Shown here piece by piece: positions 1 to 64,000 of a stretch of 64,000 bases of DNA (positions within the stretch are counted from its first letter, which is position 1; each line of letters starts with the position of its first letter). Where the stretch lies: positions 1 through 64,000 of the IMG/VR virus record IMGVR_UViG_3300020190_000007, one strand, 5' to 3'. The notes under the pieces were generated by a model. That model had not been told where the DNA came from. It did not search any database and saw only the letters and a program-made list of their open reading frames with translations. Origin of the DNA: a virus. The translations under genes were made by a program, and so were the position numbers.

Positions 1-96
1 GTTAGAGGTAAATGGAACATGTCTGAATATGGTAATGAGTTATCTATTCCGATAAATGAACACGGAATAGATGTAAACATAAGAGGAATATATTAA
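1..96 (+). CDS. 3' end of a truncated gene, probably glycan-related
   Basis: An open frame runs in from the left edge and ends at TAA 94-96. Only the last 31 residues are visible, ending NIRGIY. The next gene starts 2 bp later and the following five genes are chained by ATGA overlaps, so this belongs to the same glycan-modification operon. The fragment is too short for a family assignment; a glycosyltransferase or sugar-modifying enzyme is a guess from context alone. Confidence 0.6.
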   Translation, partial: VRGKWNMSEYGNELSIPINEHGIDVNIRGIY

Positions 97-98
97 TT

Positions 99-773
99 AT
101 GAAAATTGTATTATCATTTTACACCAATGAAAAATTTCGTAGCGTTAGTCAAAAATTGATTCAATATTACCAATCAAGAGGGTTTAATGATATCCGTGAA
201 TTTAATTCGGAAAATGTAAAAAAAGGTTCTTTTTATGATAAGAACAAAGAGATATTAGATTGTGAAATAGGAGATGGACTTTGGTTATGGAAACCAAAAA
301 TCATATTGGATATTTTAAATCAAATAGAAGATGGTGATGTGTTGATTTACACTGACGCGGGTGATTTGGTTGATGTTGATTACAACACGTTGGAGAATTA
401 TCTAAAGGACAATGATTATTATTTTACAAATTGGGGTGGTAAACGGTGGCCTCAAAAAATTTGTACGAAAAGAGACTGTTTCATATTAATGAATTGTGAT
501 GAGGAAAAATATCACGAAACTCCACAAATAGAAGCCGGTTTTATTATCATAAAAAAAACAAATCAAATGATGGATTTTGTTCAAGACTATTTACATTATT
601 GTAGTATTAAACAAATAGTTGACAACGAACCAAACAAATTAGGTGAGAATTTTCCTAATTGGCAATTTCATAGAAATGACCAAAGTGTATTAACAAATTT
701 AGTCGTCAAACATAATTTAAGATTTGACTCGTCACTTGATTATAGAATTCAATATAACATACATTTACCATGA
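99..773 (+). CDS. Glycosyltransferase-like protein (GT-A type, DxD-like motif)
   Basis: This 224-residue protein probably transfers a sugar from a nucleotide sugar. It starts with a beta strand (KIVLSFYTN), has a conserved-looking GDGLWLWKPKIILD stretch at about residues 58-71, and then IYTDAGD at 83-89. The last resembles the metal-binding DxD region of GT8/GT32-like capsule glycosyltransferases. The tail QIEAGFIIIKKT fits the acceptor side of the fold. The start is the only ATG 2 bp after the preceding stop, and the stop overlaps the next start as ATGA. The donor and acceptor cannot be read from sequence. Confidence 0.6.
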   Translation: MKIVLSFYTNEKFRSVSQKLIQYYQSRGFNDIREFNSENVKKGSFYDKNKEILDCEIGDGLWLWKPKIILDILNQIEDGDVLIYTDAGDLVDVDYNTLENYLKDNDYYFTNWGGKRWPQKICTKRDCFILMNCDEEKYHETPQIEAGFIIIKKTNQMMDFVQDYLHYCSIKQIVDNEPNKLGENFPNWQFHRNDQSVLTNLVVKHNLRFDSSLDYRIQYNIHLP

Positions 774-1531
774 AATTTATCGCATTAAATTATAATTACG
801 ATTTAAATAAAATGTCCCAAATAGGTAGAAAATGGGCATATGAAGTTTATAAAAATAATAAATTTATTGTTGATTATTCGGCAGCATCATATGCCTCATT
901 TATAGATAAAAATAAAAATAGTGTTCTACATTTATACACAGATAATGTGAACCTGATGAGGGAAAAGATGTCATTTTATAATATTGACCAAGATAGAATA
1001 ATATATATTGATTATTCTAATGAATTACGTAAATACGGTAGTGAATTAAATTACAGTTTTACGGTTTTGAATGATTTTATCAATTATGCAAAATCAGAAA
1101 CTGAGTATACCGTAAAAATTGATAATGATTTGTTTTTTCATTCGGAATTACCCAAAATTGATGAAGATTCTATCATGGTTTGGAAATATGAAAGGATTGT
1201 TAAAAATGGAGACCCTAGGTGGGGTGAAATAAAAATTTGTAATCACATCACAAAAAATTTAGATTTTAAAATTTACAATTTAGGAATATTTGGCTTACCT
1301 GTTGGATACGACATTGAGTCCGCAAAAAAAATCATGGAGGAAATGATATCTGTAGACATATCGGATGTTACAGATGTCGATTCAAAAATATATCACTGTT
1401 GTGAGCAAACCGCAAATAATTGGATTTTTCACATAGAGAAATATAATGTTGTCGAAATGTACAATTATGTTGACCACCTATTTGACCGAAAAGGTGATTG
1501 TATCGAATTATCAAAATATCTATTAAAATGA
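770..1531 (+). CDS. Putative glycosyltransferase-like protein
   Basis: A 253-residue soluble protein. KIDNDLFF at residues 116-123 carries a DND triplet after a hydrophobic strand, the usual setting of a GT-A metal-binding motif. The N-terminus (MKFIALNYNYDLNKMSQIGRKW) and the middle do not match a family I can name. It is translationally coupled on both sides: ATGA with the upstream gene at 770-773 and with the downstream gene at 1528-1531. Its place between glycosyltransferases supports a sugar-transfer role, but the catalytic assignment is inference. Confidence 0.5.
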   Translation: MKFIALNYNYDLNKMSQIGRKWAYEVYKNNKFIVDYSAASYASFIDKNKNSVLHLYTDNVNLMREKMSFYNIDQDRIIYIDYSNELRKYGSELNYSFTVLNDFINYAKSETEYTVKIDNDLFFHSELPKIDEDSIMVWKYERIVKNGDPRWGEIKICNHITKNLDFKIYNLGIFGLPVGYDIESAKKIMEEMISVDISDVTDVDSKIYHCCEQTANNWIFHIEKYNVVEMYNYVDHLFDRKGDCIELSKYLLK

Positions 1532-2295
1532 AAACATCAGTAGTATTAACAATCCACAATAAGGAGTTTTTGATGAATCAAGTGGTAAACAACTTGGTAA
1601 ATAATTTATCAGAACTGAATGACCAAATTGTAATAGTTTTTGATGGTTGTACAGATAATAGTGAAGGTATTGTTCGTGACATTTTAAAGAGTGTTAATAA
1701 TAAGAAAATTGATTACCTGTATGTGGATAATGTATTTGAAACCAAAGCCAATAATATTGGTCTAAAATCTGTTCTAAATGATTATGTTGTTTTAATACAA
1801 GACGACATGGTTGTAACGGAAAAAGATTTTGATAAAAGGATGTTGGTACCATTTAAAAAATATGGTGACGTGTTCGCTGTAACATCTTTTGTTGCTCACA
1901 ATAACATATATAATGAACAGACAAAACAAATAAACTATATTGATATTGCACATAAAGATAACTCGTCAAGGGATATTTTCTATGCTAGAGAATATGGTAA
2001 TAGAGGTCCGTTAATGTACAACTATAACGACGTAGTAAGATTAAATTTTTTAGATGAATATTTTTCACCTCAAAATTATGATGATATGGATATATCTATG
2101 AGGGCATTCAAAGAACTCGGAAAAGTATCAGGTTTATACAAGGTTGATTATATTTCTGAACCTGGATGGGGTACTACTAGACAAAAAAATCAATCACTAC
2201 ATAATAATTTAGTTTATATAAATGCAGCAAAAATCCTTGAAAAACACAGGGATTTATTGTATAATAAAGACAAATATAAAGAGGATAGAGAATGA
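1528..2295 (+). CDS. Family 2 glycosyltransferase
   Basis: The 255-residue product shows the GT2 pattern: an N-terminal TSVVLTIHNKEFL strand and loop, the nucleotide-binding VIVFDGCTDNSEG at about 35-47, and the DxD-like QDDM at 91-94 after VVLI. A downstream W-rich segment (SEPGWGTTR) fits the acceptor-binding half. The start chosen is ATG 1528, which overlaps the upstream stop as ATGA; an ATG 30 bp further upstream would add ten residues with no counterpart in GT2 proteins. It likely extends a glycan made by this operon. Confidence 0.75.
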   Translation: MKTSVVLTIHNKEFLMNQVVNNLVNNLSELNDQIVIVFDGCTDNSEGIVRDILKSVNNKKIDYLYVDNVFETKANNIGLKSVLNDYVVLIQDDMVVTEKDFDKRMLVPFKKYGDVFAVTSFVAHNNIYNEQTKQINYIDIAHKDNSSRDIFYAREYGNRGPLMYNYNDVVRLNFLDEYFSPQNYDDMDISMRAFKELGKVSGLYKVDYISEPGWGTTRQKNQSLHNNLVYINAAKILEKHRDLLYNKDKYKEDRE

Positions 2296-2909
2296 ATAAT
2301 TTAGAATTAAAAACATTCATGTTAAAACATAATGTTAATATCCATGGTGTAATTCACGTTGGTGCACATTTTGGTCAAGAAGATGAGGTTTATAAAGAAT
2401 TGGGTATTTCAAATAGAATGTACTTTGAACCATTATCTTCTAATTTTGAGACCTTAAAAGAAAAAATAGATGATGATGCTAGTTTAATTAAACTAGCATT
2501 AGGTAATGAAAAAAGAAGAATTCCTATGTTTGTTGAATCTTTTAATAAAGGTATGTCTTCTTCGATATTAGAGCCCAAATTACATTCTGTTCAATTTCCT
2601 CACATCGTATTCGACTCCGTAGAAGAAGTTGAAATGGATAGACTGGATGATTTAAATTATGATTTTTCAAAATACAACATGATGAACATTGATGTTCAGG
2701 GTTTTGAATTAGAAGTTCTTAAAGGTTCTGTAAATACATTAAACAACATAGATTATATTATCGTAGAAATAAACAAAGCCGAATTATATAAAGGATGTCC
2801 ACACTTTAATGAGTTAAACAATTGGATGATTCATCATGGGTTTACCTGTGTTGAACAGTTTTGGTGGGGTAATAATTTTGGTGAAGGATTTTTTAAAAAA
2901 GTAAAATGA
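2292..2909 (+). CDS. FkbM-family SAM-dependent methyltransferase
   Basis: A 205-residue protein with the hallmarks of FkbM methyltransferases. GVIHVGAHFGQE at about 19-30 is the SAM-binding glycine loop, YFEP at 44-47 is the acidic residue after strand 2, and MNIDVQGFELEVLKGS is the family's C-terminal signature. Members O-methylate sugars or other hydroxyl groups and are common in capsule and O-antigen clusters. It is coupled by ATGA to the glycosyltransferase before it and to the epimerase after it, so methyl-capping of a glycan is the likely job. Confidence 0.85.
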   Translation: MNNLELKTFMLKHNVNIHGVIHVGAHFGQEDEVYKELGISNRMYFEPLSSNFETLKEKIDDDASLIKLALGNEKRRIPMFVESFNKGMSSSILEPKLHSVQFPHIVFDSVEEVEMDRLDDLNYDFSKYNMMNIDVQGFELEVLKGSVNTLNNIDYIIVEINKAELYKGCPHFNELNNWMIHHGFTCVEQFWWGNNFGEGFFKKVK

Positions 2910-3982
2910 AACGAGTACTTGTATTAGGTGGCGGTGGATTTATTGGTGGTCACCTCGCAAAAAGATTAAAAAATGAAGGGAACTATGTAAGAGTAGTTGA
3001 CATAAAAAGACATGAGTATTTTCATGAAAAAGATTTTTGTGATGAGTTCTTAGTTTATGACTTGACGGACCCAAAAAATGTGTCATCGGTTATGAGACTG
3101 GAAGAATCAAATGGTGTGATATTACCTTTTAATTATTATAAACAACCATATTCAGTTGAAATTCCTTTTGATGAGGTATACCAATTAGCCGCAGACATGG
3201 GTGGTGCTGGTTACATTTTCACAGGTGAAAATGATGCGAATGTTATGCACAATTCGGCTATGATAAATTTAAATGTTGTGAATGAATCGGTAAAAACTAA
3301 AGTTAAAAAGATTTTTTATTCATCGTCAGCATGTATGTACCCCGAACACAATCAATTAGACCCTAACAATCCAAATTGTGAAGAATCTTCAGCATATCCA
3401 GCAAACCCCGATTCAGAGTATGGTTGGGAGAAATTATTTTCGGAAAGACTGTACTTGGCGTTTTACAGGAACCATGGTTTAAATGTTCGAATTGCCAGAT
3501 TTCATAACATATTTGGTCCTTTTGGTACATGGAAAGGTGGTAAAGAAAAGGCACCAGCTGCGATGTGTAGAAAAGTTGCCGAAATGTTAGATGGTGGAGA
3601 AATTGAGGTATGGGGTGACGGTCAACAAACTCGTTCATTCTTATATGTTGATGAGTGTGTTGAGGCGGTTTTAAGGTTAATGAGACAAGATTCTTTCTTG
3701 GGTCCTGTAAATATTGGTTCCGAAGAGAAGGTAACAATTAATGAGTTAGCACAAATGGCTATTGATATCTCAGGTAAAGAAATCTACATCAAAAATATTG
3801 GTGGTGAGGAATTTAAACAGAAGTATGGTTACAAGTGTCCTGTCGGTGTTAGAGGAAGAAATTCTGACAATAATCTATACCGTGAGAAAATAGGTTGGGT
3901 AGTTAATGAACCTCTATTTTATGGTATGGAAAAAACCTATAAATGGATTAGTGAATTAGTAAATAAAAAAGGGGGTTATTGA
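2906..3982 (+). CDS. NAD-dependent sugar epimerase, GDP-mannose 3,5-epimerase-like
   Basis: A 358-residue extended-SDR enzyme. GGGGFIGG at 8-15 binds NAD. The catalytic set seen in GDP-mannose 3,5-epimerase is present: SSACMYP with Cys143, Tyr172-x3-Lys176 (YGWEK), and RFHNIFGPFGTWKGGKEKAPAA with lysines at about 213-215. This resembles plant GME far more than ordinary UDP-glucose epimerases. An apparent insertion (about 65-88, LEESNGVILPF and following) precedes the QLAADMGGAG segment. The product would be GDP-L-galactose or GDP-gulose, inferred from family knowledge. It is the last gene of the + operon and its stop lies in a terminator loop. Confidence 0.8.
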   Translation: MKRVLVLGGGGFIGGHLAKRLKNEGNYVRVVDIKRHEYFHEKDFCDEFLVYDLTDPKNVSSVMRLEESNGVILPFNYYKQPYSVEIPFDEVYQLAADMGGAGYIFTGENDANVMHNSAMINLNVVNESVKTKVKKIFYSSSACMYPEHNQLDPNNPNCEESSAYPANPDSEYGWEKLFSERLYLAFYRNHGLNVRIARFHNIFGPFGTWKGGKEKAPAAMCRKVAEMLDGGEIEVWGDGQQTRSFLYVDECVEAVLRLMRQDSFLGPVNIGSEEKVTINELAQMAIDISGKEIYIKNIGGEEFKQKYGYKCPVGVRGRNSDNNLYREKIGWVVNEPLFYGMEKTYKWISELVNKKGGY

Positions 3983-3999
3983 CCCCCTTCTTTTTTTTC
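3962..3999. terminator. Bidirectional intrinsic terminator
   Basis: The stem AAGGGGG (3969-3975) pairs with CCCCCTT (3983-3989) around the 7-nt loop TTATTGA. A run of eight T follows on the + strand (3991-3998), and the A-run at 3965-3970 gives a T-tract on the - strand. The loop consists of the TGA stop of the + strand epimerase gene and the TAA stop of the - strand glutaredoxin gene. It should stop transcripts from both sides. Confidence 0.85.
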
Positions 4000-4269
4000 A
4001 ATGTATTTTAATATGATAGCCAACGCCTCATCATCCCCATCAAAATCTTTTTGAGGACAAAAAAAAGGTCCTTTACCCGTATCGTCTTTTTTAATATAAA
4101 AAGCGGGTAGGTACTCATTACCTGTTTGCTCAATCACCTTATTCCAAATCTCTTTATTCCTACCAACTTCGACTTCTCTGTAGGGGAGCGACTCTTTTTT
4201 GAGTCTTTCTTTTAATCTATTACAACCTCCACATCCATCAAGGGTAAATAATAATAATTCATTTGCCAT
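3976..4269 (-). CDS. Glutaredoxin-like protein
   Basis: A 97-residue thioredoxin-fold protein with an N-terminal strand and a CGGC redox site at residues 13-16 (LFTLDGCGGC). LPAFYI at about 74-79 holds the expected cis-proline region. Length and motif fit glutaredoxins or NrdH-type redoxins. It sits 1 bp downstream of the thioredoxin gene. Together they can reduce the phage ribonucleotide reductase at 55-58 kb, an inference from known NrdA biochemistry. Its last codons overlap the convergent epimerase gene by 7 bp. Confidence 0.75.
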   Translation of the reverse strand: MANELLLFTLDGCGGCNRLKERLKKESLPYREVEVGRNKEIWNKVIEQTGNEYLPAFYIKKDDTGKGPFFCPQKDFDGDDEALAIILKYIEKKEGGQ

Positions 4270-4270
4270 A

Positions 4271-4576
4271 TTATAACGAATTTAATATTTCTTTATAGAA
4301 CCAATCGGGTCTAACTCCGGATGTTCTTGATACCTCATTATTACCGTTGAATATCATAACCGTGGGTACTGAACGTACTCCATATTCTTGGGAGCCCGAC
4401 ATTTCAGAATCAACATTAACTTTCACAAATTTAATATCGGGGTATTCGTGTTGTAGTAAGTCTAATTTTGGTAATAACATTTTACATGGTCCACACCATT
4501 CGGCGTAAAAGTCGGCGAGAACTTTCTCACCATTTTGTTTCATTTTGTTTAGTTTTTCAACTGTTACTAACTCCAT
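4271..4576 (-). CDS. Thioredoxin
   Basis: A 101-residue protein with the canonical WCGPC active site at 27-31 (DFYAEWCGPCKMLLPKL), the NVDSE segment after the central strand, and the cis-proline in VRSVPTVMIF. This is full length for thioredoxin and has no signal peptide, so it acts in the cytoplasm. Probable roles are reduction of NrdA and, as in T7, service to phage DNA replication, though no T7-type polymerase is in the window. It lies between the AAA+ gene (4 bp away) and the glutaredoxin gene. Confidence 0.93.
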   Translation of the reverse strand: MELVTVEKLNKMKQNGEKVLADFYAEWCGPCKMLLPKLDLLQHEYPDIKFVKVNVDSEMSGSQEYGVRSVPTVMIFNGNNEVSRTSGVRPDWFYKEILNSL

Positions 4577-4580
4577 TTTT

Positions 4581-5654
4581 TTAATTTTTAAAACCTATTT
4601 GTTTTTTATTTTCAACTCGAACCACGTCTTCATCGATATTATAAATATCTGCAAGTGTGGTGGGTTTGTCAACCGTTTTTTTCTTACCTAAATGTTTCAA
4701 CAATTTGTTTGATTCTTCAATACTTAAAGGTTCAAATTTATGTTCACAAATCAACCTGCCTTTTCTTAATAAAGCTTGGTCAATTTTTTCTTTTTTCATA
4801 TTGAAAGTAGCAAGGATTTGAATATTTAAACAATCTCCAAGTATACCATCTGTTAGATTTAAAATGTTAGAAACACCAGCAGACGAGCCATTTAATTCTC
4901 TATCTGAAATTACTTTTTCCGCATCTTCAATAATCAGAATAGAGTTTTTATGCTCCATTAAAAACGGGATTATTGATGGTTCTGATAATGATTCCGCCAT
5001 GGTGGGCGGGATGAAAAGTATTTCCTTATCGTTTATTAATTTAGTTAGGTATTTGATATAGGAAGTTTTACCTGTGCCAGGGTCTCCATGAAATAATACG
5101 ATACCCTTATCATTATTTTTGTTTAAACGACTTATGATTGTTTCGTGTATTTTTACAAATTTAGAACCGTAATTCAATTTTATATTAACATCTGGTACAT
5201 TCAGTTCATACTCCTCAGTGTCCATGTGACCCATTTCGGATTTGACTAAACTTATGCCCCCCTTTTTTAATTTAACTTCAAATTCAGATATTTTTTTAAG
5301 GTCAAAATTTATATCAAAAATACCTTGTGATAAGGTATAATAAAATTCCAAATCAAATAATAGTTCGTCCTTTTCATATCTTGATTTTAACAAAATCGCG
5401 GTTTTATTGTCATTATTGAGAAGAAAAATCTCCGTACTTGGTTTATGTACTCTTCTTTTAGTGGTCGAATTTAATTCGCTTATAGGTCTGTACCCATTTA
5501 ATATAAAATAATCGACTATATTCGACTCATATACCTTATCTGACTTATAAAAAGAAGGTACTTCATCAAAAATGTGAAGATACAATTGCTTGGTTGGTAT
5601 ATCTGTACCATATGATGTTTCATAAATTAAATAATGTTTTGGTGTTTTTCTCAT
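4581..5654 (-). CDS. AAA+ ATPase
   Basis: A 357-residue protein with an N-terminal domain of about 170 residues that I do not recognise, followed by one AAA+ module. Walker A is GDPGTGKTS at about 190-198, Walker B is ILIIEDAEKV, sensor 1 is in ILATFN, and the arginine-finger/sensor region is QALLRKGRLICEHKF. The RKGRL element resembles Bcs1- and protease-type AAA ATPases, so a remodelling or chaperone role is likely; the target is unknown. It is packed between thioredoxin and a 96-residue unknown with 1-4 bp gaps. Confidence 0.8.
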   Translation of the reverse strand: MRKTPKHYLIYETSYGTDIPTKQLYLHIFDEVPSFYKSDKVYESNIVDYFILNGYRPISELNSTTKRRVHKPSTEIFLLNNDNKTAILLKSRYEKDELLFDLEFYYTLSQGIFDINFDLKKISEFEVKLKKGGISLVKSEMGHMDTEEYELNVPDVNIKLNYGSKFVKIHETIISRLNKNNDKGIVLFHGDPGTGKTSYIKYLTKLINDKEILFIPPTMAESLSEPSIIPFLMEHKNSILIIEDAEKVISDRELNGSSAGVSNILNLTDGILGDCLNIQILATFNMKKEKIDQALLRKGRLICEHKFEPLSIEESNKLLKHLGKKKTVDKPTTLADIYNIDEDVVRVENKKQIGFKN

Positions 5655-5655
5655 T

Positions 5656-5946
5656 CTACTTAAAATAAAATTTTAAATCTTTTGATTCGTAAAAATATAT
5701 TTCATGAAATTCGCTTTCTTCTACACTTTTGAAAATCATTAAAGACATTCTTAAGAATTCAAGTTGTTCTTGTGACAATTGAGGTTCCCCCGTTTTTTTA
5801 AAGTTATTTTCCGCCACTTTCAAAATACTATTATAAAATTCATTTTCATCTACGTTTGACAAAAAATATTTACCTACCTCTTCGTTATTTTTAAAATAAT
5901 TTTGGATGGTTTGTAGATATATAAGACTTTCGGGTGAAAAATCCAT
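5656..5946 (-). CDS. Small protein of unknown function
   Basis: A 96-residue, acidic, helix-rich protein (MDFSPESLIYLQTIQNYF...). It has no cysteines, membrane segment or recognised motif. The gene lies 1-2 bp from both the Dam gene upstream and the AAA+ gene downstream, which is the support for it being real. It could be an adaptor for the AAA+ ATPase that follows, but that is only positional inference. Confidence 0.65.
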   Translation of the reverse strand: MDFSPESLIYLQTIQNYFKNNEEVGKYFLSNVDENEFYNSILKVAENNFKKTGEPQLSQEQLEFLRMSLMIFKSVEESEFHEIYFYESKDLKFYFK

Positions 5947-5948
5947 TT

Positions 5949-6839
5949 TTAATAATTCATTATTAGCAACTCGATACCTTCGTTTTGAGTTCCGTCTTTC
6001 TTAGCTGCCGCCGCCTTCTTAAAAGTTTGTTCAGCCCACTTATAACCAGTTGGTTCAAACATCAATAATTGGCCGTTTTTACCCAACCCAATTCCATTTT
6101 CGGGAAACCAATCATGAAGTTGCTTAAATTCATAATACGATAAACTAAATTTACCCTGTATATTTTTAAGTGCATTAGCCAATCTCTCGTGGTCACCACT
6201 ATCAAAATCGTGATTTGAATAATAATTTTCTGTTTTCCAATACGGTGGGTCCATGTAAAAATATGTTTTTGGTGAGTCATATTTTTTAAGGACGTTTTCG
6301 AAATCCATATTTTCAACAAAAGTAATTCTATCTAAATGTGCTCGGTACTCGGGATGTTTTAATTTATCCATGAAAATTAAGACTTTACACCTGTACTTAC
6401 CTTTATAATCGGTGTAACTAGATGTTTCGGGTTTAGAACCTGAAAAAACTTGAGTTAGTACATATACATATTTAGCCGCAATATCAAAATTTGGTTCATC
6501 ACCAATTACTGTCTCATCCTCAAAAACCTCTTTTTGATATTTACGAAACATTTGTTCGTACTCAGGAGGGGTGTCTTCGATACCTAGCTGTTGACATGGG
6601 TATTTTGAAAGTTCTTCCCATAGTCGGTCGTAATTTTTAGCACACTTAAATAGATTTGCGTTCAAACGATTAAAATCGTTATAAACGACAGTTTTAAGAT
6701 TTGGGTACTTATTTAGGTCCATATTAAAAAATACCCAAAACATACCTGAAAATCCCTCTACATAAGTTTCAATGTCATTAGGTATGAATGGAACTATCCA
6801 CTTACCTATTCTAGCTTTTCCTCCAATATAAGATATCAT
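5949..6839 (-). CDS. dam: DNA adenine N6-methyltransferase (Dam/D12 class)
   Basis: A 296-residue D12-class methylase. Motif X/I lies near the N-terminus (SYIGGKARIGKWIVPFIP, then YVEGFSGMFWVFFN) and the catalytic DPPY motif is at 197-200 (TYFYMDPPYW). These enzymes methylate adenine N6 in short targets, and phages use them against host restriction. The target site cannot be read here; GATC is only the family default. A possible sigma70-like promoter lies 41-70 bp upstream. Confidence 0.88.
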   Translation of the reverse strand: MISYIGGKARIGKWIVPFIPNDIETYVEGFSGMFWVFFNMDLNKYPNLKTVVYNDFNRLNANLFKCAKNYDRLWEELSKYPCQQLGIEDTPPEYEQMFRKYQKEVFEDETVIGDEPNFDIAAKYVYVLTQVFSGSKPETSSYTDYKGKYRCKVLIFMDKLKHPEYRAHLDRITFVENMDFENVLKKYDSPKTYFYMDPPYWKTENYYSNHDFDSGDHERLANALKNIQGKFSLSYYEFKQLHDWFPENGIGLGKNGQLLMFEPTGYKWAEQTFKKAAAAKKDGTQNEGIELLIMNY

Positions 6840-6879
6840 GTATGATTTTTATTTACACTATTAGTCATGTAACTATAAA

Positions 6880-6909
6880 AATATAATAAATTTTTTTTAA
6901 AAATGGAAA
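6880..6909 (-). promoter_or_regulatory. Weak candidate promoter before dam
   Basis: On the coding (-) strand TTTCCA (6904-6909) is followed after 18 bp by TATATT (6880-6885), then TTTATAG. The -10 context TATATTTTTATAG is the same as in the better promoter before the 2,940-residue gene. The -35 matches TTGACA at only four of six positions, and AT-rich DNA produces such matches by chance. Confidence 0.3.
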
Positions 6910-6923
6910 TCTAGTTGTTCATT

Positions 6924-7091
6924 TTATTTAACGGGTTTAGATTTGGTATTTCCTCCTGATTTTCTTTTTTTTCTAGCGGCGCAATGTGCTTTTTGTGAGA
7001 ACCCTTTTGGGTTTTCACAATTAATGGTCTTTTTATACTTAATGGACCACTTCTCCATCACAACATCCTTTAATAATTCTATTAATTTCAT
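6924..7091 (-). CDS. Small basic Cys-containing protein (55 aa)
   Basis: This gene is too short for routine ORF cut-offs. It runs from ATG 7089-7091 to TAA 6924-6926 and encodes 55 residues. The core NCENPKGFSQKAHCAARKKR (residues 24-43) followed by KSGGNTKSKPVK is a recognisable small-protein pattern of large environmental phages, with two conserved-looking cysteines and a basic tail suited to nucleic-acid binding. I recall the pattern but no function for it. The start is preceded by AAGTATTTATC on the coding strand, close to the element seen before several late genes. Confidence 0.75.
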   Translation of the reverse strand: MKLIELLKDVVMEKWSIKYKKTINCENPKGFSQKAHCAARKKRKSGGNTKSKPVK

Positions 7092-7128
7092 ATTGATAAA
7101 TACTTATTTATTACTTATTTTTTGTATT

Positions 7129-7293
7129 ATGGGATGTTCTAATTGTAAACAGAAAAAAGAAATGGTTCCACCAACAAAGGAGTCATTAGAAAGATTAGCA
7201 CAAAAGACAGAAAAGGTGATGTACGGCGCTTTTATTATTTTAAGCGTTTTTGCGGTTTACGGAATCTACTCTTTTATTAAAAACTTTCTATGA
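7129..7293 (+). CDS. Small single-pass membrane protein
   Basis: A 54-residue protein starting at ATG 7129: MGCSNCKQKK, then a charged helix, then a hydrophobic segment at about 34-49 (AFIILSVFAVYGIYSF). The CxxC near the N-terminus could bind metal or be redox-active. A longer reading from 6943 only translates the antisense of the 55-aa gene and was discarded. The stop overlaps the next start as ATGA (7290-7293). Function unknown. Confidence 0.65.
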   Translation: MGCSNCKQKKEMVPPTKESLERLAQKTEKVMYGAFIILSVFAVYGIYSFIKNFL

Positions 7294-7928
7294 AAAATGG
7301 AAAATACTTTGTAGTTTTATTTTGTAACAAGAAAAGAGTTAAAATTCTATACAGATGTCAAAAAAGGACAACTGTGTACGAGTATTGGCATGAATATAAG
7401 ACAGAGAAAAAACCAAGATTTGTAAAGACACAAAACAGAAAAAGGAACAACGAAGTGGTTTATGAACTGGTCTTAATTTTTCCCAACAATAGGTGGGCGA
7501 CTAAAACATTTGTCAAGGATAGTTTGGGGAGATTGATTGAGGCTAAGTACGAAGATGATAAATTCAGAATCAAAGAGATAATTCCTTATTGGAAAGAAGA
7601 ACTAATATACGATTTTCAAAAGAAGGAGAGAATTAGATATCATGAATTATTGGAACAAATAACATCTATAAATGAAATAGGTCAAATATTCACATTGAAT
7701 AATAAACTATTTGTTCAAAACGATAATAATATACTGTTGTTTGGAAATAAGAATATTGGTGACACTAAAAGGTTGTTTGAATTGATAAGAGAAGATGTTC
7801 TAAAAAAGAATAGTGGTAATTTCATATTCATAAAAGACGTATCAACCGCGCAAAGAAAATCTCTTTATCAATTATTAGAATCTAAAGGATTTAAAAAATC
7901 TGAGCTATTTAGACACTACTCTTATTAA
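7290..7928 (+). CDS. Protein of unknown function (212 aa)
   Basis: A lysine/arginine-rich soluble protein of 212 residues, coupled by ATGA to the small membrane protein before it. The N-terminal half is basic with an aromatic pattern (TTVYEYWHEYKTEKKPRF); the C-terminal half looks alpha/beta (NILLFGNKNIGDTKRLFELIRED). I recognise no catalytic motif. The two + genes form an island inside a long - strand region, and the 3' end overlaps the convergent 79-residue gene by 20 bp. Confidence 0.7.
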   Translation: MKNGKYFVVLFCNKKRVKILYRCQKRTTVYEYWHEYKTEKKPRFVKTQNRKRNNEVVYELVLIFPNNRWATKTFVKDSLGRLIEAKYEDDKFRIKEIIPYWKEELIYDFQKKERIRYHELLEQITSINEIGQIFTLNNKLFVQNDNNILLFGNKNIGDTKRLFELIREDVLKKNSGNFIFIKDVSTAQRKSLYQLLESKGFKKSELFRHYSY

Positions 7929-8148
7929 AGATAATGTCAACTTCACCAATTTTAATTGTGAACGTTTTATCGGGTTTACCCATTTTTCCATTTTGTTTTT
8001 TCGAAATATAATCAAAAGTTTGTAGAAATTTTTCATTTTCTAACTCAATAACTAAGGTACTAGATTTTGTATCTAAGTTAATTTTTTCAATTAAATCTGA
8101 AATTATCGCTAATTGGTTTATTAAGTCACCCCTTTTTTCCATATCCAA
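7909..8148 (-). CDS. Small protein of unknown function (79 aa)
   Basis: A 79-residue protein with an N-terminal amphipathic helix (GDLINQLAIISDLIEKINL) and a beta-rich C-terminus (FTIKIGEVDIIFN). Its start overlaps the 70-residue gene upstream by 23 bp and its end overlaps the convergent + gene by 20 bp. A second Met at residue 3 is an alternative start. No function can be assigned. Confidence 0.55.
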   Translation of the reverse strand: MDMEKRGDLINQLAIISDLIEKINLDTKSSTLVIELENEKFLQTFDYISKKQNGKMGKPDKTFTIKIGEVDIIFNKSSV

Positions 8149-8338
8149 ATATTATAGATAGTCTTTTAAATAAAGAAAATTTTTCTTTTTTAGGTGATTC
8201 AAACATTTTGGTTTTATCCAACTTTTTAATTTCCTCAATCATTTGGTTCTTGTGAGATTGTATCTCCTTCGAGTCCCTCTCCACTTCTCGATTCAACCAA
8301 TTTAATCCCTGTTGTATTCTCTTGTCTTGCATCCTCAA
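8126..8338 (-). CDS. Small coiled-coil protein (70 aa)
   Basis: A 70-residue charged helical protein: QQGLNWLNREVERDSKEIQSHKNQMIEEIKKL, then a basic tail (SLFKRLSIIFGYGKKG). The GLNWLN-EV-RD-KEI pattern resembles small conserved proteins of T4-like phages, from memory. Its first 104 bp lie in another frame of the upstream 151-residue gene, an unusually long overlap here. Starting at Met3 would shorten that by only 6 bp. Function unknown. Confidence 0.55.
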   Translation of the reverse strand: MRMQDKRIQQGLNWLNREVERDSKEIQSHKNQMIEEIKKLDKTKMFESPKKEKFSLFKRLSIIFGYGKKG

Positions 8339-8690
8339 TAAATGATATTTCTTTTAGTTTATCTAATGATTGGTGTTGAAACAAAACTTCTAACTCTTTA
8401 ATTTTTTGTTGTAAGAGTCTTTGTTTCTCTTCCATTTCTTTGTTTATTTTTATAATTTCTTTTGCGCAAGAAAAAACCAAATCATATCCATCAGCTGTCG
8501 CGTTACTTATTAACGAAATCAAAGTAAACTTCTCATTTTTATCTTGTACTTTATATTTGATAGATTGATATTGAGAAATAATTGATTCAATTTTCCAAGT
8601 GACAGGAAGTTTAATATCTAAACTTACATTATTATCTATTTCTCTAAAAGAAAAAAAATGTGGTCTTAAATGTCTTATGTTGTCAAACAC
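8235..8690 (-). CDS. Protein of unknown function (151 aa) with coiled coil
   Basis: The N-terminal part looks folded (LRPHFFSFREIDNNVSLDIKLPVTW...), the middle is ISNATADGYDLVFSCAKEII, and a coiled coil follows (KEMEEKQRLLQQKIKELEVLF). The last 33 residues are polar and low-complexity and are encoded where the next gene overlaps. It lies 4 bp from the upstream membrane-protein gene. I recognise no domain; a scaffold or regulatory role would be a guess. Confidence 0.65.
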   Translation of the reverse strand: MFDNIRHLRPHFFSFREIDNNVSLDIKLPVTWKIESIISQYQSIKYKVQDKNEKFTLISLISNATADGYDLVFSCAKEIIKINKEMEEKQRLLQQKIKELEVLFQHQSLDKLKEISFIEDARQENTTGIKLVESRSGEGLEGDTISQEPND

Positions 8691-8694
8691 TAAT

Positions 8695-8877
8695 TTATAC
8701 TATTAAAAATGTTATGATATAGGAAATTGAGAGGTAAAACAAAGTAGATTCTATCTTAGTTAATTTCAATATAGAGGGTTCTACTGAAAAAAATTTTATT
8801 AAAAACTCAATACAGAACCTCATTACATAAATGGTACTTAATACCATTAAAAAAATAAAAATGTAATTAACTATCAT
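8695..8877 (-). CDS. Small two-helix membrane protein
   Basis: A 60-residue protein that is mostly hydrophobic: helix 1 at about 3-29 and helix 2 at about 45-60, with a short charged link (KLTKIES) between. It overlaps the Hc1-like gene upstream by 11 bp. Holin-like topology is possible but nothing specific supports it; host-membrane modification is equally likely. Confidence 0.55.
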   Translation of the reverse strand: MIVNYIFIFLMVLSTIYVMRFCIEFLIKFFSVEPSILKLTKIESTLFYLSISYIITFLIV

Positions 8878-9049
8878 GTTTTTTCATTTCTTGTAAAAGC
8901 TCCTTTCTATAAAGAGGAATCAATTCTTTTATTTCTTGCGCATATTTTCTAGCCCTTATAGATGCGCTCTTATTACCTTTTTCGAATACCTTGGCGGTAT
9001 CTACAGACATTTTTTCCACCAAATCTTTGATTTTTTTAATTGTGTCCAT
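8867..9049 (-). CDS. Hc1/histone-H1-like DNA-binding protein
   Basis: A 60-residue helical protein matching the pattern of bacterial histone-H1-like (Hc1) proteins: EKGNKSASIRARKYAQEI at about 23-40, then LYRKELLQEMKK. The GNKxAxxRxRK core is the family signature in Chlamydia Hc1 and small Bacteroidota H1-like proteins. It probably binds DNA non-specifically and could compact phage DNA or alter the host nucleoid. It lacks the long Lys/Ala tail of chlamydial Hc1. The family link points to a Bacteroidota host but does not prove it. Confidence 0.7.
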   Translation of the reverse strand: MDTIKKIKDLVEKMSVDTAKVFEKGNKSASIRARKYAQEIKELIPLYRKELLQEMKKHDS

Positions 9050-9084
9050 TTTTCCGTTTTTATATATAATATATGGAAAACAAA

Positions 9085-9540
9085 CTATTTTTTCAAGTTT
9101 TGCTCTAATAATTTATAAATTTCTGTGAGAATGTCTAACTCGGACCTTGATTTTTGATGTCTAAAGTCAAATAATTTATAAAAATATTCATATATTCTAT
9201 TTTCTTTTTCTTCTAACTTAACAAGATAATACGCTTCATAGAAAAGATTCCACATATACTCATAGTGAGTACCCTTTTCCTTAAAGAATATCTTTTCTTT
9301 ATCAAAATTTGTAATTATTTTATTCCAACACCAATTAAAGTGATTTTGTTGGTCTATTTCTTCATAAAGAACATCTGAACCTAAAAAGGTTTCATCCACT
9401 AAATCATGTAGAGAAGATAGGAAATCATAGAATAGTGTTATTTTATCACTATTTATGTTGTAGGTTCTGTACCAAATGTCTATTTGATGTTTGTATTTTT
9501 CAGAAATGTCTGACTCAATATATTCCTCTCTATTTTCCAT
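9085..9540 (-). CDS. Protein of unknown function (151 aa)
   Basis: An acidic, aromatic-rich, probably all-helical protein (WYRTYNINSD..., YEYMWNLFYEAYYLVKLEEKENRIYEYFYKLFDF). It has no recognised motif, signal peptide or membrane segment. A TATATTTT stretch lies about 20 bp upstream of the ATG. Function unknown. Confidence 0.6.
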   Translation of the reverse strand: MENREEYIESDISEKYKHQIDIWYRTYNINSDKITLFYDFLSSLHDLVDETFLGSDVLYEEIDQQNHFNWCWNKIITNFDKEKIFFKEKGTHYEYMWNLFYEAYYLVKLEEKENRIYEYFYKLFDFRHQKSRSELDILTEIYKLLEQNLKK

Positions 9541-9590
9541 AATCCTTATCTCTTAAAATATAAGAATAAAAGAAAACAAAAAAAAGAAAA

Positions 9591-10853
9591 TTATTGAGTG
9601 CTTTCGTCGTATCCGATGATTTTCTTCATTCTTGAGATTTCCTCATTTAAAATTGAAGTCATTGTGTTTTGAGATTCATTCACACTTTTTACTTTTAAAG
9701 GTTGAACCCCTCTTGCCCCATAGAATGCCTCAGGTGTTTCTTTCTGTTTTTCTTTTTTTCTTGTAGCCGATTTACTTAATCCTTTTCCTGTTGTTGTTTT
9801 TATAACATTAGCAGCTTCTTGTGAGTTACCCATCGTAGGGTCTCCTTCTAACGCCATTTTTAATCTTTTTTTGAAAGATTCCGATGGTTCAAAGTCGTAA
9901 TCCAAATTTAATAAAGTACCACCTCTCATATTGTCATCGATATACTCTTCCTGTTTTTCAGTTGGGTTTACGGCCATTTTTTTACCTTTACCAACCTGTT
10001 TTGGGAACTCCGGATTATCATTACCACCAAATCTTGATGCTTTTTTTAGTTTTTCTTGTACATCTTTTATTGCTGCAATTCCGTCTTTCTTGGAGCCATT
10101 TCGAGCCTTTTCAGTTACCTCTAAACCAGGAATAGATTCACTTAAATTTTTTTTTGAGTTCACCACCATTTTTTTAATCAATGATACTAATTCATTTTCC
10201 TTAACTATGAGAATAGGTTTACGAGATTCGTAAACGACATTTACACCCTCTTTAGTTTCAATGTTTTTTTCTAAAGTTACAGGATGCATTTTGCCGCTAC
10301 CTTTGGGGAATTCAAATTGTTTTTTACCCGCATCTTTAGCGGCGTCTGCGGCTAAAATAAAGGCGTTTGATTCCTCCATATTTGTTTCTTCTTCCATGTA
10401 TCCTTGTCCACACTCATCACAAATACCTTCCCCTTCTTCAAGTTGTTTCCATGATTCTTCAACATTGTGTACTTTTCCGCTAATTTTAATTTCTTTTAGA
10501 CCCTTTTCTTTAGCGGATAAAATAGCTTCTCCCACGCTTGATACTTTGATTTTTTTCATTTTTTTGGTTTCTTTATTTTTCTCTAATTCTTCTCCCATCT
10601 GGTCTAATTTATCAATCATTTCAGTTGGTGAATTATATTTTACTTTTTCGATTATGAACTCCTTTTTAGGATGTTCCTTTCTATAAATATCCATATGTTT
10701 CATTGCAATTTCTTCGGATTGAAACGTTTCAAGTGGTTCTCCCTCGCAAGTAATTTGAAACATATCTTTAGATTTTTTATTTTCTTTTAATATGGTTTTT
10801 TTTACTTCGTCAAATAATGACTCCGAAATAATATTAGATATATTCTTTTTCAT
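9591..10853 (-). CDS. Putative virion or assembly protein (420 aa)
   Basis: A lysine/glutamate-rich protein of 420 residues. Visible parts are an N-terminal helix (NIISESLFDEVKKTILKE), a small CDECG putative metal site at about 144-148, a segment AADAAKDAGKKQFEFPKGSGKMHPV that I associate with large-phage structural proteins, and a C-terminal helix ILNEEISRMKKIIGY. The charged helical composition fits a prohead core or internal protein, but this is inference. It abuts the 167-residue gene upstream with no gap. Confidence 0.5.
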   Translation of the reverse strand: MKKNISNIISESLFDEVKKTILKENKKSKDMFQITCEGEPLETFQSEEIAMKHMDIYRKEHPKKEFIIEKVKYNSPTEMIDKLDQMGEELEKNKETKKMKKIKVSSVGEAILSAKEKGLKEIKISGKVHNVEESWKQLEEGEGICDECGQGYMEEETNMEESNAFILAADAAKDAGKKQFEFPKGSGKMHPVTLEKNIETKEGVNVVYESRKPILIVKENELVSLIKKMVVNSKKNLSESIPGLEVTEKARNGSKKDGIAAIKDVQEKLKKASRFGGNDNPEFPKQVGKGKKMAVNPTEKQEEYIDDNMRGGTLLNLDYDFEPSESFKKRLKMALEGDPTMGNSQEAANVIKTTTGKGLSKSATRKKEKQKETPEAFYGARGVQPLKVKSVNESQNTMTSILNEEISRMKKIIGYDESTQ

Positions 10854-11357
10854 TTACTTAATAAATATCTTATTTATTTCATTTATTACAATTTTCTCGA
10901 CCTCAGAATACGGTAATCCTAATTTTCTTGATACATTTTGAACTGATTCTTTTAGTTCTTTGTATTCAAAAAAGTCTAAACTTTTGATATCACCTTGATT
11001 ACAGTATGGAAATTTTTTACATCTCTCTTTTACTTTGACATAAACACCGCCGGGTCCCCCAAATTTTGGGAAATTTTTATCTGTAACCGCTCGACTGTTT
11101 ATGATACTATTAGGACCATTGATTTTTAAGGGGTTTGACCTACCAGCGCTAAAAGAAACGTCATATTGTCCTGAAGAAGATGAGTCCGTAACTTCACTTA
11201 ATTCCTCTTCAAAATTATGAATCTTATTTACTTTCCTTTTAACCAATGGACCGCTCAGTGCACCCTCAAATGAACCCGAAGAATCCGCGGAAGTTTCGTT
11301 GGTATCTTTTGGGGAAGATTTTTTCCCCCTCAATATTTTCTCAAAATTATATGACAT
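10854..11357 (-). CDS. Protein of unknown function (167 aa), likely virion-associated
   Basis: The first 90 residues are Ser/Gly/Asn-rich and look disordered. The second part has VKVKERCKKFPYCNQGDIKSLDF, with two cysteines spaced CKKFPYC, and an amphipathic C-terminal helix. It shares one base with the gene upstream and abuts the 420-residue gene, so the four genes 9591-12141 read as one unit. I do not recognise the family. Confidence 0.55.
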   Translation of the reverse strand: MSYNFEKILRGKKSSPKDTNETSADSSGSFEGALSGPLVKRKVNKIHNFEEELSEVTDSSSSGQYDVSFSAGRSNPLKINGPNSIINSRAVTDKNFPKFGGPGGVYVKVKERCKKFPYCNQGDIKSLDFFEYKELKESVQNVSRKLGLPYSEVEKIVINEINKIFIK

Positions 11358-11596
11358 TATCTAACACTTTTTAAAGGTTGTTCCCAAAAAGACTTACGTT
11401 GCCATAGTGTTTTGAAAAGTTCGACAACAACTTTAGATGACAGGTCAACGATTCTTTCATCAACTGACTTAGCACCTATCTCTTTTTGTATTATTTTCAT
11501 TACAATGTTATGCGCTTGTGTCGTCTCAAGAAAATCTTTCATTTCTTTTCTTGCAATCTTCTCAATTTCTTTAACATCTGTATTTGTTAGTGCCAT
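11357..11596 (-). CDS. Small helical protein of unknown function (79 aa)
   Basis: A 79-residue, probably all-alpha protein (VKEIEKIARKEMKDFLE..., VVVELFKTLWQRKSFWEQPL) with a conserved-looking aromatic C-terminus. It shares one base with both neighbours, so translation is coupled across three genes. Small size and context suggest an assembly or baseplate accessory protein, without direct evidence. Confidence 0.6.
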   Translation of the reverse strand: MALTNTDVKEIEKIARKEMKDFLETTQAHNIVMKIIQKEIGAKSVDERIVDLSSKVVVELFKTLWQRKSFWEQPLKSVR

Positions 11597-12141
11597 TATA
11601 CGTTCATTCTATCTCTAATTAATGGTTCCATAGCCGATGTAAAAGTTGGTTCAAACTTTCTTAATTTTTCCAATATTTCCATTGTTTCGTCATCAAGAGG
11701 TAACATATCACAATTTATATACAACCCACTACCCTCACCAGCAATCATTACAAAATTTATTTCTAAGTCAGTGATTTCACCATCAAGTCTAATTTCGGTT
11801 TCAGTGACGGTAATTCCGGGTTCTAAGCTGGCAATTTGAGAAACTTGTTGTCTAAACGAATCAACTATTTGTGATATGGCTGTTTTTTCTTCAGGTTTAA
11901 GTTTTATATCCTGTTGGTCAGATGACAATAATTTTACATCCATATCATTAACAACTTCTAAGTTATCGTACCGCTTTTTATTTAAATCGTTATCGGTATT
12001 TTGTGTGTTAATATTAGGTTGTTGGATTTCATCCTCCTCTTTAATTAAATTCTTGTTGGTGTAGACGGTTTCGTTTAGAGACCTTAGTGTCTTTAACATA
12101 CCTTTAATCTCGTCGTACCCCGATGTTTTTTTATTGTTCAT
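11596..12141 (-). CDS. Protein of unknown function (181 aa)
   Basis: A helical N-terminus (YDEIKGMLKTLRSLNETVY) leads into a disordered Asn/Asp-rich stretch. A folded C-terminal half follows, with beta-like strands (ITVTETEIRLDGEITDLEINFVMIAGEGSGLYINCDML) and a final helix. It overlaps the amidase-fold gene by 11 bp. No family is recognised. Confidence 0.6.
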   Translation of the reverse strand: MNNKKTSGYDEIKGMLKTLRSLNETVYTNKNLIKEEDEIQQPNINTQNTDNDLNKKRYDNLEVVNDMDVKLLSSDQQDIKLKPEEKTAISQIVDSFRQQVSQIASLEPGITVTETEIRLDGEITDLEINFVMIAGEGSGLYINCDMLPLDDETMEILEKLRKFEPTFTSAMEPLIRDRMNV

Positions 12142-12736
12142 TATTAAAAATTAATCTAAAATTAAATGATGGGTTTATATCTGTATAAATATTTGAAAAA
12201 TTAGATTTACACACTATACCGTTAAATTTAATTGCGTTTTCAAAATATCCTTGAGATGGAACTATATTTTTTGATATGTGGTGAGTTTCACATATTTGCT
12301 CGCTTAATTTGGATATTGATAATATTTGTTCATCATTGTATCTATCCCAAAAATAATGATTTCTCCAATTTCTAACGAAAGGGGTACATCTATATGGGTC
12401 ACCAATCCAATTATGCATGAATCCCGTTACGGTGTTTTTACTCAACCAACCCAAATTTTCAATTGCAATTTTAATAAATTGCTTGTCTATATAAGGTTCA
12501 CCAAATGTGTTTGAATAATAATTGGTGTCAAAAAGTTGATAGATTATACCTAATTTAGTAACAATAAAGTGTGGCACCTCATTGTATTTACCACACTTTC
12601 TGTACTTTAATTTATTTATAAAATCATCTGCACGTCTATTAGTATCGTACAGTAATATTTGAGTCTTTTTCGTTCTACGGCGAACAACATTTAAGGTTTT
12701 ATTATCTAAACCTTCTACGTTGTGTATTTCCAACAT
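12131..12736 (-). CDS. Amidase_2/PGRP-fold-like protein lacking visible zinc ligands
   Basis: The 201-residue protein resembles N-acetylmuramoyl-L-alanine amidases. VPHFIVTKLGIIYQLFDTNYYSNTFG (about 54-79) matches the family's H-x-V-x-x-x-G-x-I-Y-Q-L strand pair, IKIAIENLGW the next strand, and NDEQILSISKLSEQI the long helix. The first zinc ligand, normally in a strand ending HH, reads QILLYDTN, and the late H...C/D pair is not evident (NIVPSQGYF..., YTDINPSF). It may therefore bind peptidoglycan without cutting it, or be a very divergent lysin. The start is fixed by an upstream in-frame TAA. Confidence 0.5.
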   Translation of the reverse strand: MLEIHNVEGLDNKTLNVVRRRTKKTQILLYDTNRRADDFINKLKYRKCGKYNEVPHFIVTKLGIIYQLFDTNYYSNTFGEPYIDKQFIKIAIENLGWLSKNTVTGFMHNWIGDPYRCTPFVRNWRNHYFWDRYNDEQILSISKLSEQICETHHISKNIVPSQGYFENAIKFNGIVCKSNFSNIYTDINPSFNFRLIFNNEQ

Positions 12737-12850
12737 TTCTAGTTAACTTTTTACTGATAACAGAAGAAATGTCGATGTCTTCTGTGTTATTTATTTTCCC
12801 ATTGTCCAAACCAGAGTTTTCCAATAAGTCCTCCTGTTGTGGGAACTCTT

Positions 12851-14011
12851 CTAATTTTTTTTTTCTTCCTCAATCGGAGGTTCTTCAATTTGTTCAATGA
12901 TGTCTTGTTGGAGTTCTTCTGTGACAACAGGCGGTTCGGGTTCGATTACCACGGGTTCTTCAACTATAACAGGTTCCTCGATTGTAACAACTTCGGGTTC
13001 GATTACCACGGGTTCTTCAACTATAACAGGTTCCTCGATTGTAACAACTTCGGGTTCGATTACCACGGGTTCTTCAACTATAGGTGGTTGTGCATCCAAA
13101 AATCCATCAGTACTAATAATCGGCTCTTCTATACGGATAGGTTGTTTTTGAACAACTACCACAGATTCTTCTTGAATAGGTGTTTCTTTAATAATTGGTT
13201 GTTCAATTATTTCTTGAATAGGTTCAACTATTACTGGAACTTCTGTGATTTGTGGTTCAGATACAATTGGTTCAGCAATTTCCTTACCAATAAGATGGTC
13301 CTCAATTAAGAAAACATCATCTTTTTTTTCTTTTGTTGATGTGTGAGATTCTTCTTCAAATGATTGGTGAGGTGTTTCGGTTTTTGGGGTTTTAGTTAAA
13401 AATTTTTCAAGTAAATTTAATTCTTCATCCGTAAATCTAACTTTAGAAACTTCACCAACAACATCTTTAGCATCTACCACTGGTATTTTTTCACCGTCGG
13501 GTTGGGGGGAAGGTTTTATCACCGATGTATCATCTACAACGTTTTTTTCATTTTGTGTAAACTTAACTAACATATGTAGAAAAGAAAGTGAGATGATTGG
13601 TAACATACCACCAGAAAAAAACGCTAAAAATCTTTTGTGACCAATCACATCTGTGGGGTCAACACCAATAAATTCTACAAGTGGTGAAACCAACTCAACC
13701 CAAGAGATAAAGGATTTACTTGTAATATCAATGTAAGCATAAGAGAAATAAATATTACCGATAAACTGAATAAGAGTTACAATACTAAATGGGAAATATA
13801 CCTTTCTTCCCATGTCAGCAGATATTGCGGCCAAAGCGGACAATGCCGCAATCTCAATACCTATTGATAAATAAATTGCCCAACTAATGGGATTTGAAAT
13901 TCCATACCATTTAGTTACGTGAGATATTGAGACTAACGCAACGGTAACGATTGGAATTAAAAATGCCGATATTATTAAATTTTTATAATTCTTACTAAAC
14001 CAATTTCTCAT
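12851..14011 (-). CDS. Multi-pass membrane protein with long Pro/Glu/Val repeat tail
   Basis: A 386-residue protein. The first ~160 residues form about four transmembrane helices (LIISAFLIPIVTVALVSI; AIYLSIGIEIAALSALAAI; FPFSIVTLIQFIGNIYFSYAY; FLAFFSGGMLPIISLSFLHML). The rest is a charged cytoplasmic or periplasmic tail with 19-residue repeats built on EPVVIEPEVV. The annotated end follows an A10 run; one base of slippage would extend the product by about 46 residues to TAA 12702-12704. It is ATGA-coupled to the 95-residue anchored coiled-coil gene. A role in the host envelope is inferred. Confidence 0.7.
   Translation of the reverse strand: MRNWFSKNYKNLIISAFLIPIVTVALVSISHVTKWYGISNPISWAIYLSIGIEIAALSALAAISADMGRKVYFPFSIVTLIQFIGNIYFSYAYIDITSKSFISWVELVSPLVEFIGVDPTDVIGHKRFLAFFSGGMLPIISLSFLHMLVKFTQNEKNVVDDTSVIKPSPQPDGEKIPVVDAKDVVGEVSKVRFTDEELNLLEKFLTKTPKTETPHQSFEEESHTSTKEKKDDVFLIEDHLIGKEIAEPIVSEPQITEVPVIVEPIQEIIEQPIIKETPIQEESVVVVQKQPIRIEEPIISTDGFLDAQPPIVEEPVVIEPEVVTIEEPVIVEEPVVIEPEVVTIEEPVIVEEPVVIEPEPPVVTEELQQDIIEQIEEPPIEEEKKN
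12855..12864 (-). other. A10 homopolymer; possible frameshift or slippage site
   Basis: On the coding strand GAGGAAG is followed by ten A and TTAGAAGAG. The normal frame stops at TAG directly after the run. A -1 shift, or an eleventh A, reads through into a plausible hydrophilic tail (LEEFPQQEDLLENSGLDNG, then about 25 more residues) to TAA 12702-12704. It may be programmed slippage, mutation or sequencing error. Confidence 0.5.
12938..13083 (-). repeat. 57-bp in-frame tandem repeat, about 2.5 copies
   Basis: The sequence beginning TTCGATTACCACGGGTTCTT on the + strand recurs at 12941, 12998 and 13055, exactly 57 bp apart and near-identical. It encodes 19-residue units EPVVIEPEVVTIEEPVIVE in the tail of the membrane protein. 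Near-identity at the DNA level points to recent expansion. Confidence 0.9.
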
Positions 14012-14295
14012 CTAATATTATTTTCTAACTCACTTATTTCATTATCAATTTCGGTTTGTCTATTTACATCTAAAATTTTTCTATCTGTGGCTTGAATCAT
14101 CCTTTTCTCTGATTTCAATCCTTCAATTCTTAATCTTACATCTAATTCTTGTTTAGTGTATGTAGAATCTTTTATTGATTGAACTTCCTTTCTCATTTTA
14201 GAAAGTTCTCTCCCATCGCCACAACTTTTGAAAAAACCTAAAAGCGTAACAATCAAAACAATTATTGTGAAATTTTTTTGAATAAAATTTTTCAT
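14008..14295 (-). CDS. Membrane-anchored coiled-coil protein (95 aa)
   Basis: The N-terminus MKNFIQKNFTIIVLIVTLLGFFKSCG is one transmembrane anchor ending in a cysteine. The remaining ~65 residues are a charged coiled coil (LSKMRKEVQSIKDS..., EIDNEISELENNIR). It overlaps the next gene by 4 bp (ATGA), suggesting the two products act together in the inner membrane. The coding-strand element TATTTATA ends 8 nt before its ATG. Function unknown. Confidence 0.65.
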   Translation of the reverse strand: MKNFIQKNFTIIVLIVTLLGFFKSCGDGRELSKMRKEVQSIKDSTYTKQELDVRLRIEGLKSEKRMIQATDRKILDVNRQTEIDNEISELENNIR

Positions 14296-14302
14296 ATTTT
14301 TT

Positions 14303-15115
14303 TTATAAATAGTTTAATAATCCATAACTGTCGTTACGGAGTTTCTTTAATGCTTTATCACGTAGTTGTCTAATACGTTCTTTGGTACACCCAAATTCAT
14401 CACCCAAATCTTCTAAATTCATTTCAATACCATTTAGTCCATAGGATTTTTCAATAATTATTTTTTCTCTATCATCTAAAATTGAAAGCATTTGTGAAAC
14501 TCTTTTTTTTATTTCTTCAGAAGTGTTTAAAATGTCCTCAGGATTATCGGCGTTTACATTAATTATGGTATCAATTAATTGGTCACCCTCTTCATTTATT
14601 TCGTCATTCAAATTTACGCAATGAGGGAGAATAATTTCAACCCCAATATCTTGATAATTTATGAAGAAGGGGTCATTCATATTTAATTGTTTATTCTTCT
14701 TCCTTTTTTGATTTTCCTGAATGATGTTTGATGGTAATCTTATCATTCTTGAATTTTCATTAAGGGATGCCATTATAGATTGTTTTACCCACCAAACAGC
14801 GTATGAAATAAATTTGTATCCACTATTTGGGTCAAATCTTTCGGCCGCCCGTATAAGACCAATGTTGCCTTCAGATATTAAGTCAATTAAATCCATCCCA
14901 TTGTTTTGGTATGATTTGGCGACGCTAATAACGAATCGTAGATTACCCAATACGAGTTCGTTTAACAAATCGACTCTTTCCTTTTTTGGAAGGTCTTGAT
15001 TTTTTAGGAGTTCAAAGATTATATTTTGTCTTTCATGGGTGATTACCTTGATTTTTCGGATGTCTTTGATGTAATTCTGAATTTCTTCAGTATTGATTAG
15101 TAATGATTTAGCCAT
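14303..15115 (-). CDS. Sigma-70 family RNA polymerase sigma factor
   Basis: A 270-residue sigma factor. Region 2 is clear: NLRFVISVAKSYQNNGMDLIDLISEGNIGLIRAAERFDPNSGYKFISYAVWWVKQSI at about 53-112, then RMIRLPSN. Region 4 has a helix-turn-helix (LEDLGDEFGCTKERIRQLRDKALKKLR) near the C-terminus. Length and region 2 wording resemble the short primary sigma of Bacteroidota; the segment between (about 130-190) is divergent. As with T4 gp55 it probably directs host RNA polymerase to phage promoters. The TATTTATA sites in this window are candidate targets (inference). Confidence 0.88.
   Translation of the reverse strand: MAKSLLINTEEIQNYIKDIRKIKVITHERQNIIFELLKNQDLPKKERVDLLNELVLGNLRFVISVAKSYQNNGMDLIDLISEGNIGLIRAAERFDPNSGYKFISYAVWWVKQSIMASLNENSRMIRLPSNIIQENQKRKKNKQLNMNDPFFINYQDIGVEIILPHCVNLNDEINEEGDQLIDTIINVNADNPEDILNTSEEIKKRVSQMLSILDDREKIIIEKSYGLNGIEMNLEDLGDEFGCTKERIRQLRDKALKKLRNDSYGLLNYL
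14304..14311 (-). promoter_or_regulatory. TATTTATA element before the 14295 start
   Basis: On the coding strand AAACTATTTATA ends 8 nt before the ATG of the membrane-anchored coiled-coil gene. It overlaps the last codons of the sigma gene. It is one of five exact TATTTATA copies 4-16 nt before late-type genes, and a candidate late promoter or translation signal. Confidence 0.35.
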
Positions 15116-15159
15116 TGGTGTTTGGTTTATGATTCATGGGTAAAAATATGATAAAAAAA

Positions 15160-15621
15160 TTAATTTTGGAAGTCGTCCAAAAATTTTTTTTCGTCAGGGG
15201 TCAAACTATCTAATCCCCTTTGTTCAATTTTTTCTAAAATATTATCTAGGTCCATGGACTCATTGGTTTCCCCACTTTTATCATTCTTATTATATTCTAA
15301 TCTAAGTGAATGATATTCTTCACTTGATTTAAACATAAAGTCTCTCATCTGAATCGGTAGGTTAGCACTATAGATACTGTCTCTTTCAAACAAAAAATAA
15401 AATTTCGCGTCCTCCATAGATATAATGTTGTGAAGTTCCTCTGAAAGTTCTTTTCTCGTCGCCTCGGATTCAAATATAATAATTATACTTTTAGATGTGT
15501 CTTCAATTATAAACCTAACCTTAGAAACTTTTTTACTAACCCCGAAAACCTCCAAACAAAAAAATTCAATGTCTTCTTGGTCTTCAAAATTGGCGAATAA
15601 AAATAAAAGATATGTTTTCAT
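15160..15621 (-). CDS. Protein of unknown function (153 aa)
   Basis: An alpha/beta-looking N-terminal domain (TYLLFLFANFEDQEDIEFF, then SIIIIFESEATRKELSEEL) is joined to a helical C-terminus ending DLDNILEKIEQRGLDSLTPDEKKFLDDF. That tail matches the short I-L-x-K-I-x-x-x-G-x-x-S-L-T-x-x-E-K-x-F-L element common at the end of Bacteroidota membrane proteins, probably a small interaction motif. No enzymatic motif. It lies between the sigma gene and the envelope-protein pair. Confidence 0.55.
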   Translation of the reverse strand: MKTYLLFLFANFEDQEDIEFFCLEVFGVSKKVSKVRFIIEDTSKSIIIIFESEATRKELSEELHNIISMEDAKFYFLFERDSIYSANLPIQMRDFMFKSSEEYHSLRLEYNKNDKSGETNESMDLDNILEKIEQRGLDSLTPDEKKFLDDFQN

Positions 15622-15630
15622 TGAAATAAA

Positions 15631-16059
15631 TTACTGCACGATTAAAAATACGGATAAAATTGCAATAATTCCACCTCCTACGATATTTTTAAACTTGTTT
15701 TTTACTTTTTCTTTTTTCAATAGTAATTCAACATTTTTGGTGTGATTTTCTAAAACCTGATACTTTTGGTCTTGTGATTTAATAATAGTTTCATAATTTT
15801 CTTCCTTTTTTTGCATGGTAACAATCACACTATCTTTTAATGAAACCTTTTCCTCTAATTTATTAATCTGCTCATTAGCCAATTTTAATTCGGCCTTAGC
15901 ATAATCGCCTTGTAATAAATCTTTCGCAATGGATTTAAATGTTGAAATCGGTAAACACTTTAATGGTTCGTTATTGCCATTTTTATTATTTGTATCTGTC
16001 TGAGAAAAAACTATCAAGTTCTGGCTCAGTAAAATTAGAAACACGATTAATTTTTTCAT
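15631..16059 (-). CDS. Exported coiled-coil protein with C-terminal membrane anchor
   Basis: A 142-residue protein with a signal peptide (MKKLIVFLILLSQNLIVFSQ, likely cut after FSQ), a periplasmic coiled coil (about 50-115; LANEQINKLEEKVSLKDSVIVTMQKKEE), and a C-terminal transmembrane helix (IVGGGIIAILSVFLIV). Its first 74 bp lie inside the preceding gene in another frame, as in Rz/Rz1 spanin pairs. It has no lipobox cysteine, so a standard outer-membrane spanin is not supported. An envelope-spanning lysis role is possible. Confidence 0.55.
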   Translation of the reverse strand: MKKLIVFLILLSQNLIVFSQTDTNNKNGNNEPLKCLPISTFKSIAKDLLQGDYAKAELKLANEQINKLEEKVSLKDSVIVTMQKKEENYETIIKSQDQKYQVLENHTKNVELLLKKEKVKNKFKNIVGGGIIAILSVFLIVQ

Positions 16060-16378
16060 GATATACTTCTTTTACAATTGTTTTTTGATTTTTAATTTTA
16101 TTGATACTATAATCGACCTCTCCAATTTCCTTATTAATGTTGTCGATTTTATCGTCTAATATTTCTTGTTCTTTGTACATATTACTGATTATAATATTCA
16201 AAGAATCAATCTTCGATTTATCCTCAGGTGACATACCCATTCGAGGTGTTAAAATGAAAACCATCCAATACAAAATGAATGCTCCGAACAAAATCACTAA
16301 AACAACTTTGTAATTCTTAACAAGAAAACTTGCAATTTTATTTGTATTTTCTTTTGCGTTTAAAAGTTTTTTGTTCAT
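15986..16378 (-). CDS. Type II membrane protein with coiled coil (spanin-like)
   Basis: From ATG 16378 this is a 130-residue protein with a short cytoplasmic N-terminus, one transmembrane helix (VVLVILFGAFILYWMVFIL, about 24-42), then a periplasmic coiled coil and a C-terminus ending FTEPELDSFFSDRYK. A start 60 bp further upstream would overlap clpP and add an unlikely leader. The topology and the 74-bp out-of-frame overlap with the next gene are what an inner-membrane spanin would show. TATTTATA lies 4 nt before the chosen ATG. Confidence 0.55.
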   Translation of the reverse strand: MNKKLLNAKENTNKIASFLVKNYKVVLVILFGAFILYWMVFILTPRMGMSPEDKSKIDSLNIIISNMYKEQEILDDKIDNINKEIGEVDYSINKIKNQKTIVKEVYHEKINRVSNFTEPELDSFFSDRYK

Positions 16379-16382
16379 ATGA

Positions 16383-16390
16383 TATAAATA
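16383..16390 (-). promoter_or_regulatory. TATTTATA element before the 16378 start
   Basis: The coding strand reads AAATATTTATATCATATG, with TATTTATA ending 4 nt before the ATG of the spanin-like gene. It supports ATG 16378 as the true start. Same element as at 14304, 26442, 30651 and 52696. Confidence 0.35.
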
Positions 16391-16400
16391 TTTAGAATAA

Positions 16401-17075
16401 TTATTTTTTCTTTCTAATAATCTCATCAATGATGCCATAATTTAAAGCATCTTCCGACGATAACCATAAATCCCTTGACGCGTCTTCCATTACAACTTCT
16501 GATGGTTTATTACAGTATTCACCTAATAAATCAAAAAGTATTTTATTCAATTTTTCCCACTCTTTCATGTTGATTTTAGCGTCTTGAATATTACCCTCAA
16601 ACCCCCCTGAAGATTGATGTAACATAGTTCTACTAAACCTTAAAGAACATCTTTTATTTTTTGTACCAGCACCTAACAAAACCGAACCCATAGACGCAGC
16701 TATTCCTGTGTTAATTGTACGAATATCTGAATTAATATAATCCATGACATCAACCATAGATAATCCACTTTTAACTGAGCCACCTGGACTATCAATATGC
16801 ATTGTTATGTCTGTATTGTCAAGACTATCTAAAAACATTAATTGAGCTTGGACAATGGTAGACATATTATCATTTACAACACCCGCGACCCATATAATTC
16901 TTTCCATCATTAATCGTGAGAAAACATCCATCACGGTAACGTTCATTTGTCTTTCCTCTAAAATGTAAGGGGTCAAACTGTCTTCGACCTGTTTGTTGTA
17001 ATTATGTAAATTTAAACCACTAATCCCTTTATCCTTAGCAAATAACCCAAAGTCTTTATATTGTTTACTGTTCAT
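16401..17075 (-). CDS. clpP: ClpP-like serine protease
   Basis: A 224-residue ClpP-family protease with the full triad: Ser128 in GIAASMGS, His153 in TMLHQSSGG, and Asp202 in SRDLWLSSEDALNYGIID. HIDSPGGSV at about 93-101 is the oxyanion-hole region. The ~45-residue N-terminal leader is longer than usual. In phages such proteins may act as the prohead maturation protease or with a host Clp ATPase. No clear scaffold or capsid gene is adjacent, so the substrate is unknown. Confidence 0.88.
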   Translation of the reverse strand: MNSKQYKDFGLFAKDKGISGLNLHNYNKQVEDSLTPYILEERQMNVTVMDVFSRLMMERIIWVAGVVNDNMSTIVQAQLMFLDSLDNTDITMHIDSPGGSVKSGLSMVDVMDYINSDIRTINTGIAASMGSVLLGAGTKNKRCSLRFSRTMLHQSSGGFEGNIQDAKINMKEWEKLNKILFDLLGEYCNKPSEVVMEDASRDLWLSSEDALNYGIIDEIIRKKK

Positions 17076-17113
17076 GTGAATTTTTTTTTAAAATGTAAGA
17101 AAAAAAAGTGAAA

Positions 17114-19480
17114 TTAAGAAATTTTAGGGGTAATAAAATCGATTGAACTGATGTTGTTATCTTTTTTTACCATAATCAAATTATCTGACCAATTTCTAAT
17201 TAACGGATTATGAGAAATAACAATTATGTGTTCAAAATAATCTTTAATTTTTTTGAAGAACTCACCAACCATCTCCAAATTCTCATCCGCTATTTTACCA
17301 AATATCTCATCCATCACAACAATATTGGGTTTAGGTAGTGATGATATTTTTGTTAATACACTTCTGAGAGCGAGAGATGATATGGTTTTTTCGTAACCAG
17401 AACCACTAACAAGGGGTTTCACTATTCTCGTTTCAGTGTCAATCATTATAAACTCTACCTCGTTTCTATCATTAATATTTAATTCCAAAATAAAATAGCA
17501 GCTATCAACTAAAAGTCTGTATAGCTCTTGATTGATTAGAGGTACCATATTTTTTAATATGACTTTAGATATTCCATTTTTACCAAAAATAGTTAGATAA
17601 ATCTTGAAAATAGATTGCGTTTCATTTTCGACTTTTATCTTCCTAATCAAATCTTTATTTGTTTCAATTTTTTCAGATAGAGTTTGATTTTGGTTTTTTA
17701 ATCTTTCAATGGTTGAACCGTAACTTCTCAAATTTGCATTAAGAGTTTCAATTTGAGACTTTAAACCGACTATTTCGGCATCTATCTTTTGATTCTCCTC
17801 TAGTTTTTGTTTATTGCGGTCATAGTTGTCGAGTTTTGTTTGTAACTTTTCAATCTCTATCTTTTTCTGTTCAACTTCCAATTCATATCTGGTCTTTTTG
17901 ATTTTGTTTTTTTCGTACTCATCATATTCTCTTTTCAAATCAATAAACACTTTTTCTTTTTCCACCAATTCATCGTACTTTTTACGATTATCTGTTTGAA
18001 TTTTTTTAATTGATTCAACCAATTCATTTAACTTATTAATCTCATCGGAGTGGTCGACTTCGTCTAATGCGCGCTTACAAGTCGGACATATCTGTCCCTC
18101 TTCTAATTGTTTTATTAGTTCTTCGTTTCGTTTAATTGAGTCCGCGTTTACCCTACCTTCCACAACTATCCCGTTCATTTCATCTTTTAGTAATAAATGA
18201 TTTTCTTCAAGATAAAATTGTGAAGGTTCTTTTACATTAACAGAATCTGCATTGGTAATTGAAACTTGTTTTTGTTTTTCTAAATTACCAATATCAACCT
18301 TTATTTGGCTTGTATTTGTACGAATCAAATCTTGGTCAATGTCTGTATTTCTTTTCGATAACAACTCATCTCTTTTATTTTCCGCGTCTTTTAAACTTGA
18401 TTGGGTTTTGGTTGTTTCATTTTCTAATCTATGTGTTTCTGATTTGTTTTCGTCAATACCTTCTTGAAAAGTGGTGATTTCTGTTTCTAAATCATTCACA
18501 TTATGATTATTTGAAATCAATTTTTTACTCCACTCACTTTGAATGGTTTTACAGATTTCTTCTTTCTCTTTTAAAATTTCTAAACCCAAAAACTTAGTCA
18601 ATATCAAACCTCTTGCAGTAGGTTTTGATTCGATGAGTTCTTCTAAATTATTTCCTGTTGTTAATATTGTTGATAGGAAGTCTTCTTCTGTACCAATTGC
18701 CTTCGTAATAAAATCTTCAGTCTCTCTGCGTTGTTCACCTGTCAAATTTTCAATCGTACCATCTTGATTTATTTTATAAAAATCCAATTTGTTTGTGACA
18801 TTGTAATCACCACTTTTTGTTTTTTTACGTGAACTTATTCTCTCAATTATATAGTCTTCGTTGTCTATTGTTATGTGACCCTTAACTTTTACTTCGTCAC
18901 TATTACTGAATCTATTAAAGATTTCTAAATTAGTTTTAGTTTTAGTGGTTTTATTAAAAAATAAAAACATCATCAAGTCTACTGTCGCAGTCGACTTTCC
19001 ACCAAAATTTTTAGGTGTAGATTCTACAACTGTAATGCCGGGTAATATTGTAAAATCGATATGGTTATTTTCCCCGTAGGATAGGAAATTTGAAAATTCA
19101 ACCTTTTTGATATACCATTTTGTGTATTTGATTCTATCACCGTTTTTACGGATAAATTCTTCATTTACTTTGTTGTCAAGATTATTGAGTCTTTCCAATG
19201 ATACACTAATTTCGTTCTCATCGACGAAATCTTTCATCAAAGTTTTTTGATATTGAAAATCAGATATATTTTCTGTTATATCCAAAGATGCCAATTTTGT
19301 TTGGTCGTCATTAGATATAACTTTGGTTATTATTTGAACGTACTTTGTGTTGTATTTCTTTTGAAAATATGATTTAACTCTATTGAGTTTTTCGGAGGTA
19401 AAGTTCTCGTGAGTATCCCGCCATGTGACTTTAATGTACGGATTATTAAGGTTGGTTACTTCTTTCTTTGTGGTGTCCAT
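17114..19480 (-). CDS. gp46: SbcC/Rad50-type recombination ATPase (T4 gp46-like)
   Basis: The 788-residue protein has the SMC/Rad50 layout: ATPase half (WYIKKVEFSNFLSYGENNHIDF; Walker A about 154-164, PKNFGGKST), long coiled coils, a zinc hook CPTC at about 464-467, then signature GSGYEKTISSLALRS, Walker B IVVMDEIFGKI and H-loop VISHNP. With the gp47-like nuclease it resects DNA ends for recombination-dependent replication. Two oddities: about 120 residues precede the ATPase core (T4 gp46 starts directly with it), and Walker A has Pro where the first Gly is expected. It overlaps the upstream gene by 25 bp. Confidence 0.9.
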   Translation of the reverse strand: MDTTKKEVTNLNNPYIKVTWRDTHENFTSEKLNRVKSYFQKKYNTKYVQIITKVISNDDQTKLASLDITENISDFQYQKTLMKDFVDENEISVSLERLNNLDNKVNEEFIRKNGDRIKYTKWYIKKVEFSNFLSYGENNHIDFTILPGITVVESTPKNFGGKSTATVDLMMFLFFNKTTKTKTNLEIFNRFSNSDEVKVKGHITIDNEDYIIERISSRKKTKSGDYNVTNKLDFYKINQDGTIENLTGEQRRETEDFITKAIGTEEDFLSTILTTGNNLEELIESKPTARGLILTKFLGLEILKEKEEICKTIQSEWSKKLISNNHNVNDLETEITTFQEGIDENKSETHRLENETTKTQSSLKDAENKRDELLSKRNTDIDQDLIRTNTSQIKVDIGNLEKQKQVSITNADSVNVKEPSQFYLEENHLLLKDEMNGIVVEGRVNADSIKRNEELIKQLEEGQICPTCKRALDEVDHSDEINKLNELVESIKKIQTDNRKKYDELVEKEKVFIDLKREYDEYEKNKIKKTRYELEVEQKKIEIEKLQTKLDNYDRNKQKLEENQKIDAEIVGLKSQIETLNANLRSYGSTIERLKNQNQTLSEKIETNKDLIRKIKVENETQSIFKIYLTIFGKNGISKVILKNMVPLINQELYRLLVDSCYFILELNINDRNEVEFIMIDTETRIVKPLVSGSGYEKTISSLALRSVLTKISSLPKPNIVVMDEIFGKIADENLEMVGEFFKKIKDYFEHIIVISHNPLIRNWSDNLIMVKKDNNISSIDFITPKIS

Positions 19481-19962
19481 TTATTCTTCTTTAAGTTATA
19501 AGTTTGAACGTGTTCTTTTTTAAAAGACATCCATTTTTCTATTTCCTCACTATTGTTTGGTTTGAATTCTGTGAAAAGTATCTTGTTTTTATTCTTAATT
19601 GTGGTAGGTTTTATTAGTATAACTTGAGTGAAATCTCTATTAGTTCTAATAAACCAATGTTTATTTTTATTTGGGGCTATTGTGTCACCTACTTTATCGT
19701 ACCAATATTTTACCTTACGTATTGGTATGTTAACAGTCCTAAAATCATAACCACTAATCAAAGAATATTCATTCTCCCAAAAATCACCAGTCCAACCTCC
19801 CTTTTCCAATTCCACACCAAATGAATTATCCTCAACACAAATTAAATCAATTGCCTTTGAATTAGGGTGTGACTCGAACAAAATGTTAAAAACTTCTTTA
19901 ATGAAAATTTTAGCAAAATTTCTTACTTCAGTGTCATCAAAATTTCTTTTTATATAACCCAT
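19456..19962 (-). CDS. Putative PD-(D/E)XK-like protein of unknown role (168 aa)
   Basis: The middle of the protein reads KAIDLICVEDNSFGVELEKGGWTGDFW, then YDFRTVNIPIRKVKYWYD and FIRTNRDFTQVILI. An acidic residue before a strand with G-V-E-x-E and a following R-K pair is compatible with a PD-(D/E)XK nuclease-like core, but the motif is imperfect. It sits between a membrane protein and the gp46-like gene in the recombination block. Structure prediction would decide. Confidence 0.45.
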   Translation of the reverse strand: MGYIKRNFDDTEVRNFAKIFIKEVFNILFESHPNSKAIDLICVEDNSFGVELEKGGWTGDFWENEYSLISGYDFRTVNIPIRKVKYWYDKVGDTIAPNKNKHWFIRTNRDFTQVILIKPTTIKNKNKILFTEFKPNNSEEIEKWMSFKKEHVQTYNLKKNKWTPQRKK

Positions 19963-19990
19963 TTAAAATTTTTGTACATCCCGTTAGGGT

Positions 19991-20335
19991 TTATTTGTTG
20001 AATCTGTTTTCTTCAAAGAATTCAACTATTCCATTTATTGCCCATACACTTCCGGCAGTAAACATACCGTCAAAGAAAATAGATGGTAACCAATGAACAC
20101 CAAATTGAGTTGTCATTCCCCCGAAACACAGTGACAAAAAGAATCCAACCCATGTTGATGTACACAACATGCAACTAATCAGTTCTGAAATAAATTTCCC
20201 GACTCTTTGAATAGGGGTATATTTATTTTTAGTCAAGTTATGTATGAAATTTCTCACTGAGTCTAAAATAGAACCATAAACGATTATGGTGCTCATTCCA
20301 TATGCCACCATAATCCAAATAAAAATGTTTGTCAT
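19991..20335 (-). CDS. Membrane protein, DUF1360-like
   Basis: A 114-residue protein with about three hydrophobic segments (FIWIMVAYGMSTIIVYGSIL; SCMLCTSTWVGFFLSLCFGG; MFTAGSVWAINGIVEFF). The CxxC embedded in SELISCMLCTSTWVGFF resembles the L-x-C-x-x-C-x-x-x-W core of small DUF1360-type membrane proteins, from memory. It has no catalytic assignment, and its role among recombination genes is unclear. Confidence 0.55.
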   Translation of the reverse strand: MTNIFIWIMVAYGMSTIIVYGSILDSVRNFIHNLTKNKYTPIQRVGKFISELISCMLCTSTWVGFFLSLCFGGMTTQFGVHWLPSIFFDGMFTAGSVWAINGIVEFFEENRFNK

Positions 20336-20383
20336 GTTTTAATGTATTTTATAAAATATATAAAAAAAAAATCAATAAAAAAA

Positions 20384-20905
20384 TCATTCACCATATAAAG
20401 ATGAAAGGTTACTGTCCTTCATAAATTTACCTTTTTTACCGATACTCTCTAATGATTTTGTGAGATTTTTCAATTCCAAGTTCAATTTTTCATTTTCCAT
20501 TTTTAAGACGTTTAATTCCTCCTCGTTTTTTACCATAATAATCTTTTCAATTGGTACTTCTTTTATGACCTCTCTTACAACAATCTGAGTGTCACCTTTT
20601 ATCTCTATCGGTACCTCTTTAATAACCTCAACCGGCACTTCTTTTACTACTTCTCGAATAATTTCAATTGGTTTTTCAATTATTCTATCTATAGGAATCT
20701 CTTTAATTATTTCTTTGATTACTTCCTTCTCAACTATCTTTTCACCATTTTTAAATCCAAATGGTACTTCACCATACTTTACAATGTTGAAACCCTTTTT
20801 AAAAACTTTTTCTGCGAATTCTTGAGGGTTATCAATTTTGTTTAATTCACAATACTTTATGAATTCATTATCTAATGTTAAGTAGTTTTTCTGATTCATT
20901 GTCAA
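20384..20905 (-). CDS. Coiled-coil protein with KEVP repeats
   Basis: A 173-residue protein. The N-terminal 50 residues look folded (LTLDNEFIKYCELNKIDNPQEFAEKVF). The middle repeats a VIKEVPIE-type unit (about 55-125), an extended or beta-like charged repeat, and the C-terminus is a coiled coil (NEEELNVLKMENEKLNLELKNL). The start overlaps the gp47-like gene by 38 bp (32 bp if Met3 is used), suggesting coupled translation. It may be an architectural partner of the recombination proteins; no function is known to me. Confidence 0.6.
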   Translation of the reverse strand: MTMNQKNYLTLDNEFIKYCELNKIDNPQEFAEKVFKKGFNIVKYGEVPFGFKNGEKIVEKEVIKEIIKEIPIDRIIEKPIEIIREVVKEVPVEVIKEVPIEIKGDTQIVVREVIKEVPIEKIIMVKNEEELNVLKMENEKLNLELKNLTKSLESIGKKGKFMKDSNLSSLYGE

Positions 20906-21674
20906 TATCTAATATGTCAGATATAGAGAAATGTAGGAAAGGTTGTTCATTCTCTATATCATAAGTATTGTATTCATCGTTTACTACATCATAAACACCA
21001 TATCCGTGATAATTAACTGTCTCACCAAAATTTTGTTGAATTAGCGAACCAATCATGACGGCTTTACCTCCATTGGGTAAGTCAAACATTTGTCTCTTAT
21101 GGATGTCACCACAAAGTAATAAATCTAACCCAACAAAATTTAATGGCGAGTAGGCGTTCTCAAATTCAAAACCTAAATCAGTAGACAACCCTTGAATTGG
21201 GCCGTGAAATAAACCGACATAAAACTTATTATCATCTTTTTCAAAATCCGGTCTTTGATTATGTTGGTATAAAGAATAAACCACCCAATTAATATTCTCA
21301 TCCTCAAACACCCCGCTATTTTTAAAATATTTAACATTTTCATTATTCAACATTTCAACGATTGGAGTGATGCTATCTAATCTACTTACATTGTTTTCTA
21401 AAAAATCATGGTTTCCTGGTATTATTATAACAGGTCCGATATTTTCATATATCTGTGTTAGAAACCAAGACGTGAGCATCATTTGTTCGTTTGAAATGTT
21501 AATTTTTTGATGAGCAATGTCACCAGTAATAATCACTCTTATCTCATCGTAATCACAATCTTCCACTCTTCTTATCACATCGTCAATTACCATCTTAAAT
21601 TGTTTCTTATACATGTCATGTAATTGAAAAGTCCTAATGTGTAAATCAGACATATGTATAATTTTTCTTATCAT
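20868..21674 (-). CDS. gp47: SbcD/Mre11-type nuclease (T4 gp47-like)
   Basis: A 268-residue calcineurin-like phosphoesterase with all core motifs: SDLHI (motif I), ITGDIAH (II), IIPGNHDF (III), GLFHGPI (IV) and LCGDIHKRQ (V). These bind two Mn ions. With the gp46-like ATPase it forms the Mre11-Rad50/SbcCD-type complex that processes DNA ends and hairpins. It overlaps the PD-(D/E)XK gene upstream by 4 bp. It lacks the long C-terminal capping domain of cellular SbcD, in line with the shorter phage version. Confidence 0.92.
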   Translation of the reverse strand: MIRKIIHMSDLHIRTFQLHDMYKKQFKMVIDDVIRRVEDCDYDEIRVIITGDIAHQKINISNEQMMLTSWFLTQIYENIGPVIIIPGNHDFLENNVSRLDSITPIVEMLNNENVKYFKNSGVFEDENINWVVYSLYQHNQRPDFEKDDNKFYVGLFHGPIQGLSTDLGFEFENAYSPLNFVGLDLLLCGDIHKRQMFDLPNGGKAVMIGSLIQQNFGETVNYHGYGVYDVVNDEYNTYDIENEQPFLHFSISDILDIDNESEKLLNIR

Positions 21675-22525
21675 TTTAAGTATTTTTTTAAATCCATTTG
21701 TAAAATTGAATTGGTCATATCCGATGGGACTTTGTATTCTGTAAATGTTCCATTATCTTTAAGATGAGCGATAACACAACCTAATAATTTTATATTTGAA
21801 AACTTACTTTCCTCTAACATTTTTAATAATAGTTTACCGTATAATGGTAATTGAACATAATAGTGACTCAGGGCGGTGTTATAATAGTTTTCGAAGGGAT
21901 GTAACATTTTTGATGTGTAGGGTTGTATTTGAAAATTTTTTTCTTGGTTTGTTTTCCAATCCGTAACAACAATACCAAACCCGTCTTTTTGTTTGTTCAT
22001 CATTAACCAACATTTATCAGGTTGACCAACGTATCCTAATTCAGGGTCACCCAACACCATTTCAGTATCTAATAGCACCGCACCTCTTTCTTCCATTAAG
22101 GTTAAAAAATCTTTACCCGCCGATATCATACTGTCACTCTTCATGATTTGTTGATTGTCACATTCAAAAATTGGTTGTCTCACATCTTTGTAATTACCAT
22201 ATCTACCAACTAAATCAGTTTCTAACATGTAATGAACCCTACTACCTAAATTTGTAGAGTAATCACCGGCTTTCTTCCATTTTTCTAATAATAAACGAGT
22301 TTCTTCCTCGTCACCATCTGTCATTTGGTAAGCTTTAGATTCTGCATCAAATGGGATGTAAAATTTTTTAATCACTTTTGATACGGATGGAAAATTATTT
22401 CTATGTTTTCCATCTAAATCTCTCATAAAATAAATGTGTTCATCTTCATAAAAAGTAAGTTCTAACTCCTTTTTTCTAATTTCAACACACTCTCTAATTT
22501 CCTGTGCTATTTCTGTTAAATTCAT
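21671..22525 (-). CDS. PD-(D/E)XK nuclease, RecB/Cas4-like
   Basis: A 284-residue protein with the RecB-family nuclease core: LGSRVHYMLETDL (an upstream His), LGDPELGYVGQPDKCW (motif with catalytic Asp), GIVVTDWKTNQEK (D-x-K, about 191-203), and a tyrosine-rich helix (YNTALSHYYVQLPLYGKLL) like the Q-x-x-x-Y motif. It is a likely exonuclease or single-strand nuclease in recombination or DNA processing, between primase and gp47-like genes. No iron-sulfur cysteine set is visible, unlike Cas4. Confidence 0.8.
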   Translation of the reverse strand: MNLTEIAQEIRECVEIRKKELELTFYEDEHIYFMRDLDGKHRNNFPSVSKVIKKFYIPFDAESKAYQMTDGDEEETRLLLEKWKKAGDYSTNLGSRVHYMLETDLVGRYGNYKDVRQPIFECDNQQIMKSDSMISAGKDFLTLMEERGAVLLDTEMVLGDPELGYVGQPDKCWLMMNKQKDGFGIVVTDWKTNQEKNFQIQPYTSKMLHPFENYYNTALSHYYVQLPLYGKLLLKMLEESKFSNIKLLGCVIAHLKDNGTFTEYKVPSDMTNSILQMDLKKYLK

Positions 22526-22526
22526 T

Positions 22527-23465
22527 TTAATCTAATTTAAATTCTTTGTATTCAGTTAAGTTTCCTTGTAAATCTGCAATGTCTTTGTCTTTAGGTAGTT
22601 TCACGATGTTTATCTTACCCAATAGTTTACCACAATTTAATTTGTGATATAATTTTTCTGCGTCGTCCCACGCATCACCGTCTAACAATATTGTCACTTC
22701 ACATCTAAGGTCATATATTTTATTAAAGAGCAAATCACTTATGTACTTACCTAACATTGGGACGGCATTATCTAAAAAAATAGAGTCAAACGCACCCTCA
22801 ACTAAATAAATTTTTTTTGACCAATCTATCAAACTTTCATTAAAAATAATTGTCTCCTTTTGTACGTCAGGATTTTTATATTTTAATTTAGTTTTTGACA
22901 AAAATGAACGTGCAACAAAGTAATTGATTTGTCTCCATTCATTATAAGATGGGATTATTATTCTATTCTCATATGGTCCTGAGAATGCAAACCCCATATT
23001 GTGTTTTCTTATTATTTTGTCAGTAACGTTTCTCTTTTTTAGATACGCCATGGCTTGTCTATAGTGGTGAGTCAATTTAACACCGTTACTTGGATTATTA
23101 AGTGCAATAAATTCTTTGGGTAATTCAACTTGTTTGAATTGTTTCACCGCAAGTTCCACTTCGTCGGGTTTTAGTAATTCATATCTTTTTAGATGTTTTT
23201 CGTTTCCATATTTTTTTATGAGTTTGTAAACCGAGCCATGGGTATTGTACAATTCGGAACATGACCAACATTTATAAACCAACATTTTGTAGTTGATTTC
23301 TAAGTTACCTTTACCATCACCGTGGTCTAATCCTTTGATTTCATGGGAACATACAGGACAATCAAAAGCTATCTGTCCTTTGTATTCGTTATGCATTCTA
23401 CAGTTACCAAGAATATCTTCAAGGATGTCAATAACAGGTTTGTATTCAATTGCAACTGATGGCAT
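22527..23465 (-). CDS. gp61: DNA primase (T4 gp61/DnaG-type)
   Basis: A primase of 312 residues from ATG 23465. The zinc-binding domain has CPVC (about 36-39) and CWSC (about 65-68); the Toprim domain has KIYLVEGAFDSIFL and TILLDGDAWDDA with the metal-binding Glu and DxD. An ATG 42 bp upstream would prefix a signal-peptide-like leader that merely translates the promoter region, so it was rejected. It should work with the gp41-like helicase. Candidate promoter and terminator elements lie directly upstream, so it probably opens a transcription unit running toward gp46. Confidence 0.9.
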   Translation of the reverse strand: MPSVAIEYKPVIDILEDILGNCRMHNEYKGQIAFDCPVCSHEIKGLDHGDGKGNLEINYKMLVYKCWSCSELYNTHGSVYKLIKKYGNEKHLKRYELLKPDEVELAVKQFKQVELPKEFIALNNPSNGVKLTHHYRQAMAYLKKRNVTDKIIRKHNMGFAFSGPYENRIIIPSYNEWRQINYFVARSFLSKTKLKYKNPDVQKETIIFNESLIDWSKKIYLVEGAFDSIFLDNAVPMLGKYISDLLFNKIYDLRCEVTILLDGDAWDDAEKLYHKLNCGKLLGKINIVKLPKDKDIADLQGNLTEYKEFKLD

Positions 23466-23469
23466 AGAT

Positions 23470-23501
23470 AAAATATACAAAATAAAAATTGTAAAACCAA
23501 A
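23470..23501 (-). promoter_or_regulatory. Candidate Bacteroidota-type promoter of the primase unit
   Basis: On the coding strand TTTG (23498-23501) is followed after 20 bp by TATATTTT (23470-23477). The Bacteroidota primary-sigma consensus is TTTG-N19-21-TAnnTTTG, so only the last base differs. The expected start is at or next to ATG 23465, giving a leaderless mRNA. A terminator ends just upstream, which fits a new unit. Confidence 0.5.
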
Positions 23502-23507
23502 CCGCAT

Positions 23508-23545
23508 AAAAAAGGTGGGGGTTGTACACCATAACCTCCCACCTT
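23508..23545 (-). terminator. Intrinsic terminator after the RuvC-like gene
   Basis: Coding-strand arms AAGGTGGGAGGTT and AACCCCCACCTT form a 12-bp stem with one bulged A and a 9-nt loop, followed by a run of T (A-run 23508-23513 on +). It lies 91 bp after the RuvC-like stop. On the + strand no T-run follows, so it works one way only. Confidence 0.8.
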
Positions 23546-23635
23546 ATGTCAAAATACTAATGCTATCTTGACATTATTAGTTATTGAATCAAATTCTTTT
23601 AAAAGTATACACAATCATTTTTGAAAAAACAAAAT

Positions 23636-24244
23636 TTATTCAGAAATACCAGATTTTTGCATGTTTACAAATCCAATCACCGCGGTTGCCGCATCACTCA
23701 TATCGTAGTTTTCTTTTTTTAATTGACCGTTTTTACCATATAACCACTCGACCTCAGGACATACATCGTTTACGTTTTCCCATATAATATGTTTCTTATC
23801 GATATCTTTGGGTAATCCACCAAATAAAACGCTCTTACCTTTATCGTTTTTACCAATTAAACTTGGAAACGCGTACTTTCTTGCATTATAAGTGGTGATA
23901 AAAGTAGGTATAATACCTAAAATTTCATAGCACGATTTTAGAATCATGGTATTATATCTTAATAGTGTACCAACAGTATAAATGTTGTTTGAGTTCAAAA
24001 GAGGTTCCTCAATTATTATCCTTGTGATTCCAATGTCACTATACGATTCTAAATGTTTTTTAAAAGCATCCGCTTTCTTTAAGAGTTCCTCGATTTTGTC
24101 CTCGGGTTGTGGTTTTATTTTAGGAGAGAAATGTGTTAATTCTAAAAGTCGAGAAGAATTAATATCAAATAGCGCCCATCCGATGGTCTTAGTTGAAATG
24201 TCTAATCCCAAAATTTTGGGTGCATTCTTTAATTTTATACTCAT
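23636..24244 (-). CDS. RuvC-like Holliday junction resolvase
   Basis: A 202-residue RNase H-fold nuclease from ATG 24244. The acidic tetrad is visible: Asp in KILGLDISTKTIGWAL near the N-terminus, Glu in RIIIEEPLL, and D-x-x-D in NYDMSDAATAVIGF near the C-terminus. That is the RuvC pattern, so it likely resolves branched DNA before packaging, the job gp49 does in T4. A longer reading from 24271 translates the palindrome region and was rejected. A terminator follows it and a palindrome covers its start codon. Confidence 0.8.
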   Translation of the reverse strand: MSIKLKNAPKILGLDISTKTIGWALFDINSSRLLELTHFSPKIKPQPEDKIEELLKKADAFKKHLESYSDIGITRIIIEEPLLNSNNIYTVGTLLRYNTMILKSCYEILGIIPTFITTYNARKYAFPSLIGKNDKGKSVLFGGLPKDIDKKHIIWENVNDVCPEVEWLYGKNGQLKKENYDMSDAATAVIGFVNMQKSGISE

Positions 24245-24260
24245 ATAAAAATTATATGAG
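24240..24260 (-). promoter_or_regulatory. 9-bp palindrome over the RuvC-like start codon
   Basis: CTCATATAA and TTATATGAG are perfect inverted repeats separated by AAA. The ATG (24242-24244) lies inside one arm. It could be an operator or an mRNA hairpin hiding the start codon. A chance AT-rich palindrome cannot be excluded. Confidence 0.4.
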
Positions 24261-24282
24261 ATATTATTCAAAATGTAAAGAG

Positions 24283-26433
24283 TTAAAAATCTATTTTAAT
24301 TGCAAATACTTGAGTTCCGCTTCTCTTAACAGGATTGGCGGTTTTACCAATCGCCAAAACTTCTTTGTTTTCATTTAGTAACACAACCTCCGTAATTCTT
24401 TTATCTTGACCTGTCGTATATGTTGGGTTTTGGGTAACATTGAATTGACTGGCGGGTAGGTTTACCAAGAAATTCATTTTCTCGATGTCAGTTGCTCTTA
24501 TCAATTTGATACTACCAGGAAATGGTTGTTCATCACCAAACTGTGGTGAAGTTGAAGGTTGGTTTGGTATCTCACCAATATATGATTCTAAATCAAATAT
24601 TGTGGTATCGTTATCGTACATATCAAATGTCACTTGGAATGAATAGTCAACTAAGTTTGCAGGATTAATTGTGTTACCCACAGTATGATTTGGTATGTAC
24701 TGAGTCATGTCTAATAATTTCCAAAAATTTGGTTCAGGTAAATCACCGTAATCCGTGACTTGAATTAATAATTGGAACTGATTTGCAATAAATCCATTTT
24801 TAAAATTACAGGTACTACCTGTTACCATATCGGTAAAATACCCATTGGCAAACTTAACATATAATTGACTTGGTGTTGTGTAATATGTACTATCTGTTGT
24901 TGTTTCAAATTTAGTATAGTAATTACAAGGTAATCCATTCATTTTAGTATCACCCGTAAAGTTTAACATGTATGTCAACCATATAGTTTGTTCGGTTGAA
25001 CCTGAATAGAATGATTGGTTAGCGGGTAGGTCACTTGGTAATAAGTTTATTTTTGGTGCGGGTAATGTATATTTTCTGTTAGATTTGTAATCCATAACAG
25101 CAACTAATTCTTGGTCATCAATTACAACTACTTTATTATTTACAAAAATTTTACCAACTTTATTTCCAATCTCGTCTAAAAGATATCTGTACTTAATTTT
25201 TTGATATTCATTCTTCTTTGAACTCACAAAGTAATCAGTTGTGTCCATAGTAAGCAAAGCACCTATTGTTGTACCGGTATTTCTATGGTATTGAATAAAC
25301 GGTATATAAACTTCGAAATATTCTAAATCTGTGATTGTGTTACCGATTGAGTCTTCTAATAATGCCTGAGATTCCGTATTATTTGTACTAATATAATCAT
25401 CGTACTTATAGAATCTTTCTGGGTCATTTTTTAAATCCCCAAGTTCTGAATAATGGATTACAGCAATACACCTTTGTTCCTCAGGGGTTACTTCAATCAC
25501 TTCATCATATGAATTTTTGTAAGAAGTGGCGTTACTTACGGTGCTTCCTGAACTTGTTGTAAATGTCTGACCACTTGATGTTGTATAACCCAAAAATTGT
25601 TTAGTTGATACATGTTTATTTGATGTAAAACCCGTCAAATTTTCGTCTACACCGTCAACATCAAAACCAATTGGTTTCATACACCAAACTACGTTCATGG
25701 TCCATGAATTTAATTGTTGTGTCGGGTCAATTTCCACGGGTCTACAGTTTGGATTATATGTAACACTTACGGGGTATTCATTTTCACAAGAATTACATAC
25801 CACTTGAGCAGGACCTGTACAACCTGAAAAATTAGGTGTTGTCCTATCAAGGTAAAGTGTATTTCCCGTTACACCCGTTATTTTATATATTAAACTGTTT
25901 GTCTCACCAGTGATTACAGGATGATTTGGGTCATTCCCACAAAAACCACCATAAACTATTGTTATGTATTCACAATCATTAAAACTAGCACCTGTTAGTA
26001 CTACCACACTATTATCTCCTGTCATTGCTGACAAGGATATTTGTTGAGTCTCACATTCAACACTGGTTCCTGTACAATTACTACTGTCGTAATCAATATA
26101 TTCAGTAACAAAACCGGCCGGTCCCATAACATTTCTCAAGGTATCGGTAGTTGAAGATTGTACAGGAATACCATAAACAGTAGAACCTGTGTTACTACTG
26201 TCTAATTTATATGGATATTTTACTCCACCCTCTTTATCAAAAGGCGCAAAAACCATTTGAAATGGTTCCGAGTTTAATCCTGTAAAACTATCAAACGGAG
26301 ATGTATAATCAAATTCAGAATCGCCGATTTGAAAATATGCAATATTGAAACTACCTTTCGCAATAGAATTTCTACCTTTTTGGGTAATCCTAACCGATAA
26401 AAATTCTGAATTATTATTACTTAAAAAACTCAT
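24283..26433 (-). CDS. Virion protein, probable baseplate/tail component (716 aa)
   Basis: A large beta-rich protein, high in Thr, Ser, Asn and Gly. The N-terminus (SVRITQKGRNSIAKGSFNIAYFQIGDSEFDYTSPF) looks like a folded assembly domain and the body has Cys-containing segments (VVCNSCENEYP, CTGTSVEC). No Pro/Thr linker occurs in it, unlike the genes upstream. It is the last gene of the virion block and precedes the resolvase. TATTTATA lies 8 nt before its ATG. Exact position in the particle is unknown. Confidence 0.7.
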   Translation of the reverse strand: MSFLSNNNSEFLSVRITQKGRNSIAKGSFNIAYFQIGDSEFDYTSPFDSFTGLNSEPFQMVFAPFDKEGGVKYPYKLDSSNTGSTVYGIPVQSSTTDTLRNVMGPAGFVTEYIDYDSSNCTGTSVECETQQISLSAMTGDNSVVVLTGASFNDCEYITIVYGGFCGNDPNHPVITGETNSLIYKITGVTGNTLYLDRTTPNFSGCTGPAQVVCNSCENEYPVSVTYNPNCRPVEIDPTQQLNSWTMNVVWCMKPIGFDVDGVDENLTGFTSNKHVSTKQFLGYTTSSGQTFTTSSGSTVSNATSYKNSYDEVIEVTPEEQRCIAVIHYSELGDLKNDPERFYKYDDYISTNNTESQALLEDSIGNTITDLEYFEVYIPFIQYHRNTGTTIGALLTMDTTDYFVSSKKNEYQKIKYRYLLDEIGNKVGKIFVNNKVVVIDDQELVAVMDYKSNRKYTLPAPKINLLPSDLPANQSFYSGSTEQTIWLTYMLNFTGDTKMNGLPCNYYTKFETTTDSTYYTTPSQLYVKFANGYFTDMVTGSTCNFKNGFIANQFQLLIQVTDYGDLPEPNFWKLLDMTQYIPNHTVGNTINPANLVDYSFQVTFDMYDNDTTIFDLESYIGEIPNQPSTSPQFGDEQPFPGSIKLIRATDIEKMNFLVNLPASQFNVTQNPTYTTGQDKRITEVVLLNENKEVLAIGKTANPVKRSGTQVFAIKIDF

Positions 26434-26441
26434 GGTTATAT

Positions 26442-26449
26442 TATAAATA
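26442..26449 (-). promoter_or_regulatory. TATTTATA element before the 26433 start
   Basis: The coding strand reads AAGTATTTATAATATAACCATG. TATTTATA ends 8 nt before the ATG of the 716-residue virion gene. AAGTATTTATA is shared exactly with the copy at 30651, and all but the last base with a site before 7091. Confidence 0.4.
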
Positions 26450-26454
26450 CTTTA

Positions 26455-26550
26455 TTATAAATTATCAATATTCAAATTTAAATTATTATCCCTACATACA
26501 TAAGGTCCTTGAGTCACCGCATATAATCCACATATAATTGTACGTCCACA
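26455..26550 (-). pseudogene. Open remnant after a tandem stop (possible lost C-terminus)
   Basis: Directly after the TAA-TGA stop pair of the next gene upstream, the same frame stays open for 31 codons (CGRTIICGLYAVTQGPYVCR, then a short Asn/Leu-rich tail) to TAA 26455-26457. Two cysteines and a composition like the neighbouring Cys-rich modules suggest a truncated domain. Stop-codon readthrough is a less likely alternative. Confidence 0.3.
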
Positions 26551-26553
26551 TCA

Positions 26554-27771
26554 TTATAATATTTCAAGATTGGTGGGGGTTGGTGTTGGAGTTGGTGTTG
26601 GAGTTGATGTTACGCTTGTTGTAATAGAAGGTGTTGGAGTTGGTGTTGGAGTTGATGTTACGCTTGTTGTAATAGAAGGTGTTGGAGTTGGTGTTGGAGT
26701 TGATGTTACGCTTGTTGTAATAGAAGGTGTTGGTGTTACGCTTGTTGTAATAGAAGGTGTTGGACTAGGGGTTATATAATCACAACATTCATCCAAATTA
26801 ACTCTAAAAACTTGTTCACAACATCCTTCACAATCAATCCTTACATACATTTCCAGTAATGTTGCGGTTATACCTGTAATTTCACAAATATCCCCTGTGG
26901 TCATTCCTGTACAAGATGTTACACCTGTTATATTGGTTGATGTAATTCCCGTATAAACCGTACAATTTGTATAATTTGAACCCGAATTAAATGAAATTTT
27001 TATACCTTTTGGGGTTACCGTATCATGAACACAAGGTGCACCCAATGATGAACTTGGGGTTATTGATGGTGTAACACTCGGTGTAACAGATAGAGTAATA
27101 GATGGTGTAACACTTGATGTAACAGATGGTGTTACCGAGCTGGTTACTGACGGTGTAACAGATGGTGTTACAGAACTGGTGGGTGTTACTGATGGTAACA
27201 AATCACAACAAACTAAAGTTATAGCGACACTACTCATGGATGGTATTTGTTGGTTTCCTGAGGCGTCTAAAATATAAACTGAGGGTGCACCTGCTGCGTG
27301 CCTATTACAATCATAATTCGGATAAAAACCAGCGACTGTTACTAAAACATTTTGTTGTGCTCCTGTCGTACAATCATAGTAAACCACGTGTACACCATTA
27401 TCCAAACTTGCGGATATATCTGCATCACCAACGGTCAAATCGAATAAATGACAAAGACACTGAGATGATGTTGTCGGTGTAGGTGTTGGTGTTGGTGTGG
27501 GTGTTGGAAGGGGTGTGCAATATTCTACACCAGTTATGATACCATCAGCCATTTCAACCCTAAATACTACGTTTGGGTCGGTAGTGTAATCAATGTAGTA
27601 TCCAATAGTTGCGATACTTGTACAACCCGAGTCAGTAAAAATAGTATCACCAACACCTAATCCGACTGACCCCAAATCATCGTAATAATAATTACTCGTT
27701 GTTGCTCCAGTGCCACACGCGGCGTTTTTATCTACACCATATTTTAATGATATTGGACCCGTACACGCCAT
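26554..27771 (-). CDS. Cys-rich virion protein with Pro/Thr/Ser linkers (405 aa)
   Basis: Three Cys-rich beta modules are strung on linkers: module 1 (about 1-88, ACTGPISLKYGVDKNAAC), a PTPTPT linker, module 2 (about 101-190, CLCHLFDLTVGDADIS), an SVTPSVTSSVTPS linker, module 3 (about 245-332, ending CCDYITPSP), then a long PSITTSVTSTPTPTP tail. The end looks cut off in the linker, with a tandem stop and an open remnant after it. This design fits a fibre or adhesin on the virion surface. Paired cysteines (CC, CxC) suggest disulfides or metal binding. Confidence 0.65.
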   Translation of the reverse strand: MACTGPISLKYGVDKNAACGTGATTSNYYYDDLGSVGLGVGDTIFTDSGCTSIATIGYYIDYTTDPNVVFRVEMADGIITGVEYCTPLPTPTPTPTPTPTTSSQCLCHLFDLTVGDADISASLDNGVHVVYYDCTTGAQQNVLVTVAGFYPNYDCNRHAAGAPSVYILDASGNQQIPSMSSVAITLVCCDLLPSVTPTSSVTPSVTPSVTSSVTPSVTSSVTPSITLSVTPSVTPSITPSSSLGAPCVHDTVTPKGIKISFNSGSNYTNCTVYTGITSTNITGVTSCTGMTTGDICEITGITATLLEMYVRIDCEGCCEQVFRVNLDECCDYITPSPTPSITTSVTPTPSITTSVTSTPTPTPTPSITTSVTSTPTPTPTPSITTSVTSTPTPTPTPTPTNLEIL

Positions 27772-27774
27772 TTA

Positions 27775-28125
27775 TTAACTTAATTGAATAACATTTATAT
27801 TAAAATCACAAGCAATGTAACAATCACTACATCTTAAATCGACCAAAGCCAATTGATATCCCCCTTGTAGTTTTGTTGCGGGTTGTGGTGTTGGGGTTAT
27901 GTGTCCATCACAGTGTTCAACAAATACAAAAATTTGAGGAATGTTATCTAATAAACTTATATTAAACGTATATCCGGTTGATATTGAAATTAATGTAATA
28001 TTACCATTTAAATAACCAGCATCATCAATGTTGTGAGTCAATCCTGTATAGATATAGTATCCACTACAAGGTGTTTTTCCCGAAAAATTTGAAATTGTAA
28101 TTTGATACTGTTTTATTGATGGCAT
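27775..28125 (-). CDS. Small Cys-containing virion module (116 aa)
   Basis: A single beta-rich module with a C-terminal CSDCYIACDF cluster and one short TPTPQP link at about 76-81. It resembles one unit of its larger neighbours without the long linkers, so it may be an adhesin subunit or adaptor. The coding-strand sequence before the start, TATTTATGAAATATG, is a one-base variant of the TATTTATA element. Confidence 0.6.
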   Translation of the reverse strand: MPSIKQYQITISNFSGKTPCSGYYIYTGLTHNIDDAGYLNGNITLISISTGYTFNISLLDNIPQIFVFVEHCDGHITPTPQPATKLQGGYQLALVDLRCSDCYIACDFNINVIQLS

Positions 28126-28166
28126 ATTTCATAAATATAAAAAATCATATTTTATAATCAAGTATT

Positions 28167-28859
28167 TTAAGCACATGATGCACCATCATACTCATATGGT
28201 GCTGAGTAGGCGCTTTCTCCACATGAACCCTGTATTTTAACCCTTATAAAATAATTTAATAAATATCCTGGTTCTTCAAGGTTTCTAGTCACTGTATTTC
28301 CAGAACCACAACCAGCGGTATTCGTGAGACCCCAAATTGCACCATCTTGTGAGAATTGTATGGTACTCAGATTACAACCACTACATCCTATTATACTAAA
28401 TGTAACGTCTATTGTACCACCAGTTGATGGACACACACTTTGAATTACAGGTGTGGTACACGCACAAGAAGGAGTTGGGGTAATTGTTGGGGTAATTGTT
28501 GGGGTTGGGGTAATTGTTGGAGTAATTGTGGGGGTTGGGGTTATTGTGGGGGTTGGGGATGGACTAACACATACGGTTTGGACATCGAAACACATTGTAT
28601 CATAACATGGGAATGCTTTACTATCGTGAGTGTAAATATTTTTAATGATATACCTACCTGTAGTTTGGTCCGTCATTTTTATCCAAAACTGTGTATCGAA
28701 TGAAAGCCCACTGATTGTAACTGTGGTTGCTGTTAATCCTGTATTATATAAAGTAAAAGTCGAATCATTAGTTTCGGGATATGGGGAATCCCCTGACTTA
28801 TATCTTATCGAATAATTACCGTCGGATACAATATTATATATTCTTACATTTAATCCCAT
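28167..28859 (-). CDS. Virion protein with two Fn3-like modules joined by a TP linker (230 aa)
   Basis: The N-terminal module (about 1-95; YSIRYKSGDSPYP, TTVTISGLSFDTQFWIKMTD) and the C-terminal module (about 132-230; IDVTFSIIGCSGCNLSTIQFSQDG, YFIRVKIQGSCG) both look like fibronectin-III/Ig-like beta sandwiches. Between them is a TPTPTITPT linker of about 30 residues. It ends GASCA, like the SCA end of the 2,940-residue protein. It shares one base with the gene upstream. A surface-exposed fibre part is likely. Confidence 0.65.
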   Translation of the reverse strand: MGLNVRIYNIVSDGNYSIRYKSGDSPYPETNDSTFTLYNTGLTATTVTISGLSFDTQFWIKMTDQTTGRYIIKNIYTHDSKAFPCYDTMCFDVQTVCVSPSPTPTITPTPTITPTITPTPTITPTITPTPSCACTTPVIQSVCPSTGGTIDVTFSIIGCSGCNLSTIQFSQDGAIWGLTNTAGCGSGNTVTRNLEEPGYLLNYFIRVKIQGSCGESAYSAPYEYDGASCA

Positions 28860-30634
28860 TATGTTGTTACGTCAGATGTTATATAGATTATTATAGAGTT
28901 TGTACTATCAGGTATAGTATAAGAATCATTTATAGAACCTGTGCCGCAACTTGACTCTGTATTTGTTTGAACAATTGTTCCATTTCTTTCTATAGAGTAT
29001 GTTATACTACTACAAGAATACCCTAACGCACTACACTCTGAAGTTATTCCCAACGCGTCCATGCTTAATGTAATTATGTCACCCACATATGTTGTTGTTG
29101 TACCACTATAAATACCGACAGATAATGGAGTATTCCAAGTATAGAAAGTTGTTCCGTTTTTCTGTACATTACCAAATGTTCTTGAACAAGAATTTAATTT
29201 CTGATGTTGGTGAACCATTGTTATGGTAATAATACTCGGAGTTGGGGTCGGGGTTAAAGATGGTGAAGGAGTTGGTGTTTTTGATGGTGTGATTGATGGT
29301 GTTACAGTAATTGAAGGTGTTACCGAAACTGTTGTATCAGGAGTTTTTGACGGTGTAGGTGTTTTTGATGGTGTGATAGATGGTGTTTTTGTTACCGTAG
29401 GTGTTATTGTTGGAGTAATTGTTGGGGTAATTGTTGGAGTTGGTGTTTTTGTTACCGTAGGAGTTGGTGTGATTGATGGTGTTGGGGATGGTGACGGTTG
29501 TGGTGTTGGGGTTGCGATTAAATAACTAACAGAATTAGTACAAGTTCCAACACTTTGTATTGTACCACCTGTAATTGGACTACATACTGTTGTAGTATAT
29601 CCTGAAAGTAGTTGTGCGTTTGTTACATTAGTGGCAATTAGTACTATTGTTCCTCCCGTTGTTGTTCCCGATATATCGTAAGGACCTGCTTGTGTTAAAA
29701 AATAAATTTCTTGTAACGAGAATGTATATTGAGCACAACCCGGAGTTAATGACGGGGTTGGAGTAACGGACATTGTTGGTGTGGGTGTTTTGGTGGGTGT
29801 TACTGATGGGGTAATTGTAACACTTGGTGTGATAGTTGGTGTAACTGATGATGTTGGTGTTACTGATGGGGTAATTGTAACACTTGGTGTGATAGTTGGT
29901 GTAACTGAATTAGTTGGGGTTACAGATGGTGTAACACTTGGGGTTGGTGTTGGGGTAACAGATGGACATGATACGACACAAACACTACCCATATTAACCG
30001 CAACACCAGTGTAAGGTAATACCCAATTTAAACACACTTCTGTTCCAATACCTCCAACACCTGTTTGGTAAACACCACAACAATCAGTATAATACCAAGT
30101 ACCAGACGTATCAATCACACCGTCATAACAAACAACTGTTGGGGTTGGTGTTGGGGTGGGTGTCATTGTTGGGGTGGGTGACGGAGGGTTTAAACAACTA
30201 GCACAATCTGTGAATAGTGAGCCTGATTCAATTAATTCTGTAACAGTATAATTGTAATTAGTACTACCGGTACCTTGTTCATAACCTCCTATATAGTTGT
30301 AACACGTACCATCATAAGAAATTGTGGCACCTGTACTTTCAAAGTATTGATTAACCTCAGAATTTTTTAATCCAAAGTAAAGAGGGGGGGTACCAGGAAA
30401 TTCACAATGTTCAAATTCCCACCCATTAAAATCATCATTACATTGTTGACAAGTTGTATAACCTGTAAAAATAACTAAACCCGGTGTTGTCGTGCCTGTT
30501 GTACTCGTTGCGGTCCAACATTTATAATCACCAAAAATTATACTTCCTGGTGTAATAACGGAGGTATCAACATCAAAGTGTTTTGTTGTTCCTGTGTTAC
30601 CACATAATTCAAAAAGTATTCTTTGTATCGGCAT
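28859..30634 (-). CDS. Multi-module Cys-rich virion protein with PTS linkers (591 aa)
   Basis: Four beta modules (about 1-150, 168-225, 300-375 and 475-591) are separated by Pro/Thr/Ser linkers, the longest about 95 residues with KTPTPS and ITPTITP units. Modules carry paired cysteines ([21 protein letters not shown]). The layout is the same as in the flanking genes, so these are paralogous adhesin-type proteins. TATTTATA lies 16 nt before the ATG. Receptor binding is inferred from composition and context. Confidence 0.65.
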
Positions 30635-30650
30635 TTATTAATATTCTTTC

Positions 30651-30658
30651 TATAAATA
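30651..30658 (-). promoter_or_regulatory. TATTTATA element before the 30634 start
   Basis: The coding strand has AAGTATTTATAGAAAG 16 nt before the ATG of the 591-residue virion gene. Its AAGTATTTATA is identical to the copy before 26433. Best-supported member of the set together with that copy. Confidence 0.4.
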
Positions 30659-30675
30659 CTTAAATCATTATTTTA

Positions 30676-33600
30676 TTATGCACACGACGTACTACATGCC
30701 GTACAATTTGCACATGTTTGTGCACGTTGTGTGAGTGATGAGAATTGAGCGAAACCACCAGGAACAAACAAAGTATTACCTACAACATTTAACATACATC
30801 GAGTATCAGTTGTTGCGTTTGTAAATGTTTCAGTAATGAAAGTTCCATCACAACATTGATAATATAGAATAACTGAACCAGATTGTAAAATATCATCATC
30901 ACTTATTTGAATATCAAAACAATAACATTCACCACAGGCACCCAATTGGACTACCACCCCAAAATGCGGCCCTCCTACGGTTGGGGTATTACAAGAACAA
31001 ATTTCAAGTTGACCACCGTTAACATCCCAATATGTTGGGTCATTTAATTGTTCTGTTTGACTATTACAACAGTTAGTATATTCAACAAAATTTTCCGCGT
31101 ATAATTCATTTATAAAATATTTTTCACACGAGCATGGTGGTGATGGTGTTGGGGTTGGGGTTGGTGTTCGGGTCGGTGTAGGAGTTACTGACCTAGTAGG
31201 AGTTACAGATGGTGTAACAGAAGGTGTTCTACTTGGCGTAACACTCGGTGTTCTACTTGGTGTAACAGAACTTGTAGGAGTTACAGATGGGTCTACTTTT
31301 AGAGATGCAGATGGTGTAACACTCGGTGTTCTACTTGGTGTAACACTCGGTGTTCTACTTGGTGTAACTGAACTAGTGGGTGTAACACTCGGTGTTCTAC
31401 TTGGTGTAACACTTGGTGTAACTGAACTAGTGGGTGTAACACTCGGTGTTCTACTTGGTGTGACACTTGGGGTTTTTGTTGGTGTAGGTGTAACTGAAGG
31501 ACATACTATATGAGTTTCCGATTGACACAACGCGCAACTATCATATTTTAAAGTTAAAATTGGTCCTGCGTCAGGTCCGTAATCAACAAAAGTTGCACAA
31601 ACTTGTGCTGTTGGTATGTACCATACTGAACCGAAGGGTGCTCCAAGTGGTAACCTCGCATTATAAATTGTGGTATCACCAGGACAACAAGAAGAAAAAT
31701 ACGCACCAAAATATTGTGGACTTGGTGATGGTGTTACACTTGATGTTGGTGTTAATGATGGTGTAACACTTGGTGTAACCGATGGTGTAACACTTGATGT
31801 TGGTGTAACACTTGGTGTTCTACTTGGGGTGACACTCGGTGTAACAGAACTTGTAGGAGTTACGGATGGTGTTCTACTTGGCGTAACACTCGGTGTAACA
31901 GAACTTGTAGGGGTTACGGATGGTGTTCTACTTGGGGTGACACTCGGTGTAACAGAACTTGTAGGAGTTACGGATGGTGTTCTACTTGGCGTAACACTCG
32001 GTGTAACAGAACTTGTAGGGGTTACGGATGGTGTTCTACTTGGCGTAACACTCGGTGTAACAGAACTTGTAGGGGTTACTGAAGGAGTAACACTCGGAGT
32101 TACTGATGGTGTAACAGAACTTGTAGGTGTAACAGATGGTGTTCTACTTGGCGTAACACTCGGTGTAACAGAAGGTGTAACAGAACTTGTAGGTGTAACA
32201 GATGGTGTAACACTTGGTGTTCTACTTGGCGTAACACTCGGTGTAACAGAACTTGTAGGAGTTACAGATGGTGTTCTACTTGGCGTAACACTCGGTGTAA
32301 CAGAACTTGTAGGGGTTACGGATGGTGTAACAGATGGTGTAACTGATGGAGTAACTGAACTAGTTGGGGTGACGGATGGTGTTCTACTTGGTGTCACCGA
32401 TGGAGTAACGCTTGATGTGGGTGTTAATGATGGAGTAACAGATGGTGTTCTTGACGGTGTGATGGAAGGTGTAACAGAACTAGTTGGTGTGATAGATGGT
32501 GTAACACTTGGTGTAACCGAAGGTGTAACACTTGGTGTAACAGAACTTGTAGGTGTAACTGAAGGTGTTACGGATGGGGTAACACTTGGTGTAACAGAAC
32601 TAGTTGGTGTGATAGATGGTGTAACACTTGGTGTTCTTGACGGTGTAACAGAACTTGTAGGTGTTACTGAAGGTGTTACTGAAGGTGTAACACTTGGTGT
32701 GACAGAACTAGTAGGAGTTACTGATGGTGTAACTGAAGGGGTAACACTTGGTGTTCTACTTGGTGTAACAGAACTTGTAGGTGTAACTGAAGGTGTTACA
32801 GATGGTGTAACACTTGGAGTTACTGAACTAGTAGGTGTAACACTTGGTGTTCTACTTGGTGTAACAGATGGTGTAACAGAACTTGTAGGTGTTACTGAAG
32901 GTGTTACTGAAGGTGTAACACTTGGTGTGACAGACGGAGTTACCGATGGTGTAACTGAAGGTGTTATGCTCGGAGTTACGGAAGGTGTTACAGAACTTGT
33001 AGGTGTTACAGATGGTGTTCTACTTGGGGTAACGGATGGTGTAACAGATGGTGTAACAGATGGTGTGACACTTGGTGTTACCGATGGTGTTACCGATGGT
33101 GTAACACTAGATGTTGGTGTAACACTTGGTGTTCTTGATGGTGTGATTGACGGTGTTACCGAACTAGTAGCAGTAACTGAAGGTGTAACACTTGGAGTCA
33201 CGGATGGGGTTACTGAACTAGTTGGTGTAACGGAAGGTGTTCTTGACGGTGTGATAGATGGGGTTACACTCGATGTTGGTGTGATAGATGGAGTAACAGA
33301 TGGAGTAACAGATGGAGTTACTGAACTACTTGGTGTTACTGATGGTGTAACACTTGGTGTAACCGATGGAGTTACTGAACTAGTGGGGGTTACTGAAGGA
33401 GTTCTTGAAGGTGTAATAGAAGGTGTAACGCTTGATGTTGGTGTAACTGATGGGGTAACTGATGGGGTAACACTCGGAGTAATAGAACTAGTTGGTGTAA
33501 CGGATGGGGTAACTGATGGAGTTACTGATGGAGTTACTGAACTACTCGGTGTTACCGACGGAGTAACTGAAGGAGTAACACTTGGTGTTCTTGATGGTGT

Positions 33601-36600
33601 TACCGACGGAGTGATTGATGGGGTTACCGACGGAGTGATTGATGGGGTTACAGAAGATGTTGGTGTAACTGATGGTGTGACACTTGGCGTAACTGATGGT
33701 GTGACAGAACTTGTAGGAGTTACTGAAGGAGTTCTTGAAGGTGTAATAGAGGGTGTAACGCTTGATGTTATTGATGGTGTTACTGATGATGTGACACTCG
33801 GAGTAACCGAAGGTGTAACTGAACTGGTTGGTGTCACCGATGGTGTAATAGATGGGGTAACTGATGGAGTTACAGAAGGTGTAACTGATGGTGTAACACT
33901 CGGAGTTTTACTTGGTGTGATAGATGGTGTAACACTAGATGTTGGTGTAACTGATGGTGTAACAGATGGTGTAACACTTGGAGTTACAGAAGATGTTGGT
34001 GTCACCGATGGTGTAACACTTGGTGTAACTGAACTTGTTGGGGTAACAGATGGTGTCACTGATGGAGTGACTGACGGGGTTACCGAAGCGGTTACTGATG
34101 GTGTAACAGAAGGTGTTCTACTTGGTGTAATAGATGGTGTGACAGAACTAGTGGGTGTGATTGATGGTGTTATAGAGGGTGTTACCGAACTTGTTGGAGT
34201 TACAGATGGTGTTACGGATGGTGTTATTGATGGTGTTACAGAAGATGTCGGTGTAATTGATGGTGTGACACTCGGAGTTACAGATGGTGTTATAGATGGA
34301 GTAACGCTTGGTGTAACTGAAGGTGTAACAGATGGAGTTACAGAACTAGTAGGTGTAATTGATGGTGTAACCGAAGGTGTAACCGAAGGTGTTACGGAAC
34401 TTGTAGGTGTGACACTCGGAGTTACAGATGGTGTAACTGATGGTGTGACGCTCGGTGTAACAGATGGTGTTCTACTTGGTGTTATAGATGGGGTAACTGA
34501 AGATGTCGGCGTAACTGATGGTGTGACACTTGGAGTCACGGATGGAGTAACGGAACTTGTTGGAGTAACGGATGGTGTAACTGATGGTGTAACAGAACTA
34601 GTAGGGGTGATAGATGGTGTTACTGATGGAGTTACAGATGGGGTAACAGAACTGGTAGGTGTTACCGATGGTGTAACACTTGGCGTAACTGATGGTGTTT
34701 TACTTGGTGTAACAGATGGAGTTACAGATGGTGTGATACTCGGAGTGATTGACGGTGTTACCGAACTTGTTGGAGTAACAGATGGTGTTCTACTTGGTGT
34801 TACAGATGGTGTAACAGATGGTGTTACAGATGGGGTAACGGATGGGGTAACTGAAGGCGTTACGCTCGGGGTTACTGAACTTGTAGCGGTAACCGATGGT
34901 GTTATACTTGGAGTTACGGATGGGGTTACAGAACTTGTAGGTGTCACCGACGGAGTAACTGACGGTGTCACGCTTGGTGTAACTGATGGTGTAACACTTG
35001 GAGTCACTGATGGTGTTACAGATGGTGTAACACTTGGAGTTACTGAACTAGTAGGTGTAACCGATGGTGTTATACTTGGAGTTACGGATGGAGTTACAGA
35101 ACTTGTTGGAGTTACAGACGGAGTAACTGACGGTGTTACAGATGGTGTGATAGATGGTGTAACACTTGCGGTAACAGAAGGTGTTCTACTTGGTGTTATA
35201 GATGGTGTAACAGAACTAGTAGGTGTAACCGACGGAGTTACAGATGGTGTAACAGATGGTGTTACTGAACTAGTAGGTGTTATTGATGGTGTTATAGACG
35301 GTGTTACCGATGGAGTTACACTTGAAGTTGGAGTTACTGATGGCGTTACTGATGGTGTTACAGATGGTGTGACTGATGATGTTGGAGTGACTGAGGGTGT
35401 AACAGATGGTGTAACACTAGATGTAACTGATGGTGTGACACTCGGAGTAACTGAAGGGGTAACAGATGGAGTAATAGATGGAGTTACAGACGATGTTGGA
35501 GTAACACTCGGAGTTACAGACGGTGTTACCGATGGAGTAACTGAACTAGTGGGCGTTACCGATGGTGTGACACTAGGTGTAATCGATGAAGTAACTGATG
35601 GGGTTACAGAAGGGGTTACAGAAGGGGTTACAGAAGGGGTTACAGAAGGGGTTACGCTCGGTGTAACTGAAGATGTTGGCGTAACCGATGGTGTGGTACT
35701 TGGGGTAACTGATGGTGTAACTGACGATGTAACACTAGGTGTAACTGATGGTGTGACACTCGGAGTAACTGAAGGGGTAACACTTGGGGTTACTGAACTT
35801 GTTGGAGTCACCGATGGTGTTATACTTGGAGTTACGGATGGGGTTACGGATGATGTCGGTGTTACTGATGGGGTGATAGAAGGTGTGACAGATGGGGTTA
35901 CGGAACTAGTTGGTGTGACACTCGGAGTTACACTTGGGGTCACCGAGCTGGTTACTGACGGTGTTACAGAAGAAGTTACAGATGGTGTAACTGATGGTGT
36001 TATTGATGGTGTTACAGAACTAGTAGGTGTAACTGATGGGGTGATAGATGGGGTAACACTTGGCGTAACAGAACTAGTTGGTGTAATTGAAGGAGTTACT
36101 GAAGGAGTTACTGAAGGAGTTACTGATGGAGTTACTGAACTAGTAGGAGTGACAGAGGGTGTTACTGATGGAGTTACAGATGGGGTAACACTTGGTGTAA
36201 CAGAACTGGTGGGAGTGACAGAGGGCGTTACAGAGGGTGTTACTGATGGAGTTACTGATGGGGTAACACTTGGTGTAACAGAACTAGTAGGTGTAACGGA
36301 AGGTGTAACAGATGGTGTTACACTTGGTGTAACCGATGGTGTAACCGATGAAGTGGGAGTTACTGATGGTGTAACACTTGGTGTAACAGAACTAGTAGGT
36401 GTAACGGAAGGTGTAACACTAGCAGTTACTGAAGGTGTAACAGAACTAGTTGGGGTCACTGACGGAGTAACACTTGGAGTCACCGAAGGTGTAACAGAAC
36501 TAGTAGGAGTTACAGAGGGTGTTACTGATGGAGTTACGGATGGAGTTACAGATGAAGTAGGAGTTATTGATGGTGTAATAGATGGGGTAACACTTGGTGT

Positions 36601-39498
36601 AACAGAACTAGTGGGTGTAACGGAAGGTGTAACAGATGGTGTTACACTTGGTGTAATGGAACTAGTAGGAGTTACAGAGGGTGTTTCAGATGGTGTAACA
36701 GAAGGTGTAACAGATGGTGTAACACTTGATGTTGGTGTTACTGATGGTGTAACGCTTGGTGTAACGGACGGTGTAACTGATGATGTTGGTGTTACACTTG
36801 GTGTAACGGAAGGTGTAACGCTTGGTGTAATAGAACTCGTAGGAGTTACAGATGGGGTTATTGATGGTGTAACAGATGGGGTTACAGACGATGTGGGTGT
36901 GATAGAAGGGGTAACGCTCGCGGTCACCGATGGTGTAACTGAACTAGTGGGGGTTACTGATGGTGTAACACTCGGAGTTACTGAGGGTGTGACAGATGGG
37001 GTAACACTTGATGTAGGTGTTAGTGATGGTGTAATAGAAGGTGTAACACTTGGTGTAACAGATGGTGTGGTAGATGGGGTGACAGAACTTGTCGGTGTAA
37101 CACTTGGTGTAAGACTTGGGGTTACTGAAGGAGTAATCGATGATGTTGGTGTTACTGATGGAGTTACGGATGGTGTAACAGATGGTGTAACAGAACTTGT
37201 TGGGGTGATACTAGAAGTTACTGATGGTGTTACCGAGCTGGTTACTGACGGTGTTACAGATGGTGTCACGCTCGGTGTTACGGAAGGTGTCACAGAACTA
37301 GTTGGTGTAACACTTGGTGTAACAGAAGGTGTTACTGATGGCGTAACAGAGGATGTAGGGGTTACAGATGGTGTAACACTCGGAGTTACTGAAGGAGTAA
37401 TCGATGATGTTGGTGTAACACTCGGTGTAACACTTGGTGTTTCAGATGGTGTAACACTCGGTGTAACTGAACTTGTAGGTGTTACTGATGGTGTAACAGA
37501 TGGTGTAATAGACGGTGTTACCGAACTAGTGGGGGTTACTGATGGAGTTACGGATGGCGTAACAGATGGTGTAACTGATGATGTTGGTGTTATACTTGGT
37601 GTGACCGACGGTGTAACTGATGGAGTTACAGAACTAGTAGGTGTTATTGATGGTGTTATAGACGGTGTTATTGAACTAGTAGGTGTTACTGATGGTGTAA
37701 CAGACGGTGTAACAGACGGTGTTACGGAACTAGTAGGTGTAACAGATGGTGTAACGCTTGGTGTGACCGATGGTGTGACAGAACTAGTGGGAGTTACAGA
37801 AGGTGTAACTGACGGAGTGACCGATGGTGTAACAGAACTAGTAGGGGTCACCGATGGTGTTTCAGATGGTGTGACTGAACTAGTTGGTGTCACACTAGGA
37901 GTTACTGAAGGTGTTATACTTGGTGTCACAGAAGACGTTGGTGTAACGGAAGGTGTGATGCTTGGTGTAACAGACGGTGTTACTGAACTAGTAGGTGTAA
38001 CAGATGGTGTAACACTTGGTGTAACACTCGGAGTTACTGAAGGAGTAATCGATGATGTTGGTGTAACACTCGGTGTAACACTTGGTGTTTCAGATGGTGT
38101 AACACTCGGTGTAACTGAACTTGTAGGTGTTACTGATGGTGTAACAGATGGTGTGACTGAACTGGTTGGAGTTACTGATGGTGTAACAGACGGTGTAACA
38201 GACGGTGTAACAGAACTAGTTGGAGTCACAGAAGGTGTTACGCTAGGTGTTTCAGATGGGGTTACAGAACTAGTTGGTGTAACGGAAGGTGTAACACTTG
38301 GTGTAATAGATGGTGTAATAGAACTAGTGGGAGTCACAGAAGGTGTTACGCTAGGTGTTTCAGATGGTGTAACGGAACTAGTGGGAGTTACTGATGGTGT
38401 AACAGAAGGTGTTACCGATGGTGTTACGGAACTAGTGGGAGTTACAGATGGTGTTTCAGATGGTGTAACAGAAGGTGTAACGCTCGGAGTTATTGACGAT
38501 GTTGGAGTAATTGAGGGTGTAACACTTGGAGTTATTGAAGGAGTTACCGACGATGTTGGTGTTACAGATGGGGTAACACTTGGTGTTTCAGATGGTGTAA
38601 CACTTGGTGTAACTGAACTAGTCGGGGTTACAGAAGGTGTTTCAGATGGGGTAATAGATGGTGTAGCACTTGGTGTAACAGAACTAGTTGGTGTAACAGA
38701 TGGTGTTACACTCGGTGTAACCGAAGGTGTAACAGAAGATGTAGGAGTTACAGAAGGTGTAACACTTGGTGTAACCGATGGTGTAACTGAACTAGTAGGT
38801 GTTACTGATGGTGTTTCAGATGGTGTAACACTTGGTGTAACTGAACTAGTTGGAGTTACAGAAGGTGTTTCAGACGGGGTAATAGACGGTGTAACACTTG
38901 GTGTAACAGAACTAGTAGGTGTTACTGATGGTGTAACAGAGGGTGTTACACTTGGTGTAATGGAACTAGTAGGTGTTACAGATGGTGTAACAGAGGGTGT
39001 TACTGATGGTGTAACACTTGGTGTAACCGATGATGTTGGTGTTACTGATGGAGTTACTGATGGTGTAACACTTGGTGTTATTGAACTAGTAGGAGTTACA
39101 GAAGGTGTAAGTGATGGGGTGATGGAAGACGTGGGGGTTACTGATGGTGTTTTAGATGGTGTGATACTCGGAGTTACGGATGGTGTAACACTTGGTGTAA
39201 CTGAACTAGTGGGTGTAACACTTGGTGTTCTACTTGGTGTAACAGAAGGTGTTACTGATGGTGTTTGTGTTAATGTTGGTGTAGGTGTGGGTGAAGGAGT
39301 GGGACAAGGAATTTCAGCCACACAGGTTTTATCCAGTGATGGAAAATAAATTGAGTAAGTACCTAAATAATAGTTTGTTTCGTAATAATATGGCATTAGG
39401 ACGGAACCTAAATTTATGGTACCGCCAGTACAAGGATAAAATGTAATGTCACCGATTTCCTCATTAAAATTACCCGCGTTTATTTTTATTAATGCCAT
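30676..39498 (-). CDS. Giant VTPS-repeat virion protein, putative adhesin/fibre (2,940 aa)
   Basis: About 65 N-terminal residues form a small folded domain (ALIKINAGNFNEEIGDITFY). Then some 2,500 residues of 4-residue SVTP units, punctuated by TPTSS, run to about residue 2590. A Cys-containing module follows (about 2593-2666, SSCCPGDTTIYNARL), a second repeat tract, and a Cys-rich C-terminal domain (about 2787-2940, ending CSTSCA). Acidic SETPS units occur only in the N-terminal third; basic SRTPS units mainly in the C-terminal half. Such a chain would be extended and may be O-glycosylated. A receptor-binding fibre is likely. It has its own consensus-like promoter. Confidence 0.8.
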   Translation of the reverse strand: MALIKINAGNFNEEIGDITFYPCTGGTINLGSVLMPYYYETNYYLGTYSIYFPSLDKTCVAEIPCPTPSPTPTPTLTQTPSVTPSVTPSRTPSVTPTSSVTPSVTPSVTPSITPSKTPSVTPTSSITPSLTPSVTPTSSITPSVTPSVTPSVTPTSSVTPSVTPSVTPSVTPSVTPTSSITPSVTPSVTPSVTPTSSVTPSVTPSITPSETPSVTPTSSVTPSVTPSETPSVTPTSSVTPSVTPSVTPSVTPTSSVTPSVTPSVTPSVTPTSSVTPSATPSITPSETPSVTPTSSVTPSVTPSETPSVTPSVTPTSSVTPSITPSVTPSITPTSSITPSVTPSVTPSETPSVTPTSSVTPSVTPSVTPSVTPTSSVTPSETPSVTPSVTPTSSITPSITPSVTPSVTPTSSVTPSETPSVTPSVTPTSSVTPSVTPSVTPSVTPTSSVTPSVTPSVTPTSSVTPSVTPSETPSVTPSVTPTSSITPSVTPSVTPSVTPSVTPTSSVTPSVTPSITPSVTPTSSVTPSITPSVTPSVTPTSSVTPSETPSVTPTSSVTPSVTPSVTPSVTPTSSVTPSVTPSVTPSVTPTSSVTPSVTPSVTPSVTPTSSITPSITPSITPTSSVTPSVTPSVTPSITPTSSVTPSVTPSVTPSVTPTSSVTPSITPSVTPSVTPTSSVTPSVTPSETPSVTPSVTPTSSITPSVTPSVTPSVTPTSSVTPSVTPSVTPSVTPTSSVTPSVTPSVTPSVTPSVTSSVTPSVTSSITPTSSVTPSVTPSVTPSVTPTSSITPSVTPSLTPSVTPTSSVTPSTTPSVTPSVTPSITPSLTPTSSVTPSVTPSVTPSVTPSVTPTSSVTPSVTASVTPSITPTSSVTPSVTPSITPSVTPTSSITPSVTPSVTPSVTPTSSVTPSVTPSVTPSVTPTSSVTPSVTPSVTPSETPSVTPTSSITPSVTPSVTPSVTPTSSVTPSVTPSITPSITPTSSVTPSVTPSVTPSVTPTSSVTPSVTPSVTPSVTPTSSVTPSVTASVTPSVTPTSSVTPSVTPSVTPTSSVTPSVTPSVTPSVTPSVTPTSSVTPSVTPSVTPSVTPSVTPSVTPTSSVTPSVTPSVTPSVTPSVTPTSSVTPSVTPSVTPSVTPSITPTSSVTPSVTPSITPSVTPTSSVTPSITPSVTPSVTSSVTPSVTSSVTPSVTPSVTPTSSVTPSVTPSITPSVTPTSSVTPSVTPSITPSVTPTSSVTPSVTPSVTPSVTPSVTPSVTSSVTPSVTPSTTPSVTPTSSVTPSVTPSVTPSVTPSVTPSVTPSVTSSITPSVTPSVTPTSSVTPSVTPSVTPSVTPTSSVTPSITPSVTPSVTPSVTPSVTSSVTPSVTPSVTPTSSVTPSVTPSVTPSVTPTSSVTPSVTPSITPSITPTSSVTPSVTPSVTPSVTPTSSVTPSITPSRTPSVTASVTPSITPSVTPSVTPSVTPTSSVTPSVTPSITPSVTPTSSVTPSVTPSVTPSVTPSVTPSVTPSVTPSVTPSVTPTSSVTPSVTPSITPSVTATSSVTPSVTPSVTPSVTPSVTPSVTPSVTPSRTPSVTPTSSVTPSITPSITPSVTPSVTPSKTPSVTPSVTPSVTPTSSVTPSVTPSVTPSITPTSSVTPSVTPSVTPTSSVTPSVTPSVTPSVTPTSSVTPSITPSRTPSVTPSVTPSVTPSVTPSVTPTSSVTPSVTPSVTPSITPTSSVTPSVTPSVTPSVTPSITPSVTPSVTPSITPTSSVTPSITPSVTPSVTPTSSVTPSITPSITPTSSVTPSITPSRTPSVTPSVTASVTPSVTPSVTPSVTPTSSVTPSVTPSVTPTSSVTPSVTPSVTPSVTPTSSVTPSITPSKTPSVTPSVTPSVTPSVTPSITPSVTPTSSVTPSVTPSVTSSVTPSITSSVTPSITPSRTPSVTPTSSVTPSVTPSVTPSVTPTSSVTPSITPSVTPSITPSVTPSRTPSVTPSVTPSVTPSSSVTPSVTPSVTPSVTPTSSITPSVTPSVTPSVTPTSSVTPSITPSRTPSVTPTSSVTPSVTPSVTPSVTPSSSVTPSVTPSVTPSITPTSSVTPSITPSRTPSVTPTSSVTPSVTPSVTPSVTATSSVTPSITPSRTPSVTPTSSVTPSVTPSVTPSVTPSVTPSVTPSVTPSRTPSVTPTSSVTPSVTPSITPSVTPSVTPSVTPSVTPSVTPSVTPTSSVTPSVTPSRTPSVTPTSSVTPSVTPSVTPSVTPTSSVTPSRTPSVTPSVTPSVTPTSSVTPSVTPSVTPSVTPTSSVTPSRTPSVTPSITPTSSVTPSVTPSVTPSVTPTSSVTPSVTPSVTPSVTPSITPTSSVTPSITPSRTPSVTPSLTPTSSVTPSVTPSRTPSVTPTSSVTPSVTPSVTPSVTPTSSVTPSVTPSRTPSVTPTSSVTPSVTPSRTPSVTPSVTPTSSVTPSVTPSVTPSRTPSVTPTSSVTPSVTPSVTPSVTPTSSVTPSVTPSRTPSVTPTSSVTPSVTPSRTPSVTPTSSVTPSVTPSRTPSVTPTSSVTPSVTPSRTPSVTPTSSVTPSVTPSRTPSVTPTSSVTPSVTPSVTPSLTPTSSVTPSPSPQYFGAYFSSCCPGDTTIYNARLPLGAPFGSVWYIPTAQVCATFVDYGPDAGPILTLKYDSCALCQSETHIVCPSVTPTPTKTPSVTPSRTPSVTPTSSVTPSVTPSRTPSVTPTSSVTPSRTPSVTPSRTPSVTPSASLKVDPSVTPTSSVTPSRTPSVTPSRTPSVTPSVTPTRSVTPTPTRTPTPTPTPSPPCSCEKYFINELYAENFVEYTNCCNSQTEQLNDPTYWDVNGGQLEICSCNTPTVGGPHFGVVVQLGACGECYCFDIQISDDDILQSGSVILYYQCCDGTFITETFTNATTDTRCMLNVVGNTLFVPGGFAQFSSLTQRAQTCANCTACSTSCA
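35600..35647 (-). repeat. Four perfect 12-bp tandem copies
   Basis: GGGGTTACAGAA (+ strand) occurs four times in a row without a mismatch inside the scrambled tract. It marks a recent slippage-type expansion of one SVTP unit. Confidence 0.9.
37369..38154 (-). repeat. 138-bp exact direct repeat, 648 bp apart
   Basis: Bases 37369-37506 and 38017-38154 are identical over 138 bp, including the synonymous choices that scatter elsewhere in the tract. The 648-bp offset is 216 codons, so duplication or deletion between the copies keeps the frame. Confidence 0.85.
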
Positions 39499-39538
39499 TT
39501 AAATCTAAAGTCTTATCTATATCTATTTTTACTATAAA

Positions 39539-39567
39539 AATATATTTATTTATTTGGGTATTGTCAA
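39539..39567 (-). promoter_or_regulatory. Sigma70-like promoter of the giant repeat gene
   Basis: On the coding strand a perfect TTGACA (39562-39567) is followed after exactly 17 bp by TATATT (39539-39544, five of six to TATAAT). The predicted start is about 33 nt before the ATG at 39498. It lies in the 90-bp gap between two virion genes. Confidence 0.55.
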
Positions 39568-39588
39568 CGTCTATTTTTACAGTTTTTA

Positions 39589-42500
39589 TCATGGACAATC
39601 AAAAATGGAACTACTTAATTCCTCATTAGTTGGTTCTGTAGGACAATGGTTGGCATCGATATAATATTGACCGAGGTTGAATCCAATATTTGGATGTTTA
39701 TCATATTTGTGTTTCATCAGAATTTTGTCACTGTTGTTTCCGTTAAAAACAACAACAAATTCATCATCTATTGGTGTATTGTCTAATTCAAAGTTTAGAT
39801 TGAAGTATAATCCTGTATCGCAATAATTTAAATCGACATCAATTACTTCTATGGTTTCACCATATTTGTTTATTAAATAATCTCCGTGATTGTATAATTC
39901 TTTCGGATGGTCGCAACAAGGTTCAATAAAATCTATTGGTTTTTTCTGTAATTCCTCAGGAAATCTGTCGTCAAAAAAGTAAACACTATTTGTTGGTGTC
40001 CCAAAATTTTCAATAATTCTATTTGTATAAACTCTTAGTTGTGTTGTTGGTAAAACTTCAAAAACTTCATAGGTGTTATTTTGGGTCAATCCCGTGATAA
40101 TACTTTTCTTTATTGATGCTAAACATTCAATATCCGTGATTTCAAGTTTTTGATAGTTGTACGTAAATGAATATCCTGATACAGGACCATTAACAATTTG
40201 TTGGTGACTATATTCTGTACATTGTTTATATGAAGCGGATAAAACATATTCCCCAACATTTAAATCACAAACACTTTTACCACTTATCGTACCACCACTA
40301 ATATAACTTTCAATATTACTATCGGTTGTTTGGTCATCAATGGTTAACCCACTATTAACCACCAAAACAATAGAGTCACATTTTAGCCCATAGTTAAAGT
40401 TTGATTTGTATTGTACTTTTGGTTGTATAGTATAACCCGTGTAATTGTCACAGTATGTTGCACCTGAAACAACTGAAATTGGTGAAGCGATTGTTCCTTG
40501 GTAACCAACAATACTGAATAACTCTACGTGACTCTTTCCTGATGGTGTTGGACATGGGTCATGTTCAATTTTGGGTTGTAGACCTTCTATTTTGAATTTT
40601 ACTTCTTTATTCGCAGCATCTACAATATTGAAATCTATTACATCATTTTCTGAAACACCAGTTAATTTGTATACACAATCACTAACTTTTTGAATGTGAA
40701 CATCCGCATTTTCATTTGTTCCACTCACACAGTTAGCATAAATGTTAAATGGCCATGTTGAACCTTGTTGAATTCCTGTTTTATACCCAATTACCTCAAA
40801 AAATACATCACTTACTAAAGTGCACCCACTATTTGAGTCACAGTAAACGGTATTATCAGTATAAACTTTAACACTGATTCCATGTGTATTTTTTGTAATT
40901 TTATAATCAGCATCAAATCGATAATCAAAATAGTCAACCACCGAACATTCGTTTGGTCCTAATTTTACGGATGAAAACTTAACTTTTTCGACACCATTTT
41001 CATCAGTGTATGTTGTGTATTTTATTAATGGTATTGTTTCTGAAAAATATGTTTGACCAGTGGTTCCCGTGAAAGCGGAATAGGGTTCATATCCCGCGCT
41101 ATTTCTTGTAATAGTTACGTCATCAATCAATACAGATAATGCCGATAACCATAATTCTTTAATTTTAGTAACATCAGGTTCAAGATAATCTTTATAATCA
41201 CATATTAAGGAAAGATTTACAGTATCACCACTTGTTACACCACTCGTACATCCTGTAAATGGTTGTGCGTCAAATAATTTTGCACTATTTGAAGTGTTAC
41301 TTGTTCCACTAACAATTACATACATGGAAGATGTTAGTCCTGTGTAATTAGCACCACCATAAACTGTTCCGTCAATTTCAATTACCGGATAATAAGTAAC
41401 ACCGGTAAGGTTTATTAAACCTCTGAAATTATTTTCTTCGCCTAAAATGTTTTCTAAATCTTCTTCGATTACGTTTTCAAAATCAGGGTATAATTCCTCG
41501 ATAAATTCTAATGGTTGGCAATCATATCTATATTGATATTTTGGTCTACCAAAAACGTTATTTTCAATTAAATTACCACCAGTCCATTGAGTGGTTGATG
41601 GTACTAATTGTTCTACTAATTGTGGCCAATATGGAGATAATTTATTTACAAATTCAGTGACATTTATTTGGTTATATGGTGTGAAACCTGTGGTTTGTGA
41701 AATATAATCTCTATAAACATCCTCTAACTGTATATAATTTTTATTGTAACGAATTTTGTTTGAATTAGTTACAAGACTATGAATAAATGTGTCTAAAAAT
41801 TCAGCAAAAGTTTTACCTGTTTGAGGTAATAAAGTATTTGTACCAAAACTTATTAATAATTCTCTACTTTGTCTAAATATATCATAATCTATACCTCGTG
41901 ATGGTGAGATATAAATTCCAATATTTTTTCTATTTAAAATTAATAAATAATCATCTTCAATTGGTTTTCCGTCTTTATTATCAACAGCAGACACCAATTC
42001 ATAACCTGTATCTAAACCCGGTAATGTTCTATATAAATCAAAATATTCTTCTCCGTATGTATAGTTTTTATTCTTTGTTTTAATTGTTTTAGTGTTACCC
42101 GTCAATATTGAGTTACTACTATCTAAAACAAGTGGAGAACGATGTGATAATGTAATATCGTACCATCCTGAACCTTTACCAAAGAAAATGTTTTCAGTTT
42201 CATTATATGCTCTTCTTGGTAGTCCAGTTTTTTCGTCTACGGGGTAACCCTCTCTATCAAATGTTGTTGATGCTGAGTAGTAAACTTTAGAGTATGTGTA
42301 ACCTGTGCTGTCAAAAGTTGCATAGGAATATCTTTTACTACCTTGAATCGCGTCGTATATATCTTGTTGTAAATTAAAACTAGACGGTATCGATGTGACT
42401 TTATAAATATACTCATCGATTCTAATTAAAGGTTCTGGTGCTCCTAAAAATTTCAAAAAGAAATCAATAGAAGATTTTGTTCCTTTTGATTTATAAATGT

Positions 42501-43833
42501 GTGCGAGATTTATTAATAATCTTCGATAAAACTCATATTCAGATTCAATTAAATTAGTGCCGGTTGACACACCGTCATAGTTTGATTGTAACCTTGAATA
42601 TAAAACATCATTTAAGCTATTCTCATCAAATAAATTTAATGTAGATAAACCTAAATTTTCTGATAAATTCTTTAAAAGTACATCGGGTAGATTATTAATA
42701 CCATCATAACTTACATTTCTCATTTGAGCTATGTTGTCTATATACTTCTTTACACTATCAAAACTTTGTCCGTATAGTTCAAATATACTTTCAGCCCTTT
42801 TATCTTCAGTATCAAATTCAAATAATTGTGGCGCAGCTAAAAATCTGACCATCAAATTAGATTTGTATCCATCTATTTCATCAGCAATGTCTTTTAATTT
42901 ACTAACGTATAAATCGAAATAAAACCCTGTTATTTCTATATTGTAACCATCTTCAGATATTGGCCAAGTTATTACCACATCAACCAAAGATGTTTTTGAA
43001 TTATCTTCAACATCTTTAGGTACTTTAAATGAAGAGGTATAAATTGGATTTGTGTCTCTATTTAAAAGTGATTCTTCTAAATCATCTAATCCTTCAAAAA
43101 ATTCTTCAACTAAACCATCATTTGGTCTTATTAATAAGTTTTCTGAATATGTTGTACCAGTAAATGGTTGTCCATATACTTTTAAGTAAATTCTGTTGTT
43201 TATATTTGGTTCAATATAATCTAAAATTGGATATGATGTGTTATTGGTAATAACAACATATTTTGTATATGACGAATAAAAATTTCTTAATTCGTTTTCA
43301 GTTTCTGGTTTAACCACAGAATTAGGTTCTATAAAAACTAAATTAAACGGATTAAATATTTTGCTTCTTTCAATGTAAAAAGTAGTGGTGTTGGTGCTAT
43401 CATTATATGTTATTCCACTAGCACTAAAATTAGAAACACCAATAGGGGTGTCTGATAAAATCGAAATTGCACCCGGAAACTTATTAATAATTCGAGTTAG
43501 TGAAACTAAAATTCTATCTGTTAATGAACCAAATAAAGATTTATCGGCATATTTTTTGTTACCCTTAAATCTTACTTCGTCAGTTCTTTTTTTTGAAGGT
43601 TTTACAGATGTTGTTTGAATACCTTCAACTTCCTTTAACGTATCTAATGTTAAAAATTGAGAGAATGGATTACTTGTAAAATTTTTAGAATCTTTATCAG
43701 GAATAGACTTATCAAGCGCAAATACGGTGTTAGTTAGTGCAGATGAACCATCGGTTATCTGTCTACCAACTAAGAAATCATTAAATGTTTCAGCTCCGCT
43801 TGACGCTTGACTAGGTACTTTTCTCCTTGCCAT
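39589..43833 (-). CDS. Large tail/baseplate protein with P2 gpI-like motif (1,414 aa)
   Basis: The N-terminal third looks like a virion-binding region (FNDFLVGRQITDGSSALTNTVFALDKS). Around residues 440-475, HIYKSKGTKSSIDFFLKFLGAPEPLIRIDEYIYKV follows the pattern of tail protein I-type baseplate proteins, where a K-G-T stretch precedes a helix and an E-Y strand. The C-terminal ~600 residues are Cys- and Thr-rich beta modules similar in feel to the adhesin neighbours. It probably joins the baseplate to fibres. It shares one base with the gene upstream. Confidence 0.65.
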   Translation of the reverse strand: MARRKVPSQASSGAETFNDFLVGRQITDGSSALTNTVFALDKSIPDKDSKNFTSNPFSQFLTLDTLKEVEGIQTTSVKPSKKRTDEVRFKGNKKYADKSLFGSLTDRILVSLTRIINKFPGAISILSDTPIGVSNFSASGITYNDSTNTTTFYIERSKIFNPFNLVFIEPNSVVKPETENELRNFYSSYTKYVVITNNTSYPILDYIEPNINNRIYLKVYGQPFTGTTYSENLLIRPNDGLVEEFFEGLDDLEESLLNRDTNPIYTSSFKVPKDVEDNSKTSLVDVVITWPISEDGYNIEITGFYFDLYVSKLKDIADEIDGYKSNLMVRFLAAPQLFEFDTEDKRAESIFELYGQSFDSVKKYIDNIAQMRNVSYDGINNLPDVLLKNLSENLGLSTLNLFDENSLNDVLYSRLQSNYDGVSTGTNLIESEYEFYRRLLINLAHIYKSKGTKSSIDFFLKFLGAPEPLIRIDEYIYKVTSIPSSFNLQQDIYDAIQGSKRYSYATFDSTGYTYSKVYYSASTTFDREGYPVDEKTGLPRRAYNETENIFFGKGSGWYDITLSHRSPLVLDSSNSILTGNTKTIKTKNKNYTYGEEYFDLYRTLPGLDTGYELVSAVDNKDGKPIEDDYLLILNRKNIGIYISPSRGIDYDIFRQSRELLISFGTNTLLPQTGKTFAEFLDTFIHSLVTNSNKIRYNKNYIQLEDVYRDYISQTTGFTPYNQINVTEFVNKLSPYWPQLVEQLVPSTTQWTGGNLIENNVFGRPKYQYRYDCQPLEFIEELYPDFENVIEEDLENILGEENNFRGLINLTGVTYYPVIEIDGTVYGGANYTGLTSSMYVIVSGTSNTSNSAKLFDAQPFTGCTSGVTSGDTVNLSLICDYKDYLEPDVTKIKELWLSALSVLIDDVTITRNSAGYEPYSAFTGTTGQTYFSETIPLIKYTTYTDENGVEKVKFSSVKLGPNECSVVDYFDYRFDADYKITKNTHGISVKVYTDNTVYCDSNSGCTLVSDVFFEVIGYKTGIQQGSTWPFNIYANCVSGTNENADVHIQKVSDCVYKLTGVSENDVIDFNIVDAANKEVKFKIEGLQPKIEHDPCPTPSGKSHVELFSIVGYQGTIASPISVVSGATYCDNYTGYTIQPKVQYKSNFNYGLKCDSIVLVVNSGLTIDDQTTDSNIESYISGGTISGKSVCDLNVGEYVLSASYKQCTEYSHQQIVNGPVSGYSFTYNYQKLEITDIECLASIKKSIITGLTQNNTYEVFEVLPTTQLRVYTNRIIENFGTPTNSVYFFDDRFPEELQKKPIDFIEPCCDHPKELYNHGDYLINKYGETIEVIDVDLNYCDTGLYFNLNFELDNTPIDDEFVVVFNGNNSDKILMKHKYDKHPNIGFNLGQYYIDANHCPTEPTNEELSSSIFDCP

Positions 43834-44750
43834 TATTCTGTGATAGTATCAAAGTTTAAGGTTTCGTCTATATCACCCCTCTCCTCACGAATTTCATATA
43901 ATGTCTCATTAAATTCGTCTTTAACCTCGTAAAGATTGTATTGTCTATAGATGTTATTATTATTATCATAAATGGTATAGATACCTTGTGAAACCGCTTT
44001 GCTTTGATTACCATAAAGGGCGTGTGCTATGGTTGAAGCGTCGTGTTCAACCATTTCTACTTCAATTGTGGTAGGATTTAAAAATGTATTTGTTAATATA
44101 ATTTTTTGTGATGGTAAACCAATAAATGGAACCGTGTTTGGTTTATTTGTTGGTGCTGAAGATGGTGTTACTGTTAAAAACATTAAATTAGTTGCTTGTT
44201 CACTATACTGATATCTAATAGCTTTTTGTGATGTACTTGTTAAATTTGAAACAATAGGTGAGCAATAGAACGAAGATGTTACAATTCTATAAAAATTTGG
44301 AATTTTTTTATTGTCAGATGAATTAATATACTCAATTCTATACCCAACAAGTCCTTGTGGTGTAAATTTATTTCTATCATCAGCGGGAACATTGGATAAG
44401 TCAATAATCAATCCTCTAACTGAAGGTAGAGATGCTAAAATTCCACAATCGGTAATCGATGTTCTTATTTGTTTTGGTCTTATATGAAGTGTATACACGC
44501 CTAAATCCGCAAAATCATCCGCGGTTAATTTTAAATTGTATAATCCACCTAAGATTTCAACATTAGGTGCTGAAGTATCATCCGTAGTATTCGAATTGTG
44601 ATAAACAGGGGTTAATACTTCCGCTGAACTTAATTTCTTAAGAGTAACAGTCGAAGTGCTATTTCTATCCGCAACATAATGAAAATAAATTTCAACGTCT
44701 TCGGGTGACACATCTGATGGTCTAATTATACCGTAACTACCTACTGCCAT
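43833..44750 (-). CDS. Virion protein, probable baseplate/fibre component (305 aa)
   Basis: A beta-rich protein: GIIRPSDVSPEDVEIYFHYVADRNSTSTVTLKKL, then GGLYNLKLTADDFADLGVYTLHIRPKQI, a sandwich-like pattern, then a longer domain ending in an acidic tail (REERGDIDETLNFDTITE). No cysteine-rich linkers. It lies between the 1,414- and 388-residue virion genes, and its stop shares a base with the next start. Function follows from context only. Confidence 0.65.
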   Translation of the reverse strand: MAVGSYGIIRPSDVSPEDVEIYFHYVADRNSTSTVTLKKLSSAEVLTPVYHNSNTTDDTSAPNVEILGGLYNLKLTADDFADLGVYTLHIRPKQIRTSITDCGILASLPSVRGLIIDLSNVPADDRNKFTPQGLVGYRIEYINSSDNKKIPNFYRIVTSSFYCSPIVSNLTSTSQKAIRYQYSEQATNLMFLTVTPSSAPTNKPNTVPFIGLPSQKIILTNTFLNPTTIEVEMVEHDASTIAHALYGNQSKAVSQGIYTIYDNNNNIYRQYNLYEVKDEFNETLYEIREERGDIDETLNFDTITE

Positions 44751-44774
44751 GTTTTTTTATAATAAATATGAAAA

Positions 44775-45941
44775 TTATTGTTTTCTAATATTAAAATATC
44801 CGTTTCCGTAAATTGATAATTCACCTGTGTTGTCAATTTCAGATAATCGTAATGTTTTTTCCATTACACCTTGTTTTCCTCTTTCAACAAAAATGTCAGA
44901 ATAGATTACTGGTTCATCAATAAATCCTAAGAAATGTTCATTTCTTGTAATAACCTTATTGATGACTTCTTCTTTTGTAAATCCTGATGTTGTACCGGTA
45001 ATTGTGGTAATTCCATCTTCGAAATCTTGATAATATAAATTATCAATTGTGTATGCACTGTAAGTCACACCATTTGTTACTCCTGTAGTTACACCTGAGT
45101 ATATATTTGAACCGTATAATTTTAATTCACTAATTTTACTTTTACCAATTGCTGCGTATGTAAATGTGGTATAACCTGTGTTGGTTCCATTATAGTCTAA
45201 ATCGTTTAGATAATTTTGACTTTGACCAGATATGTTGGTGTATGGTATTGTGAACCCGGAGAATGTCCCTAATGGGTTAGAGACAGTGGTATTTGAAGGT
45301 ACTTGTACTTTCTTTTTAGTTTCAAACTGACTCCATGGTGTGTTGATTGAAATTGATATGGTTGTTTCGCCGGTGGATGAATATGTTTTTGTTGCGGTAA
45401 TTCCAGTTGTTGATAGAATACTTGTAGTTCCATCTCCCCAACTGACAGTAAAATCGATATAATGTATTTCAGAAACTTTACTCGTGTCCACCGTATTGTA
45501 AACCTGAACTGTGTTACCGGTCTGAGTATAAGAAAAGTTACAAATTTGTTCAACTTGTTCAAGTTCCCCATCAAAACCAACCATTACACCCATTTCGTCA
45601 ACGTGTGTTTCTAAAAATATCGGTAACATATGTTCACCATACGCCTCCCCTTTTGTAATATTGTTCCAACCATATAGTTCTAAAGTTAAATCACAACCAT
45701 TGTCTCCGTAAGAGTTGGTTGGTATGGTGGTTCCTGTCCACATGTAGTAACCATCACCGACGGTACCGCCGCTTACATTATATACTATTAAACCTTCTAA
45801 CGGGTCAAGATATTTAGAATTTGACCAAGATATTAAACTACCCAAACTATTGTACCAATATGGACCATCGATTGAATACAATTTGACATTAAGAATGTTT
45901 TTCCTTAGTATCTCAAATTTTGTTGGTGATTTAATATCCAT
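44775..45941 (-). CDS. Virion protein with PKD-like domain (388 aa)
   Basis: The first 130 residues are rich in Trp, Gly and Tyr (GPYWYNSLGSLISWSNSKYLDP). A PKD-like beta sandwich follows at about 160-205, with IDFTVSWGDGTTS and a later TKTYSSTGETTISIS, the W-G-D-G...Y-x-x-x-G pattern of PKD folds. The C-terminus is another beta region ending YFNIRKQ. PKD domains are common in surface and carbohydrate-binding proteins. It shares one base with the gene upstream. Confidence 0.65.
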   Translation of the reverse strand: MDIKSPTKFEILRKNILNVKLYSIDGPYWYNSLGSLISWSNSKYLDPLEGLIVYNVSGGTVGDGYYMWTGTTIPTNSYGDNGCDLTLELYGWNNITKGEAYGEHMLPIFLETHVDEMGVMVGFDGELEQVEQICNFSYTQTGNTVQVYNTVDTSKVSEIHYIDFTVSWGDGTTSILSTTGITATKTYSSTGETTISISINTPWSQFETKKKVQVPSNTTVSNPLGTFSGFTIPYTNISGQSQNYLNDLDYNGTNTGYTTFTYAAIGKSKISELKLYGSNIYSGVTTGVTNGVTYSAYTIDNLYYQDFEDGITTITGTTSGFTKEEVINKVITRNEHFLGFIDEPVIYSDIFVERGKQGVMEKTLRLSEIDNTGELSIYGNGYFNIRKQ

Positions 45942-46771
45942 TATTGTTTTCTTTCAAAAAAATTTATTGGTAAATTATAGGTACCTTTTCTTGAACCTAA
46001 AGAGCCATCGTATGCATATACTACAAATGAATAATTTGTTCTATCTACAATTACTTTATAGTAAACATCTTGCTCTTCAATATAAGGTGTTGTTGCATTC
46101 ACATTTTTTGATTTATTTACAAAATCTATTACACTTCCGTCTTTAGCGTTGTAATATTTTGCGGTCATATAAAAAGTGTTTCCTGTAATATTAGTTTCTT
46201 CGAATGGGGTGTCGTCGGAAAACCAAAAAAAGTACATATTTTCCGTGTTTCTATAATTAGACCCCGTAAAAACAGGCACGAAAACGTAATCATTTAATGG
46301 TAATGTAGCGCCTGATGGTGTGCCTGTATAAAATATTTTTTCACCAAGAGGTAATGATAAATTTTTTGCAAAAACCAATCTTCTATTTGTTTGATTTGGT
46401 GACGCGTCATGGTTGGTTTTGTAAAATTCTAACCTGAAGAAACTTTCTGTTGATTGTTTTAACATTTTTGAATTTTCTCTAAATGTTATTCCCACATCTT
46501 CATAGTTTTGTGAATAGTTACCCGAGGAATTTAGAAAATAAAAATTATATAATATGTCGCTTTGAATGAACGTAATGTCCGAATCAGAAACTACACTATA
46601 GGGTTCATGAATATACCTTACGGTTTCATAATTTTCAGTTGGATTAATAATTTCATATAAAATCTCTTGCTCCATTTGCTGAGCATTATCAGTCCAACCC
46701 AAATCTGTTTGAAACATTTGGTTTGGTTCAATTATAATTGATTGGTCATTATTTTTAACAAGAATTTTCAT
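45941..46771 (-). CDS. Virion protein, unknown class (276 aa)
   Basis: A soluble, aromatic-rich beta protein (FFRLEFYKTNHDASPNQTNRRLVF, MYFFWFSDDTPFEETN, VIVDRTNYSFVVYAYDGSLG). It has no cysteines and no PTS linker, and may be a baseplate connector. It shares one base with the 388-residue gene and lies 1 bp from the 586-residue gene, so the set is probably translated together. No family recognised. Confidence 0.6.
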   Translation of the reverse strand: MKILVKNNDQSIIIEPNQMFQTDLGWTDNAQQMEQEILYEIINPTENYETVRYIHEPYSVVSDSDITFIQSDILYNFYFLNSSGNYSQNYEDVGITFRENSKMLKQSTESFFRLEFYKTNHDASPNQTNRRLVFAKNLSLPLGEKIFYTGTPSGATLPLNDYVFVPVFTGSNYRNTENMYFFWFSDDTPFEETNITGNTFYMTAKYYNAKDGSVIDFVNKSKNVNATTPYIEEQDVYYKVIVDRTNYSFVVYAYDGSLGSRKGTYNLPINFFERKQ

Positions 46772-46772
46772 A

Positions 46773-48533
46773 TTAACATTTAAATTTATCTACATTCTTA
46801 ACTTCATCCTGTTTATTCCTGTGAATATTTTCATTTCGCAAATAAAAATCAATGTCGCTTTTTACGTAATGTAAATTATTAATAAAAGGAAAGTTGGTAC
46901 CAAAACCATCTGGGTCAATAAATCCATGGTCATATAAATCTCTCCATTTCCATAAGGACTCATCTTCAAAATATTTTGAATTCTGTGGTAATCCATACAC
47001 TTGATTTGTTTTTGAAGTCTCAATGTATGGGGACAATTGTCTCAGTTTTACTCTATGGTGTGGTTTATAATAAAGACCATACATATTTGTTACTGAACCA
47101 CCTGAAAAAGCCACAGTTGTACCCGTTTGTCCATAATCAAACACAAATAAAGGATTAGAAAATCTATGATATGATTCACTTATAATTCTTTCATTTAATT
47201 CTGAATGATTGTATTCAACAAAGGCACCGTGTAAAACTGTACCAACAGGTAAATCTATACCTGTTGTAAAATTATAGGTTGTTGCACTAATCGTTCTTGA
47301 GAAACCACTTGTTAATATAGACGTTTCAGTAGTTCCTGTACCATTAAAATGCTCGTCAACCCACGTGTCATGAAAATTAAACTTCCACCCAACTTTAGGT
47401 GGATATTCAAAATAACCATTTCTATTGGCTAAAATGGTACTGACATAAACTTCAGTTGGTAAATAACCTAAGTTATTGGTTAATCCCGTGAGAACAAATG
47501 GTTCTTTAAAATCATAAATTAATGATTCCATCATATTTCTCTCAACTAAAACATCGGAAACACCAGCGCTATTTTCTAAAAGTAATTTTCTTTCGTTTTC
47601 CCAAATGGATGATTCAAATCCAATTTTGTCTAATATGTAATCTTCTCTCTCTGTTAATGTTTTGTGTTCGTGAACGTAATAAATTGAAGTGGAACCTGTA
47701 ATATTATTTATATTAAGACATCTTTTACCAAAAACCACCGTGGATAGTGTTGAACCAGATGGTAATTCGGATTTAGATATTTCTAAAACATATTTTTCAG
47801 AATTATATATTGAATCACCGACACTTATAATTGTAAAAGTTTTACCTGTGACATTCACCGCACTGTTAAAACTTCCACCACTTAATATTATAAATTCACC
47901 TGATGACATTCCGTGTTCAACAGGGCTTGTTAACTTATATGTGTTACCAGTACTTTCAACTCGAAAAGGTATTCCATCACCTGATGTGAAACTAAAATAA
48001 GTTCCACCACTTAATGAATATTTCATTGGATAATCACTGTCTTGACCATATACATATGAAAGGTATATGTTCCAATTATGATATGGCGCGTCAATACTTG
48101 AAATTGTGGTATGTTCGGACGCTCCTGAATAGGTAAAAACAGGAGTAATTGTTGTTAAAGATGAGATGGTTTGTATTGTATTTACTTGTCTTAAAACGTC
48201 TTTTCTTAAAAAAGCAAATTCTTGATAGGGTATAAATCCATCAAAATTATTATCACTACCGTCACCGACTAAATACAATCTTTTTAATAATGGATTATAT
48301 TCAGATGAACCACTATAAAGATTTCTAAAAACCATTTTAAGTTTACCATGAATTTTATAGCTATTACTTTCGTTCCTTTCTTTATTAAAGAGCTCCGCGT
48401 TACTTAGAATAATTGTTCTGTCACCTTCTCTTAAAAGATTCTCAGTTTCCTCTAACCCAACACGAATTGTTTGGTCTTCATTGATTGAACCAAAAAATTT
48501 TTTAGATGGTAATATAATTCTTTTTTTATCCAT
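46773..48533 (-). CDS. Virion protein, probable baseplate/fibre component (586 aa)
   Basis: The N-terminus starts IILPSKKFFGSINEDQTIRVGLEETENLLREGDRTIILS, a small domain also suited to particle attachment. The body is a series of beta segments with GST-rich loops (SGSSEYNPLLKRLYLVGDGSDNNFDGF). It has one notable cysteine (KRCLNINN) and ends DKFKC. It shares one base with the 1,385-residue gene. Context supports a structural role; nothing enzymatic is seen. Confidence 0.65.
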   Translation of the reverse strand: MDKKRIILPSKKFFGSINEDQTIRVGLEETENLLREGDRTIILSNAELFNKERNESNSYKIHGKLKMVFRNLYSGSSEYNPLLKRLYLVGDGSDNNFDGFIPYQEFAFLRKDVLRQVNTIQTISSLTTITPVFTYSGASEHTTISSIDAPYHNWNIYLSYVYGQDSDYPMKYSLSGGTYFSFTSGDGIPFRVESTGNTYKLTSPVEHGMSSGEFIILSGGSFNSAVNVTGKTFTIISVGDSIYNSEKYVLEISKSELPSGSTLSTVVFGKRCLNINNITGSTSIYYVHEHKTLTEREDYILDKIGFESSIWENERKLLLENSAGVSDVLVERNMMESLIYDFKEPFVLTGLTNNLGYLPTEVYVSTILANRNGYFEYPPKVGWKFNFHDTWVDEHFNGTGTTETSILTSGFSRTISATTYNFTTGIDLPVGTVLHGAFVEYNHSELNERIISESYHRFSNPLFVFDYGQTGTTVAFSGGSVTNMYGLYYKPHHRVKLRQLSPYIETSKTNQVYGLPQNSKYFEDESLWKWRDLYDHGFIDPDGFGTNFPFINNLHYVKSDIDFYLRNENIHRNKQDEVKNVDKFKC

Positions 48534-51500
48534 TATTCTTGAGATGGGAACGCACCTTTTGGTCCAAATAATTTTATAAATTTATCAAGAGCGGTTGCCC
48601 CAGGTCTTAATCCAAAATAAAATAAGAATGGTGTTGATAATATTTGTTTATTACCGTTGTAATTGACTTGTGTTGGTTTTAATATAAAATCAACATCAAA
48701 ATTCCAAGGTTTGGATGTCCATCCACCTACTTCACCGACTCTAATCCATAAAGTACCCGCGTATGCCGTTTCGGTATCTCCTGATGTAATATGTAAAAAT
48801 GTAAACCCTTCTTCTTGATTATCAAAATTAAGATGATAGTCAGCCGTATCTTCTTCATCAAAATCAGCAAGTGCAACGTTCGCGCCGGAAATTGTAAACG
48901 TATCACCTGAATATGTTTTAGTCATTGGAAATAAAACATAATTATATGTCGAATCTCCCGTAAATGCGTAATTATGGGACATACCCTGAAGATTTTGAGC
49001 AACAACACTTGTATAATCCCACGACTGATTAATACCTTCACCAAATCCGGGACCTTTTTTATCCCAATAAAAAAATGGTACCACCTGTGATGATTCTGTT
49101 AATCGTCCTGGCTCGTTCAAACAAACCCTAACTCTATAACCATCATCATCATCTAAAACAAAATTTATAGGTAAAGGTCCGTTTGTAGTACCGCTTTGTG
49201 ATTTGAAAATATTTGGATAATCTTCGGGGTCCAAAATTACTGGACTGTATTGACCATAATACCTATTTTGTAAATCGAACTCATCGATACCGACTTCGTT
49301 ATTAATTGAAATTAATTGTAGAACATCACCATTCATTATTTGGTTGTTTGTAAAATAAGGATAAGTAGTAAAACCATTGTTTTGGAAAAAACTTTTATAC
49401 GTGTAATTTGGGTTAGTATCCATTCGATAATTAATGTATAGACCTAACATTTCCTTAAAATTTTGAAATGACGTTGAACCAATACTTCTAACCACGGAAC
49501 AATTAGGGTCTAAAGATGGGTCTACACAAATTTCTTTTATAAATTCATCTCTTGGACCTAAGTCCATGACCGTGGTTGGGTATCTTAGTGTTGTAAATTG
49601 AGTTCCAACATCTTTTGTTATTTGAAATTGTGATGTTGTATTATTCCATTTTGTTGACCTATAATAAAACCTTTTTACAGCACTTTTTGATGATGCCTCA
49701 TCAACTTTATAGTATACTAAGTCTTTACAATAATTTGTACCCCTAAAATTTAAATCTAAAATTTCCTCATTATCCCATCTTACTTTAGCTTTGAATGGGA
49801 ACATATATAAAGAACCTGCTAACCAATTTTCAAAAAAAGAATATTTAGCGAGTCCTTCACAAAATACTTTGTTAACCAATTTTCTTCTACAGTATTCATT
49901 AATTAATTTAAATTGTGTTTCCCTATTAAAATCGTTGGCTGCGGGAATTATTGTATATATACCAAATCTGAATTCAGAAAAACCTGTTCGAGTGTCACAT
50001 CTACCACAAGGATTTAAACCACTTTGGTTTACGTAAGCAACCTGACCTACTATTATTTTATTTAAACTAATACAATTGGTACCTGGATTTAAAATAACTT
50101 GAGAGGGGTCACTATAATTGTCTGCAACATCTGTTGCACAATAAGTTGCCGGTACAGAAACCGTATTGTCGTAAATAGTATTATTAGATAAACAACCTTC
50201 GGGTAAAGACGTTGTATCCATCGCGGTTGCTGCTGTAACTCCTACTGGATGTCCACTATCATAAATTTCGTAAGTAAATCCCGACCAAACAAAATCCTCA
50301 ATAACCCCACTTGAATTATAACGATATGGTATATTAGTACTTTCTATTCCTTTATATCCTGTTGTTGCCCCCACAGAATATGTACCTAATGTGAATGAAG
50401 TTGTTATGCCTGTGGTGATATTGGCATTTAGATAATTAATATCGGATGTTTGAGCATTTCCATGCGGACTATATGAAATTATTTTAATGAAATAAGTTCT
50501 ACCCGTGGCCAAACCATTTAAATAATTTATATATAATTGGGTTGGGGATTGTCCATAGGTATATCCGGTGTAATTATATATCGTTAGACCTGAGGAAGGT
50601 GTTTCCGTTAAAATAAATTCATTTGTTCCATTTATTGGGTCGGCAATAAAAATATCTGTAACAGTTTGGTCACACGTACCCGTTACTACCGGTACACCGT
50701 CTCCGCCAGCATATGACATTGACCCGTCTCTTGCACAAATTCCTGTTACCGATGACCCACCGGAGGGTATCGATTGAGATTGAATTGAGTTGTTAGTACA
50801 ATCTCTCCAAGTGTAAGTGGTTGTACCAACACTTGGTGGCGGTAAATTGTATGTTGTACAGTTAACTAAAAATGTCAACTCATCCCTAACCGCGTAACCA
50901 TCGACAACTTTTTCATAAAGAACGGAGGGGTCACTAGTGGTATCAACAGATTGATTAAAAACTTCAATTTCATCGCACGACTGACATTCTGGATAAATCA
51001 CTAAACTAAGGTGAACGGTGCCCAATTGTTGTAAAAATTCAATAATATCATCGAGGAATTGAAATCTACCGAAGCCAAATACTGTACTACCAAACACCCT
51101 TATCCTAAAATACAATATATCATATAACCATTGAAAAGGTCTAATCAATATTTGCATTGCCCCAATAAACGCGGTGTATATTACTTTTTCAAAAGCATTT
51201 ATAATAATTGCTAAAAGAATTGAAAAATTAAATTGTTTATATGCGTAATTTGTGGGTGGGGTAAGAACACTTGATTCACAATCATCTTCTTCTTTAGGTG
51301 CAATATCCTTTATTCCAAGAAACGAAGACGGTGAAATAGTCCCTAATGGACCTTCAATATGTGAACTTATATACGATGTTACCGCGTAAACTTTATTATA
51401 TGTGAATCTATAAAAATAATCTTGGGGGTAATAACTACCATACGTTTGATTGAATATTATCGATGTGTTTTTTGCACTAGTTGGATAATCGTTCCAATCA

Positions 51501-52690
51501 AGTGAAAACGCATAAGATTTATCCACATCATTTTGATATTCACGTATGTTTGGTACTAAGAAACTACCTACGGAGCGAACCCTACCTAATGTTTGATTTT
51601 TACCCGATATTCTAAATCTATAACAAGCTGATGTTGGAATACCTTTGTTTGGGTCGTTTGTTATTTCGTTTTCACCAAATTCATTTGTGAATATAAAATC
51701 CATATTCATTGGTAATGGGACAACGAAAGAACCATCTTCTTCAATATCTTCTTGTATTTCATATCTTTCGAGTATAGGGAAACCATTACCGTCTTTATTT
51801 GGTGTAAACCTTATCATTTCAATAACCGCGTCAAATGTGGTTAAATCACACTTTCTACCCATAGCGTTTTTAGGGGTGCAAGTTTTATTTAATGTGTTTT
51901 TACCTTTATCTGAGTAAATTGAACCTAAGAAATATGCCTTTGGTTCCACTTTTACACCCTGACTAGATAAATCAAAATCAGTTCTGGTTAATCCAATTTC
52001 ACATAAATCTTCATTACCCCAAAAAGGATAAACCTCCACGGTTTGATTAAATGAAACTATTTGTGGTAAAGAATCAATATCGTTTGATGCTTTGTATGTA
52101 TAAGTGTTTTTAAACTTATCTACACCCGTACCTTGTCTGATAAAGTCATCTGGTCTAAGTGAAAAACAACCAATATCAGATAAGTCGACATCTACGTGAA
52201 TTGTTTGTGTACCAACAGGTACACCCCAAATCATAAAGTCACCAGCATCATTTGTTTTTACTGTGTATTTGTAATATTTTTCATAAACCTCAAGGACCTC
52301 TTCCCTTGTTAGAATGTCTTTTTGGTCAGGGAATGTTCCGGTTGGTTCATGTCCACCATGTTGTTTTCGACTTGGTAAAAGATTATATTTATAACCATCT
52401 TGATTTTTATCATCCACAGTTGTATATGGATATAAAACAGATATCACAGGGTCGTTTGTGTCTTCTTCTGATATTGGTATAAAAATTGAAACTCTAGCAT
52501 TTGGAACACCAAAACCATTGTTTACAAATATTCTACCACAAACCACACCGTAGTCTGAACACATTGACGAGTAAACTTCGGTCTGTGTAAATTTTAGAGA
52601 TAATATCTCCAATAAGTCAAAATCGTTTTTTAATTCGACAACGACTTTTTGGTCTTTACCTATATTTGTGGAAATTCTGTGTTTCTGCAT
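48533..52690 (-). CDS. Very large virion protein with carboxypeptidase-regulatory-like domain (1,385 aa)
   Basis: Residues about 50-185 read as a CarboxypepD_reg/CnaB-like sandwich: VCGRIFVNNGFGVPNARVSIFIPIS, then VKTNDAGDFMIWGVPVGTQTIHVDV, the pattern of a T-D-x-x-G-x-F core. A hydrophobic stretch at about 483-535 (FSILLAIIINAFEKVIYTAFIGAM) could contact a membrane or be a buried helix bundle. The middle and C-terminal parts are Thr/Cys-rich beta modules. Size and position next to gp6 and gp25 suggest a baseplate protein taking the place of T4 gp7 or gp10. TATTTATA lies 5 nt before the ATG. Confidence 0.7.
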   Translation of the reverse strand: MQKHRISTNIGKDQKVVVELKNDFDLLEILSLKFTQTEVYSSMCSDYGVVCGRIFVNNGFGVPNARVSIFIPISEEDTNDPVISVLYPYTTVDDKNQDGYKYNLLPSRKQHGGHEPTGTFPDQKDILTREEVLEVYEKYYKYTVKTNDAGDFMIWGVPVGTQTIHVDVDLSDIGCFSLRPDDFIRQGTGVDKFKNTYTYKASNDIDSLPQIVSFNQTVEVYPFWGNEDLCEIGLTRTDFDLSSQGVKVEPKAYFLGSIYSDKGKNTLNKTCTPKNAMGRKCDLTTFDAVIEMIRFTPNKDGNGFPILERYEIQEDIEEDGSFVVPLPMNMDFIFTNEFGENEITNDPNKGIPTSACYRFRISGKNQTLGRVRSVGSFLVPNIREYQNDVDKSYAFSLDWNDYPTSAKNTSIIFNQTYGSYYPQDYFYRFTYNKVYAVTSYISSHIEGPLGTISPSSFLGIKDIAPKEEDDCESSVLTPPTNYAYKQFNFSILLAIIINAFEKVIYTAFIGAMQILIRPFQWLYDILYFRIRVFGSTVFGFGRFQFLDDIIEFLQQLGTVHLSLVIYPECQSCDEIEVFNQSVDTTSDPSVLYEKVVDGYAVRDELTFLVNCTTYNLPPPSVGTTTYTWRDCTNNSIQSQSIPSGGSSVTGICARDGSMSYAGGDGVPVVTGTCDQTVTDIFIADPINGTNEFILTETPSSGLTIYNYTGYTYGQSPTQLYINYLNGLATGRTYFIKIISYSPHGNAQTSDINYLNANITTGITTSFTLGTYSVGATTGYKGIESTNIPYRYNSSGVIEDFVWSGFTYEIYDSGHPVGVTAATAMDTTSLPEGCLSNNTIYDNTVSVPATYCATDVADNYSDPSQVILNPGTNCISLNKIIVGQVAYVNQSGLNPCGRCDTRTGFSEFRFGIYTIIPAANDFNRETQFKLINEYCRRKLVNKVFCEGLAKYSFFENWLAGSLYMFPFKAKVRWDNEEILDLNFRGTNYCKDLVYYKVDEASSKSAVKRFYYRSTKWNNTTSQFQITKDVGTQFTTLRYPTTVMDLGPRDEFIKEICVDPSLDPNCSVVRSIGSTSFQNFKEMLGLYINYRMDTNPNYTYKSFFQNNGFTTYPYFTNNQIMNGDVLQLISINNEVGIDEFDLQNRYYGQYSPVILDPEDYPNIFKSQSGTTNGPLPINFVLDDDDGYRVRVCLNEPGRLTESSQVVPFFYWDKKGPGFGEGINQSWDYTSVVAQNLQGMSHNYAFTGDSTYNYVLFPMTKTYSGDTFTISGANVALADFDEEDTADYHLNFDNQEEGFTFLHITSGDTETAYAGTLWIRVGEVGGWTSKPWNFDVDFILKPTQVNYNGNKQILSTPFLFYFGLRPGATALDKFIKLFGPKGAFPSQE

Positions 52691-52695
52691 TATTC

Positions 52696-52703
52696 TATAA
52701 ATA
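52696..52703 (-). promoter_or_regulatory. TATTTATA element before the 52690 start
   Basis: The coding strand reads TTTCTATTTATAGAATAATG; the element ends 5 nt before the ATG of the 1,385-residue virion gene, in a 52-bp gap after the gp6-like gene. Member of the five-site set. Confidence 0.35.
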
Positions 52704-52742
52704 GAAAATTATGGATTTCCAGAAAAATAAATAAAAATTAAA

Positions 52743-54575
52743 TTAGAATGTAGTCGTTCCTAATGTTTTTACTCTGACTTTTATGTCTTTCTGAGGAAAT
52801 CTTATTTGATATATTTGGTTAGATTTCATATAGATAGTCATATCAGATTGAGCGATTTCTTTTGTGTTAGGGTCAATATATGACTGTAACACCTCAGAAG
52901 ATGAATATACCCCACCTACGTTATTAAAAACTCTTATATCAACAGCGTTTACCACACCGTTTACTTCACCTATTGTTTTATATAAATCACCAACAAATAA
53001 TGGGTCACCCATTTTTCTTTTTTCAATTGAAAAGTAACTAACAATATCCTCGATAATGGTTTTAACAATTTCTGTCTGATTACCATTTTTATCAATGACA
53101 ACATCAATTTCCAATGTAAAATCAACCACTTCACCGCTCTGAACCTCTAAGAAATCATTTACCATCCTATATTCAGCTAAGTAAGATAAAATATTATTTT
53201 TTAATGTATTTGAAACTGTATCAATAAGATTACCATTTTCATCATACGATAATAATTTAATTTTTATTTTATTGTCCTCTTCCATCACATTTACCTTAGC
53301 TGGTGCTCCATAGGTTGATGGCATTGTCTCAATTAAAGATTTGTAATCATTAAGAGTTACCGCCCTATTTTGTGCCGAGAAGTTATATGCAATCATATTT
53401 CTAACTTCTTCAATTGTAGGTTGGTCCGCACCACCAACAGCTGGTGTTACGTTTGTTACAATTAATGAATTCTGTACTTGAGTATTCGTTGATGAATTGG
53501 GTCCATTGATTGAAAATTCAACGTTATCCACACTTGTAATAATATCAATACCAAGATTACTGTCTTTACCACCACCAATTCTGTATTTTATGAATAATGT
53601 TGTATTTGATTTTGGTAAAGCACCTAATGATAAGTTATTTAAATAAGTTCCAAGACTTACTTTTAAATTGCCTTGATTATAGTTATCTAAATTATCTAAT
53701 GGATTAACATTACCAGAGCCAAATGTTACCGAAAAATAATTTTCGGGAGTATATTCTGTAATAAATTTATTTGTAACTGGAACGTATGTTCCCGATATGA
53801 AATTATCACTATCAGATGCTGATGTTGGGTCGGGTACGAATACTTTATCTTGTATTAATGATTTTACTTCGTACCATTTATTTTCAGAACTTAAAAATTC
53901 AGAGTTAGTTGGATTATTTACAAAGTTTGTTCCCTCTTTGTGAATTACTCCACTCACCCCTAATATGTTTTGTTCAGGTAAGAATATTTTTAAGAAAGGT
54001 TTTTGGTCAACTTCTGTTATAACTTTTCTATATATTCTTGTTACACCATTTACAACCGCTTCTCTTTTTACAATTGAGTATGATATGAGTCTATTATTAC
54101 CATCGAAATTTGGAATTTTTAATCTGTTTGGTTCTCCCCTTTTATTAAAAGGATTTGAGAAATCAATATCTTCAATTGTTTCAAAAACTTGCCCCCCACC
54201 AGATACCTGAGCCCCTGATTTAATGTTTCCCAAATAACGTTCATCTTCCTTATCCCCCCTTACGGGTACTTGTATAGTAAAATCACACAAAGAAACAGAT
54301 GGTCTATTTCCTGGTATTCTCATACCATATGTTTTAGCAATATGATACAATGATTTCCTTTGTGTTGCGAAATCCAACATTGTTTCTTGCCAAACCCTAT
54401 CAATATGAAAATGTAAATTATCTGTCACAGCGGCATTTAAATCTAATAAAACAGAATAAATTGACGCGTCATTTGTATTCTTAATTAAATCGGGATAATA
54501 TTCCCTTGTAAGATTAACTAATTCCTGTCTTAAACCAGCAAAGTCTCTGACGGCGTATGATATTTTTTTACTCAT
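52743..54575 (-). CDS. gp6: Baseplate wedge protein (T4 gp6 / baseplate J family)
   Basis: The 610-residue protein opens with ISYAVRDFAGLRQELVNLTREYYPDLI and NTNDASIYSVLLDLNAAVTDNLHFHIDRVWQE, the typical start of gp6/J wedge proteins. It ends with the J-type region PTIEEVRNMIAYNFSAQNRAVTLNDYKSLIETMP and a C-terminal dimerisation-like part. It builds the inner baseplate ring with gp25, whose gene is 1 bp upstream. Length is close to T4 gp6. Confidence 0.9.
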   Translation of the reverse strand: MSKKISYAVRDFAGLRQELVNLTREYYPDLIKNTNDASIYSVLLDLNAAVTDNLHFHIDRVWQETMLDFATQRKSLYHIAKTYGMRIPGNRPSVSLCDFTIQVPVRGDKEDERYLGNIKSGAQVSGGGQVFETIEDIDFSNPFNKRGEPNRLKIPNFDGNNRLISYSIVKREAVVNGVTRIYRKVITEVDQKPFLKIFLPEQNILGVSGVIHKEGTNFVNNPTNSEFLSSENKWYEVKSLIQDKVFVPDPTSASDSDNFISGTYVPVTNKFITEYTPENYFSVTFGSGNVNPLDNLDNYNQGNLKVSLGTYLNNLSLGALPKSNTTLFIKYRIGGGKDSNLGIDIITSVDNVEFSINGPNSSTNTQVQNSLIVTNVTPAVGGADQPTIEEVRNMIAYNFSAQNRAVTLNDYKSLIETMPSTYGAPAKVNVMEEDNKIKIKLLSYDENGNLIDTVSNTLKNNILSYLAEYRMVNDFLEVQSGEVVDFTLEIDVVIDKNGNQTEIVKTIIEDIVSYFSIEKRKMGDPLFVGDLYKTIGEVNGVVNAVDIRVFNNVGGVYSSSEVLQSYIDPNTKEIAQSDMTIYMKSNQIYQIRFPQKDIKVRVKTLGTTTF

Positions 54576-54576
54576 A

Positions 54577-55029
54577 TTATATATTAATAATTACAAAATC
54601 GGACGAAACAAAAGGTTCATTATTTATGTCATAGTCAATTCGAACTTTTGCAGTATAGGGTTTTGTTGAAAAATCAGAGACTCTAAACAATCTTGAATCC
54701 TCATCTTCTTGTGGACTAATAGGTTCTTCAGGTTCTTGGTCAGCCGGGGTTACTCTGATAGATTTTATTTCTAAATTTGGGATATATTTTTTTACTGATG
54801 TTCTAATTTCATCCTCTATTTGTCCCCACGTAACAGCGTCGTTTGGTTCAAAAATAAATTCAATTAATTTAGTTCCAAAATCGGGTAAATAATATCTCGT
54901 ACCCTTTCTTGTTAATAATAAGTGAATTAAGTTTGCACGAATCTCCCTTTCAGGGGTTTCGGTCATAACCAAAAAATCACCCTTAGGACTAATTCTGAAT
55001 GGAAAATCTATACCATATGTAATCGCCAT
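54577..55029 (-). CDS. gp25: Baseplate wedge protein gp25 (lysozyme-like fold)
   Basis: From ATG 55029 this is a 150-residue protein: AITYGIDFPFRISPKGDFLVMTETPEREIRANLIHLLLTRKGTRYYLPDFGTKLIEFIFE. R-x-x-L-x-x-L-L...G-x-R-x-x-x-P-x-F-G is the gp25/W family core. It joins gp6 at the wedge. An extended reading from 55128 would add a hydrophobic leader that only translates the upstream hairpins, so it was rejected. Confidence 0.92.
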   Translation of the reverse strand: MAITYGIDFPFRISPKGDFLVMTETPEREIRANLIHLLLTRKGTRYYLPDFGTKLIEFIFEPNDAVTWGQIEDEIRTSVKKYIPNLEIKSIRVTPADQEPEEPISPQEDEDSRLFRVSDFSTKPYTAKVRIDYDINNEPFVSSDFVIINI

Positions 55030-55066
55030 ACTAATAAATATAACTAAACAACAAATACTAATAAAT

Positions 55067-55092
55067 AAAAAATCCCAACCTAAGTTGGGATT
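55067..55092 (-). terminator. Intrinsic terminator after nrdA
   Basis: AATCCCAAC (55071-55079) and GTTGGGATT (55084-55092) form a perfect 9-bp stem with a 4-nt loop, and the A-run 55067-55072 gives a coding-strand T-tract. It separates the nucleotide-metabolism genes from the virion block. Confidence 0.85.
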
Positions 55093-55097
55093 ATATA

Positions 55098-55132
55098 TTG
55101 TTTGATTTTTTTGCTCTTGTATAATCAAACAA
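55098..55132 (-). repeat. 10-bp inverted repeat upstream of the nrdA terminator
   Basis: TTGTTTGATT (55098-55107) and AATCAAACAA (55123-55132) are perfect inverted repeats around a 15-nt loop. No T-run follows on either strand, so it is not a terminator by itself. It may stabilise the nrdA mRNA end or bind a protein. Confidence 0.55.
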
Positions 55133-55178
55133 AGTAGATGTATTGTTAATTATAAAATGTCAATGGAGCCACCTACAG

Positions 55179-57611
55179 TTACGAGCCACAACCTTCACAT
55201 TCAAAAGGAGAGTCTGTTGGTCTTGATGATATGGACACCTCCACGACTTCTTCTTCTTTTTGATTATTTTGGTTATATGAAGTATTTTGTACTTCTTTAG
55301 CTTCAACTGTGGGTTTTGATGTTGAGGTGTCAATTCCTAAACCCTTTAATGGGTCAACAGCGGCTCTGGTTCGTAAATAATACATACCCGTTTTTAAACC
55401 AAGTTTCCATCCATAAATATGTGCGGCTAAAACTTTGGCTTTGTTTGCGTTGTCAATAAATAAATTTAAAGACTGTGATTGGTCGATATAAATTGACCTG
55501 TTAGATGCCATGGTTAAGATTCTTTTTTGAGACATTTCCCAAACTGTTTTGTAAACTTCTTTTATATCGACAGGTATTTCGGGAATATTTTGAACAGAAC
55601 CATTCTCTATGATTAATTTTTTCTTTAATTCATCTGACCATAATCCTCTTTCTAATAATTCATTTACAAGGTGTTTGTTTATTACTATAAACTCACCACC
55701 TAATGTTCTTCTTGAATATAAATTAGAGGTAAATGGTTCAAACGCTTCGTTGTTACCAAGAATTTGAGCTGTGGACGCTGTCGGCATGGGTGCAACTAAC
55801 AAAGAGTTTCTTACACCGTGTTTAACAACATCTTTTCTTAATGATTTCCAATTCCATCTTCCACTTGTGTCCTTGTCTGTTTTACCCCATAATTCGTATT
55901 GAAATTTACCCTCAGATAAGGGGGAACCCTCGAATGAAGAATATGCACCATTTTTAATCGCTAAATCTTTAGATGATGTAATCGCCGCGAAATAAATTGT
56001 TTCAAATATTTCCACTTGTAATTTATCCGCCTCCTCACTTTCAAAAGGTAATTTTAACATACAAAACACATCTGCCAATCCTTGTACCCCTAAACCAACT
56101 GGTCTATGTTTCATGTTTGAAAGTTTTGTTTCCTCGGTGGGATAAAAATTTAAATCAATAACGTTGTTTAGGTTTTTTACAACTTGATACACATTATCAT
56201 AAAGTAATTCATGATTAAATTCTTTATCAATAATGTATTTTGGTAATGCAATTGATGCTAAATTACAAACCGCTTGTTCTGTTGGACTTGAGTATTCAAT
56301 AATCTCAGTACACAAATTAGATGATTTAATCGTGCCTAAGTTCTTTTGATTTGACTTGTAATTAGCGGCGTCCTTATACAACATATATGGGGTTCCGGTC
56401 TCAATTTGTGCCGTTAAAATTGCGTCCATTAATTTTCTCGCTTTAACAACTTTTCTCGCTCGACCTTCTTTCTCATATCTTTCGTACAATTGAGTGAATT
56501 CTTGAGTAAAAGAAAATGGGTCATCATAAGCGTCTGACAAACCAGGAGCTTCGTCAGGTGAAAATAGTGACCAATCTCCGTCTTCCTCAACTCTTTTCAT
56601 AAAAAGATTGGGTGTCCACATTGCTAAGAATAAATCACGAGCCCTTAATTCTTCTTTACCGTGATTTTTTCTCAAATCAATAAATTCAAAAACGTCTGCG
56701 TGCCATGGCTCGAGATAAATCGCGAAAGAGCCTTTTCTTTTACCGCCCTGATTAATCCAACGAGCAACTTCATTGTATGTTTTCATCATTGGGAGTAGAC
56801 CGTCTGATTCACCACCTGTTCCTTTAATATATGAACCCTTAGCTCTAACATCATGAACATGTAGTCCAATACCACCAGCCCATTTTGAAATTTTAGCAAC
56901 ATCTTTAATTGTGTCAAATAAACCATCAATGTCATCACCTTTATTACCAATTAAGAAACAAGAAGACATTTGTGGTCTACGAGTACCAGCATTAAAGAGT
57001 GTTGGGGTTGCGTGAGTGTAGAAATGTTGTGATAAATCATTATAAATTCTCAAAGCCATTTCTAAGTCACCATTACAAATACCAACAGCAACTCTCATGT
57101 ACATATATTGAGGTCTTTCAACAATTCTTCTACCGATTTTCAAAAAGTAAGAACGTTCAAGGGTTTTAAATCCAAAATAATCAAAATCAAAATCTCTTTC
57201 TTGGATTATCGCCCCATCTAAAGATTCTTTGTTCTGAATTACAAATTGATAAACCTCATCTGAAATTAAAGATGATTCTTTTCCTGTTCTTGGTTCAATA
57301 AAACAATAAAGTTCTTTAATACATTGAGAAAACTTTTTAGGTGTTGTTTTATGTAAGTTTGACACCGCTAATCTTCCGGCTAATTTAGCGTAATCTGAGT
57401 GTGTTGTTACCATAGACGCCGCTGTCTCAGCGGCTAATGTGTCTAGCTCGATTGTAGAGATACCATCGTAAATGCCCTGAGTAACTTTAAGAGTTACTAA
57501 TGTTGGGTCAATGTATTCTAAATTTAAATCACCACAGAAATATTGTATTCTTCTGGTGATTTTGTCATATCTCATTTCTTCTAATGAGCCATCTCTCTTT
57601 TTTACTTTCAT
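55179..57611 (-). CDS. nrdA: Ribonucleoside-diphosphate reductase, large subunit (class I NrdA)
   Basis: 810 residues. The N-terminal ATP-cone starts VKKRDGSLEEMRYDKITRRIQ. Catalytic parts include MSSCFLIG (substrate-site Cys), NLCTEI with the Asn/Cys/Glu set, AVCNLASIAL, and PMPTASTAQILGNNEAFEP. The C-terminus ends CEGCGS, the swinging CxxC reduced by thioredoxin or glutaredoxin. The wording is strikingly close to eukaryotic R1 (NrdAe type, also found in Bacteroidota) rather than E. coli or T4 NrdA. It makes dNDPs with NrdB, whose gene is 7 bp upstream. The ATP cone suggests dATP feedback is kept. Confidence 0.96.
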   Translation of the reverse strand: MKVKKRDGSLEEMRYDKITRRIQYFCGDLNLEYIDPTLVTLKVTQGIYDGISTIELDTLAAETAASMVTTHSDYAKLAGRLAVSNLHKTTPKKFSQCIKELYCFIEPRTGKESSLISDEVYQFVIQNKESLDGAIIQERDFDFDYFGFKTLERSYFLKIGRRIVERPQYMYMRVAVGICNGDLEMALRIYNDLSQHFYTHATPTLFNAGTRRPQMSSCFLIGNKGDDIDGLFDTIKDVAKISKWAGGIGLHVHDVRAKGSYIKGTGGESDGLLPMMKTYNEVARWINQGGKRKGSFAIYLEPWHADVFEFIDLRKNHGKEELRARDLFLAMWTPNLFMKRVEEDGDWSLFSPDEAPGLSDAYDDPFSFTQEFTQLYERYEKEGRARKVVKARKLMDAILTAQIETGTPYMLYKDAANYKSNQKNLGTIKSSNLCTEIIEYSSPTEQAVCNLASIALPKYIIDKEFNHELLYDNVYQVVKNLNNVIDLNFYPTEETKLSNMKHRPVGLGVQGLADVFCMLKLPFESEEADKLQVEIFETIYFAAITSSKDLAIKNGAYSSFEGSPLSEGKFQYELWGKTDKDTSGRWNWKSLRKDVVKHGVRNSLLVAPMPTASTAQILGNNEAFEPFTSNLYSRRTLGGEFIVINKHLVNELLERGLWSDELKKKLIIENGSVQNIPEIPVDIKEVYKTVWEMSQKRILTMASNRSIYIDQSQSLNLFIDNANKAKVLAAHIYGWKLGLKTGMYYLRTRAAVDPLKGLGIDTSTSKPTVEAKEVQNTSYNQNNQKEEEVVEVSISSRPTDSPFECEGCGS

Positions 57612-57618
57612 ACTCTAA

Positions 57619-58596
57619 TTAAAAATCTATATCTTCAAACGCTGTGTGCATATCTTCAATTGACACGTTACTATTTACACCGGCTTTTTGATATTCAGCA
57701 ACTCTTTTTTCAAAAAAATTAGTTTTACCTTGAAGAGCAATATTTTGCATGAAATCAAATGGGTTTTCAACATTATAAACCTTTGAACAATTTAATGACA
57801 TTAATAATCTATCGGTTACAAATTCCAAATATTGGCTCATCAAATCTGAATTCATACCAATTAATTTTACGGGTAACGCCTCTAAAATAAATTCTTTTTC
57901 AATCTTCAACGCGCCACATATAATATCTTTAATTCTCTTCTCGCTTAATTTATTTTCAACGTGGTGATTAAACAAATGACAAGCAAAGTCACAGTGCATT
58001 CCTTCATCTCTAGAAATAAGTTCATTTGAAAAGGTTAAACCCGGCATTAATCCACGTTTTTTGAGCCAAAAAATAGAACAGAATGAGCCAGAAAAGAAAA
58101 TACCCTCGACAGCGGCGAAAGCGATAAGTCTTTCAACAAAAGTACCCTTTTCAATGTACTTTAACGCCCATTCAGCCTTTTTCTTAACAGCGGGAATTGT
58201 GTCAATTGCATTAAATAATCTACTTTGTTCTTGTTTGTCCTTAATGTATGTATCAATCAATAAAGAATAAGTTTCACTGTGAATATTTTCCATCATTATT
58301 TGAAATCCGTAAAACATTTTAGCTTCTGTATATTGCACCACGTTGACAAAATTCATCGCGATGTTTTCATTAACAATACCATCCGAGGCGGCGAAAAACG
58401 CTAATACATTTTTAACAAAATGTTGTTCGTCTTCGTTTAGTTTGTTTTCCCAATCATAAATGTCTTGGGCTAAATCAATCTCTTCGGCGGTCCAAAAACA
58501 AGATTCTTGTTGTTTGTAAAGTTTCCAAATATCGTGATGTTCGATAGGAAAAAGGACAAAACGTCCCGGATTTTGTTTCAAAATCTTCTCTGTCAT
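57619..58596 (-). CDS. nrdB: Ribonucleoside-diphosphate reductase, small subunit (NrdB)
   Basis: 325 residues with all di-iron ligands: Asp in [11 protein letters not shown], Glu and His in [14 protein letters not shown], Glu in [12 protein letters not shown], and Glu/His in [11 protein letters not shown]. The radical Tyr lies four residues after the first His (IHSETY). [17 protein letters not shown] and [22 protein letters not shown] are near-identical in wording to eukaryotic R2. The C-terminus FEDIDF would dock to NrdA. The order nrdB-nrdA and the 7-bp gap mean co-expression. Confidence 0.96.
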
Positions 58597-58610
58597 AGTA
58601 ATAATAATTA

Positions 58611-59987
58611 TTAATTTCTGTTTAAGGTTTCCTGTCTTTGCATAAAGGCCTCTTTCATTCTTTCGGAAACATTTTTTTGTTTGTCTTCCTTGTGTCCAAG
58701 GAGTGTTGTTTGAGACTCGGTATTAATAACTAACAGTCTATTGTCAAACTTACAATTCTGCCATATAATTCCGTCACGACCAATTCTTGACTTCAGTAAA
58801 GTCATAGTTGCTAAGTTGTGTTCTTTTTGTTCTATAGTTTTACCTATTGATAAAATTACGTGAGCAATTTGCGCTTTTTTAATTGAACCACCCATTTGGT
58901 CACTATTTACAACTTCAGATGAAATAGATTCCCTGTTACCCTGAGTCGCGGTCCAAATAACGATTCCAAATTCACTTGTCATAGCTTCCAAACTTCTCAT
59001 TACGGAGCCCTCACCTTTCCACTCTTCTCCGAAATTTAATTTTTCAGGACTGATACAATCTACGTAATCAATAACTAAAAGGTCAATTTTTTTACCTTCT
59101 GAAATTCTTTTTCTCAATCGAGATTTAATTTCGGATATTGAAACCGAATCACTTGGTAATTTTAAAATATCCAATGTCCCTTTACTTTGAGTTTGAACTA
59201 CGTTTATCTTTTCTTTAACAAAATCTTTATTTTCAGATTGTTCGTCAGGTGCGATTCCTGACCAAATTGTATAATGTTTCTTTTTGATATTATCGGGATT
59301 GTCTTCAAAAAATATTTGAAGGACATTGTACCCATATAGGTATGCAGTATTTGCGAATAGTGATAATATAGTCGTTTTACCCGTACCGGTTGGAGCTAAT
59401 ACAACACCAAGCTCCCCAATACCCAATCCACCCTTTAAAGCGGTATCAAGACCCTCTATACCTGTTGGTATTGCTTGTCTATTATCTTTTTCTAAAGCGG
59501 CATCGATATTGTGAAAAACATCCATACATTCTTCAGGTGGTAATCCTACTTGTAGTGCCTTTTGAATAATACCTTCAATCTTATGGTATTCTTGAAATTT
59601 ACCATTCTCAATAATAGTGGTTACCATTTTAAGTTCCTTCTTTAAATTTTGTTGTTTACAAAAATTAAGAGCTTCTTCTCTCACCATCGGGTCATCTACT
59701 GTATTTTCTTTAATATCGTGAATTGTATCTAAATGTATTCTCGCATTTTCTTGTGAACCTATTTCAAGAATTATAGTTTGACACAAGCTCTGATAATCGG
59801 GAATTTTCCCATATTTATGATAGTATTCTTTGATATGCGAGGTGATAAATCTAAAAGAACTATTATCAAAATATTTGCTCTCAATTACATCAATAATCTG
59901 TTCACCATACTTTTTATCCTCTACGATAGATTTAATCAACGTTTGTTGAAATGACGCTCCGAGAAAACCAAAATTTTTTTCTGACAT
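58611..59987 (-). CDS. gp41: Replicative DNA helicase (T4 gp41/DnaB-like)
   Basis: The 458-residue protein has a helical N-terminal part ([24 protein letters not shown]) and a RecA-type motor: [32 protein letters not shown] with Walker A at about 198-206, Walker [12 protein letters not shown], and [10 protein letters not shown]. It should unwind DNA as a hexamer at the fork with the gp61-type primase. The C-terminal ~30 residues are charged and probably flexible. It is grouped with FEN, UvsX and SSB genes. Confidence 0.9.
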
Positions 59988-60001
59988 AGTTTTTTATTTT
60001 T

Positions 60002-60445
60002 TTATAATTTATAGTTTAAATAAGTTGTTTCCAAATTTTTAGATGATAAAATGTTGGTTAAATCTGACAAATATCTTTTTAAATATGGACGAATGTCTAC
60101 CGTATATCTAACCTTTGGATGATATAATTTAGCGGAAAACATTCTTTGAATAAATACATCGTCACCCATCTTAATCTCGAGCAAAAAATACTCTTTTTCA
60201 TTTTGTTCATCGGTTTCTACATTGTCCAAACCACAAAAATAATCACGATTTTCATGTAAATAATCCAATGTTTTTGTTTTCAAATCTACACCAATATTGT
60301 CACAAATATTTTTAACATAATAGTGTAAATCCATGGAACGTCTAGACTTTGGGTTATGTTCTCTTACATTGAAAAATCTCTGACAGATAATGTTTCCTTC
60401 TAATGTTAAAAGAAACTCAAACTTTGTTACTTCTTGATTACTCAT
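60002..60445 (-). CDS. Unknown protein made of two similar halves (147 aa)
   Basis: Residues about 8-50 (FEFLLTLEGNIICQRFFNV, then NPKSRRSMDLHYYVKNI) align with about 85-130 (YFLLEIKMGDDVFIQRMFS, then HPKVRYTVDIRPYLKRYL). Shared positions include the Q-R-x-F, P-K-x-R and D-x-x-x-Y-x-K motifs. The protein therefore arose by internal duplication. Function unknown; placed among replication genes, it overlaps the FEN gene by 8 bp. Confidence 0.65.
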   Translation of the reverse strand: MSNQEVTKFEFLLTLEGNIICQRFFNVREHNPKSRRSMDLHYYVKNICDNIGVDLKTKTLDYLHENRDYFCGLDNVETDEQNEKEYFLLEIKMGDDVFIQRMFSAKLYHPKVRYTVDIRPYLKRYLSDLTNILSSKNLETTYLNYKL

Positions 60446-61460
60446 TGTTTTTAATTTTAATTAATTTTTTATTCTTTTCTTTTCTTGTTAATCTTAAAAA
60501 TGGATTTAGAAAATTTATCCATGCGTCATCCGATTTTGGAAGTAATAAAAATATACCATCTTCCATCATCATCTTCATGGTGTTTTTATATGACCGACCT
60601 TCTGGGTCAATCAAATCGTTTATTAATGAAGTTATAGATTCCTTTGCTTCATCGGTTAAAAAAGGATTATCAAGACTTACAATACGACTATTTACATCAA
60701 AAAATTCTTCACCCAATATCCCATATTTGGTAACGCCTGTCAAAAAATTCTTTACAATATGATTATCATTGTCTTCCTCAAATAAATTATTAAATCTTTC
60801 AAGAATAAATTCAACGGTAATTTCTTCAGTTTTAATCTCGGGAACTAATGATATTAATCTCCTGACACCTAAATTTTTAATACCCGCAATGTTATCCGAT
60901 GGGTCTCCACAAATTATTTTAACCAATTTTATATTCTGTATAAGAATTTGTTCATGGTCATAAACGAACATATCATTAGGTTGATATATTTTACTGTGTG
61001 ATGGATTAAAAAGTTTGGTGTTTTCGGAAACTAATTGGGTCAAATCACCGTCTGAAGAAAAAATTATTTTATTTTCTTTTGGTGAGTTATGAACATAATA
61101 AGCGATTGAATCATCTGACTCACAGAATTCATATTCACCTTGCCTAACAAAAAGTTCTTCAAGGTATTGTTTTATCCTGTTTCTTTGTTTTCCATAAGAA
61201 TGTAATTCTTCCTCGGACCTTATTCGGGATTTTCTATTCTCTTTGTATTGATGATAGAATCTTTTTCTCGTTATAGAACCATCTTGCCCATCCCAAAAAA
61301 TAACAATCTTATCTAAGTGGTGGATTTCAATTGCTCGTCTTAAAGTGTTTATAAAATGATATATCCCACCAATATGCTCCCCCTTATAAAAGTGATTTTT
61401 TAATCCAAAAAAACCAATAGTAAGTAAATTGTCACCATCTACTAATAATACATTAGACAT
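60438..61460 (-). CDS. 5'-3' exonuclease / FEN-type flap nuclease (T4 RNase H-like)
   Basis: A 340-residue FEN/PIN-domain nuclease. Acidic sites are in NVLLVDGDNLL, IFWDGQDGSITRKRFYHQYKENRK (clamp region), CESDDSIAYY, IIFSSDGDLTQLV, and GDPSDNIAGIKNLGVRRL with the helix-hairpin-like DNA-binding part. In T4 the equivalent removes RNA primers and 5' flaps. Usual length for the family. It lies between UvsX and the duplicated-half protein. Confidence 0.9.
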   Translation of the reverse strand: MSNVLLVDGDNLLTIGFFGLKNHFYKGEHIGGIYHFINTLRRAIEIHHLDKIVIFWDGQDGSITRKRFYHQYKENRKSRIRSEEELHSYGKQRNRIKQYLEELFVRQGEYEFCESDDSIAYYVHNSPKENKIIFSSDGDLTQLVSENTKLFNPSHSKIYQPNDMFVYDHEQILIQNIKLVKIICGDPSDNIAGIKNLGVRRLISLVPEIKTEEITVEFILERFNNLFEEDNDNHIVKNFLTGVTKYGILGEEFFDVNSRIVSLDNPFLTDEAKESITSLINDLIDPEGRSYKNTMKMMMEDGIFLLLPKSDDAWINFLNPFLRLTRKEKNKKLIKIKNNE

Positions 61461-61491
61461 TAATTATCACTCTTATGGTATTAAACAAAAA

Positions 61492-62493
61492 TTAATCTTC
61501 CTCTTCTTCGTAATCGTAAGTTATTGATTCCTCTAAATTAAAGTCAATAGACCCTAATTTTTCTCTCCAAAAACTCGAATATTCTTTTTTATACAATTCT
61601 AACGCTTCTTTAGTATCAGCAATATATCCGTTATGAACAACGATAACTTTACCATCTTTGTATCCTAATCCGTTAACGTGGTTTTTAAGGATTGAAATTT
61701 TGGTTCTAACAGCATAAACAATTTTTCTACCATCTTTAGTTGCGTCGATTTGATTAATACCTGATTTTTTCTGATTACCAAATAAAAAAATAAGTGTAGA
61801 AGCTAATTTTATGGCTTCACCACCTTTTGGTTTGATTTCAGGTTGACCCATCGGACTGTCGGGTAATTCTACCCACGGCTGATTTACTATAACCATTGTT
61901 AGATAATATGACGAGTCTTTTGATGGATAATCTTCTTTTTTTGATTTGGTAATTCTTGAATGAATACCCATACCAATTTTATCAGATAATGCACTTGCGT
62001 TGTGTTGTTTACCACCTTTACCATCAAAGGTCATCTTACATGGTATTGAACCAATTGAATCCCAGCAAAATAAAACGTGTCTTGGAATTTCACCCTTTTC
62101 GTGAGCATCAATGATATCGTTTATAAAATCGGTTGCTTGTTCAATGTAGTCAAATGAATCATTGAAGATAAAGTCACCCGTCCATTCACCATTCGCGTCT
62201 TTTTCAGCTTGAAAACCCAACTCAATAGCGTGTTCCCATTTCCATTTTCTTTCGGTGATAATAAGAACGGGTAAATGACCTTTCTTTTGTGCGTCAACCG
62301 CAGCTAAAATCATAGCGGTTGTTTTTGATGAGTTTGTATGTCCTAAGAACATATTAATACCTCCCATCACGGGTCCAGGTAAACCACAAGCACTATTAAA
62401 AGCTTCACCACAATAATAAAAATTTTCATCCTTATATTTTGTTTTCGATGAGAATTTGGATATATAATCGAATTCTTTTTTCTTAATTGCCAT
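61492..62493 (-). CDS. uvsX: UvsX/RecA-like recombinase
   Basis: A 333-residue RecA-fold ATPase. The P-loop GHTNSSKTT at 51-59 has Ser where the second Gly is usual, as in UvsX-type loops. Walker B is VLFCWDSIG, and the Q-containing L2-like region is IVNQPWVELPDSPMGQPEIKPKGGEAIKLAST. It ends in an acidic tail (EESITYDYEEEED) as many RecA proteins do. It should pair strands with help of the SSB upstream. A terminator lies between the two genes. Confidence 0.88.
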   Translation of the reverse strand: MAIKKKEFDYISKFSSKTKYKDENFYYCGEAFNSACGLPGPVMGGINMFLGHTNSSKTTAMILAAVDAQKKGHLPVLIITERKWKWEHAIELGFQAEKDANGEWTGDFIFNDSFDYIEQATDFINDIIDAHEKGEIPRHVLFCWDSIGSIPCKMTFDGKGGKQHNASALSDKIGMGIHSRITKSKKEDYPSKDSSYYLTMVIVNQPWVELPDSPMGQPEIKPKGGEAIKLASTLIFLFGNQKKSGINQIDATKDGRKIVYAVRTKISILKNHVNGLGYKDGKVIVVHNGYIADTKEALELYKKEYSSFWREKLGSIDFNLEESITYDYEEEED

Positions 62494-62518
62494 TGTATGT
62501 TTTGTATTATTTTTAATT

Positions 62519-62565
62519 AAAAAAAGAAGAACTTGGACACGTGATTACAACTAGTGTCCAAGTTC
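62519..62565 (-). terminator. Intrinsic terminator after the SSB gene
   Basis: GAACTTGGACAC (62529-62540) and GTGTCCAAGTTC (62554-62565) make a perfect 12-bp stem with a 13-nt loop; the A-run 62519-62525 gives seven T on the coding strand. It stops SSB transcripts before uvsX and explains how SSB can be made separately. Confidence 0.9.
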
Positions 62566-62572
62566 GTTTTAA

Positions 62573-63430
62573 TTAGAATGGTAAATCGTCATCCCCATCC
62601 ATGTCTTCTTGTGGGTCAATTTGAGGAATTGATGTATTTGTTGGTGAAGATGGTTTAGACATTTCAATTTCTTGAGTAGAATTTGAAACGTATTTACCTG
62701 TAGTGGTGTCCCATCTTGGCACTTCACCTTTAGCAATCATTTCTAAATATTCTTCAGGTTTTTTAGAATACACATCAGACCAAATCAATTCATCATTAAT
62801 CCAAGAGTCCGCAATAACTGAATCACTATGTAGTGGAGATTGGTCCTCAGGGATGATAGATGTTATGGTGGTATATTCTCTACCGTTACCCGCCTTAGTT
62901 AGGTTTAGATTAATAATTAAATCCCTTCCCGTCTGTGAGTCAGTAATGTCGCCTTTATTTCTAAAAAGTGGTGCAATTTTATCTAAAACGCCTTCACTTT
63001 TAGTGTTTCTTTTGAATCTCCAAAATTTAACACCATCTTGTTCTCTATCTCTATCAATAACTTTTACAATATAGAACATTTTAGACCTGTATTGACGAGC
63101 TAAAATTGCGTCTTGTTCGTCACCTGTCATTTTTAATCCTTCGTGTACTTCGTTCAGTGGTGAGCGTTTACCCTCTTGGTTTGGGTCATAAAGTTTAACC
63201 CAATTACCATCAACCTGTACCTCATGGAAATACACGGGAACAAATGGACTACTACCGTCTTTGATAGGTAGGATTCTAATTCTTCTTTCACCGCTTCTTT
63301 CACCTTTTGGGAGGAGGGTGGTAAAATACTTTTTCATTCTATCCTCTTGGGATACCTTGTTTGCGTTGCCGCTTGCGACTTGTTTGTCTTTTTCGTACTG
63401 CGCCAGTACTGATTCTGTTGTTGACATCAT
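62573..63430 (-). CDS. gp32: Single-stranded DNA-binding protein (T4 gp32-like), Cys-free
   Basis: 285 residues. The N-terminal basic part has ERRIRILPIKDG and the core runs VYFHEVQVDGNWVKLYDP..., MFYIVKVIDRDREQDGVKFWRFKRN, IAPLFRNKGDITDSQTGRDLIINL, the order of the gp32 OB-fold. There is no cysteine, so the gp32 zinc site is lost. The linker is Ser/Thr/Pro-rich and the C-terminus is DPQEDMDGDDDLPF, which resembles the bacterial SSB tip (DDDIPF) rather than gp32. The start may be Met1 or Met2. It lies between two terminators. Confidence 0.85.
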   Translation of the reverse strand: MMSTTESVLAQYEKDKQVASGNANKVSQEDRMKKYFTTLLPKGERSGERRIRILPIKDGSSPFVPVYFHEVQVDGNWVKLYDPNQEGKRSPLNEVHEGLKMTGDEQDAILARQYRSKMFYIVKVIDRDREQDGVKFWRFKRNTKSEGVLDKIAPLFRNKGDITDSQTGRDLIINLNLTKAGNGREYTTITSIIPEDQSPLHSDSVIADSWINDELIWSDVYSKKPEEYLEMIAKGEVPRWDTTTGKYVSNSTQEIEMSKPSSPTNTSIPQIDPQEDMDGDDDLPF

Positions 63431-63478
63431 ATTTTTGTTTTTTAAAAGTTAGAAAATATTTCTATGTAAAGTATAAAC

Positions 63479-63516
63479 AAAAAAAGTCAGATTACAAAAT
63501 CTGACTCTCTTTTTTT
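63479..63516 (-). terminator. Intrinsic terminator upstream of the SSB gene
   Basis: AGTCAGATT (63485-63493) and AATCTGACT (63498-63506) form a perfect 9-bp stem with a 4-nt loop. T-runs flank it on both strands (A-run 63479-63485; T-run 63510-63516), so it can act either way. It ends the transcript of the DUF5856-like gene. Confidence 0.85.
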
Positions 63517-63538
63517 AAAATTTATTTTTAATGGTTAA

Positions 63539-63913
63539 TTACTCAAGAGTTAAAAGATACAGCAATTTATTCAATAAACCAAGTATCTCATCTCTTAAAT
63601 TTAACAAATCTGTGTCTAACCTATCATCTAAGTCATATGAAAACTCAATAAGGGCTTCAATACAAACTTTGACCATATCAACGGGATTAATCTCTGAAAT
63701 ATTTACTAAATTAATAGTTTTAGTATCCTCGTCAAGTGTAAACCTACCATATTTACCCATAGCAATCTCAACAAATTCGTCAATAGGCTCTGTTAAAGCA
63801 TCATAAGTTTTACCAAAAGCTTCGTGTCTAGCAATACCTTTTGTTTGAAAATGGTTTATTTTCATCTGTAATTGTAAACCTAACAATAAGTTTACTTTAG
63901 AACTCAAATTCAT
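63539..63913 (-). CDS. DUF5856-like helical protein (124 aa)
   Basis: A 124-residue all-helical protein: LLGLQLQMKINHFQTKGIARHEAFGKTYDALTEPIDEFVEIAMGKYGRF. The L-Q-x-Q-x-K-x-x-H-x-Q-T...R-H-x-A-x-G-x-x-Y pattern is what I recall for DUF5856 proteins of large phages, with a Dps/ferritin-like helical look. Function unknown. The start overlaps the truncated gene upstream by 17 bp. Confidence 0.7.
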   Translation of the reverse strand: MNLSSKVNLLLGLQLQMKINHFQTKGIARHEAFGKTYDALTEPIDEFVEIAMGKYGRFTLDEDTKTINLVNISEINPVDMVKVCIEALIEFSYDLDDRLDTDLLNLRDEILGLLNKLLYLLTLE

Positions 63914-64000
63914 CTTCCTCTGTTTCTGGATTAAAACTATCTCTTATTGTATCGTTTGAATAATCCTCAATATCTTGTTTTGTAAGTATGTATTCATTTT
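63897..64000 (-). CDS. 3' end of a truncated gene at the right edge
   Basis: An open frame enters from the right edge and ends at TAA 63897-63899. The last 33 codons end ETEEDEFEF, an acidic tail. The gene overlaps the DUF5856-like start by 17 bp. Acidic tails are common in phage replication proteins, but the fragment is too short to name. Confidence 0.6.
   Translation of the reverse strand, partial: NEYILTKQDIEDYSNDTIRDSFNPETEEDEFEF

Follow-up and report, generated by a model that had tools for sequence, protein, structure and literature searches.

A giant phage protein with strict (Thr/Ser)-X alternation suggests a selectively maintained virion stalk exchanged as a module

In the stretch of viral DNA analysed here (the window: 64,000 nucleotides, positions 1 to 64,000 of the IMG/VR record IMGVR_UViG_3300020190_000007), one gene encodes a giant protein built almost entirely of residues alternating between Thr or Ser and a variable partner. 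The protein, its relatives and its DNA together suggest a very long, selectively maintained virion stalk that is exchanged as a module. We give the whole reading, a virion-attached adhesion fibre with a giant stalk and module exchange, a probability of roughly 0.6.

The gene (30676..39498) lies on the minus strand, as do the domains and neighbouring genes given next, and is read from an ATG start into a protein of 2,940 residues that begins with MALIKINAGNF and ends with CTACSTSCA. Its first 65 residues (39304..39498) make up a putative virion anchor with 39 invariant columns among six orthologues, and AlphaFold predicted a small all-beta domain of six strands (pLDDT 81.7). The alternating tract follows (residues 67-2593; 31720..39300), written in the repeat dialect VTPS/TPTSS. 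A Cys-rich domain, C1 (residues about 2592-2667; 31495..31725), separates it from a second, short alternating tract of the same dialect (31141..31497; runs of 65 and 49 aa), and homologues of C1 with 45–49% identity were present in 12 of 25 related records. The protein closes with another Cys-rich domain, C2 (30679..31140), a putative binding head that is predicted to be all-beta (AlphaFold pLDDT 75.7) and is 25–36% identical across four orthologues. No significant fold match was obtained for the N-terminal and C2 models in the PDB or for the N-terminal model in BFVD, and the whole protein, heads included, matched no Pfam family at E 0.1, PT repeat-type families included. The N-terminal domain, C1 and C2 had no homologues among the isolated phages of INPHARED (tblastn, E up to 1), a scan of viral contigs with the C2 of the window alone found nothing, and our literature search on VTPS or PT-repeat phage proteins found no description.

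Upstream of the gene lies a conserved neighbour of 1,414 aa (39589..43833), which was used as the flank for the species tree. The translations of three downstream genes (26554..30634; 591, 230 and 405 aa) contain Cys-rich domains like those of the stalk gene and PT-rich linkers, and give weak matches to PHROGs of unknown function. On the same strand and in the same cluster, a baseplate wedge (gp6/J-like) protein (52743..54575) matches PHROG phrog_6 "baseplate wedge subunit" (E 1.7e-22) as well as Pfam Baseplate_J and marks a virion gene cluster. From this gene position we infer that the 2,940-residue product is a virion protein, the name it carried in the preliminary description of this DNA.

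That description also reported near-perfect VTPS/TPTSS repeats over about 2,500 residues, which is borne out for residues 79-2591 (2,513 aa, with 698 S, 687 T, 555 P, 455 V and 68 I). The real constraint is tighter than "VTPS repeats" and consists of a strict two-residue alternation. Thr or Ser stands at every second residue from 67 to 2593, an unbroken run of 2,527 aa and 1,264 sites with zero exceptions, compared with runs of 24 aa on average and 43 aa at most in residue-shuffled controls. The other phase, the X positions, holds P, V, S, I, R, E, A, L and K. Thr precedes Pro 558 times and Ser only twice, while Ser precedes Val 455 times, and the codon heterozygosities are 0.52 for Thr before Pro and 0.77 for Ser before Val. 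The vague label "low-complexity" can thus be replaced by a precise rule, a hydroxyl at every second residue, which predicts a testable modification or structure.

The scrambling of third codon positions described earlier was evident in the codon composition of the tract. Val is encoded by GTT 237, GTA 165, GTC 32 and GTG 21 times, Thr by ACA 424, ACT 166, ACC 77 and ACG 20 times, Pro by four codons and Ser by both the TCN and AGY blocks, and this codon use is close to that of the other genes of the window. Synonymous identity between neighbouring units (lag 4 codons) was 0.443, nearly random when compared with 0.406 in class-shuffled codons. The tract does not consist solely of 12-bp units, however: what is duplicated in it are segments of 54 bp and more, not single units. 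Lag peaks appear at 18, 36 and 40 codons together with long 54-bp copies, and the longest exact repeats measure 138 bp (first copy 38017..38154, second copy 37369-37506) and 123 bp. Likewise, neighbouring units differ at third positions overall, but some stretches are near-identical, such as the youngest part of the tract (31813..32330), where TRF found an array of near-identical 54-bp higher-order copies with an 18-residue unit. Around 31764-32764, 61–90% of positions lie in repeated 30-mers.

To judge the age of these repeats and the constraint on them, we compared the tract with those of related phages. Orthologues recognized by the N-terminal domain were found in 16 of 34 related virus records (paralogues included) and at 30 loci, and those in related IMG/VR phages measure 2,737–5,472 aa. 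They keep the rule with quite different repeat units: TNTPTNTVTP in G004, PTNTLTPTNTI in G051 and TITPTTSVTP in G052, with unbroken T/S alternation over 3,439, 3,269 and 3,635 aa, respectively. At the T/S positions, pS reached 0.70 and pN only 0.001 in G051, the cleanest case, and 0.706 and 0.022 in G004; the X positions, unlike these, vary freely. As many as 81% of the nonsynonymous single changes possible at T/S codons would leave {T,S}. None of the alternating positions leaves {T,S}, although synonymous sites are close to saturated. The protein is therefore under purifying selection over the full length of the tract, which supports the earlier proposal of old repeats held by such selection. 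The same-dialect tracts of other lineages (G010, G036, G037 and G040) also speak for old repeats, since they have DNA words in common with the window only at about the codon-shuffled level. With more than 1,200 {T,S} sites, the tract offers a natural case in which selection on a protein can be read from a repeat tract almost without alignment. In three relatives (loci L107 of G004, L113 of G019 and L114 of G020), a short non-repeat island, APSCDIDYTxLPSPTP, is conserved inside tracts of different dialects; it is absent from the window.

Could the tract instead be low-complexity sequence grown by neutral slippage, with no selection at the protein level? The near-identical 54-bp arrays at its 3′ end would agree with such an origin. 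Two things speak against it: all 1,264 sites hold T or S although synonymous sites are saturated, and slippage tracts elsewhere have uniform codons. Thr-codon heterozygosity was about 0 in microsatellite-like (T-A)n or (T-P)n runs on other contigs, viral and bacterial, compared with 0.5–0.75 in mixed (T-X)n tracts, in line with the earlier expectation that a purely slippage-grown tract would be more uniform. Scrambling therefore marks age under constraint; it is common to mixed (T-X)n tracts and not special to the window phage. Given that pN is far below pS at T/S positions, neutral slippage was rejected as very improbable.

A further suggestion was that the codons are scrambled mainly because identical DNA, prone to recombine out, is selected against. 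We consider this improbable. Adjacent-unit identity is indeed near random, identity in the G051 tract is slightly low at the lag of its 6-codon unit (z -2.2), and tracts are identical across assemblies, hence stable. However, repeated 20-, 30- and 40-mers were more frequent than in codon shuffles in each of the six tracts tested (0.17–0.40 against 0.06–0.20 for 20-mers), the longest exact repeat was 58–138 bp against about 35 bp in the shuffles, and the mean z over lags was positive in six of six, lag autocorrelation revealing no consistent identity deficit at unit lags. A forward simulation of synonymous mutation and segmental duplication under protein constraint, with duplicated codons per codon about equal to substitutions per codon, reproduced the long exact-repeat spectrum without any avoidance. 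The simulation under-predicted repeated 20-mers (0.18–0.25 compared with 0.38), so that its error lies on the side of too little identity, the opposite of what avoidance would produce. The data thus lend no support to selection against identical DNA, and no DNA-level explanation by avoidance of identity is needed. The sample is in addition biased toward scrambling by the loss of truly identical tracts from short-read assemblies: contigs of relatives end inside tracts, and short-read data therefore favour scrambled ones. One relative, G035, ends exactly at the end of the second 138-bp copy of the window and G019 has a 127-bp exact repeat as its tail, while most other broken contigs have no long exact repeat at their end.

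These breaks, and an interruption of the reading frame at about 12.7 kb, next to a 116-bp repeat, in three G004-type assemblies, would also be consistent with the tract being an assembly artefact, an explanation to which we assign very little weight. Six assemblies, each under a different IMG metagenome ID, gave the 16,419-bp G004 orthologue without a single difference, and over 2,130 bp G035 departs from the window only by three synonymous SNPs in three successive codons (gene position 1124-1130). An artefact is thus largely refuted for the family, and the length given for the tract in the window is provisional. The alternative version has a 53-bp match 108 bp away, which looks like gene conversion between units, with mis-assembly also possible. 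A 2,559-aa ORF on the plus strand (31670-39349), open across the whole tract, raised the question of whether the antisense product is the one under selection. We rejected this with near certainty: the conserved N- and C-terminal domains lie in the sense frame, and with random synonymous codons only 0.26 stops are expected in this antisense frame, compared with 120–373 in the other antisense frames, so that the ORF is a by-product of the (T/S)-X grammar.

Sister phages turned out to carry different tracts behind the same start of the gene. Between the window and G004, the flanking genes have a dS mostly of 0.13–0.44 (two neighbours are higher, at 0.90 and 1.17), the upstream 1,414-aa protein being 96.5% identical with a dS of 0.44, and the N-terminal domain resembles the flank with a dS of 0.43. 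In the C-terminal domains, by comparison, dS is 1.2–1.4 and dN 0.5–0.6, and the tracts are unrelated. Sliding identity falls from 90–100% upstream to background about 150–300 bp into the gene for the pairs window/L128, L149/L150 (95–100% identical upstream) and L124/L127. The last pair has a common dialect and a 97% identical flank, yet its tracts cannot be aligned. In the tree of the upstream protein, sister rows repeatedly have different dialects. Because sisters that are 96–99% identical just upstream carry unrelated tracts, the stalk and the C-terminal heads seem to travel together as one cassette that follows a conserved anchor. The exchange of very long stalk modules between phages, with abrupt changes of dialect, bears on the evolution of host-range parts and on the reasons why short-read assemblies of such phages break.

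Based on these results, we propose a fibre that is attached to the virion, probably at the tail or baseplate, and anchored by the small beta domain. The strictly alternating (Thr/Ser)-X tract would form a giant, extended stalk that acts as a spacer, roughly 0.5–1 micrometre long at an estimated 0.3 nm or so per residue, and the Cys-rich beta domains at its far end may contact the host surface. The trait under selection would be the hydroxyl residue at every second position, likely so that an extended chain presents all its hydroxyls and, through their probable O-glycosylation, becomes a stiff bottlebrush. In the DNA, synonymous sites would drift to saturation while segments of at least 54 bp are copied within the tract, and whole stalk-plus-head modules would swap between phages with a junction just after the anchor domain. 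The family with related N-terminal domains includes proteins with PT linkers elsewhere in related genomes. One of them, a 574-aa protein at L116 (G017:C1:40000-48500), has PT linkers, a Laminin_G_3 match above the cutoff and a sub-threshold F5/8 type C match, and points to a family of fibres that share this anchor and carry lectin tips; these lectin-like domains sit in a different protein that has only the N-domain family in common with the stalk protein.

As for glycosylation, a search of GT2 and GT1 Pfam families found four PF00535 glycosyltransferase (GT2) matches above the cutoff in the genome of the window, elsewhere than at the stalk locus. Such enzymes make glycosylation of the stalk possible, and they could modify DNA or host glycans instead. 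The tract might alternatively be an unglycosylated structural or entropic element (an extended strand, spacer or shield). The alternation puts all T/S on one face of a strand and P, V, I and N on the other, which would suit such an element. However, the zero tolerance is specific to hydroxyl residues while the X positions vary widely, and O-glycosylation is found in serine-rich-repeat adhesins, which share this alternation (PMC6973325); we therefore regard an unglycosylated tract as unlikely, though deserving of some weight. Our boldest proposal, offered tentatively, is an undescribed class of giant virion glycoprotein bottlebrush. Its alternating Thr/Ser sites would number in the thousands, every one of them required and glycosylated by phage-encoded enzymes, and its fibres, up to a micrometre or more long, would be traded between phages as stalk-plus-head cassettes, in functional convergence with the bacterial serine-rich-repeat adhesins.

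These serine-rich repeat proteins (SRRPs) of Gram-positive bacteria are O-glycosylated stalk adhesins with very long alternate-Ser tracts, in which the sequence and number of repeat units vary by species and strain and the alternation is kept (PMC6973325). Like them, the phage protein joins a long alternating Ser/Thr tract, of 2,527 aa, to a binding region, putative in our case. It differs in being encoded by a phage gene in a baseplate cluster, in being mostly Thr-X with Pro at X, and in its order of anchor, stalk and head. Neither the KxYKxGKxW signal nor the LPxTG anchor motif of SRRPs was found in the translation of the stalk protein, and for that reason we do not claim family membership; SRRPs are the closest parallel in function, with no claim to homology in sequence.

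The tandem amino-acid repeats of Borgs are likewise dominated by Pro and Thr, under protein-level selection and in part located in extracellular proteins, but their units formed recently and show no nucleotide differences (PMC9879509). In the stalk tract, by contrast, synonymous sites are saturated and exact repeats reach at most 138 bp; perfect repetition of the Borg type was not found, repeated 40-mers covering just 7.6% of tract positions. Huge phages encode predicted proteins of up to 7,694 aa that are similarly very large, some of them with a tentative structural annotation, and the available part of that report describes no repeat grammar, codon evolution or module exchange for them (PMC7162821). 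Other (T-X)n tracts share the alternation and mostly scrambled codons; their runs extend to 476 aa among the other IMG/VR hits and to about 1,076 aa among the sampled GTDB hits. The stalk family stands apart by the longest runs of those compared (2,500–3,600 aa), by its single conserved locus and by the clear swapping of modules. Long alternating Thr/Ser tracts with mostly scrambled codons were common in Chloroflexi, Paenibacillus, FCPU426 and Goldbacteria (L291-L370).

The genome of the window also carries a bS21 gene (G000:C1:117531-117689), as do four of the five relatives searched, which recalls the bS21-encoding freshwater Bacteroidetes phages; the window phage and its close relatives are, like these, large and apparently freshwater, and the stalk gene is not mentioned in the accessible portion of that paper (PMC9723584). 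The source phage is probably a freshwater phage that infects Bacteroidetes. Two further repeats were noted in the window. The 405-aa downstream gene contains a 48-bp unit repeated 3.2 times at 99% identity (26582-26737), young and codon-uniform, in contrast to the scrambled stalk tract of the same genome, and a 57-bp unit repeated 2.6 times at 100% identity (12935-13082) overlaps ORFs on both strands.
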